Assembly: GCA_021836865.1 (NCBI GenBank)
Contig: JAKBHH010000011.1
Location: 1-58,844 of the forward strand
Direction: 5' to 3'
DNA from: Acidobacteriota bacterium
GTDB taxonomy: Bacteria; Acidobacteriota; Terriglobia; Terriglobales; Acidobacteriaceae
Length of the DNA stretch: 58,844 nt
This document shows, piece by piece, positions 1-58,844 of this stretch. The translations under genes and the position numbers were made by a program. Within the stretch, counting starts at the first letter, position 1. The number at the start of each line of letters is the position of its first letter. The notes beneath the pieces are model-generated. The model ran no database searches and was not told where the DNA came from. It was given only the letters and a program-made list of their open reading frames with translations.

Positions 1-119
1 ACCAATGCCTCTGTCTCCGCTCGGCTACGCCGACGGCGCGCTACCATCCTCACTCCCGTTTCGCTCATGTCCCCAGCAAATCACCGATTCGCTTTACAAA
101 GAAGGGTGGGGTGCTCTGA

Positions 120-667
120 CGGATACTGGCATTCGACAACGCGGGCCCCGGCTTCAACCTTACCGGCGGCAGCCGTCCCGAGCAGGTCAACGGCATTCAC
201 GGGACAGAGAGCTACTTCCACATGTATGGTGCGCCACTGGCACTCGGTCGCACATTCACCTCGCAGGAGGACTTGCCTCACGGCGGCAACGTCGTCGTTC
301 TCAGCTACGGTCTGTGGCGGCGCCGGTTCGAGGGCGACAAAGCGATCGTCGGCAAATCCATCTCGCTCGGCAATCAGCAATACACCGTGGTCGGCGTCAT
401 CGGAAGACGTTTCGTGGGTGACGTGCAGGCTGATCTTTGGCTGCCGTTTCGGTTTGCCCCGGACAGCACAGACTTGAACGTAGCCTATTTTGTGACCGAC
501 CTGCTCCAGCCGGGCGTCACCGTGGCGCAGGCCGCGCGCGCATCGGTGAGCAGGGCTCGGCGGTCGGCATCGATTGAAGCGTACTCGGCTTCACACTCGT
601 CGTCTCGCTGCTCACAGGCATCCTCTTTGGACTGTTCCCCGCCTTCAGCGCCGCGCGAAGCGCCTGA
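120..667 (+). pseudogene. Relic of ADOP / MacB-like ABC transporter permease
   Basis: One frame, open from about 120, encodes a typical MacB periplasmic-core segment: residues resembling YFHMYGAPLALGRTF, then VVLSYGLWRRRF, VVGVIG and DLWLPFRF. After about position 540 the similarity leaves this frame. A transmembrane-like piece (LLTGILFGLFPAFSAARSA, stop at 665-667) appears in another frame at about 592-664. The N-terminal helix and most of the second half are absent, so this is a frameshifted and internally deleted remnant. The family (acidobacterial duplicated orphan permeases) is characteristic of Acidobacteriota and normally runs to about 800 aa. I see no intact start codon with a ribosome binding site. 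Confidence 0.75.
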
Positions 668-732
668 GGCATGCGCAGCGGAACTGAGTCGGACCGCATG
701 GCCCCTGCCAGTGAGTTCAAGCAGGATGGCTG

Positions 733-1014
733 CTAGTCAATAAAGTAGCCAATCTTGGTCAGAACCTTGTCATTCAGTTCCACTCCCAGCAGCCGCGCGC
801 CCATCGAAGCATGTAAGTCCCGTTCAAACCGTTCCAGCACGGGCGCCGGCAAATCCGTCTGTTGCCGAAGCAATTGCAGCAGAGCGGAGCTATCCGTTGG
901 AAATTCATAGTCGCCGGGCAGCCCGCAGGCTGGGCGAATGGTCAGCGAGAGCGGAATCGTTCCCGTATTCGACTGGCCGCGTACCGAAGTTTGGGTGATG
1001 AGATTCACTCGCAT
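733..1014 (-). CDS. Small conserved-looking hypothetical protein (93 aa)
   Basis: An open frame of 93 codons starts at the internal ATG (MRVNLITQTS). A longer form could start at 1059. The product has no signal peptide or membrane segment. Its C-terminal half is amphipathic and predicted helical (repeated Leu, with acidic and basic positions). I do not recognise the family. It stands alone on the minus strand beside the permease relic, with no operon partner. Composition and frame use look like real coding sequence, but the case is moderate. Confidence 0.45.
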   Translation of the reverse strand: MRVNLITQTSVRGQSNTGTIPLSLTIRPACGLPGDYEFPTDSSALLQLLRQQTDLPAPVLERFERDLHASMGARLLGVELNDKVLTKIGYFID

Positions 1015-1414
1015 ACGGGAATCCTGACGCCGGCCCGCACCGATGGCAATGACACGCATGGGTCATACGCATCCGGCCAACCGGTTACTCCACGCGCGCG
1101 CCCCACCAGGCCAAGGGCCATTGCGCATAGCCCGAAACCAGAGAAATCACTGGATCATCAAGGGTTCGAGCGCGCTCCGAGCCGCAATCCGCGCCCGGCG
1201 CTGTGATCAACTTTTCGTTGAAGGGAAGTTCTTTTCATTCCCGCATCCAAAGATTACGCCGCACGAAATGCGCAGTCCGATCTGCACATGGCGCACAGCC
1301 AGTCGGGCCAGTCCGTCTATCCGCTCGTCAGCGGCCTTGGCTTCTGCATGCACAAATTCCTCTACATGCCCCTTCTGTTTGCCCGAAGGCTTGGCGAAAT
1401 GTCATCCTCAAAGG
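1015..1414. other. About 400 bp with no convincing gene
   Basis: Short open frames on both strands lack ribosome binding sites and recognisable protein character. The plus frame entering from 1043 joins the secreted-protein gene at 1415 but has low-complexity, shadow-like composition before it. No tRNA or clear hairpin was seen. Confidence 0.4.
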
Positions 1415-1876
1415 ATGAAGAGACGAATCCTGATCGGAGCGGTCGCGGGTTTGGCGCTGGCGTGCTCACTTTCCTGCGCGGCACAGGATAGGGGCTACTG
1501 GAGGGCCGCGAGCTCGGCGGCTACGACAATCACCGGTGACGTTGCCATCTCCGATACCAGGATCACCATCGACTTTACCGGGTTTACGCTGGCGCCCATC
1601 CGTAAACTCACAGCGGCCGAGGTCATGGCGGCCTTCGACGCGGACGCAGAAGCCGGGGGGAGCGGCCATCTCTACCGGTTAACCGTGCCGGCAGCCAAGC
1701 GCTTTCTGCACCACAACACGCTGTGCGGCAGTGAGGACACGCAGTGGATGGCAACGTATGTGGAAGACCGTACGTTGCGCGTGGCCTTCTTCTCAGGGGT
1801 GGACGCGCCCGTGTTGGCGGTGGATGCTCTCGCAAACTCGACGGACCTCTGCGGCATGTTCACCTATGTACGTTGA
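1415..1876 (+). CDS. Secreted hypothetical protein (153 aa)
   Basis: The chosen ATG (MKRRILIG) is preceded by AAAGG and begins a classic Sec signal peptide: KRR, a hydrophobic run, then a small-residue region ending near CAAQ. The mature part starts RGYWRAASSAAT and contains ITIDFTGFTLAPI and FLHHNTLCGS, and ends STDLCGMFTYVR. Two mature cysteines may form a disulfide. The pattern matches a family of small exported proteins of unknown function that I know from Gram-negative bacteria. No catalytic motif is visible. It is monocistronic: a hairpin follows about 45 nt after the stop, then a tRNA gene. Confidence 0.75.
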   Translation: MKRRILIGAVAGLALACSLSCAAQDRGYWRAASSAATTITGDVAISDTRITIDFTGFTLAPIRKLTAAEVMAAFDADAEAGGSGHLYRLTVPAAKRFLHHNTLCGSEDTQWMATYVEDRTLRVAFFSGVDAPVLAVDALANSTDLCGMFTYVR

Positions 1877-1920
1877 GCGGCGCGGGGATGCGTGTAGCGG
1901 TGCCTGCCTGCGAAGACCCG

Positions 1921-1960
1921 CGGCACAGACAGCGATGTGCCGTCTGTGCCCCGGCCCTTT
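1921..1960 (+). terminator. Hairpin downstream of the secreted-protein gene
   Basis: A perfect 9-bp inverted repeat (GGCACAGAC / GTCTGTGCC, 1922-1930 and 1942-1950) with an 11-nt loop is followed by a pyrimidine-rich stretch ending CCCTTT. The T tract is weak, so this may be an imperfect terminator. It separates the 1415 gene from the tRNA gene. Confidence 0.45.
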
Positions 1961-1986
1961 GCGGAAGCGCCAACCGCTGATAAGAT
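1959..1986 (+). promoter_or_regulatory. Possible promoter of tRNA-Ala
   Basis: TTGCGG (1959-1964), a 16-nt spacer and TAAGAT (1981-1986) lie 12 nt upstream of the mature tRNA 5' end. The match to sigma70 is partial, and position relative to the tRNA is the main support. Confidence 0.35.
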
Positions 1987-1997
1987 AAAGAAGTCGT

Positions 1998-2073
1998 GGG
2001 GCTGTAGCTCAGCTGGGAGAGCGCCTCGTTCGCAACGAGGAGGCCAGCGGTTCGATCCCGCTCAGCTCCACCA
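1998..2073 (+). tRNA. tRNA-Ala, anticodon CGC
   Basis: This is a full 76-nt cloverleaf. The acceptor stem GGGGCTG pairs with CAGCTCC and includes the G3-U70 pair that is the identity element of alanine tRNAs. The D stem is GCTC/GAGC. The anticodon arm CCTCG-TTCGCAA-CGAGG places CGC at positions 34-36, reading GCG codons. The T arm is AGCGG-TTCGATC-CCGCT. The 3' CCA is encoded, and a short T run follows at about 2082. Confidence 0.97.
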
Positions 2074-2129
2074 ACTCTCTCCCTTTTTCGTTCTCAACCT
2101 GCACTTGAACCGCAGCCGTGCTCCAGAGG

Positions 2130-3269
2130 CTAGCTGAACAGGTCTTTCATCTTTTCCAGAAGGCTGGGCGAGGTGGGCTTGTTCTCGACGGTCATGGACT
2201 CGGCCAGTTGCGTCACGAGGTCGCGCTGGGCGCGGGTGAGTTTTTTGGGAATCCTGACGATGATCTGGACGACGAGATCGCCGCGGCCCTTTTCATTAAG
2301 GAAGGGAACTCCTCGCGCGCGCACGCGCAGCTCCTTGCCGCTCTGCGTGCCCTCGGGAATTTTGAGTGCGATTTTGCCGTCGATGCCTTCGATTTCGATT
2401 TCCGCACCGAGGGCTGCCTGGGGAAAGCTGATGGGGATGACGCAGTGAAGATCATGCCCGTTGCGCTCGAAGAAGTCGTGCGGGCGGATGGAGAGCACGA
2501 TGTAGAGGTCTCCTTTGGGGCCACCGGAGCGGCCTGCGTCGCCCTCGCCGGCATAACGGATGCGCGTTCCTTCTTCGACGCCGGGCGGCACCTTGACGTT
2601 GAGCTTGATCTCCTTGGTGACGCGGGTTTCGCCGCGGCAGGTCTGGCAGGGATCGCTGACAATGGAACCCGCGCCGCCGCAGGCGCTGCAGGTGCGGGCG
2701 ACAGAGAAGAAGCCCTGCTGATAGCGAATCTGGCCGCGGCCCTGGCACTGAGGGCAGGTGCTGGGACCGCGCCCGGAGGCGCTGCCGCTGCCTTTGCAGG
2801 TGGAGCAGCTCTCATAGCGGCGCAGCTTGACCTCGGTTTCAGTGCCGAAGATGGCATCTTCAAAGTCGATGGCGAGATCGAAGCGGAGATCGTCGCCGCG
2901 GCGTTGGCGGGTCTGGCGCTGCTGGTTGCCTCCCATGGAAAACATTTCGCCAAAGAGGTCGCCGAAGATATCGCCGAGATCGACTCCACCGGAGAAGCCG
3001 CTGAAGCCGCCCGGCGCGCCCGCTCCGTTGACGCCTGCATGGCCGTAGCGGTCGTAGGCGGCGCGCTTGTCGGCGTCGCTGAGCACCTGGTAGGCCTCAC
3101 TGGCCTCTTTGAATCTTTCCTCGGCTGCGTGGTCACCGGGATTGCGGTCAGGGTGATACTTCATGGCCTGCTTACGGTAGGCGCTTTTCAGTTCCTGATC
3201 GCTGGCATCGCGGGAGACGCCCAGCACTTCATAGTAATCGGCTTTGCTCACGTCGGTCTTGTATCTCAC
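2130..3269 (-). CDS. dnaJ: Chaperone protein DnaJ (Hsp40)
   Basis: Cytoplasmic co-chaperone that delivers unfolded clients to DnaK and stimulates its ATPase. The 379-aa product has all DnaJ parts in order: a J domain with HPD at residues 39-41, a Gly/Phe-rich linker, four CxxCxGxG-type zinc motifs at about residues 150-215 (the last is the slightly degenerate CQTCRGET), and the C-terminal peptide-binding domains. The GTG start at 3269 overlaps the grpE stop by 4 nt (GTGA), suggesting translational coupling. A later GTG at 3251 ([11 protein letters not shown]) is the alternative. It is the last gene of the hrcA-grpE-dnaJ operon; dnaK is not in the window. Confidence 0.97.
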
Positions 3270-3919
3270 TCACTAGTCTGTTTGGGGTTGGAGGCCACGC
3301 GCACCAGGGCGGGGCGCAGCAGGCGTTCACGGATCTTGTAGCCGCGGCGAATCTCCTCCGCGATGTGCTGGTCGGGCAGATCGTCGCGCTCGATGGAGCC
3401 GAGGGCCTCATGGTGGCGCGGGTCAAATTCCTGGCCTATCGTCGGCACGGGGATCACCTGGAGCTGGCGGAGTACGTCTTCCATCTGCTTGACGATGAGC
3501 TCGACGCCGGAGCGAAGCTGCTCCGCAGAGCCGGAGGACTTGAGGGCCAGCTCGAAGTTATCGAGCACGGGCAGGAACTGCTCGATAACGCTGCCGGTGG
3601 CGAAGTCTCTGAAATCCTGGCGCTCTCGCTCGGCGCGCTTGCGTGCGTTCTCAAACTCGGCCTGGAGGCGGGCGACGCGGTCTACGAGCTGGTCGCGCTC
3701 GGTCTTCAACTGGTCATAGGCCGCCTTGAGCTCGTCGAACTCAGCCTGACTGGGCGCGGCCTGGTTGAAAATGTTCTGATTGCCGGGGTCCAGTTCCGGA
3801 CCAGTCTGGGCTGCGGACTGCTGCACCTCGACTTCCGGGGTCTCGGGCTCCGCCGTCGCGGGCTGGTCGAACTGCTGCGACGTCACTTCTGCTTCCTGTT
3901 GTGGCATACCTTTACGCAT
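3266..3919 (-). CDS. grpE: Nucleotide exchange factor GrpE
   Basis: GrpE releases ADP from DnaK in the DnaK-DnaJ cycle. The product has a Gln/Glu/Pro-rich unstructured N-terminus, a long charged coiled coil (about residues 60-110, [20 protein letters not shown]), and the conserved C-terminal beta domain with [12 protein letters not shown] and the [16 protein letters not shown] signature. The frame stays open upstream to 4114, but that extension is basic and unlike GrpE. The ATG at 3919 (MRKGMPQQ) is preceded closely by GGAG; the ATG at 3907 is also possible. The gene lies between hrcA (about 150 nt upstream) and dnaJ (4-nt overlap). Confidence 0.95.
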
Positions 3920-4070
3920 ACTCCGAAGGACTTTTGCTATCTTCTTCAATGATAAATTCCGCGGCAGGCGCCGCCCAAGCGCGACACGGCCAGGGGTCGC
4001 CTTGATTTTGGCCCGTGGCTCGTTTACGGTAACACGTTTTGGATGCGCGGCAGGCGGTGCGGGGCGCAGC

Positions 4071-5207
4071 TTACTCGGCGGGCAGATCCAGAAGCCGCTG
4101 GGAAAGACCCGCAATGTAACGGACGGCGTGAATCATCTCCTGATATTGGATACGCGTAGGCGCGATGACGGCAACGGTGCCGAGGTTGCCGCCGCCGAGG
4201 CGCGCTGGTGCACCGATGAGGACCAGGTCCTGCATGGCGGGCGAAGTTTCGTCGAGGCCGACCACCACGCGCACCTCCTGCTGGTGGCCGTCCACATAAG
4301 CGGTGAGGAGTTCGACGAGGCGCTGTTTGGCTTCGAGAGCGAGGAGCATCTGGCGGAGGCGTCCGCGATCGACCTCCGCGGCGATGAGGTTAGACATGCC
4401 GTCAACGTAGATGGGGGGCGAAATTTCGCCGGCCTCGAGAGCGCCCTTGCGACAGAGTTCCTCGATGGAAGTGAGCATCTGATGGTAGGCGGCGCGCTCG
4501 ATCTCCATGCGCCGGGCGATCTCCGCACGGATGCGCTCGATGAGCCAACCGCGAAAGTTTTCATTGAGATAGCGGGCGGCGGTCTCAAGATCGACGTGGG
4601 AGAGCTCGTGGTCGAGGGTGAGGACTCGGTCGAGGACTGCGCCGGCCTGGGTAACGAGCACTGCGAGCACGCGGCCCGCGGAAAGCCGGGAAAAGTGAAT
4701 GTGCTCAAGCACCTGCGGGGTAGCGGAGCCTGCGAGGGCAACGCCGAGGCCGCTGGAGATGAGCGCGAGCACATGCGAGGTGCGCTCGAGATATTCCGCG
4801 CTGGAGGCAACGCCGCTGAAGCTGTCTTCGATTTGATCGCGGCGGGCATCGCTGAGCGGCGAGGCATCCTTGAGCGCGGCAAACCGGCCGGACTGGGCGT
4901 CGGGGCGGGTAATCTGCTCGACATAGTAACGGAAGGCCGCGGCGGTAGGGACGCGCCCGGCGGAGGTGTGCGGCTGCTCCAGCAGGCCCGTCTCGGCCAG
5001 GGTGGCCATGACGTTGCGGATGGTGGCGGAGCTGAGTCCTTCCTTGTTGGCGAAATAGCGCGCAACTGCCTGAGAGGCAACAGGTTCGCCTGTGGCGATG
5101 TAGAGCTCGATGATGGCCGTCAAGACCAGCCGCTCTCGGGGACTGACGCGCACTTCGGGCATCTGTTCCGCTCCCCTTTGGCCGCCGGTCTTCCGGCTGG
5201 TGGGCAC
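4071..5207 (-). CDS. hrcA: Heat-inducible transcription repressor HrcA
   Basis: The 378-aa product has an N-terminal winged-helix domain (SPRERLVLTAIIELYIATGE, then SSATIRNVMATLAETGLL, then HTSAGRVPTAAAFRYYV), which is the HrcA signature, followed by the GAF-like inserted dimerisation domain. HrcA binds CIRCE operators and represses groE/dnaK-type operons, with GroEL supporting its folding. It is the first gene of an hrcA-grpE-dnaJ transcript, so autoregulation is expected. A later ATG (MPEVRVSPRE) could be the true start. The intact CIRCE palindrome expected upstream is not present; only a half-site is seen. Confidence 0.96.
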   Translation of the reverse strand: MPTSRKTGGQRGAEQMPEVRVSPRERLVLTAIIELYIATGEPVASQAVARYFANKEGLSSATIRNVMATLAETGLLEQPHTSAGRVPTAAAFRYYVEQITRPDAQSGRFAALKDASPLSDARRDQIEDSFSGVASSAEYLERTSHVLALISSGLGVALAGSATPQVLEHIHFSRLSAGRVLAVLVTQAGAVLDRVLTLDHELSHVDLETAARYLNENFRGWLIERIRAEIARRMEIERAAYHQMLTSIEELCRKGALEAGEISPPIYVDGMSNLIAAEVDRGRLRQMLLALEAKQRLVELLTAYVDGHQQEVRVVVGLDETSPAMQDLVLIGAPARLGGGNLGTVAVIAPTRIQYQEMIHAVRYIAGLSQRLLDLPAE

Positions 5208-5242
5208 CGTTTGCGACGCATTTTCGAGTGGCGCGCTAAGTA

Positions 5243-5251
5243 GAGTGCTAT
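5243..5251 (-). promoter_or_regulatory. CIRCE-like half-site
   Basis: Read on the minus strand, ATAGCACTC matches 8 of 9 bases of the CIRCE left arm (TTAGCACTC). The right arm GAGTGCTAA is absent at the required 9-nt spacing. A second, interrupted same-orientation copy (TTAGCGCGCCACTC) follows. The site lies between the promoter at 5290-5319 and the hrcA start. Confidence 0.4.
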
Positions 5252-5289
5252 CAGCCTCTTAAAGTAGGCTGGCGACCAAGCCTAATGTT

Positions 5290-5319
5290 ATTGTAGGAAG
5301 CGCAAATTGGCGCTGTCAA
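5290..5319 (-). promoter_or_regulatory. Sigma70-type promoter of hrcA-grpE-dnaJ
   Basis: On the minus strand, a perfect -35 TTGACA (5314-5319), an 18-nt spacer and TACAAT (5290-5295, 5 of 6) are visible. The predicted transcription start near 5283 leaves a leader of about 75 nt that contains the CIRCE-like half-site. The position in the gap between the 5356 gene and hrcA fits well. Confidence 0.75.
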
Positions 5320-5355
5320 GGCGCGGGCTACCGGGCTGGGGCGGAGCGCATCCGG

Positions 5356-6660
5356 TCAGGCAAGCCAGGCGGAGAGCTGGTGGCGCAGGGATTCAAGCGG
5401 CAAGGGGTCGGCCGAGCGGGTGAGGGCGAACTCGGGCGGGGCAATAACGTAGGCCTCAGCGATGCTGTCGGCCAGGCAGACGCATACGGTGGCGTGCTGG
5501 TACTCCTCGTAGCGGGTTGCCGCGAGCCAGATGTAGAGCGCCAGCATCTGCGCATCGAGGGAGCTGCCCTGTGGGTCATCGACGGACGGCAGCGGATTGA
5601 CCTGGTCAGGGTTGTCAAAGACGGCTACGCCGGTGAAGGGTTTGGGGCGGGGCCGCACGTCAAACTGGGCCACAAGCAGGGCGGGACGGGCACGCCGCAG
5701 CGCCTCGGAAGCGCCCCACTCCACAAAGGAATTGCCGAAGATGACGGCGCCATTGCCGGAGAGGAAAAGCGACCTGACAAACTCACGGACCGAAGGCTCT
5801 GCGACTTCAGGCGGGCACCAGGGCCGGACATCGACGCTGCGCAGGCGGTCATAGACGGCATCGGCATCGGCCAGATCCTTGCGCATGGAATTCATCTGCT
5901 GGGAAAATTTCTGGCGGTAGGCATCAAGCTCCTTGTAACCGAGGAGCGTGGGAGCAGGCTTGGCGGTGGAACCGGCCAGCCGCCGGAGGGCTGCCTGAGC
6001 AAGGCTGTCCCCGGCATCGATGATCCAGGCCTGCGCGGGCGCGGCCTCGGCATGTTGCTGCGATGCGCGGAGCACGCCGGTGGACGAGGCGGCGTCGTGG
6101 TCCGGCTCGCCGAGCAGCAGAAAGGCGAGCGAGCCGGAGGTACGCGCGGCATCGGGAATGCGAACCGGCTGGGCAAAGCCGATCCCCTGCCACCGGTCCC
6201 AGACGGTTGCCCGCTCCACGGGCAGATGTCCAGGAATGTCAAGCAGGACGAGCCGGTTGCGGGTTGCGGCTGCATTGGGCTGCGTCCTGATTGCATAGGC
6301 GTCCGCGGCGTTGAAGACGGCCTGGACCGCCTGACGCCACTGCTGGAAATAGGGCGAGCGGGCCAGCAGCGATGAGTTCTGAATGGTCTGCTCTGTGGTG
6401 GAAAACTGCCAGGTACGCACTCCCATTTTTTCTTCGAGTTGCACGACGTCGCTAAAGAGCGCGGCGGATTGAGCGGGAGTGAGGCTGGCAACGTAGAGAA
6501 GAAGCCGCTGCACGGACTTGTGCTCGTTGGGGAACAGAAAATCCCATTCGCGAAGCTGTTGCTGGACGAAGGGCAGAAAGGTGAGGGGCAGGCGCTCAAG
6601 CAGGCCGTCGGCGATGGCATGTTGAAGCTCGATCGGAAGGTCCGCGGGGATCTCAGGCAT
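5356..6660 (-). CDS. Unknown protein A1, second gene of duplicated module 1
   Basis: The 434-aa product starts at MPEIPADLP; this ATG overlaps the end of the upstream 6653-7894 gene by 8 nt. A signal peptide and membrane helices are not seen, so it is probably cytoplasmic. I do not recognise the family. It is clearly a paralogue of the 8000-9211 product: shared blocks include PLTFLPF near the N-terminus, a central WIIDAG, FVEWGASEALRRAR, and a C-terminal GSSLDAQMLALYIW. The repeated pairing with a Tat-exported phosphatase-fold protein suggests a role in its maturation, folding or regulation; that is inference. It is the last gene of the TonB-receptor arm, and the heat-shock promoter lies just beyond its stop. 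Confidence 0.8.
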   Translation of the reverse strand: MPEIPADLPIELQHAIADGLLERLPLTFLPFVQQQLREWDFLFPNEHKSVQRLLLYVASLTPAQSAALFSDVVQLEEKMGVRTWQFSTTEQTIQNSSLLARSPYFQQWRQAVQAVFNAADAYAIRTQPNAAATRNRLVLLDIPGHLPVERATVWDRWQGIGFAQPVRIPDAARTSGSLAFLLLGEPDHDAASSTGVLRASQQHAEAAPAQAWIIDAGDSLAQAALRRLAGSTAKPAPTLLGYKELDAYRQKFSQQMNSMRKDLADADAVYDRLRSVDVRPWCPPEVAEPSVREFVRSLFLSGNGAVIFGNSFVEWGASEALRRARPALLVAQFDVRPRPKPFTGVAVFDNPDQVNPLPSVDDPQGSSLDAQMLALYIWLAATRYEEYQHATVCVCLADSIAEAYVIAPPEFALTRSADPLPLESLRHQLSAWLA

Positions 6661-7894
6661 GGAATTCTCCGAGGCGGACGCCCTGCGCATCGATCGGTCG
6701 GCATCCGAGCAGGCCGGCAAAAGTGGGACAAAGATCGACGTGGCGAATGGGTCTTTCAATCACCTGCGGCTTGTCGACTGCCGCGCCGAGGGCCATCATC
6801 CATGAGTCCCGCGTCGACTCTTCATTGGCGCGGTGGTTGAAGAAGCCGTTGGTGGATGATCCGTCAGGATCTCTGCCGAATTCCGGAAGGATGAACATGG
6901 TGGTCTTGCCGCGATACTCGGGATTCTGCTGGACCTCCTGCCAGAGCTGCCAGGCGAGACGGTCTATAGTGCGAATTCCGGCAAGGTGCATGGCGAACGA
7001 GCCAAAGTGCGCCGCCTCCACATCAGAAAAGGCGACGGTCAAGACAGACGGAGCGAACTTGCGCATGATCTCGCGCGTCATGTAGAAGGTGAGCTCGTCG
7101 CCGGAGGTGGGTCCATCATTGCGGACGAAGCTGGCGATTGCGGACTTGATGCTGCCCTGGACGCGCGGGTCGAGCTGATCGGAGGCGTCGAAGACATTCC
7201 ATCCGAGACCTTCATAATTGCTGCCTTCGAGGGCCGACTCGAGCTCGGCCTGAACCTTGGCGCGGTCTGCCATGCTGGCGGTCCTTCCGCCTCGCAGCGC
7301 TTCCTCGACGGCCATCAGCATAAGCTGCTTGGGGAAGACTACGTTTGCGCCGTAGGCCTCGCCGTATTGCGCGGAGGAGCTGGCGCCGATCTGGCTGGTG
7401 AGGGCCTTGTTGCTGGCGACCATCCAGGTTTCACTGCGGTGGGCGCCAAGGTCCTTGCGGAACTGCTCAAAGAGCGTGGGCGTGGTGGGCGCGAGCTTGC
7501 CCCAGTCATCCACGCGCTGCCAGTTGCCGGTGAGGATGCTGGCGATGGCGTTGAAGTGGGCGGTGACGCCCTCATTGCGTGCGTGGGGAAAGAAGAGCGC
7601 ATCGGGCAACAGATCGCGGGTGAGGTGGGGAATGTTCTGGACGCCCTGCGGGGCGAAGGTTTCTGCGCGGCGCACGCCTCCGATGATGACGACGATGATT
7701 TTATGACCTGAGCCGGGGGTGCTGGCGGCTTCCTGCTGGGCGCACAGTTGAGGGAGCATGGAACCGGCAACGAGAAGCCCCGCTGCACGCAGAAAGTTGC
7801 GCTTGCTGATGTCGACGAAGGCCTCAGGCGGCTCGACAAGTGCCGTGTCGTCGCGGGTTCGGTGAGAAGAATCAGTTTCCAAAGACAACCTCAC
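6653..7894 (-). CDS. Tat-exported alkaline-phosphatase-superfamily (DUF1501-like) protein B1
   Basis: The 413-aa product has a Tat-like signal with KRNFLRAAG at residues 31-39 and a hydrophobic stretch after it. The mature part follows the alkaline-phosphatase/sulfatase fold order: KIIVVIIGG near residue 65, GVRRAETF, an AHFNAIASILTG segment at the usual nucleophile strand, FSDVEAAHFG, then MFILPEFGRD with a downstream FNHR, and a C-terminal VDLCPTFAGLLG as in sulfatases. The first metal-ligand Asp of the superfamily is replaced by the GGx4ETF pattern typical of DUF1501-like proteins. The GTG start at 7894 has no strong ribosome binding site. It is a paralogue of the 9217-10380 product and is followed, with an 8-nt overlap, by A1. 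Confidence 0.8.
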   Translation of the reverse strand: MRLSLETDSSHRTRDDTALVEPPEAFVDISKRNFLRAAGLLVAGSMLPQLCAQQEAASTPGSGHKIIVVIIGGVRRAETFAPQGVQNIPHLTRDLLPDALFFPHARNEGVTAHFNAIASILTGNWQRVDDWGKLAPTTPTLFEQFRKDLGAHRSETWMVASNKALTSQIGASSSAQYGEAYGANVVFPKQLMLMAVEEALRGGRTASMADRAKVQAELESALEGSNYEGLGWNVFDASDQLDPRVQGSIKSAIASFVRNDGPTSGDELTFYMTREIMRKFAPSVLTVAFSDVEAAHFGSFAMHLAGIRTIDRLAWQLWQEVQQNPEYRGKTTMFILPEFGRDPDGSSTNGFFNHRANEESTRDSWMMALGAAVDKPQVIERPIRHVDLCPTFAGLLGCRPIDAQGVRLGEFHA

Positions 7895-7999
7895 TCAAGG
7901 TGTCCCTTGAGTCTTGCTGCGTAACGCATGGTGAAATCAAAGTTGCGTGGATTATAGGCGCAGAAAAAGAGTTTCATCAACGCCGCGGGACACGAGCCT

Positions 8000-9211
8000 T
8001 CAGGCGAGCGCAAGCTGGACGAGCTCGGCGAGGCTCGTGGTCGAACTGGATTGAACGCCGCGCGGCAGCGTGGGCCCGATGACAAGAGCCAGTGCATGGC
8101 CCTGAAACCAGGCCACGAATGCAGACTCCTGCGCGCCGGGAAGGCGCTGCTGGTTGATCCAGTGGTAATACGCGCCCATATCCGCATCAATCAAGGATCC
8201 GAGCGGGTCGAGTGACGGGTTGGGGTTCTGGTTGGACAGCATCTCGTTCATGGGGAGTTGGCGCTGGCGCGGGGCGAAGTTGACCATGAGCGTGAGCGCC
8301 TGGGCGCGCCGGAGGGCTTCGCGGGTGGCCCATTGCGCAAAGGTGGTGCTGAAGATCTGCGTGCCGGAGCCCTCGGTAAGCAGCTTGACCTGAAAGCGGC
8401 TAAGGACTGGATCTTCGGCGGGATCCATGCCGAGATCGGCAGGCGACATCTGGGCAAGGCGCGTGCGCAGCTCTTCCGGGCCCATGCCTGGACGTTGAAT
8501 CTGCTGCTGCATGAAGCTGAGGAGCGCGGACCGGACGGGCTGCAGACCGTGGTAGGAAAGACAGGTCACGGAAGGGTCGATATTGCCGCTGATTGCGCCG
8601 CCGTCAATATACCAGTGGGCGTATGGTTCAGGAACACTTCGGGCTCGGGACTGGACGGAATCGAGCAACTGGGCGAGACCATTCTCTGCCTTGACCTGGG
8701 TGAATGTGGTTCCATGCGGGCGGAGATTGCGAAACAGCGGGGCGCTGTAGTCTGCCACATCCTGCCCGATGACGACGATGCCAAGCCGCCGGAGGGGCAA
8801 GTGTTCAGGAGGCCGGGTGGCCTGCAGCCGCTCACCATATTCGGTGGCCGCTTTGCGGAAATTGTCTAACTGATGTGTGGACCAAAGATAGGCGGACTGC
8901 TGCTCGACGAACTGCGCCGGCTGATTGACCCAATCGAACTCTGCCAGCTTGGGCGAGATGGAGATGCCCGAGAAAGCCTGAAACCAGTCGCTGATTTCTG
9001 CGGGGGAGAGACGGCTCAGACAGGCCAGCTCGCCGTCGATGAAGGCACGCTCCGCAGGGAACTTGAAATCGTAGTCGCTGATTTCACGGAGCATGCTGGG
9101 GAGAAAGCTGAGGGGTAGCTGGCGGAAGAGATCCAGGTGCGCGACGGCCGTCTGCCTGGCCTGGGCGGGATAGGCGGCAAACTGCACGGCCTGGAGATCC
9201 TTTGGCTGCAT
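8000..9211 (-). CDS. Unknown protein A2, second gene of duplicated module 2
   Basis: The 403-aa product begins at ATG 9211, five nt after the stop of the DUF1501-like gene 9217-10380, so the two are probably co-translated. No signal peptide or transmembrane segment is visible. The family is not recognised. It is homologous to A1 over its whole length (PLSFLPSML, WYIDGGAI, FAQWATREALRRAQ, GSLIDADMGAYYHW, VIGP), but identity looks low to moderate, so the duplication is old. Conserved Trp, Arg and Asp positions in the ALRRA and DxxMxxxYxW blocks could mark a functional site. The next gene downstream, B1, starts 105 nt later. Confidence 0.8.
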   Translation of the reverse strand: MQPKDLQAVQFAAYPAQARQTAVAHLDLFRQLPLSFLPSMLREISDYDFKFPAERAFIDGELACLSRLSPAEISDWFQAFSGISISPKLAEFDWVNQPAQFVEQQSAYLWSTHQLDNFRKAATEYGERLQATRPPEHLPLRRLGIVVIGQDVADYSAPLFRNLRPHGTTFTQVKAENGLAQLLDSVQSRARSVPEPYAHWYIDGGAISGNIDPSVTCLSYHGLQPVRSALLSFMQQQIQRPGMGPEELRTRLAQMSPADLGMDPAEDPVLSRFQVKLLTEGSGTQIFSTTFAQWATREALRRAQALTLMVNFAPRQRQLPMNEMLSNQNPNPSLDPLGSLIDADMGAYYHWINQQRLPGAQESAFVAWFQGHALALVIGPTLPRGVQSSSTTSLAELVQLALA

Positions 9212-9216
9212 GGCGG

Positions 9217-10380
9217 TTACAACAACTCCTGGATCGGGTGGCCGGAGGACTGGACGGGATGGAAGCCCATGATGGCACCGAGGCTGGGGACAAGATCAAC
9301 GGACTGCATGGGCGAGTCAAAGACCATGCCCTGTCGCACGCCGGCTCCGAGGGCGATCATCCATGTGGTGCGGCTGGCGATATCACCCGTGCGATGGTGC
9401 TGGAAGCCGTTGCCGCCCGCATCGTAGTCAGAGTCTCTGCCGAAATCCGGGAGGATGAACATGGTGGTGTTGCCGGCGTACTCGGGATTGGCTTCGACCG
9501 CTTTCCAGAGTTCGAGGCAGAGACGGTCTGTGCGCCGGATGCCATCGATGTAAAGGGAGTATGCACCGGAGTGCGCGATATCGATGTCGTGCATGGTGAT
9601 CCAGAGCAGACTCGGCGCCTCCTGCTGCATGAGGCGCTTGGCGATGTAGACGGAAAGCTCGTCGGGACTGGACAGGGTGCGCGCATGGGCGGTGAAGTCA
9701 TCTACGGAGAGGCGCAGAACCTGATCGAGCTGGCGCAGTTCGAATTCGCTTCCGCCGAGCGGCGGCGTATAGAGAGGATTCTCGTAGTTATCGCGCAGCA
9801 GGTGATCGAAGTCCCGCGACGAGCCGGAGCTGGCCGCGGTGAGCAGATGCTTGGGGAGGATGACCGCGGCACCGAGTCCCTGGCCATAGGACCGGCAATC
9901 GCTCTCGCCGATGCGATTGAAGCCGTTGCTCGGGGCAACGACCCAGGCATCAGAGGCCGGACGGTGAAGATCTTTGCGGAAGTACTCAAAGATGGTGGGG
10001 TGCTCCGGCGGGACTGCGGAGAAGTTATTCAGCGTTTCGTAGGTTCCGGTGGTGAGGCTGGCCGTGGCAACATAGTGCCCGAGGATTCCCTGGTTTGTGA
10101 CGTGCGTAAAGAAGCTGGACTGGGGAATAAGTTCGCTGAGCAGATGGGGGATATTTTCCTGGCCCTCGGGCGCGAAGGTTTCCTGATCGCGCGCGCCGCC
10201 GCCGAAGGTAATCACGATGATCTTGCGTTTTTTGCGCGCGCTCTCTGCGCGCATGAGGGGACTGGCACCGAGGAAGGCGCCGCCGACTGTCAGGTGCGCG
10301 GCGTCCCTGAGAAAATCGCGCCTGGTTCGGCTTAAACCGAGAGCTGGATCAAAGGGGTTCAGCGCAGCATCCTCCATCAT
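9217..10380 (-). CDS. Tat-exported alkaline-phosphatase-superfamily (DUF1501-like) protein B2
   Basis: The product is about 387 aa; the ATG at 10380 was chosen, with a TTG at 10389 also possible. A canonical Tat motif SRTRRDFLRDAA lies at about residues 17-28 before a hydrophobic stretch. Superfamily landmarks are IIVITFGGGARDQETF (Glu67 in the DUF1501-type position), GHYVATASLTTG, ITMHDIDIAHSG, MFILPDFGRD with a following FQHHR, and VDLVPSLGAIMG. The Asp/His pairs expected to hold the second metal are present, but the first Asp is not. It belongs to the same operon as the upstream TPR gene (27-nt gap) and A2 (5-nt gap). A hydrolase acting on phosphate or sulfate esters is plausible but unproven. 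Confidence 0.82.
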   Translation of the reverse strand: MMEDAALNPFDPALGLSRTRRDFLRDAAHLTVGGAFLGASPLMRAESARKKRKIIVITFGGGARDQETFAPEGQENIPHLLSELIPQSSFFTHVTNQGILGHYVATASLTTGTYETLNNFSAVPPEHPTIFEYFRKDLHRPASDAWVVAPSNGFNRIGESDCRSYGQGLGAAVILPKHLLTAASSGSSRDFDHLLRDNYENPLYTPPLGGSEFELRQLDQVLRLSVDDFTAHARTLSSPDELSVYIAKRLMQQEAPSLLWITMHDIDIAHSGAYSLYIDGIRRTDRLCLELWKAVEANPEYAGNTTMFILPDFGRDSDYDAGGNGFQHHRTGDIASRTTWMIALGAGVRQGMVFDSPMQSVDLVPSLGAIMGFHPVQSSGHPIQELL

Positions 10381-10407
10381 TGGGGCCAAGACGATTTGAA
10401 ACGTAAC

Positions 10408-11838
10408 TCATGGCTTGGTTGGTTCGGGATTCCTGGCCGTGTAGACGAACTGTTTCACTTCGGCCCGTTCCTTGTCGATCTCGGCGAGGTGGTCGGCGCG
10501 GAGTTTCTGGTAGGTCGCGAACTCCTGCTGCGCCTTTTCGCGTTGTCCTACGTGGACGTAGTCGGTTCCGAGACGGTAGTGTGCGTCGGAAATGTTGGGG
10601 TCCAAAGCGAGGGCGCGCTCATATTCAGGAACTGACTTCTCATACTGATGCTGGTCTGCATAGAGGTCGCCAAGCTGCACGTGGGCCTGGGGAAAGGATG
10701 GATTCAACGCGATGGACTTTTGCAGAAGCGCCTCGATAGCGGGGATGTCCACTGTACCGCTTTGCGAGCGCTTGGCTTTCCAGAGGCTGAGGGCATAGTA
10801 GTACTGTGCGAGGGAGTCGTCCGGCTTGAGCTGGGCATAGCGCTGGAACCGCGCAGTCACTTCATCGGCCTGGGTTGGCGAGCTGTCATAGGCTTTGGAC
10901 AGGAAGTAGTAGCATCGCGCGTCGGCCGGGGCAAGATCGGCTGCGGTGAGCAGGGCCTTGACGGCCTCGTCGTATTTGCCGCGCGAGTAGAGAGCGAGCC
11001 CCAGGCCGATGAACAGCCGCGGCGACTTTGGATAACGAAGCGTTGCCTGCTGAAAGATCGTGATCGCCGGCTCGTAGGTTCTGTGGAGAAGCATTTCGCT
11101 GCCCCAGTCAAACAGGTTGTCGTCGCTGGGATCCATGTGAGCCGCGGTCTCATATTCATTGGCGGCATCCACAAACTTGCCATCCTTCTCATCAATCTGG
11201 GCCAGCAGGTTGTGCAGCTCTCCGGTGTTGTTCTTCTGCAGGGTATGCGCGGCAACCTCGCGCGCCCCTGCCAGCTTGCCCAACTGAAAGTCCGCCATTG
11301 TGAGGTCGTAGCTGTTTCCGTAAGCATCAGGATTGATGTGCCAGGCGTTCTCCAAAAACGGCTGCGCATCCTGAATTCTGCCGGACTGGACATAGAACTC
11401 GCCGAGGTCATGGTTGGCCTCGTAGTCCTGGGGAGCAAGCTGCTGGGCCTTGAGGAATTGCTCTCCCGCCAGGGCGTGCTTCCCGGTACGCAACAGGAAA
11501 GCTCCGAGATTGGTTCTGGCGTCCGCCGCATCCGGCTTGAGTTGCACGGCAAGTTTGAGTTGGTCGAGGGCTTTTTCGTCCTGCGAGAGCGAAGCATAGA
11601 CCATCCCCAGCAGTTCGTGCACCACGTAACTTCTGGAGGCATACGGCAGCACATTTTCCAGCAGGCCCGCGGCCTGCTCAAAGCGGCCTGCGTTATAGTC
11701 AGCGACTGCAGACTGATACTGGGCGTCGAGTTGCGCATTGGAAAGCTGCTGGGCGGAAAGTCGCCCGGAGGCGACGCAGGGGAGGAACGCGAGCAGAAGA
11801 GGAAAGACGATACGGCGGAGATGAGACCCTTTGCTCAC
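10408..11838 (-). CDS. Secreted TPR-repeat protein
   Basis: The frame is open to 11934, but the GTG at 11838 is the better start: GGAGG sits 6 nt upstream and the frame then opens with a signal peptide (MSKGSHLRRIVFPLLLAFLP, cleavage near SAQQ). The remaining region, about 450 aa, is almost entirely tetratricopeptide repeats (for example AVQLKPDAADARTNLGAFL). It ends in a charged tail, AEIDKERAEVKQFVYT. The C-terminal half is paralogous to the 26529-28337 product. It is probably a periplasmic or outer-membrane-associated scaffold for the TonB receptor arm. A strong hairpin separates it from the receptor gene. Confidence 0.88.
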   Translation of the reverse strand: MSKGSHLRRIVFPLLLAFLPCVASGRLSAQQLSNAQLDAQYQSAVADYNAGRFEQAAGLLENVLPYASRSYVVHELLGMVYASLSQDEKALDQLKLAVQLKPDAADARTNLGAFLLRTGKHALAGEQFLKAQQLAPQDYEANHDLGEFYVQSGRIQDAQPFLENAWHINPDAYGNSYDLTMADFQLGKLAGAREVAAHTLQKNNTGELHNLLAQIDEKDGKFVDAANEYETAAHMDPSDDNLFDWGSEMLLHRTYEPAITIFQQATLRYPKSPRLFIGLGLALYSRGKYDEAVKALLTAADLAPADARCYYFLSKAYDSSPTQADEVTARFQRYAQLKPDDSLAQYYYALSLWKAKRSQSGTVDIPAIEALLQKSIALNPSFPQAHVQLGDLYADQHQYEKSVPEYERALALDPNISDAHYRLGTDYVHVGQREKAQQEFATYQKLRADHLAEIDKERAEVKQFVYTARNPEPTKP

Positions 11839-11879
11839 CGACTGCCTCCGAGTGAACCGCGTGAGCAATGCGCTACGCA

Positions 11880-11932
11880 GAAGAACACCCCGGGAGAAAG
11901 CCAGGTGAACCTGGCCTTCCCGGGGTGTCTTC
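11880..11932 (-). terminator. Long intra-operon hairpin after the TonB receptor gene
   Basis: Two arms of about 24-27 nt are nearly complementary. The core ACACCCCGGGA pairs with TCCCGGGGTGT, extended by GAAG/CTTC outside and GCCAGGT/ACCTGGC inside, around a tiny loop. No U tract follows, so it may be a partial terminator, processing site or 3' stabiliser that lowers expression of the downstream genes. It starts 8 nt after the receptor stop codon. Confidence 0.7.
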
Positions 11933-11940
11933 ATTCTAGC

Positions 11941-14900
11941 CTAGTAGTACAGCTTCAGAGAAAACTGGATCTGCCGCGGATCGAAGGGAGCATCGCGCGT
12001 GGAGCCAATCTCGCCGAAGTTCGGGTTGGTGAAGTTGCCGGAGTTCGGGATGGCTACCACGCCATTGCCCCCGAAGTTCGGCGCATTGAAGTTCGGATGG
12101 TTGAAGATGTTGAAGATCTCGGTGCGGAACTGCATCGAGAAACGATCATTGAGCTGGAAGGCCTTGAACATCGAGAAGTCCATACGATGGAAGCCCGGAG
12201 TGGATGTCTGGCCCGGGGCATCACCCAGGATGGCGCTGCCTGTCAGTTGGACGCAACCGGCGGGCGTGTTGGGAATGGGACCGTTCGGCCCGAGCACGCA
12301 AGGCTGCTGGAAGGCATTGGGATTGCCAAGCCAGACCGGGTAGTTGGTGCCGCCCACGTTCTTGGTGTGAATCCCGAGCTTTTGACTCTGTCCCGGAACC
12401 TTGACGGCATTGCAACCGGTTCCGGAGGTTGTTCCAGTCGGGCAGCCGAAGTTGAGCGGCTGACCGCCCTGGAGGGTTACGATCCAGTTTGCGGACCAGC
12501 CACCAACGATTGCGTCCATCAGCCGTCCTGAGTTGAGGAAGCGCTGATTCTTGCCGAGGGGTAGTGCATATCCACCGCTGAAGTGCAGAACCTGCCGGAT
12601 GTCGAAGTCCGCCAGAGCCCAGTCGAACTTGGGGCCGAGGCCCGGCACGTCTGGAGCTCGATAACCGCCTGTACTGCCACCATTCAGCAGATCGCCTGCG
12701 TCGGACATCGTCTTCGAGAAGGTATATGCCAACAGGAATGTAAGCCCATTGGAGTACGACTGTTGGAGGAGGGTTTGCAGGCCGTGGTACTGACTGCTAC
12801 CCACCGTGGTCTGGTAACTCGAACCGTGCGAGAAGTCAGGGAACGGAACCTCGTTGTTCGGATAGGTATCTGATGTGGAATGCCCTGCGGGAAGCAGCAC
12901 GCTCACGTTGTTGGTACCGACACCTGCCTGCAGATTCTGGCCATCCGTAAACACATACGCGGCCTGTGCGGACAAGGTGCGCGTGAGGGCGTACTGGAAG
13001 GTGAGGTTCGCGCTGTACGTGCGGGGTGTCTGGTAGTCGAACTGAAGTCCCTGCAAGCCCAGGCCGGAAGCATTGACCTGGGTGGGCGTGAACTGGATGC
13101 AGGAGAAGCCCGACTCGAAGGTCGCGGTTCCACCTGGCCCGCCCGTTGCGCAACCGGCGAACGGCGTGTTGAGGCTTACAGGGGCCACCTCACTGTCCGC
13201 ACCTTGCGCAACAAAGTCAAAGTTATAGACGAAGGGATAGTTCTCTCCAATGTTCGGTCCATATCCCTGATTCTCAAACGAGTTGTAGAAAATCCCGAAG
13301 CCACCGCGAGCGACTAACTTCGGAGTGATTTCATAGGAGAATCCTACGCGAGGGGCAAAGTTCGCCTTTTGCGTCTGGACCAGGCCTTGCCCATAACTGT
13401 TCGTACTGTCAAGGGCAATTCCATCCTTTGCCAGCAGGGTCGTAAAACTTGTGGACAAATCTCGGACATCTTTTCCGGTTGCCGGGATGAGGTACTCCGG
13501 TTTGTTGTTGGGCGCTCCGCTGGGCACAAAGTTGGCCTGGCCGCCGTTGGTTTCGTTGATGGGTCCAAAGTAATCCCAGCGCAAGCCAAGGTTCAGCGTC
13601 AGCTTGGGGGTCACCTTGTAGTCGTCCTGGAAGTAGGAGGCGAAGTACATCTTCTGGTCGTAAGTCTTGTTGATGTTCGACGCATAGACCTGATCGGAGC
13701 CGCCGGAATAGTTAATGCCGCCGGGAACCGTCGCCGCCTCAGGTGGCAGCAGGAACTGCGCCATCCCGTTGGAGTTGTTGTTGTTGTTCGGGATATCAGC
13801 AAAAGAACCGTTGTAGTCAAACTGGCCTCTCGACCACGCTGGCTGCAACGTCGAGAACTTTACGTTTTGATACTCGATACCCATCTTGAAGCTGTGATTG
13901 CCGTAAATCTTGGTGAAGTCGTCCGTGACCTGGATGGTCTGGCTGACCTCGTCGGAGGGTAGGAAGTTGTTGCTTCCCAGTGTGGCAAGGCCGCCGAAGC
14001 CGAACGCGGGCAAGCCGCCATTCTCATTCACCTGCGGAATTCCCTGGATGCCGAACTGCGCCGGGATGCCGCTTTGTCCGCCAACCGGTCCAAAGCGCGT
14101 GGTGTGCAAGTGGGTGAAGCCAAGACGCGCCTGGTTGATGGTGGTCGAGTTGAACGTGTGGGTATAGCCGGCAACATCCTGCGCCGATTTTGCCGTCTGA
14201 ATGCCCTCTTGGAACGAGCCGCCGTCCGCAATGCCGCCGAAGGGACCGGGGATGTACTGCGGGTCATCGTTATAGCTGAACCGGGCAAATATCTGATCCT
14301 GCTGCCGCGGGTTGATGTCGAACCGTATATCGAATGTGTTCTTGTGTTCGTAAAGATTGGGGCTGGCGTTAAAGTTACCCGTCAGGGCCTGGCTGGTCGG
14401 GTTCGGGAAGAGATTGAGCAGTTTCACAGCGTTGGGGTCAATTCTTCCGGCCGGAAGTTGATTCAGCCCAGGGCAGTTCGCGATCGAAACGGTGGTCTGC
14501 CCGGCCGAGCAGCCAAAGGCATCGCGAACATAGTCGGTCCTGACTGCAGTCAGGCCGGAAACGGGATCGACCGAGCCGGCTGTGACTGCACGCGTGGTGG
14601 CTGGATCAAGAATGACGCCGGCCGGAATGCTGCGACCGAGGGCATCTGTTCTGGGCGAAGCGGAGGAGTTGGCGGAAAGGATATCCGTGAGGTTGGTGTA
14701 TCCGCTGTTGCGCTCGTTCATTGTTGGGACCGTGAGGATGCCGGTCGTGTTGCCCTGGACACGGCGATAACCTTCATAGTCGCCGAAGAAGAATATCTTG
14801 TTCTTGATGATCGGCCCGCCGGCGGAAGCGCCGAACTGATTCAGGCGCAACGGAGCATTAATTTGAGTAGGCGTGTTCTTCTCAAACCAGTCCTTGGCGT

Positions 14901-15732
14901 CCAGAACGTTGTTGCGGAAAAACTCCCATGCCGCACCGTGAAGGCTGTTGGTGCCGGATTTGATGGTTGCATTCATCACCGCGCCAGCTGAGCGTCCCAG
15001 TTCCGCGCTGAAGTCCGCGGTCTGCACCTTGAACTCCTGAATGGCGTCGACGGGGGGCAGAACAACGAAGTTGGTTCCGTTGAGGAAGTCGACCGCGTTG
15101 GAGTTGTTGTCAATGCCGTCGAGCAGGTAGTTATTCTGCGCTGGACGAAGGCCGTTGGCGGAGAACGCGCCGCTGGCGGCGTTGCCGCGGGTATCTGCCT
15201 GGGGCGTCTGCATGCCGGCGCCGAGCTGCGCGAGGAAGGTGAAGTTGCGTCCGTTCAAGGGCAGCGCATTCACTTCCTGCGAGCCGATCACCTGGCCGAC
15301 CGAGGCTTCTTCCGTCTGGAGCAGGGGCGGCGCGGTGCTGACCTCGACGGTCTCACTGGCTTGTCCAAGCTTGAGCTGCACGTTGACCTGCAGGACCTGC
15401 GCGACCTGCAGCGTCAGGTTTTTCTGGGTCGTGGTGGCAAAGCCGGGAGCGCTTACGGTCACTGTGTAATGGCCAATGCGGAGCGGCGAGAAGGTGTAAC
15501 TGCCGCTGGCGCTGGACTTTGTTTCAAGCGTTAAGCCGACGTCGGTGTTTTTCAGAGTGACCTGTGCGTTGGGCACAACCGCGCCTGAGGTATCGAGCAC
15601 GGTACCTGTGATGGCTCCTTCGTCTACCTGGCCAAAAGCGCTTCTTCCCTGCAACAGGACGAAGCACAAGCATGCAAGGGCTGCGCCAACTGCCACGCGC
15701 ACCCAGCGATTTGTGTTGCGATCACGGCTCAT
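11941..15732 (-). CDS. Oar-type TonB-dependent receptor with carboxypeptidase regulatory-like domain
   Basis: Outer-membrane receptor/channel of 1263 aa. The ATG at 15732 (MSRDRNTN) has GGAGG 7 nt upstream; the frame itself extends to 15768. A signal peptide ends near SAFGQ. Next comes a carboxypeptidase-regulatory-like beta-sandwich (about residues 30-115, GAITGTVLDTSGAVVPNA and GSYTFSPLRIGHYTVTV), a plug domain (VNALPLNGRNFTFLAQLG, NYLLDGIDNN), and a large beta barrel ending in FSLKLYY, an aromatic C-terminus suited to BAM recognition. This architecture is highly expanded in Acidobacteriota and usually imports oligomers or peptides. It heads the minus-strand arm of the locus. The substrate cannot be read from the sequence. 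Confidence 0.93.
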   Translation of the reverse strand: MSRDRNTNRWVRVAVGAALACLCFVLLQGRSAFGQVDEGAITGTVLDTSGAVVPNAQVTLKNTDVGLTLETKSSASGSYTFSPLRIGHYTVTVSAPGFATTTQKNLTLQVAQVLQVNVQLKLGQASETVEVSTAPPLLQTEEASVGQVIGSQEVNALPLNGRNFTFLAQLGAGMQTPQADTRGNAASGAFSANGLRPAQNNYLLDGIDNNSNAVDFLNGTNFVVLPPVDAIQEFKVQTADFSAELGRSAGAVMNATIKSGTNSLHGAAWEFFRNNVLDAKDWFEKNTPTQINAPLRLNQFGASAGGPIIKNKIFFFGDYEGYRRVQGNTTGILTVPTMNERNSGYTNLTDILSANSSASPRTDALGRSIPAGVILDPATTRAVTAGSVDPVSGLTAVRTDYVRDAFGCSAGQTTVSIANCPGLNQLPAGRIDPNAVKLLNLFPNPTSQALTGNFNASPNLYEHKNTFDIRFDINPRQQDQIFARFSYNDDPQYIPGPFGGIADGGSFQEGIQTAKSAQDVAGYTHTFNSTTINQARLGFTHLHTTRFGPVGGQSGIPAQFGIQGIPQVNENGGLPAFGFGGLATLGSNNFLPSDEVSQTIQVTDDFTKIYGNHSFKMGIEYQNVKFSTLQPAWSRGQFDYNGSFADIPNNNNNSNGMAQFLLPPEAATVPGGINYSGGSDQVYASNINKTYDQKMYFASYFQDDYKVTPKLTLNLGLRWDYFGPINETNGGQANFVPSGAPNNKPEYLIPATGKDVRDLSTSFTTLLAKDGIALDSTNSYGQGLVQTQKANFAPRVGFSYEITPKLVARGGFGIFYNSFENQGYGPNIGENYPFVYNFDFVAQGADSEVAPVSLNTPFAGCATGGPGGTATFESGFSCIQFTPTQVNASGLGLQGLQFDYQTPRTYSANLTFQYALTRTLSAQAAYVFTDGQNLQAGVGTNNVSVLLPAGHSTSDTYPNNEVPFPDFSHGSSYQTTVGSSQYHGLQTLLQQSYSNGLTFLLAYTFSKTMSDAGDLLNGGSTGGYRAPDVPGLGPKFDWALADFDIRQVLHFSGGYALPLGKNQRFLNSGRLMDAIVGGWSANWIVTLQGGQPLNFGCPTGTTSGTGCNAVKVPGQSQKLGIHTKNVGGTNYPVWLGNPNAFQQPCVLGPNGPIPNTPAGCVQLTGSAILGDAPGQTSTPGFHRMDFSMFKAFQLNDRFSMQFRTEIFNIFNHPNFNAPNFGGNGVVAIPNSGNFTNPNFGEIGSTRDAPFDPRQIQFSLKLYY

Positions 15733-15858
15733 TCCGAAACCTCCGTCACTTAACTTTCTTCGCATCACTTTTGGGACGATTTTCTTTGGATCGAGCCCGC
15801 CCCTGGAGCAGCCGGCAACTTGTAAACCTTTTCATACACGTTGCTCGACTTCGACGGA

Positions 15859-15888
15859 ACATTAGTTTATCCAAAATGTTTTTGTCAA
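15859..15888 (-). promoter_or_regulatory. Probable promoter of the TonB receptor operon
   Basis: Minus strand: TTGACA (15883-15888, perfect), an 18-nt spacer and TAATGT (15859-15864). The predicted start near 15852 gives a leader of about 120 nt before the ATG at 15732. The TTGACA lies in an AT-rich patch that differs from the GC-rich surroundings. Confidence 0.6.
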
Positions 15889-15976
15889 CCAAAAGTTTGA
15901 GCTATTAGTCAGAGATTCGATGGAGCAGGCCGCGCCGGCAAACGACCGTGGCTCGTTCGATGGGCAGCGATCGCCA

Positions 15977-16003
15977 TATAAAATATTTATAATGATATAT
16001 TTG
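15977..16003. promoter_or_regulatory. AT-rich island with inverted repeat between the divergent arms
   Basis: About 27 bp are almost pure A/T inside GC-rich DNA. They contain AAATAT (15981-15986) and ATATTT (15997-16002), a perfect 6-bp inverted repeat with a 10-bp spacer, plus a TATAAT at 15988-15993 with no good -35. The palindrome GCGATCGC lies just upstream. It sits in the roughly 530-bp gap between the two divergent operons and could be a shared operator or UP-like element. The rest of the gap holds no gene. Confidence 0.35.
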
Positions 16004-16219
16004 CAGCTGTATCCCGTGCGATCCCCCTTCTCCGGCCGGGGCTGGCCTGCGGGGTGCTCAAGATTCTTGTATTGAAACGCAGATACCGCGGGGCCGGGTC
16101 TGTTCCCCGGCTGGAGGCAGGCCGGAGGGGGCTGGGACCCGGCTGATCGGCCCGTGCCTTTCGCGCGAACTGGATCAAGCTCCCCGATTCCAGGGCCGGG
16201 TGCGGCAGAGCCGGTCGAG

Positions 16220-16228
16220 TGCTATGAT
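16220..16228 (+). promoter_or_regulatory. Extended -10 candidate for the plus-strand arm
   Basis: TGCTATGAT fits the extended -10 form TGnTATAAT with one mismatch and lies 38 nt before the ATG at 16267. No -35 hexamer is recognisable, as expected for extended -10 promoters. Confidence 0.4.
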
Positions 16229-16266
16229 GCGAAAAACCTGAGAGGTTCCCGGGATCAACTGGCATC

Positions 16267-19200
16267 ATGCTTAGGCAGCGCGATCAAAACGCACTCATTT
16301 CCCGGCGAACTTTCCTGAAGGGCCTGGGGCTCACCCCGGTAGTTCTTCGTGCGGCCCCGCTGATGGGTCTCCATGGGGCAGTTGGCGCGCAGGCAAGGGC
16401 AGCAACGAGCGAGATGCCCATGGCGCTGGCGGATGCGCGGTACACGCCTCACTACCCGACGGAATCGCCTCTGGCCGATCTGCTGCGCCTCGTGCCTCCG
16501 GGTTCGGACCAATACATCACAGAGCGATACGCGTTTGAAATCGAGAAGATCTTCGCGCGGTGGAGCGAGGATTTGCGGGGGTCCGTGCGCGATCACGCAG
16601 CGCCGCTGGAGTGGATGGAAGCCTCGCTCGATGCCACGTTCCTGGGCGGAGGGAACGAGCGGAAGATCCGCTCCACGCCCGGAATCGACGTTTTTATCCG
16701 GACGTTTGCGCCCGTAACTGGGGTGAGCCGCGAGCGTTTTGCGGAGGGACTGAGGGAGTGGCTGAAAGAGCTGGAGACCATCAAGACCGCTGAGTTCGAA
16801 ATCTACGCGATTGAGGCGGTCGAGGGCGCGGCGTTGAGCGTTCACACGCGGATTCGATATGACCTGGTGGCGAAACGACAGGATGGCAAGCTGGAGGAGC
16901 GGGTTGGCTCATGGCTCATCCACTGGAAAAACAGCGCTGCACAAGGCTGGAAGGCCCTGCGGTGGGAAGTGGATGCAGAGACGGTCTCGATGCTGGTGGG
17001 CCAGGCATTTATCGATGTGACCGAGAGCGCGCTGGGCAGGACGGAGTCATACAGAAACCAGCTGCTCCACGGCGCCGACTACTGGCGCACCACGCTGGAT
17101 GGCGCAGTCGGCATGGACCTCTACTGCAATAACGGCCTGGCGATGGGCGACTATGACAATGACGGATTTGACGATCTGTATGTGTGCCAGGCGGCGGGGC
17201 TGCCGAACCGGCTGTATCACAATCGCGGAGACGGCACGTTTGAAGACGTGACAGAGCGGGCTGGAGTGGGCGTTCTGGACAATACCGCCTCTGCGCTATT
17301 CGCTGACTTTGACAATCGCGGCCTGCAGGACCTGCTGGTGGTGTGCGGGACAGGACCGCTGCTGTTTCGCAATCAGGGAGATGGCACCTTCCTGCTGAAG
17401 CGCGACGCGTTCAAGTTCAAGCGGCCTCCGCAGGGCACCTTCACGCACGCGGCGATTGCGGACTACGATCGCGACGGGCGCGTGGATATCTACTTCTGCC
17501 TCTACATGTATTACCTGGGCCTCGATCAGTATCACTATCCCATTCCCTACTACGACGCGCGCAACGGGCCGCCCAACAGCCTGTTCCATAACGAAGGGAA
17601 CGGCACATTTGTGGAGATGACTGAGGCCGCGGGGCTTGATGTGGAGAACAACCGGTACAGTTTCTCCTGCGCGTGGGGCGATGCCGACGGCAACGGATTG
17701 CCAGACCTGTTTGTCTCCAATGACTTTGGCACTTCGCAGCTCTACCGCAACAATGGGAACGGAACATTCACCGATGTTTCCGCGCAGGCGGGTGTGGAGG
17801 GCGTAGGGGCGGGAATGGCCTGCTGCTGGGGCGATTTTGACAATGACGGCCGCCAGGATGCGTACGTGCCGAGCATGTGGGAAGCGGCGGGGCAGCGGGT
17901 TGCCGGGCAGCCCCAGTTTCACGCGCATGCGCCTGCGCAAATTCGGGAGCTGTATCAGCGTCATGCGCGCGGCAATGCACTGTATCGAAACCGGGGAGAC
18001 GGGACATTCAGCAACGTCGGCCGGGCGGCGGGCGTGGAGATGGGCCGCTGGTCGTGGTCCTCTGACTTCCTGGACTTCGATCACGACGGCTACGCCGATC
18101 TCTATGTCGCAAACGGCTACATTACGGGCGCCAATCCTGAGGATCTGGCAAGCTTTTTCTGGCGGCAGGTGGTGGCGCGATCCTCAGAGGACACAACGCC
18201 CGCACTGGCCTACGAGCGCGGATGGAACGCCATTAACGAGCTGGTTCGCTCTGACTACTCGTGGCATGGAAGAGCAAGAAATGTTCTGTTCGCCAATAAT
18301 CACGACGGCACCTTCTCAGAGATTTCCGGCCCTTCCGGACTGGATTTTCTTGAGGACAGCCGATCTTTTGCGCTGGCTGATCTGGACCATGACGGCCGAC
18401 TCGAAGTGGTCCTCAAGAATCGCAACGCTCCGCAACTGCGCGTTGTGCATAACGCGATGGAGCAGGTTGGAAAGTCAATCTGTTTTCGGTTGCGAGGCAG
18501 AAACAGCAATCGGGATGCGATCGGGGCATCCGTGACGGTGGAGGCGGGCGAACTGCGCCAGACCAAATATCTGCAGGCAGGAACCGGCTTTCTGGCGCAA
18601 CACACCAAGGAGCTTTTTTTCGGCGTAGGCACACACGAAGGATCGATTCGCGCAACGGTGCGCTGGCCTAACGGAAGCTCGCAGGTCTTTGAGAATCTGG
18701 CTGCAAACCAGCGGATTGCGATTGAAGAGGGCTCGCAGGCCGTGCAAGCCAAGCCGTTCGCAAAGACACCTGCCCCTTTCGAGAAGCCGTCTCTTGCGCA
18801 AACGGGTGACTCGCTGCCCACCACGGTGGGGACATGGCTCATTCAGCCGCTGAAGGCTCCGGAGTTCTCCCTGCCGGACCTTGCTGGGACATCGCACACC
18901 CTGAAAGCCCTGCGGGGAAGCTTCGTGCTGCTCACCTTCTGGTCTATGAACGCTCCCGTAAGCCTGGAGCAGTTGCAATCGCTGCGCGGAGAGAGGCCTG
19001 CGTTTGAGCGCGGCGGCGTGCATGTCTTGGCGGTCAACGTGGACGAACAGCCCGACGCAGACGCCGCGCGGACGTATGCCGCACAGAAACACTTCTCTTT
19101 CTCCGTGCTGTTTGCGACGACGGAGATGGCAGGCATCTACAACATCATCTATGAGCATCTGTTCGACCGCCGCAGAAATCTCGGCCTTCCGACTTCCTTT

Positions 19201-20103
19201 CTCATCGACGGCGAGGGCATGATCGTGAGGGTCTATCAGGGCCTCAACGATCCCGCGCAGATGGCTGCGGATGTGCGACAAGTGCCCACGAGCCAGGAAG
19301 CGCGCATGGCGAAGGCGCTTCCCTTTCGCGGAATGCTTGTGCAGGATGCCTTTCAGCGCAACGACTTCACGTATGGCGTAGCCATGTTTCAGCATGGATA
19401 CCTGGAGCAGGCGTGGGACTCGTTTCAACAGGTGATCGCCGCCAAACCCAATGACGCCGACGCATACTATAACCTTGGAACGCTGAGCCTGCGCAGGAAC
19501 AATCTGGAGGCTGCCGCCGGGTATCTGCAGAAGACGGTGGCGCTGAAGCCCGATTATCCGGAGGCGTGGAATAATCTTGGCATGATGGCGGCACAGCAGG
19601 GACGGGCGGATGAGGCCATCTCGGACTTTGAGCGCTCACTGCAATTGAGGCCGGGCTACGCCATTGCACTGCTCAATCTGGGGAATGTGTACCGGAGGAT
19701 GAAGCAGTTTGATAAAGCTGCGACTTACCTGGACCAAGCCATGCGTGAACAGCCCGACGATCCGGAGGTCAGCTATAGCCAGGGCATGCTTTACGCGCAG
19801 CAAGACCAGTTAGAGAAAGCGGAGGAGTTTCTGACCAGGGCCATCAGTCTGCGGCCTAACTATCCCGAGGCGCTTAACAATCTCGGAGTGGTCTACGTTC
19901 GCGAGCAGAACTATCCGAAAGCGATGGATCAGTTTCAAGCGGGAATCAAGGTGGCGCCGAGTTATGGGCAGTCGTATCTGAACCTGGCCCGGCTTGACCT
20001 GATGCTGAATGAAAAAGAAAAGGCACGTTCGGTTCTCGAACAGATGCTGCAAGTACTGCCCGAGAATGCCGAAGCGAAGCGGAATCTGGAAATGCTACGA
20101 TGA
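16267..20103 (+). CDS. Tat-exported FG-GAP/ASPIC-UnbV protein fused to a redoxin-like domain and TPR repeats
   Basis: A 1278-aa multidomain exported protein. ISRRTFLKG at residues 11-19 is a canonical Tat signal. Residues of about 50-270 form an unassigned domain. FG-GAP/VCBS repeats follow (about 285-718) with Ca-binding DxDxDGxxD motifs such as DYDNDGFDDLYV, DYDRDGRVDIYF and DFDHDGYADLYV. An ASPIC/UnbV domain follows at about 736-825 (NSNRDAIGASV, ATVRWPNGSS). Residues of about 860-1010 look like a thioredoxin/AhpC-TSA domain (APEFSLPDLAG, FVLLTFWSMNAPVS, LPTSFLIDGEG), but the usual CxxC is replaced by MNAP, so thiol chemistry is unlikely. TPRs fill about 1034-1278. It overlaps the next gene by 4 nt (ATGA). 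Confidence 0.88.
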   Translation: MLRQRDQNALISRRTFLKGLGLTPVVLRAAPLMGLHGAVGAQARAATSEMPMALADARYTPHYPTESPLADLLRLVPPGSDQYITERYAFEIEKIFARWSEDLRGSVRDHAAPLEWMEASLDATFLGGGNERKIRSTPGIDVFIRTFAPVTGVSRERFAEGLREWLKELETIKTAEFEIYAIEAVEGAALSVHTRIRYDLVAKRQDGKLEERVGSWLIHWKNSAAQGWKALRWEVDAETVSMLVGQAFIDVTESALGRTESYRNQLLHGADYWRTTLDGAVGMDLYCNNGLAMGDYDNDGFDDLYVCQAAGLPNRLYHNRGDGTFEDVTERAGVGVLDNTASALFADFDNRGLQDLLVVCGTGPLLFRNQGDGTFLLKRDAFKFKRPPQGTFTHAAIADYDRDGRVDIYFCLYMYYLGLDQYHYPIPYYDARNGPPNSLFHNEGNGTFVEMTEAAGLDVENNRYSFSCAWGDADGNGLPDLFVSNDFGTSQLYRNNGNGTFTDVSAQAGVEGVGAGMACCWGDFDNDGRQDAYVPSMWEAAGQRVAGQPQFHAHAPAQIRELYQRHARGNALYRNRGDGTFSNVGRAAGVEMGRWSWSSDFLDFDHDGYADLYVANGYITGANPEDLASFFWRQVVARSSEDTTPALAYERGWNAINELVRSDYSWHGRARNVLFANNHDGTFSEISGPSGLDFLEDSRSFALADLDHDGRLEVVLKNRNAPQLRVVHNAMEQVGKSICFRLRGRNSNRDAIGASVTVEAGELRQTKYLQAGTGFLAQHTKELFFGVGTHEGSIRATVRWPNGSSQVFENLAANQRIAIEEGSQAVQAKPFAKTPAPFEKPSLAQTGDSLPTTVGTWLIQPLKAPEFSLPDLAGTSHTLKALRGSFVLLTFWSMNAPVSLEQLQSLRGERPAFERGGVHVLAVNVDEQPDADAARTYAAQKHFSFSVLFATTEMAGIYNIIYEHLFDRRRNLGLPTSFLIDGEGMIVRVYQGLNDPAQMAADVRQVPTSQEARMAKALPFRGMLVQDAFQRNDFTYGVAMFQHGYLEQAWDSFQQVIAAKPNDADAYYNLGTLSLRRNNLEAAAGYLQKTVALKPDYPEAWNNLGMMAAQQGRADEAISDFERSLQLRPGYAIALLNLGNVYRRMKQFDKAATYLDQAMREQPDDPEVSYSQGMLYAQQDQLEKAEEFLTRAISLRPNYPEALNNLGVVYVREQNYPKAMDQFQAGIKVAPSYGQSYLNLARLDLMLNEKEKARSVLEQMLQVLPENAEAKRNLEMLR

Positions 20104-22664
20104 ATGCCCTGAAAAACCTCGCGAACGCAACAAGTCTGCGCCGTGGAAGACAGAAGAGCCGTGAAGCCATGGCGCAGCGTTTGCGCGTTCCATTCATTGC
20201 CGGACTTCTTGTCTGCAGCAGCCTCTGCGCCTGCTTTGTGTGCGATGCACAGCAAGGACCATCCCATGCGACTGCCGACTTCAGTGAAGCGCAGGAGTTG
20301 CTTCAGCAACACCGATTAAACGAAGCCAGGACGGCCGCGATGGACGCACTGACGCTTCATCCATTGAGCGTGGAGGGGTATAACCTGCTCGGCATTATCG
20401 ACGACGAGAGGATGGACTATCAGGGAGCTCTGGAGGCCTTCCAGAAAGCACTGGCGCTGGCTCCCCACTCCATCAAGACGCACAACAACCTGGGCAACCT
20501 TTACGCGGAAACCAGGCACCTGGATCTAGCCGAGCAGGAGTTCAGGACGGCACTCCACATCAACCCTGCAGACCAGGAGGGAAACTATAACCTTGGAACT
20601 CTGCTGATGGTGAAAGGCGAAGCTGCACAGGCGATCCCGTATCTTGAACGGATTCATCCGCAGACCGTTGCTTCGCGGTTCAACCTGGTGCGGGCTTACT
20701 TTCAGCTCCATCGCGCGGCGGATGGCCTGCGCATGGCGAATGAGTTAGCCGAACAGGCGAAGGATCAGGTGCGCGTCCAATTTTCGCTGGGAGTCTTTCT
20801 CGCTTCGCAAAAGCAGTATGCGCCGGCGCAACTGGCGCTGGAACGGGCAGACGCGCTGCAGCCGGAGACATTTGAGACTCTTTACAACCTGGGAGAGGTC
20901 TATCTCCGCACGGGTCAGTCGGCCAAGGCAGACCTTGCGTTGAACCGCGCTCTGAAACTGAAGCCGGAGTCGGTTGACGCGCTTTCTTTGCTGGCGCAGT
21001 CCTACTCCAGCCAGTCGCGACCGCTAGACGCTCTGGATGTGCTGCTGCGGGCGCACAAGCTTTCACCGGAAAATCCGGACGTGATGTACCAGATGGCCCA
21101 GGTGAGCATGTCGCAAAGCTACTTTGAAGATGCGATTCCTCTGCTCGAAGATGGATTGAAGGTCGCCCCGAACCGCGCGGACATGCTTGCCGCGCTAGGC
21201 GAGAGTTACTTCATGGCCGGGAAGGTTGATAAGGCCATTCAAGAGTTCAACAAGCTTGTCGCGGTGGAGGGATCCGCGCGCTCCTATGCTTTCCTGGGGC
21301 TTTCCTACCGCAACTTAGGACGTTTCGACGAGGCAAAGAGTTACTTCGATCAAGGCTTGAAGCTTGATCCGAAGAATACCTTATGCCTCTATAACCTGGG
21401 TTTCATCGCGGAACGGCAAGGTAACTCCGCAGGCGCCGAGTCTTATTTTCAACAGGCACTTGCCATTAATCCGAACTTTCCGGAGGCGCTGCTGGAGCTG
21501 GCTAACCTGCGGATTGTCGCGCACCGATTCGCAGAGGCGGAAGTGCTGCTTCGCAGGTATGTGCAGGCCAGCCACGATCCGTCCAGCGGCTTCTACAAGC
21601 TTGCCATGGTCGAGCGCAGCCTGCACGAGACGGCCGCGGCAGAGCGCGACCTGAACGTGTTCAAAACGCTCTCAAAGAATTCCCAGGGCGGACCCTATCC
21701 GTATGAGCACCTCTTTGACTATCTGAATAACCGCTCGACGCTGAGCCAGAATGCGCGCAATGAACTGGATTTGAATCAGGTCGTCGAAGAGGTCAAGAAG
21801 CATCCAGAGCAGCCACAGGATTTGTATCTGCTGAGCAAGGCCTATCTGAAGCTGGGAAGGATTGACGATGCCAAGGCGACCATCCGGAAACTGGATGAGT
21901 TAAGCGCGAGCGATTATCGAACGCTGGCTGGAACAGGAGTACTGCTGGCGAGCTTTAGACTTTACAGCGATGCCATTGCGCATTTTCAGCAAGCCCTCGC
22001 AGTCAATCCGAATTCGGATGACATCAAGTTTGACCTGGCGAACGCTTACTTCAAGCAGCGGTCCTACGCGCAGGCGCTTGCGACGGCGAAGCAGGTATCG
22101 GCCCCGGCGCAAACTGATGACGCTTATCTCTCATTGGTTGGCGATATCTACGCTCATCTCGGAGACACTACTTCGGCGATGCATATCTACCGGGACGCGA
22201 TGACGCGGAATCCCGATAGCGATGGAGCCTACCTTTCCCTTGCGCTGCTGGAGTTGCGTACGGGAAACCTGGCCGATGCCAAGGCGACCTTGAGACAGGG
22301 CCAGGCCAGGATCCCTGCCTCAGGGAAATTGTTCTGGGGGGCGGGCTTGACTGCGGTTATCGAGGGCAAGGCTGATGAGGCAACTGCAGATTTCAATCGA
22401 GCGATCGACCTGATGCCAGAGTGGCCGGGCGCCTATTCGACCCTGGGGGTCTTCTACTTCCAGACTGGCCAGATTGCGAAAGCACGAGAAGTGTTGAACC
22501 GCTTCAGAGACAGCAGCGCCAGCGGCAGTCTTGAAGTGAGTCAGATAGAAGCGGTCCTGGATAGAGCTTCAGCCTCATGGCCGCCCGCTGACCGCACCAT
22601 TACCGCCGCTGATAAGTCACAACTTCTGCAGTTAGCCTTTTCACTCGCGGATCGTACGCTATGA
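20100..22664 (+). CDS. Large exported TPR-repeat protein (854 aa)
   Basis: The ATG at 20100 overlaps the preceding stop (ATGA). A basic N-region (RRGRQKSREAMAQRLR) and a hydrophobic stretch with several Cys (FIAGLLVCSSLCACFVCDAQ) suggest a signal peptide, possibly with an internal start at MAQRLR. The mature protein is about 20 tetratricopeptide units, for example ALHPLSVEGYNLLGIIDD and LALAPHSIKTHNNLGNLY. No enzymatic motif is visible. TPR superhelices serve as protein-binding scaffolds, so it probably organises the FG-GAP/ASPIC proteins encoded on either side. It overlaps the next gene by 4 nt. Confidence 0.88.
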   Translation: MNALKNLANATSLRRGRQKSREAMAQRLRVPFIAGLLVCSSLCACFVCDAQQGPSHATADFSEAQELLQQHRLNEARTAAMDALTLHPLSVEGYNLLGIIDDERMDYQGALEAFQKALALAPHSIKTHNNLGNLYAETRHLDLAEQEFRTALHINPADQEGNYNLGTLLMVKGEAAQAIPYLERIHPQTVASRFNLVRAYFQLHRAADGLRMANELAEQAKDQVRVQFSLGVFLASQKQYAPAQLALERADALQPETFETLYNLGEVYLRTGQSAKADLALNRALKLKPESVDALSLLAQSYSSQSRPLDALDVLLRAHKLSPENPDVMYQMAQVSMSQSYFEDAIPLLEDGLKVAPNRADMLAALGESYFMAGKVDKAIQEFNKLVAVEGSARSYAFLGLSYRNLGRFDEAKSYFDQGLKLDPKNTLCLYNLGFIAERQGNSAGAESYFQQALAINPNFPEALLELANLRIVAHRFAEAEVLLRRYVQASHDPSSGFYKLAMVERSLHETAAAERDLNVFKTLSKNSQGGPYPYEHLFDYLNNRSTLSQNARNELDLNQVVEEVKKHPEQPQDLYLLSKAYLKLGRIDDAKATIRKLDELSASDYRTLAGTGVLLASFRLYSDAIAHFQQALAVNPNSDDIKFDLANAYFKQRSYAQALATAKQVSAPAQTDDAYLSLVGDIYAHLGDTTSAMHIYRDAMTRNPDSDGAYLSLALLELRTGNLADAKATLRQGQARIPASGKLFWGAGLTAVIEGKADEATADFNRAIDLMPEWPGAYSTLGVFYFQTGQIAKAREVLNRFRDSSASGSLEVSQIEAVLDRASASWPPADRTITAADKSQLLQLAFSLADRTL

Positions 22665-24577
22665 GAGAACGCGCGGGCGGTCTGCACCGCAATTCTGTGC
22701 GGCAAACGGGCGCTGACGGCGCCTCGTGTAGAGGGCTGGCAATTGGGCGAGATGGGTCGAGCCCAGAGACCCGCGCAGGGAAGATGGAGTGCCCATGTTC
22801 CTGCGCGCTGCGCGGAAGAGAGCCCCGCAGATGGGACTTTGCCTGGCTCCTGGTCCGGCGTGCGCTGGCGCTGCTTGTCTTCTTCGTGATCGCCGGGGTT
22901 GGGCATTTTGTCGTGGGCCAGAAGACAAAGGTGGCAGCCGACACGGCCATTCCGGTCCATTTCACAGACATTCGCAAGGCCGCGGGAATCGACTTTGTGC
23001 AGGATTCCACCGAGAGTTCAGAGAAGTACTATCTGGAGACGATGGGGACCGGGGTGGGGTGGATTGACTATGACCAGGATGGTCTGATGGATATCTACTT
23101 TGTGCAGGCCGGCGCAACCGATGCTTACAAGCCTGCGAAGCCGTTGCGCTCTGCGCTCTACCACAACAACGGCGATGGAACGTTTACGGATGTGACTGCC
23201 AAAGCCGGCGTGGGTGGCGAAGGTCACTATGGGCAGGGTGTTGCGGTGGGAGACTTTGACAACGATGGCTTTCCTGATCTCTACGTAACGGGATATGGGC
23301 GAGCCATTCTTTACCACAACAACGGGAATGGGACCTTTACGGATGTGACGGCGAAGGCAGGCGTGGCTGATTCCGGTCAATGGTCGACAAGCGCGGGATG
23401 GTTTGACTTTGACAAAGATGGCTGGCTGGACCTTGTTGTGACCAACTATCTGGACTGGAGTCCGCAAAACAATCTGTGGTGCGGCGAACGTGCCGCAGGT
23501 TATCGGGCGTACTGCAATCCGAATAACTACAAGGGACAGCGGATCAAGCTCTACAGGAACAACCATGACGGGACGTTTACCGATGTCAGCGATAAGTCAG
23601 GGGTAGGATTGCCCGAGGCCAAGGGGATGGGCGTGGTACTTGCCGACTTGAATAATGACGGTTGGACCGACATCGCCATCGCCAACGATACCTGGCCGAA
23701 CTTCTATTTCCAAAACAACCACGATGGAACCTTTTCCGACGAATCGCTGCTGTCCGGGATCGCCGCAAGCGAAGATGGGCGGTATGAAGCGGGAATGGGT
23801 ATTGATGCGGCCGATATGGACGGCGATGGACTGCTCGATGTCTACATCACGCATCTTGACTTTGAATTGAATCGCCTGTACCACAATAACGGCGATGGGA
23901 CTTTTACAGATGTGACTTACTCCTCGGGAATTGGGAACAAGGCCATCACGATGAGTGGTGTTGCCGCCAAGTTTATTGATTTTGACAACGATGGATGGCC
24001 GGATATCGTCCAGGCGAACGGCGCTATGGTGGATAACGTCGCCCTTTATCACAGTGAGGTGACTTACAAAGAGCCGCTATTGATGTTCCATAACCTGGGC
24101 AGTGGACATTTTGAAAAGGCTTCAGAGGCGATGGGCCCGGACTTTATGCGGCCGGTTGCAGGACGAGGGCTTGCGACGGCGGATTTTCTGAATGACGGGG
24201 CGGTGGGAATCGCCGTGGTCTGCCGGGGCGAATCTCCCGAGCTGCTGCGCAACGACGGTGGCAATGCGAACCACTGGCTTGAAGTGTTGCTGATCGGTAC
24301 GAAGTCCAACCGGGATGGGATCGGCGCATCGCTCAAACTGACATCCGAAAGCATGGTGCAGGTGCAGCAGGCCAAGGGCGGATCGAGCTACATGTCTTCG
24401 AGCGACCCGCGCATCCATTTTGGCCTGGCGGGGCATACGAAGGTCGATTCGCTGGTGATCACGTGGCCCAGCGGCCATGTGGATAAGCTGATGAACCTGC
24501 CTGCCGATCAGATCCTTGCCGTCAAGGAGGGAGCAGGCGTTGTGCCGCACCCGTTCCCGCGAGTTCCTCGCAAATAG
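22661..24577 (+). CDS. Membrane-anchored FG-GAP repeat protein with ASPIC/UnbV domain
   Basis: 638 aa, with an ATG overlapping the upstream TPR gene by 4 nt. The first ~65 residues are basic and end in one hydrophobic segment (ALALLVFFVIAGVGHFVV), a signal anchor or uncleaved signal. Six Ca-loop motifs are seen (DYDQDGLMDIYF, DFDNDGFPDLYV, DFDKDGWLDLVV, DLNNDGWTDIAI, DMDGDGLLDVYI, DFDNDGWPDIVQ), each followed by the NNGDGTFTDVT strand. The C-terminal ASPIC domain reads NRDGIGASLKL and SLVITWPSGHVDK. This is a CRTAC1-like beta-propeller with its ASPIC tail. Unlike its two relatives in the arm it shows no twin-arginine motif. Confidence 0.88.
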   Translation: MRERAGGLHRNSVRQTGADGASCRGLAIGRDGSSPETRAGKMECPCSCALRGREPRRWDFAWLLVRRALALLVFFVIAGVGHFVVGQKTKVAADTAIPVHFTDIRKAAGIDFVQDSTESSEKYYLETMGTGVGWIDYDQDGLMDIYFVQAGATDAYKPAKPLRSALYHNNGDGTFTDVTAKAGVGGEGHYGQGVAVGDFDNDGFPDLYVTGYGRAILYHNNGNGTFTDVTAKAGVADSGQWSTSAGWFDFDKDGWLDLVVTNYLDWSPQNNLWCGERAAGYRAYCNPNNYKGQRIKLYRNNHDGTFTDVSDKSGVGLPEAKGMGVVLADLNNDGWTDIAIANDTWPNFYFQNNHDGTFSDESLLSGIAASEDGRYEAGMGIDAADMDGDGLLDVYITHLDFELNRLYHNNGDGTFTDVTYSSGIGNKAITMSGVAAKFIDFDNDGWPDIVQANGAMVDNVALYHSEVTYKEPLLMFHNLGSGHFEKASEAMGPDFMRPVAGRGLATADFLNDGAVGIAVVCRGESPELLRNDGGNANHWLEVLLIGTKSNRDGIGASLKLTSESMVQVQQAKGGSSYMSSSDPRIHFGLAGHTKVDSLVITWPSGHVDKLMNLPADQILAVKEGAGVVPHPFPRVPRK

Positions 24578-24614
24578 AGCGCCGTGCGCTGTGAAGCGGA
24601 CGCGGAGCCGCAAC

Positions 24615-24644
24615 TTTCCAAGCTCCGGTCGCGCTCTCTATAAT
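24615..24644 (+). promoter_or_regulatory. Internal promoter before the last FG-GAP/ASPIC gene
   Basis: TTTCCA (24615-24620), an 18-nt spacer and a perfect TATAAT (24639-24644). The ATG at 24656 begins only 12 nt after the -10, so a transcript would have a leader of about 5 nt or be leaderless. Confidence 0.55.
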
Positions 24645-24655
24645 TCCGTCATCCC

Positions 24656-26440
24656 ATGATCCTTCCGCGCAGGCGTTTTCTCGGAACCTCTTGCACGCTG
24701 CTCGGCAGCGCGCTGCTGGATGTGCTCACTACTCCGCTGTGGAAGTGGAACCGGCCACTGCGCGTGGAAGCTGCTGTGGCAACCACTCCTGCTTCTCCGG
24801 TTCAGTTTGTCGATGTTGCGGAGAAGGCCGGCTTGACCATTCCCAACGTGTGGGGCGGCATCGACCACAAGCGCGTCATCATCGAGACAAAAGGCAGCGG
24901 CATTGCGTTCTTTGACTACGACCAGGACGGCTGGCTTGATATCTACCTGTCCAATGGAAGCCGGCTCGACGCTCATTGGCCTGCGGGGAAAGAGCCCACG
25001 ACACACCTCTACAAGAACAATCGCGACGGCACATTCACAGACGTCACAGAGCGATCCGGGTTGGCGCGAACCGGCTGGCAGACGGGGATATGCGTCGGCG
25101 ACTACGACAACGACGGATGGGATGATCTTTTCTGTACGTTCTGGGGTCATAACATCCTGTTCCGCAACAATGGCGATGGAACGTTCACCGATGTGACGAA
25201 GCGGGCGGGGCTCGACCAGTCGCATGGACGATGGGGTACAGGGTGTACGTTCCTCGATTATGACCGGGACGGCCATCTGGATCTGTTCGTCTGCAACTTC
25301 ATCAAGCTGGACCCCGACAAACCGCTGAGTCCGGCAGATATGAGCTTCTGCCAGTGGAAGGGAATTCCGACCATGTGCGGTCCGCGGGGCCTGCCTGGTG
25401 AAACCGACATTCTCTACCACAACAATGGAGACGGGACGTTCACGGATGTGTCGGAGAAGGCCGGTATTCTGAAGCCGGGACCACGCTACTCCATCACGGC
25501 GGTCTCTTACGACTTTGACAATGATGGATGGCCGGATATTTATGTGGCCGTGGACTCAGAGCCGAGCATGCTCTTCCAGAACAATCACGACGGCACCTTT
25601 ACGGATATTGCTGTGCTTGCCGGATGCGCCTATAACGACGACGGGCATGAGCAGGCCGGGATGGGAATTGGCGTGGCCGACTATGATTGCGACGGCTGGC
25701 TCGATATCTTCAAGACGAACTTTGCGGATGACACGTGCGACCTGTACCACAACAACGGCGACGGCACCTTCAGCGATGTTTCGTTCAGCGCAGGCGTCGG
25801 CATCAACAACAGCTTTGTAGCCTGGGGTTGCGGGTTCATTGATTACGACAACGACGGCTGGACAGATATTGTGCAGGTGAACGGTCACGTATACCCGGAG
25901 GTAGACAAGTACAACTTTGGCGAGACCTTCAAGAATCCTCGCCTGGTGTATAAAAATCTGGGCAATGGCCGGTTTCAGGATGTCTCCGCGGGAATGGGGC
26001 CTGGAATCACGGAGCGTTTTTCCAGCCGCGGTGCGGCGTTCGGAGACTATGACAACGACGGGGCCATGGACATCCTGGTCCTGAACATGAACGAACTACC
26101 GTCGCTGCTGCATAACATCGGCGGAAATCGTCAGAACTGGATCAAGATCAAATTGATCGGCACCAAGTGCAATCGAACTGCGATTGGCGCAAGAGTGCGG
26201 GTGGTGACCGGCAAGCACGCACAGATTGACGAGGTACACAGCGGAACGAGTGTCATGTCGCAAAACGATCTCCGTCTGCACTTTGGCCTTGGAGCGGCGG
26301 AAGTCGTGGACCTGATCGAAGTGAAATGGCCCACTACGCAGAAGGTGGAGCGCTTCACAAATGTGAAGGTCAACCAGATTCTCACCATTCGCGAGGGCAG
26401 CGGGACCTATATCCCGTTTTCAGTCAAGACCGCTAAATAG
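24656..26440 (+). CDS. Tat-exported FG-GAP repeat protein with ASPIC/UnbV domain
   Basis: 594 aa beginning MILPRRRFLGTS, a very short Tat n-region followed by a hydrophobic core (LLGSALLDVL). Seven Ca-binding loops form the propeller: DYDQDGWLDIYL, DYDNDGWDDLFC, DYDRDGHLDLFV, DFDNDGWPDIYV, DYDCDGWLDIFK, DYDNDGWTDIVQ and DYDNDGAMDILV. The ASPIC tail contains CNRTAIGARVRV and IEVKWPTTQKVE. It is paralogous to the 22661 gene, but is separated from it by 78 nt and has its own promoter, so it may be expressed independently. No catalytic site is evident, and a binding or adhesion role is inferred. Confidence 0.9.
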   Translation: MILPRRRFLGTSCTLLGSALLDVLTTPLWKWNRPLRVEAAVATTPASPVQFVDVAEKAGLTIPNVWGGIDHKRVIIETKGSGIAFFDYDQDGWLDIYLSNGSRLDAHWPAGKEPTTHLYKNNRDGTFTDVTERSGLARTGWQTGICVGDYDNDGWDDLFCTFWGHNILFRNNGDGTFTDVTKRAGLDQSHGRWGTGCTFLDYDRDGHLDLFVCNFIKLDPDKPLSPADMSFCQWKGIPTMCGPRGLPGETDILYHNNGDGTFTDVSEKAGILKPGPRYSITAVSYDFDNDGWPDIYVAVDSEPSMLFQNNHDGTFTDIAVLAGCAYNDDGHEQAGMGIGVADYDCDGWLDIFKTNFADDTCDLYHNNGDGTFSDVSFSAGVGINNSFVAWGCGFIDYDNDGWTDIVQVNGHVYPEVDKYNFGETFKNPRLVYKNLGNGRFQDVSAGMGPGITERFSSRGAAFGDYDNDGAMDILVLNMNELPSLLHNIGGNRQNWIKIKLIGTKCNRTAIGARVRVVTGKHAQIDEVHSGTSVMSQNDLRLHFGLGAAEVVDLIEVKWPTTQKVERFTNVKVNQILTIREGSGTYIPFSVKTAK

Positions 26441-26528
26441 GCGCCCGCCACGAGCATGACGGATCGAGTTATGCCGTGTGGACACCGATCGCGGGGCGCG
26501 CGATTATCGTCGCAGGTTGCAGCAATGC

Positions 26529-28337
26529 TCAAGGCGTTCCAGCACCGCCCTGAGGCGCAGGCGGAGTGACAAGGAACTGCTTGATCTCTCGGCGTTGCCG
26601 GTCCACTTCCGCGGCTTGCTGCTTTCGGATTGCATCATGCAAGGCGAATTGCCTGGCGGCTTCGTCCCGCTGGCCCAGGCGATCGTAGGCCACGCCGAGT
26701 CGATAGTAGGCTTCGCTCAGTTGCGGATTGGCTCGAATTGCCTGGTGGTAATCGTCGATGGCAGCCTTGTAATCCTTTTGGGCCGCCTTGAGGATTCCGA
26801 GTTGGAGATACGCGTCAGCGCAACGGGGATCGATGGCCACCGCCCGTGTGAGCTGAGCCTGGACTTCCATCAGGGTCGGTGCGTCAGGAGAAGCGGCGTG
26901 CTGCTTCATGACCGCCATTCCATAGAAGTAGTGGGCCAGAGCATTGCCGGGCTGCAGTTGCACAAAGCGCGCGAGCTTCTGCTCCACACATGGCAGCGGA
27001 TCCGGAGCTGCAATATCAATTTTGCCCATGAACAGATACGCCTCGGGATCGGCCGGATTGAGGTCGGACGCTTCGCAGAGGCGCTGCGCCGCGTCTTCAT
27101 ACAGCGCGCCTGCGAAGAGCGCGCCGCCTAACGCAATCAACATGCGAGAGGAGTGAGGAAAGGCCTGCACCCCCTCCCCAAAGACCTGCCGTGCCTGCAG
27201 GACTGCGCGATGGAGAAGTAACTCGGATCCCCAGGCAAAGTAATTCTGCTCGGTGGGATCGAGCTGCGCAGCCTTCTCGAACTCATGCACGGCAGCCAGG
27301 GGATCGCCCGATGCTTCATCGATTTCCGCCGCAAGGCGGTGCAGGCCGGCGGTATTGCGCGCTGCGAGAAGGTGTGAGAGGTGGCTGTGAGCCTGCTGCA
27401 GGTCAAGCACATGCAGGCAGGCTTCCGTCAGGTCATATTCATTGTCGAAATTCGCCGGTTGCAGTCGAAATGCAGTCTGAAGCAGCGGCAACGCTTCGCT
27501 GAACCGCGCCTGATCCAGATAAAACCTGCCCAGCCGGTGATTCGCGTCAAAGTTATCGGGCTCGGCCACAAGTTGCGCCCGCAGCAGGTTCTCCGACTCC
27601 AAAACCCGGCCCGGAGCCGGGCGGTCTGTTCGCGGGGTTGGCGCGACATCGGCCGGCTTGAGCGAAAGAGTCTCCCGCGTAAGAGCCTCACTGGTTCTGA
27701 GGCTGGAGTCAGAGCCATGACCGCCCGCGGCTGTCCAATCCGTGACAGCGGCGACGGTAAAGTCCGGCTCGTCCGCAAACTGCATGGCCTGCATCACAGG
27801 AGCGGATTTGGACGGCGCGGCGGGGTAGGGTTGCAGCGTCAAATCGACGTGCAGGTTCTGATGAGGATGAGAGGCCTGGATAGTCTGGGGATGGCTGCGC
27901 ATCGCACTGCTCGCAGCGGTCAGGGTGTAGCTTCCGACGCCAAGATTTGTAAAGACGAACTCGCCCCGCTCGTTTGTCCGGGCTGTATCGGCAACTGCGG
28001 GCTGACTGCGTTGCAACTGAACCGTCGCGCCGGCAACGGCGCTCCCTTGCACATCGAGGACCCTGCCTTGAATGGAAACTGCTCCGGAAATGGATGGGTT
28101 GGCCTGCGCGACTGCCCAGAGACCCGGCGCAAGAAGGAGTAGAGCAAGCAGCGCGAAGGTGCCCGTACGCCAACAGCATACAGAGAACCTGCGCGCGACT
28201 ATCTGATGAGCCGCGCGAGGACGACAGGCCTCGCTTCCCTGCGCTGCAGGTCGTTTGCAGCCATGATGCACCACCAGAGATTCCCACCTTTCCTGCGTGT
28301 GCCGCGCGGCTTCAGCCATAACTGCGCGTAGTTTCAT
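26529..28337 (-). CDS. Carboxypeptidase-regulatory-like domain fused to TPR repeats, exported
   Basis: 602 aa from the ATG at 28337 (MKLRAVMAEA); the open frame reaches 28481 but overlaps the GH2 gene. A hydrophobic segment (TFALLALLLLAPGLWAVAQA, about residues 58-77) is preceded by a basic region. It is followed by a beta-sandwich like that of the TonB receptor (ISGAVSIQGRVLDVQGSAVA, GEFVFTNLGVGSYTLTA). TPRs then fill the C-terminal two thirds. That part is paralogous to the 10408-11838 product, sharing NTAGLHRLAAEIDE versus NTGELHNLLAQIDE and the tail RREIKQFLV versus RAEVKQFVY. It lies 29 nt after the GH2 gene, probably in one transcript. Confidence 0.85.
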   Translation of the reverse strand: MKLRAVMAEAARHTQERWESLVVHHGCKRPAAQGSEACRPRAAHQIVARRFSVCCWRTGTFALLALLLLAPGLWAVAQANPSISGAVSIQGRVLDVQGSAVAGATVQLQRSQPAVADTARTNERGEFVFTNLGVGSYTLTAASSAMRSHPQTIQASHPHQNLHVDLTLQPYPAAPSKSAPVMQAMQFADEPDFTVAAVTDWTAAGGHGSDSSLRTSEALTRETLSLKPADVAPTPRTDRPAPGRVLESENLLRAQLVAEPDNFDANHRLGRFYLDQARFSEALPLLQTAFRLQPANFDNEYDLTEACLHVLDLQQAHSHLSHLLAARNTAGLHRLAAEIDEASGDPLAAVHEFEKAAQLDPTEQNYFAWGSELLLHRAVLQARQVFGEGVQAFPHSSRMLIALGGALFAGALYEDAAQRLCEASDLNPADPEAYLFMGKIDIAAPDPLPCVEQKLARFVQLQPGNALAHYFYGMAVMKQHAASPDAPTLMEVQAQLTRAVAIDPRCADAYLQLGILKAAQKDYKAAIDDYHQAIRANPQLSEAYYRLGVAYDRLGQRDEAARQFALHDAIRKQQAAEVDRQRREIKQFLVTPPAPQGGAGTP

Positions 28338-28366
28338 TCTAAGTCCGACATAATCGGCGGAAAGGC

Positions 28367-30790
28367 CTAAACACGCTCCGGTGCGACAGCAGTTGTTGCG
28401 ATCTCCACGGTCTTCTGGCCCAGACGCGGATGACGAGCGGTGAGACGAATCACGCCGGGCGCTTCGCCGGTGCGAATCCATACCGCTCCCGTTCCGCCCA
28501 CCAGCGAGAATGGGTTATCGCCGATCAGAACTCCGGGGCCCTCAAGCGTAAACATCACCGGGTCACTCGCGAAGGGCCTAATGGCACCGAACTCATCTGT
28601 GACGCGCAAAACGATCCGTGTGGTATCGGCGCCATCGGCATTGAGTTTCCGGTCGTCCGCTACCAGAGAGAACAGGCTGTCGACGCCTCTTCCTGACATG
28701 GTTCTGGAGATTGCGAGCTTGCCATTCAGGTAGCCTTCGACCCGCAGATCTCCCCAGCCGGCGCCGAGCTTCTTCAGGTCGAGCCGGGTCATGTCGAGCT
28801 GGAACGGCGGATATTTGAGGTTGGCGAATTCTTTCCGATCGGGCTCAATCTCCGCGAGCTGCGTCCATGCATCCTCCGATGCGCCCAGCGGTCTGGCCAG
28901 AAGGCGCAGGCGGTCGCAATTGGAGCAGAATAACGCCTGCGTGAAGCCCACAGGCTCATCGCCGCGCGCCCAGTGGAATGCAGGCTCGAGGACGACCTCT
29001 TCAGAAGGGTCGCACTGGGACTTGTAGAAGCCGGCCGCGGGCTTTGGCTCGCGAAAGATGTCCATGACGCCGTGGTAGCAGATGCGATCGCCCGAGCCGA
29101 AGTTGGCATGGGTGTTGTAGTCGAAGGCGCACCAGCCAATGCCTCCTGCGTACTGCGGATTGGAGGCGAGCTGGTCATGCACGCGCACATGGCGAATCGT
29201 GTGCTCACGCAGATGCGCGTTGTCGTCGATCGACTTGGTGGGAAAGGTGTGCCCCACAAACTCCGTATTGAGATACCGTGGATGGTTCGGCGGCTTGAGG
29301 GGAAAGCCGAAATCATTCATGGTGAAGACATCCTCAAGAAATTCGGATTCCTGGAAGTAGCGGATTCCGCCGGTTTGTCTGGACTGGTCAAGGGCATGGG
29401 CCAGGGCGTTGGTGCGCGTGTAGAAGCTGTGATCATCGAGCGACTCGTTGATCCGCACACCCCACAGGATGATGGACGGATGGTTCCAGTCGCGCCGGAT
29501 CATGCGCCCGACATTATCGATGGCAACCTGCTTCCATGGTTCATCCCCGATGTGTTGCCAGCCGGGAATCTCCTCGAGGACGAGCAGGCCGATCTCATCG
29601 CAGCGGTCAAGGAAGTGCCTGGATTGCGGGTAATGGGAGGTCCGCACGATGTTGCAGTGTAGCTGCTTGCGTAGGATGTCGGCGTCCCGGCGCTGGACCC
29701 GCGCGGGCATCGCCTGGCCAACAAATGGAAACGTCTGATGGCGGTCAAGGCCGCGTAGTTTGATGACGGCGCCGTTGAGCGAAAACCCCTTGTCAGTGAA
29801 TGTTGCCTCGCGAAAGCCGATGCGGCGCGTGTCCTCGTCCACCGGAACGCCGGCATGCAAAAGCCTGACATGGACGGTGTAGAGATGAGGCTCATCGAGG
29901 CTCCACAACCTGATATTCCCCAGGCTGGCGAGGGACAGCGTGTAGCGCGCAGGATCGGTCCGCGTCTCCGTACTGGCGTAGGGCGAGGCTGCGGTATAGG
30001 GATCCATGGCTGCGGATGGATCGGCGGACTCCTGCGACGCCGCTGCGCCCGCAAGAGCAAGCATTTGCCGCGCGACGACCTTGTCGCCGTCGCGGAGTTC
30101 CGCTTCAAGCGACCATGCAGCATCTTCCGGATGCTGGCCGGCTAGAAAGCAATGGACATCCAGCGACGGATGCGCGCTCAGGACATCCTTGGGCTCGGCA
30201 AAGATATTGTCAAGGTAAGTGGGCGCAACCACGCGCAGGGAGACCTCGCGGTAGATTCCGCCGAAGGTCATGTAGTCGATTTCAAACCCGAAGGGTGGGA
30301 TGTCGGCGCGCTCGGTCGAGTCTAGGTGTACGACGAGAACGTTTTCACCCTCCAGCCGCAGATGCGGAGTGAGTTCAAACGAGAAGGGGGTGAAGCCGCC
30401 TTTGTACTCGCCCAGAGGAACGCCGTTGATCCAGACGGTGGAGGCGGTCATGGCTCCTTCAAAGTCGACAAAGACCCTTTTGCCGGCGACACCGGCGGGC
30501 AGGCGGAAGCGGCGGCGATAGGTGGAGATGAACTCATAGTCCTTATCGTCAAAGCTGTGCCAGGGGAGTTGTACGTTCGTGTGCGGAAGGACGACGCGCT
30601 GGAACGCGGAATCATCAAATTCCGGGGATTCGGAACCGGCTACATTAGAGGCGGAATAACGCCAGTCTTGATTGATCGGAAAGACGGCCCTGGTCTGCGC
30701 AGCAGGAGTCTCAGCAAAACCTGCGATCCCTGGAAGCGCTTTGGAGGCAATCACTGCGCCGGCAGTCTTCATAAAGTCGCGCCTGATCAT
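28367..30790 (-). CDS. Tat-exported glycoside hydrolase family 2 (beta-galactosidase-like)
   Basis: 807 aa from the ATG at 30790, which has AAAGGAG 7 nt upstream and opens with MIRRDFMKTAG, a Tat motif. Domain order is GH2: a sugar-binding jelly roll (TYRRRFRLPAGVAGKRVFVD, ASTVWINGVPLGEYKGG), an Ig-like domain, a TIM barrel with acid/base Glu in WGVRINES (about residue 448) and probable nucleophile Glu in YLNTEFVGH (about residue 509), then C-terminal Ig-like domains. GH2 enzymes cleave beta-galactosides, glucuronides or mannosides; specificity cannot be read here. It is adjacent to the TonB/ASPIC locus and shares its Tat export route. A palindrome lies 38 nt upstream of the start. Confidence 0.9.
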   Translation of the reverse strand: MIRRDFMKTAGAVIASKALPGIAGFAETPAAQTRAVFPINQDWRYSASNVAGSESPEFDDSAFQRVVLPHTNVQLPWHSFDDKDYEFISTYRRRFRLPAGVAGKRVFVDFEGAMTASTVWINGVPLGEYKGGFTPFSFELTPHLRLEGENVLVVHLDSTERADIPPFGFEIDYMTFGGIYREVSLRVVAPTYLDNIFAEPKDVLSAHPSLDVHCFLAGQHPEDAAWSLEAELRDGDKVVARQMLALAGAAASQESADPSAAMDPYTAASPYASTETRTDPARYTLSLASLGNIRLWSLDEPHLYTVHVRLLHAGVPVDEDTRRIGFREATFTDKGFSLNGAVIKLRGLDRHQTFPFVGQAMPARVQRRDADILRKQLHCNIVRTSHYPQSRHFLDRCDEIGLLVLEEIPGWQHIGDEPWKQVAIDNVGRMIRRDWNHPSIILWGVRINESLDDHSFYTRTNALAHALDQSRQTGGIRYFQESEFLEDVFTMNDFGFPLKPPNHPRYLNTEFVGHTFPTKSIDDNAHLREHTIRHVRVHDQLASNPQYAGGIGWCAFDYNTHANFGSGDRICYHGVMDIFREPKPAAGFYKSQCDPSEEVVLEPAFHWARGDEPVGFTQALFCSNCDRLRLLARPLGASEDAWTQLAEIEPDRKEFANLKYPPFQLDMTRLDLKKLGAGWGDLRVEGYLNGKLAISRTMSGRGVDSLFSLVADDRKLNADGADTTRIVLRVTDEFGAIRPFASDPVMFTLEGPGVLIGDNPFSLVGGTGAVWIRTGEAPGVIRLTARHPRLGQKTVEIATTAVAPERV

Positions 30791-30828
30791 CGGAAACTCC
30801 TTTCGGCATTTCAGAAGTTCGGTATCAC

Positions 30829-30848
30829 GAATGAAAACGAATTCATTC
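30829..30848. promoter_or_regulatory. Candidate operator upstream of the GH2 gene
   Basis: A perfect inverted repeat GAATGAA-N6-TTCATTC lies 38 nt before the GH2 start. An AT-rich stretch (TATATT on the minus strand near 30856-30861) just upstream could be a -10. The arrangement fits a repressor site near the transcription start; the regulator is not encoded nearby. Confidence 0.4.
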
Positions 30849-31006
30849 CGGATGAAATATATCAGGGCGACGTTTCCTTGAGCGCGCCGACGGCCGCTAT
30901 GCGAGGGCAACGGCACACGCCTCAGGCAAGCCGGGCTGGGAGTGAAAGCCGCGCCGCCTGGTCGGCGACGGGCTCCAGGCAGGCCACAGACCCTCGAGTC
31001 CCGCAG

Positions 31007-31846
31007 CTAATCCGCGTAGGTGTGCTGGTGCTTATGGAAGACGTAGCGGCCGATGAACCAGCCCAGAGCGCTGCCGACGAGGACGTCGGAGGGGAAATGC
31101 TCGCGGCCGAGAACACGGGTGAGACTGACGCCGGTGGCTAACCCGTAGGCGGTGAGCTTGGTGAGCGGGCCGTTGTACTCCGACGCGATGGCGGCAGCCG
31201 CTGACCAGGCGACCATACTGTGACTCGACGGAAACGAGGAGTCAATGCCAGCGCTGGTCTGGAAGAATTTGCCTCTGGCGTTGTCGACTGTGGGGCGTTC
31301 GCGCATGGAGGCGATCTTGAGCACCTGCTCGACAATGATGCTATCGACCATAGCTTCTCCGCCAAGGATCCCGGTTTCAGTGGCGTGGTCGTCGTGGTGG
31401 ATGTGGCCCAATCCCCAGATGATGACGGGGGCGGCGATGAATCCGCCGACAAGGCCATTGGAGGCGTCGACGGCTTCGCTATTCATGGAGGGATTCTGGA
31501 GCTTTGAGGACGACATGACCTGGTGGTCGGTAGTCATGAGGACGGCGGTGGTGAGCCCGAGCGGCACAAGGACGGCGAGGTCGCGATCGTGCAGGTGAAG
31601 CGGGCTGGTCCAGATGGCGGCTTGATCGTGCAGGATGGCACGCGGGGAGCCGAGAACGGTGACCTGATCGTCGTCCTGCTTCTTGCTCTGCGAGGCGTCG
31701 CGGGGAGCGGGTTGAGCCTGCGGAGCCTCTGGAAGTGGAGCCTCAGCCGGGAACGATTGGGCTGCGGCGGCGAGCGCCGTGGAAAAAGCAAAGAAGGCTG
31801 CGGCAAGCAATGGCCGCGCAAGGCGGGAGGGTGTGGCTACTGTCAT
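31007..31846 (-). CDS. PAP2 superfamily phosphatase
   Basis: 279 aa from MTVATPSR; the frame extends to 31873. An N-terminal signal or membrane segment (LLAAAFFAFSTALAAAAQ) precedes a Pro/Gln-rich linker, and hydrophobic helices follow. All three PAP2 phosphatase motifs are visible: KIASMRERP (KxxxxxxRP), FPSSHS (PSxH) and TRVLGREHFPSD (SRxxxxxHxxxD). Enzymes of this family remove phosphate from phosphatidate, undecaprenyl pyrophosphate or similar lipids at the membrane. The substrate is unknown here. It is the downstream neighbour of a carbonic-anhydrase-like gene on the same strand (42-nt gap) but functionally unrelated to it as far as I can see. Confidence 0.9.
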   Translation of the reverse strand: MTVATPSRLARPLLAAAFFAFSTALAAAAQSFPAEAPLPEAPQAQPAPRDASQSKKQDDDQVTVLGSPRAILHDQAAIWTSPLHLHDRDLAVLVPLGLTTAVLMTTDHQVMSSSKLQNPSMNSEAVDASNGLVGGFIAAPVIIWGLGHIHHDDHATETGILGGEAMVDSIIVEQVLKIASMRERPTVDNARGKFFQTSAGIDSSFPSSHSMVAWSAAAAIASEYNGPLTKLTAYGLATGVSLTRVLGREHFPSDVLVGSALGWFIGRYVFHKHQHTYAD

Positions 31847-31888
31847 GCATCTCCTGAAATAGATGGCTAGCAAACCTTATTGTTTCAT

Positions 31889-32407
31889 CTACTTGTCAGC
31901 TTCGGAAAGATAAATGGCGACATAATCGAGGTAGTTCTTTGCATATTCAAGAATGAGCGCCCGGTCCTTATCGCCGAGTTCGCGGCGCTGCCTGGCGGGC
32001 ACCCCGGCCCACAGAGTGCGCGGTGGAACAACCGTGTTCTCAGGAACGACAGCGCCGGCCGCAATGATGGAGCCGGAGCCGATGCGGCAGTTGTTAAGCA
32101 CGCGCGCGCCGATGCCGATGAGGCACTCGTCCTCCACGACGCAGCCGTGGACGGTGGCGTTGTGGCCGATGGTGACCCAGTCGCCGACCTGGACGGAGTA
32201 GAGATTGCGCTGGCCATGGAGGACGGCGCAGTCCTGCACGTTGGAGTTTGAGCCCAGCCGAATGGAGTTGACGTCACCGCGCAGGACGGCGTTCATCCAG
32301 ACCGAGCTATGGTCGCCAAGGATGACGTCACCGAGGATCTGGGCCGAGGGATCGACGTAACATGTGGCCGGGATGTGGGGCGTCCGCCCCTGATAGCTGC
32401 GGATCAT
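31889..32407 (-). CDS. Gamma-carbonic-anhydrase-like hexapeptide-repeat protein
   Basis: 172 aa, left-handed beta-helix. Hexapeptide turns run through most of the protein (AQILGDVILGDHSSVWMNAV, VTIGHNATVHGCVVED, GSIIAAGAVVPENTVV). The three metal-binding histidines of gamma-class carbonic anhydrases are present in LHGQ and GHNATVH, with the RGD and SNVQD motifs before them. Such YrdA/PaaY-like proteins are trimeric and may hydrate CO2 or only keep the fold. Two or three helices close the C-terminus. Confidence 0.92.
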   Translation of the reverse strand: MIRSYQGRTPHIPATCYVDPSAQILGDVILGDHSSVWMNAVLRGDVNSIRLGSNSNVQDCAVLHGQRNLYSVQVGDWVTIGHNATVHGCVVEDECLIGIGARVLNNCRIGSGSIIAAGAVVPENTVVPPRTLWAGVPARQRRELGDKDRALILEYAKNYLDYVAIYLSEADK

Positions 32408-32792
32408 GACAGGAACAGCCTCAAAGCTAGTTTAAGGCATTCGGTCAGTTCGCCAACCACCAGCCGCAAGCTTGGGCGCACACAGAACGCTCGTCGAAGC
32501 GCGCGACTCCGAAGAGCGTCACCCGGACCAGTGGAGACCGGCGGAAGGATGCTTCGTCCCTGAGGGCCTGTGGCCCGCCAAGGGGGGAGCATGTGCGGCC
32601 CGCAACAGCCACAGACAGCCCAAGACCGGCAAGGGAAGGCCTAAGCGGTCTGCTTTGGGCATTCCCCGCCTGATTTGGCGCCTCATTCAGAGCAGCAGGG
32701 CCTTATTGGGCAGATTCTGTTGGCCCTATCGCCCGAACGAGGACTCTCCGCCTACAAGCAAGATCATCCGGCAATCCGCCCGGAGAAGAGCT
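32408..32792. other. About 385 bp without a recognisable gene
   Basis: Open frames here (for example the plus frame from 32472) are Arg/Pro/Gly-rich and lack ribosome binding sites. Several GC-rich inverted segments exist. I looked for 6S, RNase P, SRP and tmRNA hallmarks and did not find a convincing match. Confidence 0.35.
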
Positions 32793-32987
32793 TCAGCGTG
32801 TAGCCCACTGGCTTCTTTGCGTGTCGATCGCAACAGGTTCGTCGCTCACGAGCGACTTGAGCGCCTCGGCGACCTTCACGACCTGACTCTGGCGAGCCCG
32901 AAGCTGCTCAACTTCCTTTACAATTTTGCCAAGTTCCGCATCCGCCTCTTCATAGGCGGCCCGATACGTATTGCTAGGCGAAGCCAT
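32793..32987 (-). CDS. Small coiled-coil hypothetical protein (64 aa)
   Basis: The ATG at 32987 (MASPSNTYRAAYEEAD) is preceded by GGAGGGAATT, a strong ribosome binding site at 7-nt spacing. The chain is nearly all charged helix (ELGKIVKEVEQLRARQSQVV), a probable coiled coil, and no signal peptide or cysteine is present. I do not recognise the family. It is divergent from rpsU. Confidence 0.65.
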   Translation of the reverse strand: MASPSNTYRAAYEEADAELGKIVKEVEQLRARQSQVVKVAEALKSLVSDEPVAIDTQRSQWATR

Positions 32988-33222
32988 AATTCCCTCCAGA
33001 CCTGCAGTGTACGGGAGATATGCCCCGAACCTGCATTGCACCAATGGGGCAGAGGCCTACAACCTTAAGGGTGCATGCGAGGCAGGGAGGCGCCTGCCGG
33101 TGAGGCCTGCGAGGAGATGGCCGAGGCCGGGAGCTCTGCTGCCGGCAGGTTCCGGAGGGGCGCAAGCAATTGAAGGGAATCTGAGGAGACGTGCGGCCAG
33201 ACGAAAGAAAACCGACGAAAAA

Positions 33223-33253
33223 TTGACGGAACTGTTGAAGTCTCCAGTATCAT
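33223..33253 (+). promoter_or_regulatory. Probable promoter of rpsU
   Basis: TTGACG (33223-33228), a 19-nt spacer and TATCAT (33248-33253), both 5 of 6 to consensus. The start near 33260 leaves a leader of about 33 nt containing the GGAGGT ribosome binding site. Confidence 0.5.
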
Positions 33254-33292
33254 AAAAGGAAGCCCCTTTGGCAGGTTTGGAGGTGGGACTCT

Positions 33293-33490
33293 TTGGCAGA
33301 GGTTCGCTTGCAGGATGGCGAGCCGCTCGAAAATGCGCTGCGCCGGTTTAAGCGGAAGGTACAGCAGGAGGACATCATCAAGGAAGTAAAGCGTCACTCC
33401 TACTACCTGAAGCCCGGTGAGAAGCGCCGCGTCAAAGCAGCACTGGCGCGCAAGCGGAATCGCAAGAAAGCTCGCAAAGAGCAGGACTAG
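33293..33490 (+). CDS. rpsU: 30S ribosomal protein S21
   Basis: 65 aa. The TTG start (LAEVRLQDGE) has GGAGGT 8 nt upstream. The sequence contains the family pattern ENALRRFKRKVQQEDIIKE, HSYYLKPGEKRR and a basic C-terminal tail (ARKRNRKKARKEQD). S21 binds the 30S platform near the anti-Shine-Dalgarno region and helps initiation. It is monocistronic here, followed by a canonical terminator, unlike the rpsU-dnaG-rpoD arrangement of enterobacteria. Confidence 0.96.
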   Translation: MAEVRLQDGEPLENALRRFKRKVQQEDIIKEVKRHSYYLKPGEKRRVKAALARKRNRKKARKEQD

Positions 33491-33512
33491 TTTCAGGCAA
33501 CCGAATCGTGAC

Positions 33513-33544
33513 AGCCGCCGCTCAATGTGCGGCGCGGGTTTTTT
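33513..33544 (+). terminator. Rho-independent terminator of rpsU
   Basis: Stem CCGCCGC / GCGGCG around the loop TCAATGT, followed by CGGG and six T. It lies 22 nt after the rpsU stop. Confidence 0.85.
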
Positions 33545-33806
33545 GACCGTGCGGCGCAGGCAACACCAGACCACCGGAGCGGCCTGTCGCGATTCATTTT
33601 CTCCACTTCCCCGCCTTATCACATCGCTGGTGATGGGCGTTTCATCCGTCTGCGGTGTACATCAGCAGACATTCCAAATTGCCGCGCCTTTTCGCGGCCC
33701 GGGCCCTTGCGATTGACCTAAGTACGAAGACAGGGAATCGGGACCGGCAAAGCTCTCGGGATGATGGCCGATTCCGACGTTATTCCCTTCTCCGGGGAAG
33801 CCGGCC

Positions 33807-34118
33807 ATGGAATATACCGATCGAGTGCTCAAATGTATCGATTGCGGCGCGGAGTTCATCTTCACCGCAGGGGAACAGCTCTTCTTCCACGACAAACAAT
33901 TTACCAACGACCCCAAGCGCTGCAAGCAGTGCAAGGCCAAGCGCGCTGCCGGCAGCGGCGCTCGCGTGCGGGCAGAGACGCGTACGACGTGCTCGGAGTG
34001 CGGCACGTCAACCACTGTGCCCTTCAAGCCGACGCAGGGCAGGCCGGTGCTGTGCCGTTCATGCTTTCAGAAGCAGCCGAGCCGGGGAGCCGCACCGCAG
34101 GCCGCGGCAGGCATCTAG
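33807..34118 (+). CDS. Zinc-ribbon domain protein (103 aa)
   Basis: Eight cysteines in four CxxC pairs form two zinc ribbons: LKCIDCGAEF with RCKQCKAKR, and TTCSECGTS with LCRSCFQ. The first ribbon plus FIFTAGEQLFFHDKQFTNDP is the signature of the probable zinc-binding domain family found in many bacteria; the second resembles CxxC-x(n)-CxxC ribbons often associated with cold-shock or RNA-binding proteins. It is cytoplasmic. Its exact role is unknown. Its stop overlaps the end of the convergent DinB-like gene by 4 bp. Confidence 0.88.
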   Translation: MEYTDRVLKCIDCGAEFIFTAGEQLFFHDKQFTNDPKRCKQCKAKRAAGSGARVRAETRTTCSECGTSTTVPFKPTQGRPVLCRSCFQKQPSRGAAPQAAAGI

Positions 34119-34615
34119 CGCAGCGCAGAGCTGAGGAGCAGATCTCCGCGCACCGCGGCCGGATGGCCGGCCTGACGGAGCAGCGTGGTCAGTTGCGCGT
34201 AGTGTCGCTGGCTGTGCAGGAGCGCATGGGCGGCGAGTTTGCGGCGGGTGAAATCATGCGAGCCGGGCCCCAGCCACGGAAACTCGAGCGAGATCACGCC
34301 GTTCCAATCAAAACCGGCATTGCCCAGAGCGCCGTGCAGAATGGCGCTTGCCTCAGTATGCAGCGCGTAGAGAGCTTCAAGAGGGCCGGGGGGCGTGGCA
34401 TCGCGGTCGGTTATGGGCAGGGCGACAATGCGCTGCGCCCAGCGCAACTCAACTCCCCAGACATGGCGCACAAATGCCTGCACGGTGGCGGCGCCGCCGA
34501 TGTCACAGGGCAGGTCGAGCTGCGAAGGATTGGCATCAAAGTGGGAGCGCCAGTTCGCGGCGGCCTCGTCGCACCATGCAAGAAGTTCGTCGAGTGTGAC
34601 TGCTGCTGCCATCAT
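34115..34615 (-). CDS. DinB-like four-helix protein
   Basis: 166 aa. The helices and spaced histidines (FVRHVWGVELRWAQR, then AAHALLHSQRHYAQLTTLL) fit the DinB/YfiT superfamily of putative metal-dependent enzymes, some of which are thiol transferases. Its ATG overlaps the purD stop by 4 nt (ATGA), so it is translated with purD, although no functional link is obvious. Its substrate is unknown. Confidence 0.8.
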   Translation of the reverse strand: MMAAAVTLDELLAWCDEAAANWRSHFDANPSQLDLPCDIGGAATVQAFVRHVWGVELRWAQRIVALPITDRDATPPGPLEALYALHTEASAILHGALGNAGFDWNGVISLEFPWLGPGSHDFTRRKLAAHALLHSQRHYAQLTTLLRQAGHPAAVRGDLLLSSALR

Positions 34616-35901
34616 GCCTCCTTCTGCGCTTTAGGTTTGAGGGCGCGGTGCCCGATGTCGCGGCGGAAATAGATGCCGTCGAAATGCACCTCGCCGAGAG
34701 CCTGGTAGGCGCGATTCAGCGCCTGCTGCAGCGATTCCTCCACGGCAGTGACGCCGAGCACGCGGCCGCCGGCGGTGACGATCTGACCGTCGCGAGCGGA
34801 GGTCCCGGCATGAAAGACCTGGACGCCGGGCACCTGCGCCGCAGCGGCAAGACCGGAGATGGGAAAGCCGGTTTTGTAGCTGCCGGGATAGCCGCCGGAA
34901 CTGGCGACGACGCAGGCCGAAGCGCCCGGGCTCCAGCTGAGTTCGGTGTCGGCGAGCGTGCCATCGACGCAGGCGTCGATGGCATCGACGAGGTCGCTTT
35001 CAAGACGCACGAGAATAGCCTGCGTCTCCGGATCGCCGAAGCGGGCGTTGTACTCGAGCACCTCAGGGCCGCGGGCGGTCATCATGAGGCCGACGTAGAG
35101 GACTCCGAGATAGGGAACGCCTTCCTCGGCCATGCCGCGCACGGTGGGCTCGGCGATGTGGTGCAGGATCCACTCGGTCATGTGTGGTTCGAGAATCGAG
35201 TCGGTCGAGTAGACACCCATGCCGCCGGTGTTGGGGCCTGTGTCGCCCTCGCCGATGCGCTTGTGGTCCTGCGCGGGGACGAGCGGAACGACAGACTTGC
35301 CATCGGACAGGCACAGGAAGCTGACTTCTTCGCCTTCGAGAAACTCTTCCAGCACAACCTGCGCCTCTGCCGAGCCAAGCAGAGCCCCGGAGAAGAGGCC
35401 CTGTGCCGCCTCCAGCGCCGTGTTGCGCGAAGAACAGATGATGACGCCTTTGCCGGCGGCCAAGCCGTCGGCCTTGACGACGATGGGTGGGTGGAAGCGA
35501 TCGATCATCTTCTCGAGCTCGGCAGCGCTGGAGCAGACCGCATAGTTGGCGGTGGGGATCTTGTTGCGCTTCATGAACTGCTTGGCGAAGGCCTTGCTGG
35601 TCTCGAGCATGGCCGCCTCGCGCGTGGGGCCGAAGACGCGGAAGCCGCGCTGCTGGAGGGCATCGACAATGCCCAGAGAAAGCGGCAGTTCGGGACCGAC
35701 AATGGTCAGGTCGGGGCGTTCCGCTTCAGCGAGATGCACCATCGCGCCGAGATCGTTGAGCGAAACGGGGACACAGCGGGCAACCTGGGCAATGCCGCCG
35801 TTACCGGGCGCGCAAACAACCTCTGTGACGCGCGGACTGCGCCGCATTGACCAGGCCAGAGCGTGCTCGCGGCCACCGGAACCAAGAATCAGAACTTTCA
35901 T
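34612..35901 (-). CDS. purD: Phosphoribosylamine--glycine ligase (GARS)
   Basis: 429 aa; the ATG at 35901 (MKVLILGSGGREHA) was chosen over the upstream 35958 because it begins at the conserved N-terminus. It catalyses step 2 of purine biosynthesis: 5-phosphoribosylamine + glycine + ATP to GAR. The ATP-grasp signature is present: VVKADGLAAGKGV, VLEEFLEGEEVS, TGPNTGGMGVYS and VLEYNARFGDPETQ. No fused purM or purN domain. It is first in a two-gene transcript with the DinB-like gene. Confidence 0.97.
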   Translation of the reverse strand: MKVLILGSGGREHALAWSMRRSPRVTEVVCAPGNGGIAQVARCVPVSLNDLGAMVHLAEAERPDLTIVGPELPLSLGIVDALQQRGFRVFGPTREAAMLETSKAFAKQFMKRNKIPTANYAVCSSAAELEKMIDRFHPPIVVKADGLAAGKGVIICSSRNTALEAAQGLFSGALLGSAEAQVVLEEFLEGEEVSFLCLSDGKSVVPLVPAQDHKRIGEGDTGPNTGGMGVYSTDSILEPHMTEWILHHIAEPTVRGMAEEGVPYLGVLYVGLMMTARGPEVLEYNARFGDPETQAILVRLESDLVDAIDACVDGTLADTELSWSPGASACVVASSGGYPGSYKTGFPISGLAAAAQVPGVQVFHAGTSARDGQIVTAGGRVLGVTAVEESLQQALNRAYQALGEVHFDGIYFRRDIGHRALKPKAQKEA

Positions 35902-36004
35902 GCGGTTTCCCCCTGATGGGCCGGCGACGCCAGAACCCCGAAAGGTTATGGTCGGCAATGCGGGCGGGGGAAGTCAAACCGAACTGTGCGCCGCCGCGCT
36001 CTCC

Positions 36005-36010
36005 TATACT
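36005..36010 (+). promoter_or_regulatory. -10 element for the small membrane protein/miaA
   Basis: TATACT sits 22 nt before the ATG at 36032, in the divergent gap with purD. No convincing -35 is present. Confidence 0.35.
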
Positions 36011-36031
36011 GAAGCGTTGCGCCGGCCCGAT

Positions 36032-36244
36032 ATGCCGGTGGATGCAGAGACGATCACGATGGAAACACGCATCCGGCCTTATCTCGAACAGAAAGCCGCG
36101 GAGGAGCGGCGCGCGGAGCAGCAGCGACTCTTCGCGCGCAATCAGGCGCTCGGCCTGGTGCTGCTGGCGGTGGGCGTGCTGGGCTGGTGGCTGATGCATG
36201 CCAATCTCAAATGGCTCTTTCCCCCCGGCTGGTGGCGCCTGTGA
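36032..36244 (+). CDS. Small single-pass membrane protein
   Basis: 70 aa from ATG 36032, or 61 aa from ATG 36059. The N-terminus is a charged helix (RIRPYLEQKAAEERRAEQQR), followed by one hydrophobic segment (LGLVLLAVGVLGWWLM) and an aromatic tail (KWLFPPGWWRL). Its TGA overlaps the proposed GTG of miaA (GTGA), which supports its being real and coupled. The family is not recognised. Confidence 0.55.
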   Translation: MPVDAETITMETRIRPYLEQKAAEERRAEQQRLFARNQALGLVLLAVGVLGWWLMHANLKWLFPPGWWRL

Positions 36245-37224
36245 GGCCTGGGCGCAAGGATCCTGCGCGGACGGCGGACCGCGCCTTCGGCGCAAAGGAG
36301 CCGCTGGTTGTGCTCCTGCTGGGCCCGACAGGCAGCGGGAAGACCGCGCTGTCTTTGTCCCTCGCCGAGCGTTTTGGCGGCGAGATTGTGAGCTGCGACT
36401 CCGTGGCCGTGTATCGCGGGATGGATCTGGGCTCTGCCAAACCGACCGCGGCGGAGCGAGCGCGGGCGCCGCATCACCTCATCGACGTGGCGAATCCGGA
36501 TGAGCCGTTTACCGCAGGCGCGTACAGCAGACTTGCCCGCACGGCTCTGCGGGAGATTGCGGCGCGCGGGCGCCTGCCGATTGTGACCGGCGGGACTGGA
36601 CTCTACCTGCGAGCGCTGACCGAGGGCTTGTTTGCTGCGCCGGAGCGGCAGGAGAAGCTGCGCGAGCGGCTGCGCCTGTCGGCAGAGAAGCGGGGCGGCG
36701 CGTGGCTGCATCGAATGCTTGCGCGCCTCGACGCCGCACGCGCGCAGAGCATCCACGCGAATGACACGCCGAAGCTGATTCGCGCAATCGAAGTCTGTCT
36801 GGCAGGACGCAGACCGATGAGCGAGATGCTGGAGCGCGAAGATCTGGCGCGCGATCCGCTGACGGGCTTCCGGCTGCTGCGTATCGGGCTGAACCCACCG
36901 CGCGCGGCGCTGTATGAGCGCATCAATCAACGCTGCGCTGCGATGTTTGCGGCAGGGCTGGTGGAAGAGACGCGCGGCTTGCTGACGCGCTACGGTCCGG
37001 TGAAGGCGTTGGATGCGCTGGGCTATCGGCAGGCGCTGGCCGTTGTGCGCGGTGAGATGAGCGAAGAGGCTGGCCTTGCCGCGGCTCAACAGGGACATCG
37101 CAACTATGCCAAGAGGCAGATGACGTGGTTTCGGCGCGAGCCGGAGGTGCATTGGATTGAGAGTTTCGGCGATGAGACGGAAACGGCGCGCAGGGCGGTG
37201 GGCCCGGTGGAAGCTGCCCTGTGA
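36241..37224 (+). CDS. miaA: tRNA dimethylallyltransferase
   Basis: It transfers dimethylallyl from DMAPP to A37 of tRNAs that read UNN codons. The P-loop LLGPTGSGKT opens the domain; SCDSVAVYRGMDLGSAKPT, PHHLIDVANPDEPFTAGAY, VTGGTGLYLRAL and ALGYRQ match the family; and the C-terminal QGHRNYAKRQMTWFRR motif is complete. The GTG at 36241 gives 327 aa and overlaps the upstream stop. ATGs at 36211 or 36187 would add a non-conserved basic extension. Confidence 0.94.
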   Translation: MRPGRKDPARTADRAFGAKEPLVVLLLGPTGSGKTALSLSLAERFGGEIVSCDSVAVYRGMDLGSAKPTAAERARAPHHLIDVANPDEPFTAGAYSRLARTALREIAARGRLPIVTGGTGLYLRALTEGLFAAPERQEKLRERLRLSAEKRGGAWLHRMLARLDAARAQSIHANDTPKLIRAIEVCLAGRRPMSEMLEREDLARDPLTGFRLLRIGLNPPRAALYERINQRCAAMFAAGLVEETRGLLTRYGPVKALDALGYRQALAVVRGEMSEEAGLAAAQQGHRNYAKRQMTWFRREPEVHWIESFGDETETARRAVGPVEAAL

Positions 37225-37318
37225 CCGGCCGCTCTTCACTGATCGCATGTCCATTTAGACTGGTCTGTGGATTCGCGCGCGGGTTGGTGAGCGAAAGCGC
37301 GCGGGAATGGAGCTGACC

Positions 37319-38743
37319 TTGGCAGAGACGATCTTCGATGTGGCGATACTCGGCGGCGGTCCGGGCGGATATACGGCGGCTTTTCGCGGAGCGCAACTGG
37401 GCCTGAAGGTGGCGCTGATCGAGAAGAGCCCGAAGCTGGGCGGAACCTGCCTGCACGTGGGCTGCATCCCGACCAAGTCACTGCTGTTCAACGCCGAGTT
37501 GTGGGACCACCTGAAGCACGCGGCCGAGTACGGCATTGACGGCGTCGATGGGCGCACGCTGAATTGGGCGGCGGTGCTGGCGCGCAAGAACTCCATCGTC
37601 AGCAAGCACACCAAGGGCCTGGAATTTCTGGTGAAGAAGAACAAGGTGACGCTGATCCAGGGGTTTGGAAGGCTGACCGGCCCCGCGCAGAGCGGCGTGC
37701 ACACGGTGGCCCTGAGCGAAGCGCCAGAGGGCGCGCCGGCGGAGCTGAAGGCGCGGCACGTGATTCTGGCAACGGGCTCGGAAGCGAAGACGATCTTCGG
37801 GCTGACGCCGGATGACCGCATTCTGACGAATATCGAAATTCTTTCCCTGCCGGAGCCGCCGAAGTCGCTGATTGTGATTGGCGCGGGCGCGGTGGGGATG
37901 GAGTTCAGCTCGATCTTCCGCAGCTTTGGCGCGGAGGTGACGGTCGTAGAGTTCCTGCCGCGCGTGGTGCCGGTGGAGGACGAGGACGTGTCGAAGGAGA
38001 TGACGAGGCTCTTCAAAAAGCGCGGCATCGACGTAAACACCGGCGCGAAGGTAGAGAAGATTGAGAAGACCGAAGCGGGCGTGAAGGTGACCTTGACCAC
38101 TGCCAGCGGCAAGACGGTGGAGAAGGAAGCCGAGCGGGCGCTTGTGGCTGTGGGGCGCGCACCGCGCACGGAGAATGTCGGGCTGGAGAAGACGCGCGTT
38201 GCGCTCGACCGTGGATTTATCAAGGTGAATGAAGCGCAGGAGACGGCCGAGCCGGGCGTGTTTGCGATTGGCGACATTGTGGCCGGGCTGCCGCAACTGG
38301 CGCATGTGGCGATGATGAGCGGCATTGTGGCCGTGTCAAAGATTGCCGGACGCACATTCAAGCCGGTACGGCGCGACCGTATTCCCGGCGCGACGTATAC
38401 GGAGCCGCAGATCGGGTCCGTGGGTCTGACCGAAGCGCAGGCGAAGGAAAAAGGCTATGAAGTAAAGGTGGGCAAGTTTCCGTTCGCGGGCAACTCCAAA
38501 GCGACGATTGTGGGCAACCACGACGGCTTTGTGAAGATCGTTTCCGATGCGAAGTACGGCGAGATTCTGGGCGTGCACATCATCGGGCCGCAGGCGACGG
38601 AGCTTGTCGCGGAGGCTGTTGCGGTGATGGAGTTGGAAGGCACGGTAGACGATCTGATGTTCATGATCCATGCGCATCCTACGCTGGCGGAGTCGATGCT
38701 GGACGCCTACGCGGCGGTGGAGGGCATGGCGATTAACGCATAA
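37319..38743 (+). CDS. lpdA: Dihydrolipoyl dehydrogenase
   Basis: 474 aa. The TTG at 37319 has GGAG 6 nt upstream; the ATG at 37307 (MELTLAET) is the alternative. It is the FAD-dependent E3 component of 2-oxoacid dehydrogenase complexes or glycine cleavage, reoxidising dihydrolipoyl groups with NAD. Seen: FAD-binding GGGPGGYTAA, redox disulfide GGTCLHVGCIPTK, NAD-binding VIGAGAVGMEFSSIF, a second FAD motif GVFAIGDIV, and the C-terminal His-Glu of HAHPTLAES. E1 and E2 genes are not nearby. Confidence 0.95.
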   Translation: MAETIFDVAILGGGPGGYTAAFRGAQLGLKVALIEKSPKLGGTCLHVGCIPTKSLLFNAELWDHLKHAAEYGIDGVDGRTLNWAAVLARKNSIVSKHTKGLEFLVKKNKVTLIQGFGRLTGPAQSGVHTVALSEAPEGAPAELKARHVILATGSEAKTIFGLTPDDRILTNIEILSLPEPPKSLIVIGAGAVGMEFSSIFRSFGAEVTVVEFLPRVVPVEDEDVSKEMTRLFKKRGIDVNTGAKVEKIEKTEAGVKVTLTTASGKTVEKEAERALVAVGRAPRTENVGLEKTRVALDRGFIKVNEAQETAEPGVFAIGDIVAGLPQLAHVAMMSGIVAVSKIAGRTFKPVRRDRIPGATYTEPQIGSVGLTEAQAKEKGYEVKVGKFPFAGNSKATIVGNHDGFVKIVSDAKYGEILGVHIIGPQATELVAEAVAVMELEGTVDDLMFMIHAHPTLAESMLDAYAAVEGMAINA

Positions 38744-38783
38744 AGCGATGCGTTTACCGGGGTGGAAGCAGACACGCGTTCGG

Positions 38784-38789
38784 TATAAT
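38784..38789 (+). promoter_or_regulatory. -10 element before the transglutaminase-like gene
   Basis: A perfect TATAAT lies 29 nt before the TTG start at 38819. The best -35 (GTGGAA, 16-nt spacer) is weak. Confidence 0.45.
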
Positions 38790-38818
38790 CGCGCCAGCTT
38801 TTCACGAGAACGCCAACT

Positions 38819-39475
38819 TTGCCTTCAACACATCGGGGACTTTCGAGAACTAAAACGCGATCCTATCTGCGCGAAAGCTTCGGCTTCTCGCCGCAGGAGT
38901 TGCGCACCCTGCGCGCGCTGAAGACTCCGGCACGCATTCAGAAGTTCATCGATGAGCTGACGTATCAGTACGCGGACACGGCCTTGTCGCCCAGGCGCGT
39001 GCTCAATGAGCGCAAAGGCCACTGCATGGAGGGCGCGCTGCTGGCCGCTGCCGCGCTGCGCGTGAACGGGCATCCGCCGCTGCTCATGGACCTGGAGGCG
39101 GTGCGCGATGACGACCATGTGATTGCGCTCTTCCGCGAACGCGGCTTGTGGGGCGGAATTGCCAAATCGAACTTTGCCGGGCTGCGCTTTCGCGCGCCGG
39201 TGTATCGCACACTGCGCGAGCTGGCGCTGAGCTACTTTGAGCAATACTACAACCTGCGCGGCGAGCGCAACCTGCGCGCCTACTCGCGGGCCGTGAATCT
39301 GTTGCAGCTGGACGACCAGCGCTGGATGACGGCGGAGGAGGATGTCTGGTGCGTTCCGGAGGCGCTGATTGCGGCAAAGCACTATGCGCTTGTCCCTGAC
39401 GCGGTGGCTCGTGCGCTGCCGCGAGTCGATCGCAGAAGCTTTGAAGCAGGAAAGTACGGGTGGATGAAGCACTAG
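38819..39475 (+). CDS. Transglutaminase-like hypothetical protein
   Basis: 218 aa from a TTG start. A Cys in RKGHCMEGALLAAAALR (Cys69) at the head of a helix, and a downstream His in DDDHVIALF (His100), resemble the Cys-His pair of the transglutaminase/papain-like fold. A following acidic residue could complete a triad but is not assigned. No signal peptide was seen, so it is probably cytoplasmic. The call is fold-level only; the substrate is unknown. Confidence 0.65.
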   Translation: MPSTHRGLSRTKTRSYLRESFGFSPQELRTLRALKTPARIQKFIDELTYQYADTALSPRRVLNERKGHCMEGALLAAAALRVNGHPPLLMDLEAVRDDDHVIALFRERGLWGGIAKSNFAGLRFRAPVYRTLRELALSYFEQYYNLRGERNLRAYSRAVNLLQLDDQRWMTAEEDVWCVPEALIAAKHYALVPDAVARALPRVDRRSFEAGKYGWMKH

Positions 39476-39715
39476 GCTGAGCACGTACTTGGCCTGTCTG
39501 CCTTTTTTGCGAGGGCGCCCTTTTGCCTGTCCCCTGTTCATCCCGTCAAATGCATCGGCAGCAAGTTCTTGCCAACACGGCAGCTCATCGTGGACTCTGA
39601 GATTCCAGCAGGCCTGGTCGCGTGGTCCGGCCCAGCCTGAGCATGGTGCGTGCGGCCTGCGGATGTGCAGATTCGGAGACGCAGGTCAGAGGTGCAACTT
39701 CCCCGGAGGTTCCAG

Positions 39716-40777
39716 ATGGCAGGTGTCTATCTGCGACGTATCGGAACCGCGGTTCCGGAACATGATATTCACGACAAGTTCATCGCGTTCGCGACGCAGA
39801 TGCTTGAAGACCGGCGCGCGCGTTCGATCTTCCAGCGGATTGCGGCGAAGTCAGAGATTCATCACCGCTACTCGTGCCTGACGGATGAGCCTGCGCGGAG
39901 CGGTGCGGCAATGGATGCCTTCTCGTTCTACGCCGGCGGGCAGTTTCCTTCAACAGCGCAGAGGATGAAGGTCTTCGAGCAATCGGCGCCTGGGCTGCTG
40001 CGCAAGGCGCTGGACAAGCTGGCGCTGAGCGCGCAGGAACGCGGACGCATTCGCCATGTGATTGTGACCTGCTGCACGGGCTTTTATGCGCCGGGGATGG
40101 ACTTTGACATCATCGACTATCTGGGCCTGTCCGCGTCGACCGAACGCACGATGATGGGATTCATGGGCTGCTATGCGGCCATGAATGCGCTGAAGATGGC
40201 GCGCCATGTGGTGCGTTCAGAACCGGATGCGCATGTGCTTGTGGTGAATCTGGAGCTGTGTACGCTGCACTTTCAGCCGACGCAGGAGTTGAGCGAGGTC
40301 ATTTCGTTTTCGCTCTTCGCCGATGGTTGCGCGGCGAGCCTGGTGACGAGCGAGCCGGGCGGACTTGAGCTGGAGAGCTTTCACGCGATGCAGATTGAAG
40401 AGTCGCGGGATCTGATTACGTGGCGCGTGGGGGATCTGGGCTTTGATATGTTTCTCTCGACGCACGTGCCAGCGAGGATTGCCAAAGCGATGCGCGAGCA
40501 TGGGGACGCGGTGGCGGACGGCAGGGACGTGAAGCTGTGGGCCATTCATCCGGGCGGACGGTCGATTCTGGACGCCGTCGAGGATGGCCTGGGTCTTGCG
40601 CCCGATGCACTGCGCCCGTCGCGCGAGGTGCTGGCGTCGTTCGGCAACATGTCGTCGGCAACCGTGATGTTTGTGCTGGAAAGGATGATGCGCGAGGCAC
40701 GCACGGGCGAGGCCGGATGTGCCATGTCGTTTGGGCCTGGGCTGACTGCGGAGATTATGCGCTTCCATGTGGCCTGA
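39716..40777 (+). CDS. Type III polyketide synthase (chalcone synthase-like)
   Basis: 353 aa from the ATG at 39716, which has GGAGG 6 nt upstream. It is a KAS III-like homodimeric enzyme condensing an acyl-CoA starter with malonyl-CoA. The catalytic triad is complete: Cys152 in GFMGCYAAMN, His278 in WAIHPGGRSILD and Asn311 in FGNMSSATVMF. CTGFYAPGMDFDII is another family block. It overlaps the downstream methyltransferase by 11 nt. By analogy with similar small clusters, products could be alkylresorcinols or alkylpyrones; chain length and starter are unknown. Confidence 0.94.
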   Translation: MAGVYLRRIGTAVPEHDIHDKFIAFATQMLEDRRARSIFQRIAAKSEIHHRYSCLTDEPARSGAAMDAFSFYAGGQFPSTAQRMKVFEQSAPGLLRKALDKLALSAQERGRIRHVIVTCCTGFYAPGMDFDIIDYLGLSASTERTMMGFMGCYAAMNALKMARHVVRSEPDAHVLVVNLELCTLHFQPTQELSEVISFSLFADGCAASLVTSEPGGLELESFHAMQIEESRDLITWRVGDLGFDMFLSTHVPARIAKAMREHGDAVADGRDVKLWAIHPGGRSILDAVEDGLGLAPDALRPSREVLASFGNMSSATVMFVLERMMREARTGEAGCAMSFGPGLTAEIMRFHVA

Positions 40778-41483
40778 CGCGGCGGCATTTGCACAACGCG
40801 CTCAACTTTCTGAGTTGATGGATGAGCCGTGCAGCTATGCGGAGTTTTACGCCTGCCTTCGCGACCTGATGCGGGTAAATCGTGTGGTGCTTTCGTATCG
40901 GCCCACCCTGCGTTGGCTGCGGCAGGTTGCGGCAGAGGTGCGGCGGCCGCTGCACATTGTCGACGTAGGCAGCGGCGCGGGCGACATGCTGCGGCGCATC
41001 GAAGCGTGGGCGCGGCGGCAACGAGTAGATGTGTGCTTGACCGGCATCGATCTGAATCCGTATGCAGCACAGGCAGCGCGTGAGTTCACGCCGGCCAGCA
41101 GCGCCATCCGGTGGGTGACAGGCGGGGTGTTTGATTTTGCGCCGGATGAGAGGATCGATATTGTCATCAGCTCCCTTTTTGCACATCATCTGGGAGAGGC
41201 TGAGATTGTGCGGTTTCTCGCCTGGATGGAGCGCACGGCGGCGATCGGCTGGTTCATCAATGACCTGAAGCGGGCGCGTGGATCCTATGTTGGATTTTCG
41301 ATGCTCGCGCGCGTGATGCGATGGCATCGCTTCGTGCAGCACGATGGACCCGTGTCGATTCAGCGCGCTTTTACCGCAAGTGACTGGGAACGCTATGCAG
41401 CAGAAGCCCGGGTAAATCGCAACGCGATTCGGATCTATGATGCGTGGCCGGGGCGGCTGTGCGTGGGGCGAGTGAAAGCATGA
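40767..41483 (+). CDS. Class I SAM-dependent methyltransferase
   Basis: 238 aa. The SAM-binding motif I VDVGSGAGDMLRRIE, acidic motif II (TGIDLNPYAAQAAR), and IDIVISSLFAHHL give a Rossmann-type methyltransferase. Its start lies inside the end of the polyketide synthase gene and its stop overlaps the next start (ATGA), so the three are co-translated. It probably methylates the polyketide product on oxygen or carbon; that is inferred from position. Confidence 0.88.
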   Translation: MWPDAAAFAQRAQLSELMDEPCSYAEFYACLRDLMRVNRVVLSYRPTLRWLRQVAAEVRRPLHIVDVGSGAGDMLRRIEAWARRQRVDVCLTGIDLNPYAAQAAREFTPASSAIRWVTGGVFDFAPDERIDIVISSLFAHHLGEAEIVRFLAWMERTAAIGWFINDLKRARGSYVGFSMLARVMRWHRFVQHDGPVSIQRAFTASDWERYAAEARVNRNAIRIYDAWPGRLCVGRVKA

Positions 41484-42631
41484 GCGACTACTCTTCAGAG
41501 GTGCTGATTGTAGGCGGCGGGCCGGCCGGCGCCGCGCTGGGGATTGCACTCGTACGCCAGGGGCGTGAGGTCGCACTGCTGGAACAAACTGCCACGGCCC
41601 ACGATAAAGTGTGTGGCGAGTTTCTGAGTCACGAAGCGGCTGGATATCTTGAATCGCTGGGCCTCGCGCCGCGCGCGCTGGGTGCGGTTGCGATCCATGG
41701 CGTCCGCTTGCATGGTCGCAAGACAATCGCAGCATGCGAACTCCCCTTCCCCGCTCTCTCGCTGACGCGGCGCACACTGGATGAGGCGCTGCTGACTCTC
41801 GCCCAGCAAGAAGGAGTCATCGTACATCGGGGCCAACGTGCAGACGCACTGACACGGACGCGGGATGGCTGGCAGGCCCGTGTGAGCGGCGGTGCCGAGC
41901 ACGCGGCGCGCACTGCGTTTCTCGCAACCGGCAAGCACGATTTGAATGGATACAGAAGGCCGCGCGGGAAGCAGAGCAATCTGGTTGGATTCAAGATGTA
42001 CTTCCGACTGAAGGCCGCGCAGATGCAGGCTCTGGCCGGCTGGGTGGAGCTGTTCCTCTTCCCCGGCGGCTATGCGGGTCTGCAGATGGTCGAAGGTCAG
42101 CAGGCAAATCTGTGTTTGCTGGTGACGAGAGAGCAGCTCGCACACGGCGGAGGGGCGTGGAACGCGCTGCTGGCGCACATGTGCGCATCGTCTGCGCCTT
42201 TGGAAGAGCGGTTAGGCGGCGCGGTGCCGTTGCTTGCAAAGCCGCTTGCTGTCTCATCGATCCCTTACGGCCTGTTGCCGGATGAGATCGAAGACGGCTT
42301 GTGGCGGCTGGGCGATCAGGCGGCGGTGATTCCTTCGTTCGCGGGCGATGGAATGGCCATGGCTCTGCACAGCGCGCTCCTCGCAGCGGAGATGTATCGG
42401 AGTGGCGCAAGCGCCGCCGAGTTTGCGCGAACGATGCGCGTGCAGTTTCGCACGCAGATGCGGCTGGCGACGGCGATCTCGCGCTTGATGGTGTCCGCAC
42501 CGGTTGCAGCGGAGGCCGTGCGCCTTTGGCCTGGGCTGCTGGGCCGCATTGCTGCGCGGACCCGTATTCCCTTGCCTGTGCGGATGACCGGCTTGCCGGA
42601 ATTGCGGCACAATGGAGCAGGACTGGGATGA
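41480..42631 (+). CDS. FAD-dependent oxidoreductase (geranylgeranyl reductase/hydroxylase-like)
   Basis: 383 aa from ATG 41480. An N-terminal Rossmann motif VLIVGGGPAGAALGIALVRQ, CGEFLSHEAAGYLESLG, and a second FAD-binding motif LWRLGDQAAVIPSFAGDGMA place it in the flavin monooxygenase/geranylgeranyl-reductase-like family. In type III polyketide clusters such enzymes oxidise or hydroxylate the resorcinol or pyrone ring. It is coupled by ATGA overlaps to the methyltransferase upstream and the DUF2147 gene downstream. Confidence 0.88.
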   Translation: MSDYSSEVLIVGGGPAGAALGIALVRQGREVALLEQTATAHDKVCGEFLSHEAAGYLESLGLAPRALGAVAIHGVRLHGRKTIAACELPFPALSLTRRTLDEALLTLAQQEGVIVHRGQRADALTRTRDGWQARVSGGAEHAARTAFLATGKHDLNGYRRPRGKQSNLVGFKMYFRLKAAQMQALAGWVELFLFPGGYAGLQMVEGQQANLCLLVTREQLAHGGGAWNALLAHMCASSAPLEERLGGAVPLLAKPLAVSSIPYGLLPDEIEDGLWRLGDQAAVIPSFAGDGMAMALHSALLAAEMYRSGASAAEFARTMRVQFRTQMRLATAISRLMVSAPVAAEAVRLWPGLLGRIAARTRIPLPVRMTGLPELRHNGAGLG

Positions 42632-43107
42632 CGATGAGACTCACTCGCATGGCACGATGGATTTCGACACTCAGCTTCTTTGCAGCTTTTGCTGGAGGAA
42701 CGATTCTTCATGCGCAGGCAGCCAGCATGACGGGCGTATGGCAGGAGCCGAGCGGGGCTGTGCTGCGCGTTGACCACTGCGGCAGCCAGATCTGCATCTG
42801 GATTTCGATGCTGAGTCCACACGCCGATGCCCCAACGGATATTCATAACCCGAACGCGAGCCTGCGCGGCCGGGCGCTGTGCGGGCTGGAGATTGGGACC
42901 GCCTTCACGCTCCGCGATGCAACGCATGCCACGGATGGCACGCTCTACGATCCAAAGACAGGAAAGACGTACCACGGGATGATGACGGCCGCGGACGGGA
43001 AGCTGGACCTGCGCGGCTACATCGGTGTGCCGCTCTTTGGTCGTTCACAGACATGGACGCGGCCGGCAGGGCCTGTGAAGGCCTGCGCAGCCGCGCCGGG
43101 CGATTAA
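42628..43107 (+). CDS. Secreted DUF2147 family protein
   Basis: 159 aa. It starts at ATG 42628, overlapping the oxidoreductase stop by 4 nt. A signal peptide (WISTLSFFAAFAGGTILHAQ) is followed by a small DUF2147 beta-rich domain: GVWQEPSGAVLRVDHCGSQI, NPNASLRGRALCGLEIG, LYDPKTGKTYHGMM and RGYIGVPLFGRSQTWTR. The function is unknown, and the family is widespread in Gram-negative bacteria. Its coupling to the polyketide genes may be fortuitous or may indicate a periplasmic partner. Confidence 0.88.
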   Translation: MTMRLTRMARWISTLSFFAAFAGGTILHAQAASMTGVWQEPSGAVLRVDHCGSQICIWISMLSPHADAPTDIHNPNASLRGRALCGLEIGTAFTLRDATHATDGTLYDPKTGKTYHGMMTAADGKLDLRGYIGVPLFGRSQTWTRPAGPVKACAAAPGD

Positions 43108-43117
43108 GCATCCGGAG

Positions 43118-45148
43118 CTACAGATCCGTCGATTGGCTTGCAACAAGCGCCTTGCATTGGGCGATGAAGTCGGCGAGCGGCATGGAACCCTGATCGCCCT
43201 TGCCGCGCGTGCGCACGCTTACCGCGCCTGCTGCTTGTTCCTTGTCGCCGAAGACGAGAATGTAGGGCGTCTTCTGGTTGGCAAGGTCGCGGATCTTTGC
43301 GTTCATCTTTTCGTTGCGCGCGTCCACTTCCACGCGCAGGCCCGCGGCGTTGAGCGCAGCCTCGACCGTATGCGCGTACTCGATGTGGCGCTCGCTGATG
43401 GGCACAAGGCCAACCTGCACGGGCGCGAGCCACAGCGGAAAAGCTCCGGCGTAATGCTCGATGAGCACCCCGAAGAATCTTTCCACTGACCCGAAGAGCG
43501 CGCGGTGGACCATGACGGGCTGGTGACGCTCGCCATCTTCGCCCACGTATTCCAGTTCAAAGCGTGCGGGCAGGTTGAAGTCGAACTGCACCGTCGAAAG
43601 CTGCCACAGACGGCCCAGCACGTCCACAAGCTTGACGTCGATCTTGGGACCGTAAAAAGCCGCCTCGCCGGGAATGGTCTTGTACTTGATTCCCTTCCGG
43701 TCCAGCGCTCTTTGAAGACTGCCCACTGCGAGGTTCCAGTTCTCGTCGGAGCCGGCGTAGTGGGCGCGATCGTTCGGGTCCCACGTGGAGAGCTCGACCT
43801 TGAACTCAGAGAAGCCGAAGGTCTTGAGCACGGCTTCGGCAAAGTCGATGCAGGCCACGACCTCGTCTTCAATCTGGCTGGGTGTGCAGAAGATGTGCGC
43901 GTCGTCCTGCGTAAAGCCACGCACACGCAGCAGGCCGTGCATGGTGCCGGAACGCTCATAGCGGTAGACATTGCCCAGCTCGGCATAGCGCACGGGAAGG
44001 TCACGATAGCTCTTCGGTGAGTTCTTGTAGATCAAGATATGACCGGGGCAGTTCATCGGCTTCAGGCGATACTCGGCATCATCCAGTTCCATGGGCGTAT
44101 ACATGTTGCCGGAGTAAAAGCCCTCGTGGCCACTGGTCTTCCAAAGCTCGCGGCGCATGACATGGGGAGTAAAGACAATGGAGTAGCCACGACGAAGACA
44201 TTCATCGCGCATCCAATCTTCCATCACCTTGCGAATGATCGCACCCTTGGGATGCCAGAAGATGAGGCCCGCTCCGGCCAGTTCCTGAATGCTGAACAGG
44301 TCGAGCTGCTTGCCCAGGACGCGATGATCGCGGCGGGCGGCTTCTTCAAGGCGCGCGAAATGGGCGTCGAGGTCCTTTTGCGAAAAGAAGGCCGTGCCGT
44401 AAATGCGCTGCAACTGCGGATTCTTCTCGTCGCCCAGCCAGTAGGCGCCCGCAAGGCTGGTGACCTTCACAGCCTTCACGCGGCCGGTCGAAGGCACATG
44501 CGGTCCGCGGCAAAAGTCCACAAACTTGCCGTTGCGATAAAAGCTGACCTGCGAACCCGGCTCAGTGAACTTCGTCACGAAGTGCGTCTTCATGAAGTCG
44601 CCGTCTTTTTCAAAGTCTTCCAGGCTCTTTTCTCGCGGGGCGAATTCACGCACAAAGGGCTCATCGCGCGCGACTACCTCAGCCATCTTCGTTTCAATCG
44701 CTGCCAGATCCTCCGGCGTGAAGGGCTTCTCGCGATAAAAGTCGTAGAAGAAGCCGGAGTCTGTGGCCGGGCCGTGGCCCAGCTTGGTCTCAGGGAAGAG
44801 CTCGAGCACGGCGGTGGCCAACACGTGCGCGGCGGAGTGGCGCACCACCTTCAGCGCCTCGGGATCCTTCTCAGTGATGAGTTCGAGGCGCACGTCCGCG
44901 GTTAGCGGAGAAGCCAGGTCAACGAGCCGGGATGCCGAGGTATCTTCGGCAGCGTACATGGCGGCCTCGGTGGGCGCATCGGCGGTCACCTGCGCAACTG
45001 TGCCGGCTACCGGGGTGAGGCGGGCAACCACCGAGGCGGCAGCCAGCCGCGGCGAGATGGAGTTGGCAATCTCCAGCGGCGTGGCCCCGGAGGCAACCTC
45101 GCGGATGGAGCCGTCAGGCAGATGGATAGCGATCGTATTCTGGCTCAT
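43118..45148 (-). CDS. thrS: Threonine--tRNA ligase
   Basis: 676 aa from ATG 45148 ([14 protein letters not shown]); the longer frame to 45307 is non-conserved. Order: TGS domain, editing domain with the [10 protein letters not shown] and [14 protein letters not shown] histidines and acidic residues, class II catalytic core ([31 protein letters not shown], motif 3 near [14 protein letters not shown]), and an anticodon-binding domain at the C-terminus. It charges tRNA-Thr. No T-box-like leader is evident upstream. Confidence 0.97.
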
Positions 45149-45499
45149 AATGTGTGGGAGCTCATGCTTCCCGTGCGAAGAGCGCACCGAGGGCAGTGGC
45201 AACACTTCAGGATATACCGGGCGGCGCGAAAACGATCCCGCGAAAGACCCCGTTCCACAGGGCACGGGCCGGGGACGGATGCAATTCCGATGGGTAGCGC
45301 TTGCCATAAGCGGGCGAACGGTACTACGCTATTTCCATGCATCGATGTCGCTAACGCCGTTCCGGTGTCTGCCGCGATGCAGTTGTGCGCCCGATCCGGG
45401 CACACTCTTCCCTGCCTGCAAGCCAGGCCATCACCCCCACAGAAATCTCGAAATCCTGGTCCCCTGAGCACGTCGGGACGGCACAACAAGGAGAAGAAC
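45149..45499. promoter_or_regulatory. About 350-bp divergent gap between thrS and cysK
   Basis: No coding sequence or known riboswitch was recognised. A weak plus-strand pair (TTGCCA at about 45301 with TACGCT 18 nt on) might be a cysK promoter but is poor. The cysK ribosome binding site AAGGAG lies at 45488-45493. Confidence 0.35.
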
Positions 45500-46474
45500 A
45501 TGGCGCGAATTGCCGCGAATGTGATGGAGTTGATCGGACACACCCCCCTGGTGCGTTTGAATCGTGTGGCGGCCGGATTGCCGGCCACCGTGGTGGCCAA
45601 ACTGGAGAGCCAGAACCCGCTTTCCAGCGTGAAGGATCGCATTGGCCGGGCGATGATTGAGGACGCCGAAGACTCCGGCAGGATTAGCCCCGGCAAGACT
45701 GTGCTGATTGAGCCCACCAGCGGCAATACCGGCATCGCTCTGGCGTTTGTGGCAGCGGTCAAGGGTTACCGCATCATCCTGACCATGCCCGAGACAATGA
45801 GCACCGAGCGGCGCGTTCTGCTGCGCGCGCTGGGTGCGGAAATCGTGCTGACGCCGGGGCCGGGCGGCATGAAGGGCGCGATTGCCAAGGCCGAGGAAAT
45901 CAAAGCCAGGACGCCGAACGGCTACATCCTGGGGCAGTTTGATAATCCTGCCAACCCCGCAGTCCACTACGCCACGACCGGACCTGAGATATGGGAGGAT
46001 ACCGATGGCAAGGCGGACATCCTGATCTCCGGAGTGGGCACAGGCGGCACCTTGACCGGCGTGGCAAAGTACATCAAAGAGAGAAAGCCGGAGTTCAAGG
46101 CCATTGCCGTAGAGCCGACCGACAGCGCAGTGCTGAGCGGCGGCAAGCCCGGCCCGCACAAGATCCAGGGACTCGGCGCAGGATTTATTCCCTCCATTCT
46201 GGACACGCACCTGATTGACGAGGTGGTGCAGGTGACTAACGACGAGTCGATCGCCATGGCGCGACGGCTGCCGCTGGAAGAGGGGCTTTTTGTCGGCATC
46301 AGCTCTGGAGCGGCTGTGGTTGCGGCGCTGAAGGTGGCCGCGCGGGCCGAGAACGCTGGCAAGTTGGTGGTCGTGGTGCTGCCCAGCTTTGGCGAGCGGT
46401 ATCTCTCCAGCGCGCTCTTTGAAGCACTGCGCCAGGAAGCTCTGGCGCTGCCCGTAGAGCCCATTACAACGTAA
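45500..46474 (+). CDS. cysK: Cysteine synthase A (O-acetylserine sulfhydrylase)
   Basis: 324 aa; AAGGAG lies 6 nt before the ATG. PLP-dependent enzyme making cysteine from O-acetylserine and sulfide. The Schiff-base Lys45 is in [11 protein letters not shown], the substrate loop is [14 protein letters not shown], the phosphate-binding [10 protein letters not shown] is present, and GISSGAAV lies near the C-terminus. The cysE gene is next on the same strand, so substrate-making and sulfide-using steps are linked, with a hairpin between them. Confidence 0.97.
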
Positions 46475-46485
46475 GACACGCATGG

Positions 46486-46513
46486 GCCGGCGGGGCAGGT
46501 AAGCCCCGCCGGC
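46486..46513 (+). terminator. Perfect hairpin between cysK and cysE
   Basis: GCCGGCGGGGC and GCCCCGCCGGC form an 11-bp perfect, all-G/C stem with a 6-nt loop (AGGTAA), 11 nt after the cysK stop. No U tract follows, so it may pause or attenuate transcription or stabilise the cysK message rather than terminate it outright. Confidence 0.65.
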
Positions 46514-46535
46514 TGTTCGGCAAGGACCAAGGACC

Positions 46536-47270
46536 GTGGCTCTGTTGGAACGTATCCGCGAAGATGTCGGCTCCGTGCTGGAGCGCGATCCAGCTGCGCG
46601 TTCCTGGCTGGAGGTGCTGCTGTGCTATCCGGGGCTGTGGGCCGTGTGGACGCACCGCGTGAGCCACCGCCTGTGGTGCTTGCGGCTGCGCCTGCCCGCG
46701 CGGATGCTCTCGCAACTTGGCCGCTTCCTCACCGGCGTGGATATTCATCCCGGCGCGCTGCTGGGGCGGCGGCTCTTCATCGATCACGCGGCTGGCGTGG
46801 TGATTGGCGAGACGGCCATCGTGGGCAGCGACGTCACCATCTACCAAGGCGTGACGCTCGGCGGCACGGGCAAGGGTCACGGCAAGCGCCACCCCACGGT
46901 CTGTGACGGGGTTTTTATCGGCAACAACGCCAACATTCTGGGCAATATCACCGTTGGCGAGAACTCGCGCGTCGGCGCGGGCTCGGTTGTGCTCACGGAC
47001 GTCCCACCCAACTCGACCGTTGTGGGTGTGCCGGCGCATATTGTCTATCGCAACGGCGAGCGCGTGCTCATTACCGATCCGCACGACATCAAGGACCCGC
47101 TCTCTGATGCGCTCATCGCTCTTTCCACCCGCGTGGAAGAACTGGAAGAGAGGCTGGGCTCAGCGGCCGGCCAGTCTGTCCCGTTTGCAGCCGAGGAGGC
47201 CGAGCGCAGCGCCTATCGCGTGGAGTTGGATCAGCTGCGCGAGTATGTCTCGATGGGCGAAGGCATCTGA
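46536..47270 (+). CDS. cysE: Serine O-acetyltransferase
   Basis: 244 aa from GTG 46536. It acetylates serine with acetyl-CoA, giving the CysK substrate. An N-terminal helical region is followed by a left-handed beta-helix with hexapeptide turns ([59 protein letters not shown]). The C-terminal tail is longer than in many CysE proteins and ends EYVSMGEGI, an Ile terminus like the peptide with which CysE binds the CysK active site. That binding is inference. Confidence 0.95.
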
Positions 47271-47313
47271 GGCGATCTCCCCGCCGATCAAAGAAAGAAA
47301 CCTTTAGATAGGC

Positions 47314-47344
47314 TTGACAAAAATGCTTTATGACCTAGTATATT
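47314..47344 (+). promoter_or_regulatory. Promoter of padR-HAAS operon
   Basis: TTGACA (47314-47319, perfect) with TATATT (47339-47344, 19-nt spacer) or GTATAT (18-nt spacer). The start near 47351 leaves about 14 nt before the ATG at 47365. Confidence 0.6.
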
Positions 47345-47351
47345 GCTATAC
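47338..47351. promoter_or_regulatory. Inverted repeat overlapping the padR -10 (candidate operator)
   Basis: GTATA-TTGC-TATAC, a perfect 5-bp palindrome with a 4-nt centre, covers the -10 and start region. Autoregulation by the PadR protein encoded next is plausible. PadR sites are more often ATGT-N8-ACAT, so the match is positional only. Confidence 0.4.
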
Positions 47352-47364
47352 GAGGTATATGGCT

Positions 47365-47754
47365 ATGGCGAAGCAAAGAGCACAGGCGGTTGATAGCGAA
47401 CAGCCAGACCGCTGGGAAGCTCAACTCCGCAAAGGTGCTTTGGAGATGGCTGCCCTTGCCAGCCTGTGGCAACGACGCCTCTATGGCCTTGAAATCATTC
47501 GCTTTCTGGAGCGTAATTCGAGACTGGTTCTGGCCGAGGGAACCATCTATCCCATCCTGAACCGGCTCAAGGCGGAAGGTTTGCTGACCTCGGATTGGGT
47601 TGAAGCCGAGGCCGGCCACCCCCGCAAGTACTATTCCCTGACGGATGCCGGCCGGCAGCGGCTTCGCCTAATGGCCGAGGCGTGGACAAGTTTCGCTGCG
47701 GGACTCAGCACTCTCCTTGAACCCGTACTCGAAAAGCAGGAGGAACCTCAATGA
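47365..47754 (+). CDS. PadR family transcriptional regulator
   Basis: 129 aa from ATG 47365 (MAKQRAQAV), which has GAGGT 8 nt upstream; the longer frame to 47314 would run through the promoter. The winged helix reads GALEMAALASLWQRRLYG, EGTIYPILNRLKAEGLL, then AGHPRKYYSLTDAGRQRL, which is the PadR signature. It overlaps the downstream membrane-protein gene by 4 nt. Confidence 0.93.
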   Translation: MAKQRAQAVDSEQPDRWEAQLRKGALEMAALASLWQRRLYGLEIIRFLERNSRLVLAEGTIYPILNRLKAEGLLTSDWVEAEAGHPRKYYSLTDAGRQRLRLMAEAWTSFAAGLSTLLEPVLEKQEEPQ

Positions 47755-48329
47755 CCGCAGAAACGCAGATCGACAGCTATTTATCCTCCCTCCGCCTCCA
47801 GCTCGGCCCGCTCACCCTCGCCGAGCGGGAAGAGATCGTGCGCGAGATCGGCGCCCACGTCCGCGACTCTGCTGAGGAATCCGGCGCTTCCGTTGAGACC
47901 GTCCTGGCCCGTCTTGGACCGGCGGAGGAGTTGGCCGCGCAATATCGCGATGGGTTGTTGATCCGCAAGGCTAGCCGCAGCCTTTCGCCGCTGGTGCTGC
48001 TGCGCGCCACGCTCCGGCTGGCCACCAAAAGCGCCTTCGGTATCGTCGTATGCTTTTGCAGCATATTCGGATACTCGCTTGGAGCCGGGTTTGTGGTTAT
48101 CGCTTTGTCCAAGGCGTTCGTTCCGGCTCACACTGGCGCGTGGATTCAGGATGGGAGGCTAGTCTCAATGGGAGCATTTGTATACGGCGTATCTCCGCAG
48201 GCCCATGAGGTCCTTGGGATGTGGATTATACCGCTGGGACTCATTGCGGGTAGCCTCACTCTCCTGTTCACGACCCTTGTCATTCGAACATCACTCCGCA
48301 TCTCGCAGCGCTGGCAGTCGAGGCTTTAG
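47751..48329 (+). CDS. HAAS/DUF1700-like membrane protein
   Basis: 192 aa. The N-terminal ~70 residues are a helical HAAS-type domain (YLSSLRLQLGPLTLAEREEI, EIGAHVRDSAEESG, VLARLGPAEELAAQYRDG), followed by about three hydrophobic segments. PadR-DUF1700/HAAS pairs are a common two-gene regulatory unit in which the membrane protein responds to envelope state. The 4-nt overlap with padR supports that pairing here. Confidence 0.85.
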   Translation: MTAETQIDSYLSSLRLQLGPLTLAEREEIVREIGAHVRDSAEESGASVETVLARLGPAEELAAQYRDGLLIRKASRSLSPLVLLRATLRLATKSAFGIVVCFCSIFGYSLGAGFVVIALSKAFVPAHTGAWIQDGRLVSMGAFVYGVSPQAHEVLGMWIIPLGLIAGSLTLLFTTLVIRTSLRISQRWQSRL

Positions 48330-48333
48330 AAGG

Positions 48334-48362
48334 TTTTCAGTACGACACAGGAACCATATTCT
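48334..48362 (+). promoter_or_regulatory. Weak promoter before the beta-helix hydrolase
   Basis: TTTTCA (48334-48339), a 17-nt spacer and TATTCT (48357-48362), each 4 of 6 to consensus. It lies 57 nt before the TTG start. Confidence 0.3.
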
Positions 48363-48418
48363 ATTGGCCCGAGTGTTACATTGGTTTCGTCTTCATCGTA
48401 CCGCTGGAGTCCACCTTC

Positions 48419-50587
48419 TTGTTGCCTCCCCGTTTCCTGATTGCAGCCCTGCTGGCTCTTCCCCTGGCAGTCGTCGCGGCTCCTCGCGTTCAGCCTGTAC
48501 CCATCCCTGAAGAGATGCGCTCCACAGAATTCACGGTGCGCGTCAATGGCGTTCCCGTGGATGTGGCGCATGCCGCGGCAAGCTATGAGTACGTAAGCTT
48601 CAACGTTACCGGGCCAGTGCAGGTGGAGATCACCGCGGCGGAGCCGGGCTTCTGGGATACAGGGGTAGACATTGAGCCGTGGCGGCTTGGGCTGCGGCCC
48701 GCGCGGCAGGGCCAGACCATCCGCTTTGCGCTGGCTGGTCCGGCCAAGCTATCCATCTCGCGGCCGCGCGACTTTCTCAACCACGCGAAGATGCTCTTCC
48801 TCTTCGCCGCTGCGCCGCCCGCGCCCGCGCCGCATGACCCCGCCGTGCAGATTTACCCTCCGGGCGTCTATCGGCAGAGCCTGAACCCGAAGAGCGGCGA
48901 CACGCTCTATCTGGCACCGGGCGCGGTCTTCTTCGGCAGCCTGAATCTCTGGAACGTGGACAACGTGAAGGTGCTCGGACAGGGCACGATTGTCTACGAC
49001 GGCCCGCAGGACCCCGACAACGACCAGGGGTGGATGCAGAAGCCCGACTGGCACTGCATTGGCGCGATGGATGCGCACCACATCGAGATTCATGGCGTGA
49101 CATGCATCGTGCGATCGCGCACATGGTCCATCCAGATGAAGGACTCGACCGGGTTCCTCTACGACGATCTTCGCGTCATCGGCGGCAACCCCGGAAACGC
49201 CAACCAAGACGGAATGGACTGGCTGGGCGGCGGTGATGCCATCATCCGCAACGCCTTTCTGCGCAGCTCCGACGATGTATTTGCCATGCAAGGCGACTGG
49301 GATGGCTACACGGAAGCGGACATGGTGCGCCCCGGCCACAATGTCGAGAACATCCTCATTGAAAACAGCGAGCTCTCCACCAGCATCTCCAATGTAGTGC
49401 GTGCCGGCTGGCCGCAGAAGATCTATAACTCGCGCGGCTTCACGTTGCGCAACTCCGATGTGCTCCATGCCGGCATCGGCGCCTGTGGGCAGACCTTCGG
49501 ACTGCTGGGCTTCTGGGGCGCGCGCGGCGCCAGCGGAGAGCACTCCGGTTTTACCTTTGAAAATATCTTTCTCGACAACTGGTACTCGCTGGTGCAGATG
49601 GAACAGGAGAATCCTGCGCTGCACGACTTCACGTTTCACAACATCTGGGCGCTGGATCAACCACCGCTCGCTGCCTCGACGCTGACGGGCGATGTCTCAG
49701 CCGTCACATTCGACAACGTGAAGTACGGACAACATCGCGCCACCAACGATGCTGACCTGCCGCTGGAGAGCTGGAGCGGCGCGCAAAAGGCCGCGCAGTA
49801 CACTTCCTCCTCTGGACCAGTGGCCGCATTTACTACGGATCCTCCCACGATTGCGCCGGGACAAAAAATCAGTTTCGAAGCTGAAAAGATGCCCCGCGCG
49901 GGTTATACGTGGCTTTTCGGCGATGGAAGCACGGCGACAGGGCGCACGGTGCGGCACCGATTTCCCGATGCGCTGGGAACCGATCTTGATGGCGCGAACG
50001 GTGCGGGCCGCTTCCGCGTGATGTTGCGCGTAGTGGATAAGGCAGGTCGCCAGGATTGGGCCGCGCAAGGCGAGGTGGCCGTAGCGCAATGGCACGATGC
50101 AACGCGCGTTGCGTCGCCCCTGGCGCCGGGCCTGGTGTGGCGCATTTATCCCGGCGCCTGGACCGAGCTGCCGGACCTGAGCCAGGAGACGGCTCTCTTC
50201 AGCGGTGCGTCTGCGAATCTTCTCGCGGACTCGCATGGATTTACACGCTACGCAACGGCTTGGGACGGGTACATCGAGATTCCCGCGGACGGCGGCTACA
50301 CCTTCCATCTGTTGGCGCGCGATGGCGGGCGACTGGTGATCGACGGCCTGGAAATCGCCAGGACCGGGCCGCCGTTTGCGCAGGTGTGCGGATCGCCCGG
50401 CAATGCTGTCCGCTATGCGCGTGGCTCCCTGGGGCTGCGCGCAGGCAAGCACCTGTTGCATGTGGAGGGCCTGCACTCCGTAAGCCAGGGCACGCCGCGC
50501 CTGCTATGGGAGGGGCCCGGCCTGCGCCTCACGGATGTACCAAGCGCGGCCTTTCTTCATGCGGCGGGGACGGACGTGAATCCGTAG
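48419..50587 (+). CDS. Secreted right-handed beta-helix glycosidase (GH28-like or GH49-like) with PKD and PA14 domains
   Basis: 722 aa from TTG 48419 (GGAG at 9-nt spacing). A signal peptide (FLIAALLALPLAVVAA) is followed by an N-terminal beta domain (about 30-130) and a parallel beta-helix (about 150-450). NANQDGMDWLGGGDA and RSSDDVFAMQG correspond to the NTD and DD catalytic segments of GH28/GH49-like enzymes; the GHG motif of classical GH28 is not seen. A PKD-like domain (YTWLFGDGSTATGRTVRHRF) follows, then a PA14-like domain (GLVWRIYPGAWTELPDLS, YTFHLLARDGGRLVIDG). It probably cleaves an alpha-linked polysaccharide outside the cytoplasm; the substrate is unknown. Confidence 0.8.
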   Translation: MLPPRFLIAALLALPLAVVAAPRVQPVPIPEEMRSTEFTVRVNGVPVDVAHAAASYEYVSFNVTGPVQVEITAAEPGFWDTGVDIEPWRLGLRPARQGQTIRFALAGPAKLSISRPRDFLNHAKMLFLFAAAPPAPAPHDPAVQIYPPGVYRQSLNPKSGDTLYLAPGAVFFGSLNLWNVDNVKVLGQGTIVYDGPQDPDNDQGWMQKPDWHCIGAMDAHHIEIHGVTCIVRSRTWSIQMKDSTGFLYDDLRVIGGNPGNANQDGMDWLGGGDAIIRNAFLRSSDDVFAMQGDWDGYTEADMVRPGHNVENILIENSELSTSISNVVRAGWPQKIYNSRGFTLRNSDVLHAGIGACGQTFGLLGFWGARGASGEHSGFTFENIFLDNWYSLVQMEQENPALHDFTFHNIWALDQPPLAASTLTGDVSAVTFDNVKYGQHRATNDADLPLESWSGAQKAAQYTSSSGPVAAFTTDPPTIAPGQKISFEAEKMPRAGYTWLFGDGSTATGRTVRHRFPDALGTDLDGANGAGRFRVMLRVVDKAGRQDWAAQGEVAVAQWHDATRVASPLAPGLVWRIYPGAWTELPDLSQETALFSGASANLLADSHGFTRYATAWDGYIEIPADGGYTFHLLARDGGRLVIDGLEIARTGPPFAQVCGSPGNAVRYARGSLGLRAGKHLLHVEGLHSVSQGTPRLLWEGPGLRLTDVPSAAFLHAAGTDVNP

Positions 50588-50641
50588 ACGGAGCACATGG
50601 ATGCTGCCGCGCAATCTTGTCCGTACTGTCGAGAGGCCGTG

Positions 50642-52168
50642 CTATCGCGGCAACTGCGTCGTATCCCAGCCACCGCCCAGTGCACGCACCAGGCTCACGC
50701 TGGACGCGAATTGACGGGTCTGCAGATCAATGGCGGTGCGCTGGTTCTGCAAGAGCGCGGCCTCGGCCGTCAGCACCTCGAGATAGCTGGTCACGCCGCC
50801 CTTGTAGCGCTGGTTTGACAGGTCAAACGACTGTTGCGCCGCGGCAACAGCCCTCTGTTCCACCGTCGATTCCTGTTCGAGGATGCGCAGATTCGAGAGC
50901 TGGTCTTCGACATCCTGAAAGGCCACCAGCACCGTATTGCGATAATTGTTGGCCTGCGCCTCGTAGAGGTGCCGTGCCTGACTCGTAAGTGCGTGGCGCT
51001 GACCGGCGTCAAACAACAACTCCGTGGCCTGCGCGCCAAGTGACCACAGTGCGCTCGGCCCCTGAAGCCAGGTGCCTCCGTGCGTGCTTTCAAAGCCGCC
51101 TGTGCCGCCGATGCTGATGTTTGGATAGAAGGCGCTGATTGCAATGCCAATCTGGGCGTTGGCGGCGTCGGTCAGGCGCTCGGACGCGGCAATGTCGGGC
51201 CTGCGCTCGAGCAGCTGCGAGGGTACGCCGATCGGCACCTGCGGCAGCGCCTGATCGAGCGGCGTGGGCGGAATGGTGAACTTGGAAAGGTCATAGTTTG
51301 CCAGCGTGCCAATCGCATGCTCGTACTGCGCACGCGCTTCACCCACATCCACAAGCTGCGCGCGCACGGTCTCCAGTTGGGTTTGCGCCTGCGCTACATC
51401 GACTGCCGTGGCCACGCCCCCCTCCAGCAGGCGTTGCGTGAGTTGCAGCTGGCCCTCCAGATTGGTTACCGTGGACTGCAGGAGCTGCACCTGCGCATCG
51501 AGGCCGCGCAACTCGAAGTAGGCCGTAGCCATTTCGGCATGCAGCGCAAGATCCACCGTCGCAGCATCGGCTGCGCTAGCCTGCGCTGAGGCGCGTGTCG
51601 CCTCCACCGTGCGGCGGATGCGTCCAAAGAAGTCCGGCTCCCAACTTGCCTGACCCGCCAACACCAGGTCGTTGTAACTTGTGGAACCGCTCACAGAGCT
51701 AAACGGGCGGTTGGACGAGAGCTTTTGATGCGTGAACGATGGCCCAGCTGAAAGCGTGGGATAGAACAATGACCGCGCCGCTGCAATCTGATCCCGCGCG
51801 GCAAGATAGGTCTCTATCGCGCTGCGCAGGCTTGGATTCTCGGTAGCGATGCGGTCTTCCAGCCGGTTGAGCTGCGGATCGTGATAGATCTCCCACCAGT
51901 TGCCGCGCAGCATTCCATCCGACGGCGACGCTGGTTGCCAGTTGCCGCCAGGCGGGTTGGGCGGCGGTGCCACTGCCGTTGCGCCGGTCTCTTTGTAGGC
52001 CGCCGGCGCCTGATACGCAGGGCGGTTGTAGTTCGGCCCAACCGCTTTGCAGCCGGCCAACAGCGCAAGCGCACCCAGTACAAGCAGCGCAATAACCTTC
52101 CCATCGCGTGCATCCCACGGGGATTTTGCCCGTCGGCACTTCGCGGAGTCTTCGGCCCGTCTCCGCAT
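50642..52168 (-). CDS. RND efflux outer-membrane factor (NodT/TolC family lipoprotein)
   Basis: 508 aa. The ATG lies 2 nt after the adaptor stop. The lipobox LALLAGC (Cys near residue 40) marks a lipoprotein with an unusually long n-region. The rest is the duplicated helical-hairpin/beta-strand fold of TolC-like outer-membrane efflux proteins, with YNRPAYQAPAAYKE, QLLERRPDIAASERLTDAAN and ISAFYPNISIGG. It forms the exit duct of the tripartite pump encoded with 52171-53397 and 53696-57019. Confidence 0.93.
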   Translation of the reverse strand: MRRRAEDSAKCRRAKSPWDARDGKVIALLVLGALALLAGCKAVGPNYNRPAYQAPAAYKETGATAVAPPPNPPGGNWQPASPSDGMLRGNWWEIYHDPQLNRLEDRIATENPSLRSAIETYLAARDQIAAARSLFYPTLSAGPSFTHQKLSSNRPFSSVSGSTSYNDLVLAGQASWEPDFFGRIRRTVEATRASAQASAADAATVDLALHAEMATAYFELRGLDAQVQLLQSTVTNLEGQLQLTQRLLEGGVATAVDVAQAQTQLETVRAQLVDVGEARAQYEHAIGTLANYDLSKFTIPPTPLDQALPQVPIGVPSQLLERRPDIAASERLTDAANAQIGIAISAFYPNISIGGTGGFESTHGGTWLQGPSALWSLGAQATELLFDAGQRHALTSQARHLYEAQANNYRNTVLVAFQDVEDQLSNLRILEQESTVEQRAVAAAQQSFDLSNQRYKGGVTSYLEVLTAEAALLQNQRTAIDLQTRQFASSVSLVRALGGGWDTTQLPR

Positions 52169-52170
52169 CG

Positions 52171-53397
52171 TTAGTGGTCCCCCTGCCCAGCAGCCTGCCC
52201 GGCGCTTACCGGCATAACGATCTCCCCCTCGATCAAGGAGTCGGGCGGATCCTGAATCACCTTGTCATTCGCCGTCAGTCCACTTACGATCTGCACGTTG
52301 GCGCCGTCGTCCTCGCCGACCACCACATGCACCAGGTGCGCCACGTTGCCGTGAACCAGAGTGCCCAGCTGCAACCCTTCACGACGGAAGATCAGCGCGG
52401 CGGCAGGCACAATAAACGTTGGTGTGCCTTGCGGCGCCTTGAAGTGCACCTGCGCCAGGGCGCCCGGCATCAGTTCGCCGCCGTGGTTGTCTACATCCAC
52501 TTCCACCAGCAGCGTGCGGCTCGTAGGGTCAATTGCATCGGACGTGCGCACCAGCGTTCCCTGATACACCTTGCCGGGATGCTCCGGGAAGGTCAGGTCA
52601 ATCTTCGCGCCCGTCTTTGCGCTTTGCGAATACATCTGCGGAACATTGGTATACACGCGCAGCGTTTGCAGCGCCTGCATGTGGAACAGCTCCTTCCCCG
52701 CTCCCTGGTCAATCAACTGGCCTGTGTCGATGTTGCGCGCCGTCACCACACCGTCAAAGGGCGCATACACTTTCTCAAACGACTGCAGCTCTGTCAGTCT
52801 CTGCACATTTGCTTCTGCGGAGTGCACGGCCGCCGCCGTGGCCGCGGCCTGGCTCACAAAGGTATCCGCGTCCTGTCGCGAGACGGCATTCGTCTTGACC
52901 AGCCCGGAGTAGCGGTCGGCCTGGATCTTCGCGATGCTGGCGTTGGCCTGCGCGGTGCCCAGGTCAGCCTGCGCCTGGTGCAGTTGCTGGTCAATCTCCG
53001 GCGTGTCAATCACCGCCAACAGCGCGCCCTTTTTCACCCGCGCTCCGATATCGTAGTACCAGTGGACCAGATACCCGTTGGTGCGCGCATAGATCGGTGA
53101 GTCGGTGTAGGCCGTCACGTTGCCGGGCAGGACAAAGCTAGTTACCGGCGCGCCCGGCTTGGCCGGCAACGCAATCACGGTCGGCGGCGCCAGGTCAGTC
53201 GTCGTTCGCGCCAGCACCTTGTCGCCGTGCATGCGACTCAGAATGCCGAGTCCCGCAAAGATAAGCGCGGCAATCGCGACAATGACCAGGCCCACCAATG
53301 CGATACGCGGAGAGATGGAAGTCCCGACCGGCGCCCTCTCATGCTCCTGCGACGTGGTCTGTGCCGCTTTTGGGTTCGGGTTGGATGCGTTATTCAT
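52171..53397 (-). CDS. RND efflux periplasmic adaptor (membrane fusion protein)
   Basis: 408 aa; GGAG lies 8 nt before the ATG. One N-terminal membrane segment (IALVGLVIVAIAALIFAGLG) precedes a lipoyl/barrel-sandwich domain (ARTNGYLVHWYYDIGARVKK, VYAPFDGVVTARNIDTGQLI), a coiled-coil hairpin, and beta-barrel and membrane-proximal domains. It links the inner-membrane permease and the outer-membrane factor. Its ribosome binding site lies just downstream (in transcription order) of the MITE-like element. Confidence 0.94.
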   Translation of the reverse strand: MNNASNPNPKAAQTTSQEHERAPVGTSISPRIALVGLVIVAIAALIFAGLGILSRMHGDKVLARTTTDLAPPTVIALPAKPGAPVTSFVLPGNVTAYTDSPIYARTNGYLVHWYYDIGARVKKGALLAVIDTPEIDQQLHQAQADLGTAQANASIAKIQADRYSGLVKTNAVSRQDADTFVSQAAATAAAVHSAEANVQRLTELQSFEKVYAPFDGVVTARNIDTGQLIDQGAGKELFHMQALQTLRVYTNVPQMYSQSAKTGAKIDLTFPEHPGKVYQGTLVRTSDAIDPTSRTLLVEVDVDNHGGELMPGALAQVHFKAPQGTPTFIVPAAALIFRREGLQLGTLVHGNVAHLVHVVVGEDDGANVQIVSGLTANDKVIQDPPDSLIEGEIVMPVSAGQAAGQGDH

Positions 53398-53427
53398 TCA
53401 AGCTGCTCCAAATCAACTTTCTGTGGC

Positions 53428-53699
53428 CTAGGGCCTGTTCACACTACCAGGGCGGATGGCGTTGCGAGCGAAAATGGGGCCAGACGAAGCCGGGCCCGAA
53501 GGCTGTGGCGGGTCCACCGTCGAGGGCGAGAATGAAGTATGGCCCCATTTTCGCCGCAACCCGAAGGGCCGGGACCAATTTTCCCGATTTCTGCGTCGAT
53601 CGTCGCTAGCAGACACCCGGTATGCGTCACTCCTCACTCCTTGAACTCGAAAAAATTGGCTCCCGGCGCCACCGCCCTGGTAGTGTGAACAGACCCTAG
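53428..53699. mobile_element. MITE-like element with 28-bp terminal inverted repeats
   Basis: A 272-bp segment bounded by 28-bp inverted repeats (53428-53455 and 53672-53699) that differ at one base, each beginning CTAGGG and containing GTTCACACTACCAGGGCGG. After a 1-nt bulge the match continues for 5 more bases. A second, nested inverted repeat (about 53461-53482 and 53540-53560, sharing GCGAAAATGGGGCCA or close) brings the arms together. The termini share CTAG, compatible with a TA or CTAG target duplication as used by IS630/Tc1-like elements. There is no transposase frame. It sits between the RND permease and adaptor genes, and its right repeat contains the permease stop codon. Confidence 0.7.
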
Positions 53700-56600
53700 T
53701 CAAACTCGTCAAAGGCCGCTGCGGAGTGGCCGCGATGCGGCGTCTTGCCTCGGCGCTCGGTCCAGCCATGCACAAGCGCGAAAAATGCAGGAACAAAGAA
53801 GAGGGTCGCCACGGTGGCCAACAGGAGTCCGCCAATCACAGCGCGGCCGAGCGGCGCATTCTGCTCACCACCATCGCCCATGCCCAGTGCCATCGGCACC
53901 ATACCGATAATCATGGCCAGCGCCGTCATCAGCACCGGGCGCAGGCGCACAAAGCCCGCATTGAGCGCGGCCTGGCGCGCATCGCCCACCAGGATATCCA
54001 ACTGCTCACGGGCAAAGCTCACCACAAGAATCGAGTTGGCCGTGGCCACGCCCATGCACATGATGGCGCCGGTAAGCGCAGGCACGCTCAACCGAGTTCC
54101 CGTCAGGAACAAAAACCACACAATGCCGGCGAGCGCCGCAGGCAGCGCGGAGATGATCAGAAACGGATCAAGCCATGACTGGAAGTTGACCACAATGAGC
54201 AGGTAGACGAGAAGGATCGAAAAGACGAGCCCTCCGAGCAGGCCTACATAGGACTTGTTCATCGTTTCGCTCTCGCCGCGCAGCGTAAAGTGCGAGCCGC
54301 GCGGCAGGTCGGCTTGGTGCTTCGCGATGATCTTCTCCATCGCGCGTGTCACCGTGCCCAGATCGGTCCCATTCACATTGGCATAAATGTCCAACACCGG
54401 TTGAATGTCATAGTGGCTCACCGTGCCCAGTTCGGCGCCGGGCACAATATGCACCACATTGCCCAGCACCTGCACCGGTGCTGCCGCGCCCGGCGCAGCG
54501 GTCGCGGGCGATCCCGGCATGGCCGTCGTCGCAGCTGCGGTTGCGCTGCCCGGCGCCGCTCCTGGGGCGCCTGTAGCCGCTGCCGTAGCGGTTGGCACAA
54601 CTGCATTGGGGCTCGTGATCGGCATGCTGTTCAGCGCGGCCAGCGTGTCTAGTCCATATTGCGGGGCCTGCACGGCAATGTTGTAGCTCACGCCATTGTG
54701 CGGATCCAGAAAGAATGTCGGCGCGGTCTGGAAGCTGCCGCTCAAGGTCACCAGCAGGCTCGATATCACGTTGGATTGCGTCAGGCCCAGGTCGCGCGCC
54801 CGCGTGCGATCCACATCTACCGTAAAGTTGGGTAGATTGAACGGCTGCTGGATGCGCGCATCCGCTACGCCGGGTACGTAACGCACTTCGTTCAGCAGGC
54901 GCTCCGCCACGGCTCGATCGCCGTAGAGGTTCGGTCCCACAATCTGGATATCGATGGGCGCGGAAAGCCCGAAATTCAAAATCTGCGAAACGATGTCCAC
55001 CGGCAGCATGTAGAAAGTCACGCCGGGATACTGGTCGGCGAGCACCTCGCGCAGCTTGTTCACATAGGCATCTGTCGAGTGGTGGTCTTTGGTCAGTTGC
55101 ACCTGAATATCGGCGTCCGACGTCCCCACCGGGGCGGAATTGGAATAGGACAGATTGAGCCCCGAATAGGGCAAGCCGATGTTGTCCACGATCGTGACGA
55201 TTTCGCTGGCGGGAATCTGCTGACGGATCGTCGTGTCGATGTGGTCGCAGAGCGCGGCTGTCTCTTCAATGCGCATGCCGGTGTGTGCGCGCACGTGCAG
55301 CTTGAACTGTCCCGAATCAACCGACGGAAAGAAATCCTGCCCGAGCCACGGTCCAAGCGCGCCCACCGACACAACCGCAAAAGCCAGAAACACGATGAGA
55401 AAGGCCCGCGCATGATCCACGCATAAGGTCAGCAGGCCAAGATAAAAGCGGCGAAACCTCTCAAACCCCGTCTCGAAGGCAACCTGGAAAAGCGTGAAGG
55501 GATTGCGGCTGGCGCGCTTTCGTGCCTCGCTGGCATCGTCGTGCTCATGCAGCATGTACTTGGCCATCGTGGGGACCAGTGTCCGCGAGAGCAGATAGCT
55601 GGCCAGCATGGCAAAGACCACCGCCTCGGCCATGGGCACAAACAGATAGCGCGCCACGCCGCTCAGGAAGAACATGGGCACAAACACAATGCAGATAGAC
55701 AGCGTGGAGACCAGCGCAGGCACGGCAATCTGCGCCGAGCCATCCAGGATCGATTGCTCCAGTTCCTTGCCCGACTCAAGATTGCGGTTGATATTCTCGA
55801 TCGCGACCGTAGCGTCATCCACCAGGATGCCGACCGCCAGCGCCATGCCGCCCAGCGTCATGATATTGATGGTCTCGTGCAGGATGGCCAGCACGATCAA
55901 TGAGCACAGGATCGAAAGCGGAATGGAGACGGCGATAATAATTGTCGAGCGCCAACTGCCGAGAAAGACCAGAATCATGATCGCGGTCAGGCAGGCTGCG
56001 ATGATCGCCTCGCGCACGACTCCGTCGATCGCGCTGCGCACAAAGATGGACTGGTCCGACAGGGGGTTGATGCGAAGCGTAGGCGGCAACTGCCCTTTCA
56101 CCATCGCCAGCTTGTCGCGCACGCCCGAGATGATGTCCAGGGTTGAAGCCGATCCGGTCTTCAAAATGCTCATCAGGACGGCGCGGCGGCCGTCCACGCG
56201 CACAATGTTGGTCTGGGGCGGATAGCCGTCGCGCACGTGCGCCACGTCGCGGATGTAAATCACGGTGCCATTTACAGCGCGGATCGGCAGGTTGTTGAGT
56301 TCCTCGACGACGGAGGGCGCTGAGTTGGACTCGACGATGTATTCAAAGCGGTCAATCTTGATCGTGCCCGTAGGGACGATCAGATTCTGCGCGGAGACTG
56401 CGTTCACCACATCGGCCGCAGAAAGGCCCTTGGACTGCAAGGCCGCCAGGTCGATATCCACCTGAATCTGCCTCACCTTGCCGCCGTAGGGAAAAGGCGT
56501 CTGTGCGCCCTCCACCGTGGCCAACTGGGTGCGGATGTTGTTCATGGCCAGATCGTTCAACTGCTGCTCATTCAGTCCCTGCCCGCTCAGACCCAACTGC

Positions 56601-57019
56601 AGCACGGGCACACTGGCCGCGTTGTACTGGATCATGAACGGCGGATTGATGCCCGGCGGCATCGCGCGCAGCATCGCCTGATCGATGGCGTCTACCTGGG
56701 CCACGGCGGAAGCGATGTTGACATGCGGCTGAAAAAATATCTTGATCACCGCCACGCCGTTCAGCGACTGCGACTCGATGTGCTCAATGTCGTTGACCGT
56801 GGTCGTCATGCCGCGCTCGCTGTTGTACACGATGCGCGTCGACATCTCCTGTGCGGAGAGGCCGGTAAAATTCCACACCACCGAGACGACGGGGATGTCG
56901 ATATTCGGAAAAATATCCGTCGGCATCGAAAGGATGCTGTACACGCCGACGATCAGAATTAAAAGCGCGAAGACGACAAATGTATAAGGCCGCCGCAGCG
57001 CAAGCCGAACAATCCACAT
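53696..57019 (-). CDS. RND multidrug efflux permease (HAE1/AcrB-like)
   Basis: 1107 aa; inner-membrane proton-driven pump. The N-terminal helix MWIVRLALRRPYTFVVFALL and the AcrB-like repeats, with transmembrane motifs such as GGMALAVGILVDDATVAIEN and ALPAALAGIVWFLFL, are clear, with two large periplasmic porter domains. An insert of roughly 45 residues rich in Ala, Pro, Thr and Gly (about residues 800-845) interrupts the second porter region and is not typical. The last codons end EFD-stop, where the stop lies in the inverted repeat of the MITE-like element, so the original C-terminus may have been altered. Order in the transcript is permease, adaptor, outer-membrane factor. Confidence 0.93.
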   Translation of the reverse strand: MWIVRLALRRPYTFVVFALLILIVGVYSILSMPTDIFPNIDIPVVSVVWNFTGLSAQEMSTRIVYNSERGMTTTVNDIEHIESQSLNGVAVIKIFFQPHVNIASAVAQVDAIDQAMLRAMPPGINPPFMIQYNAASVPVLQLGLSGQGLNEQQLNDLAMNNIRTQLATVEGAQTPFPYGGKVRQIQVDIDLAALQSKGLSAADVVNAVSAQNLIVPTGTIKIDRFEYIVESNSAPSVVEELNNLPIRAVNGTVIYIRDVAHVRDGYPPQTNIVRVDGRRAVLMSILKTGSASTLDIISGVRDKLAMVKGQLPPTLRINPLSDQSIFVRSAIDGVVREAIIAACLTAIMILVFLGSWRSTIIIAVSIPLSILCSLIVLAILHETINIMTLGGMALAVGILVDDATVAIENINRNLESGKELEQSILDGSAQIAVPALVSTLSICIVFVPMFFLSGVARYLFVPMAEAVVFAMLASYLLSRTLVPTMAKYMLHEHDDASEARKRASRNPFTLFQVAFETGFERFRRFYLGLLTLCVDHARAFLIVFLAFAVVSVGALGPWLGQDFFPSVDSGQFKLHVRAHTGMRIEETAALCDHIDTTIRQQIPASEIVTIVDNIGLPYSGLNLSYSNSAPVGTSDADIQVQLTKDHHSTDAYVNKLREVLADQYPGVTFYMLPVDIVSQILNFGLSAPIDIQIVGPNLYGDRAVAERLLNEVRYVPGVADARIQQPFNLPNFTVDVDRTRARDLGLTQSNVISSLLVTLSGSFQTAPTFFLDPHNGVSYNIAVQAPQYGLDTLAALNSMPITSPNAVVPTATAAATGAPGAAPGSATAAATTAMPGSPATAAPGAAAPVQVLGNVVHIVPGAELGTVSHYDIQPVLDIYANVNGTDLGTVTRAMEKIIAKHQADLPRGSHFTLRGESETMNKSYVGLLGGLVFSILLVYLLIVVNFQSWLDPFLIISALPAALAGIVWFLFLTGTRLSVPALTGAIMCMGVATANSILVVSFAREQLDILVGDARQAALNAGFVRLRPVLMTALAMIIGMVPMALGMGDGGEQNAPLGRAVIGGLLLATVATLFFVPAFFALVHGWTERRGKTPHRGHSAAAFDEFD

Positions 57020-57315
57020 AGACCGATACTCACTCCCGAGCTGGTTTGCCTGCGATCCGGATGCGAACCCAAAACGCGTTCGCAGGACGGCATGCGCGCA
57101 CTCGGATATCGAACAAACTGCGCCTCAACGGGTTCCAGAGTCAGACGCTTCCGGCAGGCTTGGCGGGAACGCCCGCCCCGTCGTCTTCTGTTCAAACGGA
57201 CTGCCACGCTTCAGAGGGATGCACCCTGTTCTCGGCAGTCGGTGATCAGGCAACTTGTGTTGGGAGCCCCGCCGCATCAACCGCAGCCACTCCAACTGTA
57301 TGCTGAATCTTAATG

Positions 57316-57352
57316 GTAGCCGAAGACCCGGCAGGTAGGCGAAAGCCCGGCA
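57316..57352. repeat. Imperfect 18-bp tandem repeat
   Basis: Two copies, GTAGCCGAAGACCCGGCA (57316-57333) and GTAGGCGAAAGCCCGGCA (57335-57352), match at 15 of 18 positions. The second copy forms the left arm of the adjoining hairpin. Confidence 0.55.
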
Positions 57353-57377
57353 TCCGCGCGGGCTCTTTTCCGCCTGC
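57331..57377 (+). terminator. Hairpin with following T run (terminator-like)
   Basis: GCAGG...GGCG and AGCCCG pair with CGGGCT and CGCCTGC to form an interrupted stem of about 16 bp. On the plus strand CTCTTTTCC lies within its right arm. Which transcript it would end is unclear: it lies about 140 nt downstream of the HAD-UbiA gene on the opposite strand. Confidence 0.3.
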
Positions 57378-57513
57378 TAAGGCCCTGTCCGCCTACATGC
57401 TAAGACGCATTGGCAAGCCCCCACGATGCAATTTGCGGCGGCAACCGTCTCATGATGCGAGGGTGTGAGAGTGCGCTCGAATCCCTTTGAGCCCACATGG
57501 AATCAGCCACTTC

Positions 57514-58844
57514 CTACGCTTGCGCGGCAAAGATGGCCACGGCCAGAACCCCCGCTCCTGCGATCAGGCTGATGGGGTCCCGCATGGCGAAGACCACAGG
57601 ATCGTCGTCCAGCTCGGCGCGCGAGGCAAGTAGCCAAACCCTGTGCAGCCAATAAAGGATGATGGGCACAATCAGCCAAAGCCGCCCGGGATGGCGGTAA
57701 AGTTCCGTCACATCGGGCCGGGCGATGTAGAGCATGAAAACCAGCACAGCGGCGTAGGCGCTTGCCGTCCCAAAGCTTCGAATCTGCTCCAGATCAGTAA
57801 CAAGGTAGCCCCTGCCATGCGCAGCCGTTGTTCCACGCTCGCGTAGATTCTCCAGTTCGCTGAATCGCTTGACCATGGCAAGGGAGAGAAACAGAAAGCT
57901 CGAGAAGCTTGCCAGCCAGTATGAAATATCCGTTGCGGTCGCTGCGCCGCCCGCCAGCAATCTAAGAGTGTAAAGTCCGGAAAGCAGCAGGACATCTACC
58001 ACCGCTAACTGCTTCAGATACAGCGTGTAGGATGTGGTGGCGAGAAGATACACTCCCAGCCAGATCCGGAAACCCACGGGCAGTAATGGCAGCAGGGCAC
58101 AGGCCGCCACCGCCAGAGAACAGGCCAGGACCAACCCGCCGGCCACGGACAGATCGCCCGACGCAAAGGGCCGGTGTCGCTTGGAAGGATGCCGCCTGTC
58201 GCTCTCGACATCCAGCATGTCGTTGACCAGGTAACTGGCAGAGGCGATAAAGCTGAAGCAGACAAACGCTCCAGCCAGTGCTGCAACCTTGACCGGCGTC
58301 ACCTTGTGGGACATCAAAAGCGGCGCCGCCAGCAGAATATTCTTGGCCCACTGATGCACTCGCAGCGCCTTCATGAGCACACGCCGGGTCGGCTGACGGT
58401 CCAGGAACACGCGAGAGATGGGCGTCCTGCGGAGCCATAAAGCCAGACGCAGGCCGACTGTCGGGTTGGCCACCATCGCTCGCTTCGCGTGGGTCAGCAG
58501 CACGAGGTCTGCGCGGGAGTTGCCGACGTAGTCGAATACTTCGAACGTCTGCTGAAGCCGTGCCAGCTTTCTGCCCGCCGTCAGGTTGGTTTCGCCATCG
58601 GTGGCAAGAACGCCATCAAACAACCCAAGATGCGCAGCAATCCGCTCCGCTACGGACGCGTCCGCGCCGGTTGCAAGGTAGATCTTTCGCCCCTGTTTCC
58701 GCTGCTCCTGCAGATCGTGCAGAAGTGCCGCGTTATAGGGCAACTGTGCAACGCTCAGCGGGGCGCGGCGCGCAACCTCAGTCTTGAGCCGCGCGCGCCC
58801 CCCGGCTGCCCACAGGAAGATCTTCCCGACGCCCAAGGGATTCT
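57514..58844 (-). CDS. HAD-like phosphatase fused to UbiA prenyltransferase (5' end outside window)
   Basis: The frame is open to the right edge, so the N-terminus is missing. The first ~130 visible residues are a HAD-type domain lacking its start motif (DxD is outside) but showing IYLATGADASVAERIAAHLG and DYVGNSRADL, the later HAD motifs. The rest is a UbiA membrane prenyltransferase with about eight hydrophobic helices and the metal/diphosphate-binding NDMLDVESDRRHPSKRHRP. This fusion resembles decaprenyl-phosphate phosphoribosyltransferase-like (DPPR synthase) and other UbiA enzymes of cell-envelope sugar-lipid synthesis. The actual acceptor is unknown. Confidence 0.88.
   Translation of the reverse strand, partial: NPLGVGKIFLWAAGGRARLKTEVARRAPLSVAQLPYNAALLHDLQEQRKQGRKIYLATGADASVAERIAAHLGLFDGVLATDGETNLTAGRKLARLQQTFEVFDYVGNSRADLVLLTHAKRAMVANPTVGLRLALWLRRTPISRVFLDRQPTRRVLMKALRVHQWAKNILLAAPLLMSHKVTPVKVAALAGAFVCFSFIASASYLVNDMLDVESDRRHPSKRHRPFASGDLSVAGGLVLACSLAVAACALLPLLPVGFRIWLGVYLLATTSYTLYLKQLAVVDVLLLSGLYTLRLLAGGAATATDISYWLASFSSFLFLSLAMVKRFSELENLRERGTTAAHGRGYLVTDLEQIRSFGTASAYAAVLVFMLYIARPDVTELYRHPGRLWLIVPIILYWLHRVWLLASRAELDDDPVVFAMRDPISLIAGAGVLAVAIFAAQA

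Follow-up and report, generated by a model that had tools for sequence, protein, structure and literature searches.

Four ORFs on the reverse strand of the window (the whole 58,844-nt stretch of DNA analysed, from contig JAKBHH010000011.1 of an Acidobacteriota bacterium) form two diverged copies of one gene pair, lying side by side: B2 (9217–10380) and A2 (8000–9211), separated by a 5-nt gap, and B1 (6653–7894; GTG start codon) and A1 (5356–6660), which overlap by 8 nt. All four are open at these coordinates, and A1 is homologous to A2 (26% identity, E 5e-20) and B1 to B2 (36% identity, E 9e-84), bearing out the duplicated head-to-tail B-A pairs described in the initial annotation. In trees of 97 pairs (114 minus pairs with identical A C-termini; B ORFs ≤300 aa and A ORFs ≤330 aa excluded) the type-2 set, to which A2 belongs, A1 and B1 being type 1, is a single split for both B (support 0.992) and A (support 0.958), so the duplication is real and old. 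A type-2 pair is also present in genome G434, listed under another family than that of the window, and restriction of type 2 to the window's family was dropped on this account.

The module reaches further upstream on the same strand, to a gene for a TPR protein (10408–11934) and, beyond it, one for a TonB-type outer-membrane protein (OMP_b-brl_4, CarboxypepD_reg; 11941–15768), both identified with Pfam and recurring in related loci. Divergent FG-GAP/UnbV_ASPIC-TPR, TPR and FG-GAP/UnbV_ASPIC genes (16267–24577, forward strand) are also recurrent in the neighbour survey, in which the source locus sets overlap in part and the recurrence counts are hence redundant. The A-B pair belongs to a recurrent TonB/TPR/FG-GAP locus of Acidobacteriota. 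No CIRCE element was found in the window within 3 mismatches.

B2 carries a twin-arginine motif conserved in the B alignment (RRDFL, residues 20–24, TRRDFL in context; 10309–10323, reverse strand), and B1 a KR variant of it (KRNFL, residues 31–35, SKRNFL in context; 7790–7804, reverse strand), a form seen in 29 of 65 type-1 and 1 of 32 type-2 B proteins. The Tat signal originally assigned to each B protein therefore stands for B2 and for B as a Tat-type family, with the amendment that B1 has KR and not RR. At E ≤1 the TAT_signal profile matches 10/21 B and 0/21 A proteins, and a (R/K)R-x-hydrophobic pair lies within the first 45 residues of 20/21 B rows and 1/79 A rows, although 68 of these 79 A rows start at the BLAST match and not at a start codon, which limits the count. 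Hydropathy of the N-terminus gave no separation of A from B, and pI and Cys content no useful difference. A signal on one subunit (B) and a partner (A) without one is the arrangement that characterises Tat 'hitchhiker' substrates.

The fold of B is that of the alkaline phosphatase (AP) superfamily: the B1 part (residues 65–419) of the B1-A1 chain from locus L140 matches PafA (5tj3) with Z 27.0 at 3.1 Å over 302 aligned residues, and Foldseek E-values for the B-part model go down to 3.5e-7; for B2 the fold is taken from the homologous B1. In sequence, B comes closest to the canonical AP-family proteins of Acidobacteriota, with an hhalign E of 2.3e-24 (run without L052/L082, a single gene). B had been described as having a DUF1501/alkaline-phosphatase-like fold, of which the second half is upheld, while DUF1501 (PF07394) in Pfam matches neither B1 nor B2 of the window at E ≤1. 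This profile weakly matches 4/21 aligned B proteins (E ≤1, best E 0.0063), and hhalign of B against eight Pfam-confirmed DUF1501 proteins from these loci, several of them nearly alike, gave E 0.0015 over 96 columns.

Alignment with 10 acidobacterial AP-family proteins revealed a remodelled active site in B, an AP-fold family with catalytic residues replaced in all 21 aligned members. The Asp of the DG motif (first metal) is Gly, the nucleophilic Ser is an invariant His and the His of DHG is F, L, M or C, each in 21/21 rows, while the D..H and last His of the AP metal ligands are retained; three His are invariant across the 21 rows. In B2 (all reverse strand), the invariant His102 (10075–10077) occupies the position of the nucleophilic Ser, D265-x-D-x-A-H270 (9571–9588) provides metal-1 type ligands, D312-F-G-R-D316 (9433–9447) replaces the canonical DHGR, and His329 (9394–9396) is the invariant metal-1 type His. 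With the nucleophile and two metal ligands of canonical members replaced in every row, the case for B as a plain phosphatase or sulfatase is weakened.

The AlphaFold model of A1 (pLDDT 91.5, pTM 0.91) comprises a helical domain (residues 1–130) and a region (residues 133–434) matching AP-superfamily chains (Z up to 14.1; 3b5q, 3.9 Å, 200 aligned). Such chains account for 50/50 structural (VIA) matches listed for this region, and the periplasmic domain of YejM/PbgA/LapC (6v8q; Z 13.7, 3.6 Å, 198 aligned) is among the A1 matches; Foldseek alone was below significance with the A1 model (best E 0.063). Comparison of the A and B profiles with hhalign gave E 6.9e-7 over 228 columns (probability 91.9) and, with other alignments, E 1.6e-7 to 2e-5 (probability 77–94% across alignments; E-values apply to a single comparison), against E 0.17–0.93 for null controls (reversed profiles, MoCo, ASPIC, TPR, TBDR). 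With canonical AP-family proteins (E 0.022–0.095) and DUF1501 proteins (E 0.1–0.45) the A profile matched less well than with B. Since its C-terminal 300 residues have the AP fold and its profile matches that of B, A is a distant relative of B, a degenerate paralogue. The initial placing of A in no family, and any reading of A as unrelated to B, are not supported; the predicted fold is B's own and not that of a known unrelated enzyme.

Searches of A against Pfam and NCBIfam gave no match beyond noise, and against PDB sequences a single match (E 0.37); identification of A as another known Tat partner was set aside on the same results. For a family missed by these searches, the analysis supplies a fold and an origin as well as a role open to testing. 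In the A alignment (79 rows after removal of L128, which contains a stop codon) no column occupied in at least 60% of rows reaches 30% His. With no conserved His, A looks like a pseudoenzyme and is apparently catalytically dead, as judged from the alignment; the same reading applies to A2, its signal-less type-2 paralogue. A basic motif in A1, R336-x-(K/R)-x-(K/R)-P-F (5635–5655, reverse strand), lies near the position of the D..H metal-1 ligands of B in the A-B profile alignment. All invariant charged residues of A but one fall in the AP-like domain, in an analysis from which 11 further of the 80 loci were left out as near-duplicates or fragments.

Co-inheritance of A and B, like their homology, fold and ligand loss a result of computation, is nearly complete. 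Among 396 genomes A and strong B (E<1e-100) are each present in 31 and occur together in 30 (Fisher p 9e-43), and 37/38 A loci in these genomes adjoin a B. Types match in 97/97 pairs and in 19/19 further loci. The survey of B-A adjacency suggested initially, with A lacking a neighbouring B in most genomes as the contrary outcome, gave a divided answer: the two are separated in 7/80 loci, but all seven genomes carry B elsewhere, each with one A and one strong B. As A and B are unlinked in these seven genomes, translation-coupled assembly is not required. A distant B occurs without A in genome G073, and an A remnant without strong B in G252. Searches of plasmids identified one partial A, in Granulicella tundricola, and for B weak sulfatase-like matches only. 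Pairing of A and B is near-obligate, and the proposal that they function together is strengthened by near-perfect co-occurrence, type matching and retention even when unlinked.

A B1-A1 read-through chain of a close relative, modelled with AF2, gave pTM 0.82 (an uncontrolled score for the whole chain and not for the interface), with linker residues 420–444 below pLDDT 50. This supports a heterodimer, and A and B probably form a physical complex, although the co-folding calls for caution: the chains are tied by the natural linker read through the stop codon, AF2 may pack homologous domains falsely, and both proteins occur in only 16/114 rows of the alignment, two of these with partial B. Apparent B-A fusions at L158 and L159 were rejected as proof of interaction, the ORFs being joined in one frame by a run of N.

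The explanation favoured here, at just short of an even chance, is a prozyme-like A-B heterodimer of two AP-superfamily subunits, assembled in the cytoplasm, exported on the Tat signal of B and serving the envelope locus. A and B would be ancient paralogues, of which B kept a Tat signal and a remodelled metal site, while A, with its helical domain at the N-terminus, no longer has a signal, a metal site or any conserved His. Once translated from adjacent genes, the two would fold and associate before leaving the cytoplasm, and the signal of B would take both to the periplasm; such co-export appears about as probable as its opposite. In the periplasm A may support or activate B, activation being proposed only tentatively, and the complex would serve the envelope locus with its TonB-type receptor and its TPR and FG-GAP/UnbV proteins. 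Types 1 and 2 would go back to an old duplication of both genes together, each type keeping its own partner. More speculatively, and with considerable doubt, the two subunits might jointly form a single active or ligand-binding centre absent from either by itself, as an AP-superfamily prozyme and one Tat cargo with a single signal, in which the nucleophile of B has become an invariant His, its second metal site is lost, and A is dead with a conserved basic loop. Co-inheritance of A and B and their predicted binding suggest that soil acidobacteria have a paired enzyme of a new kind.

The strongest competing explanation, possible but unlikely, makes A a dedicated cytosolic chaperone or proofreader that mimics the dimer partner of B and retains B until it is correctly folded and metallated, B then being exported alone. 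It would accommodate the missing signal of A (also not seen by eye at the N-terminus of unlinked A proteins) and a partner that is co-inherited with B, homologous to it and predicted to pack on it. However, A is similar to B in size and keeps the AP domain whole, beyond the need of a chaperone, and its invariant charged residues are concentrated in that domain. The TorD/NarJ (REMP) Tat chaperones have an all-helical fold, unlike the alpha/beta C-terminal domain of A1, and a chaperone of this type was rejected on fold. In an improbable alternative, A would be a cytosolic sensor or binding protein of its own within the operon, recognising an anionic product of the B reaction at its R-x-K-x-K-P-F site and reporting on it, with no A-B contact; the invariant basic motif would fit, and AP-fold pseudo-hydrolase domains can be regulatory, as described for LapC (YejM) and LpxC (PMC7730581), but the linked-chain score, uncontrolled as it is, speaks against it and the strict type matching exceeds what a shared pathway requires. 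A reading without joint function, in which B is just a common secreted phosphatase or DUF1501 protein and A a passenger in the operon, fits the AP fold of B but is very improbable given the replaced catalytic residues, the co-occurrence and the retention of both genes where unlinked.

The prozyme-like heterodimer can be compared with several known systems. The AP superfamily (PafA, SPAP, NPP, S1 sulfatases and the acidobacterial 'DG...S...DHG' family) shares its fold with B and with A residues 133–434, but the active-site residues of B are replaced and A is without conserved His. DUF1501 proteins resemble B in being AP-like with Tat-type starts and in their weak matches, although the window B proteins fall below the Pfam threshold. 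LapC (YejM) is needed for LpxC regulation and its AP-fold domain is termed a pseudo-hydrolase in PMC7730581, while YejM/PbgA/LapC is termed a metalloenzyme in PMC7576196. It differs from A-B as a single inner-membrane protein. It is not known to have a paralogous partner pair. HybOC and PaoABC are cofactor oxidoreductases with unrelated subunits. The hitchhiker mode, with the signal on one subunit and a signal-less partner, is established for both (PMC4273604). A-B is alike in having the signal on B alone, but its subunits are paralogues and its co-export is putative; a Tat cargo built from two paralogues would be added to those known. In the trypanosomatid prozyme pairs (AdoMetDC/prozyme; DHSc/DHSp) a catalytically dead paralogue is kept with a second paralogue, which in the DHS pair is itself catalytically impaired (PMC3663545; PMC5201418). 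A would likewise be, on computational grounds, the dead paralogue of its partner B, but A-B has another fold, is bacterial, carries an export signal on one partner and has a presumed activation. Such an enzyme/pseudoenzyme pair would join one of the best-studied hydrolase superfamilies.

The duplicated B-A module is real, and a better finding than the initial annotation stated. All four ORFs, B2 (9217-10380), A2 (8000-9211), B1 (6653-7894) and A1 (5356-6660), were confirmed on the minus strand, each pair ordered B then A. B1 and B2 share 36% identity (E 9e-84) and A1 and A2 26% (E 5e-20); a search at E<=0.001 found no additional A or B copy in the genome. Genes for a TPR protein and a TonB-type outer-membrane protein lie upstream of the pairs in the same direction, and hrcA is the downstream neighbour. 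A sigma-70-like site in the A2-B1 gap (TTGATG-18-TATAAT, match 10/12; 7951-7980, minus strand) could be an own promoter of the B1-A1 pair; the region contains three such sites versus 2.4 expected.

Neither Pfam nor NCBIfam nor PDB sequences offered an informative match to A, and with the AlphaFold model (79-row alignment; pLDDT 91.5, pTM 0.91) Foldseek gave no significant hit, the best being a phosphonoacetate hydrolase at E 0.063. With VIA-align, the same model gave Z 12.8-14.1 over residues 133-434 among the 50 matches listed, which are, judged by their titles, alkaline-phosphatase (AP) superfamily chains throughout. Aligned profile to profile, A and B matched at E 6.9e-7 (probability 91.9; E 7.3e-6 to 1.6e-7 with other sequence sets), against 0.17-0.93 for null controls (reversed profiles and four neighbour families). 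A, at first not placed in any family, is an apparently dead paralogue of B. In these comparisons B scores better against A (E 2e-5 and 2.8e-6) than canonical AP-family proteins do (0.095 and 0.022), so A most likely descended from a B-like gene. Residues 1-130 of A are helical, and the invariant positions (A1 numbering) are P25, F43, E46, R249, G302, G304, F312, W315, R323, R336, D362, D369 and Y376, with no well-occupied alignment column at >=30% His. Close to the position of the D..H ligands of B, A carries a basic motif, R336-x-K/R-x-K/R-P-F.

For B, the annotated alkaline-phosphatase-like fold holds: in the combined model described below, the B portion matches PafA (Z 27.0, 3.1 Å, 302 aligned), followed by SPAP, NPPs and sulfatases. 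The Tat signal assigned to each B has an RR motif in B2, while B1 carries a KR variant instead. Compared with ten canonical AP-family proteins of acidobacteria, all 21 B rows have Gly in place of the first metal Asp, His102 in place of the putative nucleophile Ser and F/L/M/C in place of the His of DHG; acids at 265, 267 and 312 and His at 270 and 329 are retained, and an invariant D316 is extra. The metal-ligand and nucleophile (Ser) roles are presumed from general knowledge of the superfamily. Together, the replaced and retained residues suggest that B may hold one metal and make the standard AP-superfamily mechanism unlikely.

A2 matched in 21 of 60 relatives' genomes searched (own included) and B2 in 37 of 199 genomes of the phylum, many of the latter weakly. 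Profile searches of one set of 396 genomes found A in 31 and strong B (profile match with E<1e-100) in 31, with 30 common to both (Fisher p 9e-43). The exceptions are genome G252, with a partial A (E 1.9e-70) and no strong B, and G073, where a distant B is present and A was found neither in the 17 kb examined nor by profile search of the genome. Among 38 A loci in this set (fragments merged), 37 directly follow a B from the profile search, and genomes with two strong Bs also hold two As, the second being split in G386. Two second pairs are decaying: that of G386 (contig C2 near 1879317-1880514), with A split, and that of G213 (contig C4 near 383846-385948), with both genes broken.

A scan of GTDB contigs found 194 A-encoding stretches, of which 80 were kept, all carrying Acidobacteriota names. 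The A profile matched 91 ORFs in these loci (fragments counted), and B lies directly upstream on the same strand in 80, as a fragment only in one (L127); a run of N joins B to A in two more (L158, L159) and a contig end cuts another two. The remaining seven, all from Bryobacterales/Terriglobia MAGs, have no adjoining B. Their genomes each keep exactly one A and, at another place, one strong B (truncated by a contig end in one case), so the partnership outlives linkage; in G455, a single-chromosome assembly, the two genes are ~2.5 Mb apart. In G454 and G455, the two of these genomes examined, B has kept its place behind a molybdopterin oxidoreductase gene. All seven loci with A alone (L114, 4281-5648, minus strand; L113, L116-L119 and L130) contain a true DUF1501 gene (PF07394, E 2e-132 or lower) on the opposite strand, at most ~5 kb from A.

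The 97 non-redundant pairs comprise 65 B1-A1, 32 B2-A2 and no mixed pair. Across these pairs the correlation between the A and B distance matrices is r 0.97; as shared phylogeny by itself would produce a high r, we draw evidence from type matching only. Type 2 is a single split in both trees, and all 19 further loci (14 genomes, G434 included) are B2-A2. Several genomes (such as G282, G290, G338 and G370) have two type-2 pairs each, so duplication of the pair happened repeatedly. Sequence change is faster in A than in B: among type-1 proteins, median identity is 32% for A and 46% for B. The type-2 pair of L189 (G434, contig C73), from a genome listed under a family (f67) other than that of the window, may reflect transfer, contamination or an older type-2 origin.

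B1 and A1 of L140, from a close relative possessing all four genes, share one reading frame across a 23-codon gap after the B1 stop codon; with the stop treated as an amino acid, they form a single 871-residue chain, which was folded. Its alignment had 114 rows, 16 with both proteins, and B-only and A-only rows were each placed in their own half. Overall pLDDT was 83.6, falling under 50 in the linker, and pTM was 0.82. By our estimate, a pTM of ~0.5 would be expected if the relative position of the two large domains were undefined, so packing of A on B is predicted with some confidence. Because A is an apparently dead paralogue, a paired-subunit mechanism is the best reading, with binding, export of A and activity all putative.

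Among 117 fetched stretches with A, TonB-type receptor homologues occur in at least 78, TPR proteins (loose matches) in at least 77, FG-GAP/UnbV_ASPIC proteins in at least 58 and molybdopterin oxidoreductase in at least 26; the stretches are partly redundant and end at 20 kb or contig ends, making these counts minimum values. The oxidoreductase (PF00174), as seen in L107 (5140-5829) and other type-1 loci, is a small protein with RR close to the N-terminus; it directly precedes B in many loci outside the family of the window, and stays with B where A moved away (two genomes examined). FG-GAP/UnbV_ASPIC and TPR domains abound in four successive genes of the window (16267-26440, plus strand), the first of which has an AhpC/TSA (thioredoxin-like) domain between the two; in other lineages similar genes come after A. 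A glycoside hydrolase family 2 gene close to the FG-GAP genes (28367-30916, minus strand) hints at glycan use.

Titles and abstract starts in the open-licence literature yielded no paper on such an A-B pair, and the excerpt of the report on Solibacter paralogues with ASPIC/UnbV (PMC3174227) contains nothing on it. The known systems with which the paired-subunit reading may be compared are Tat hitchhiker export (PMC4273604), activation by a dead paralogue (PMC3663545 and PMC5201418) and YejM/LapC (PMC7730581).
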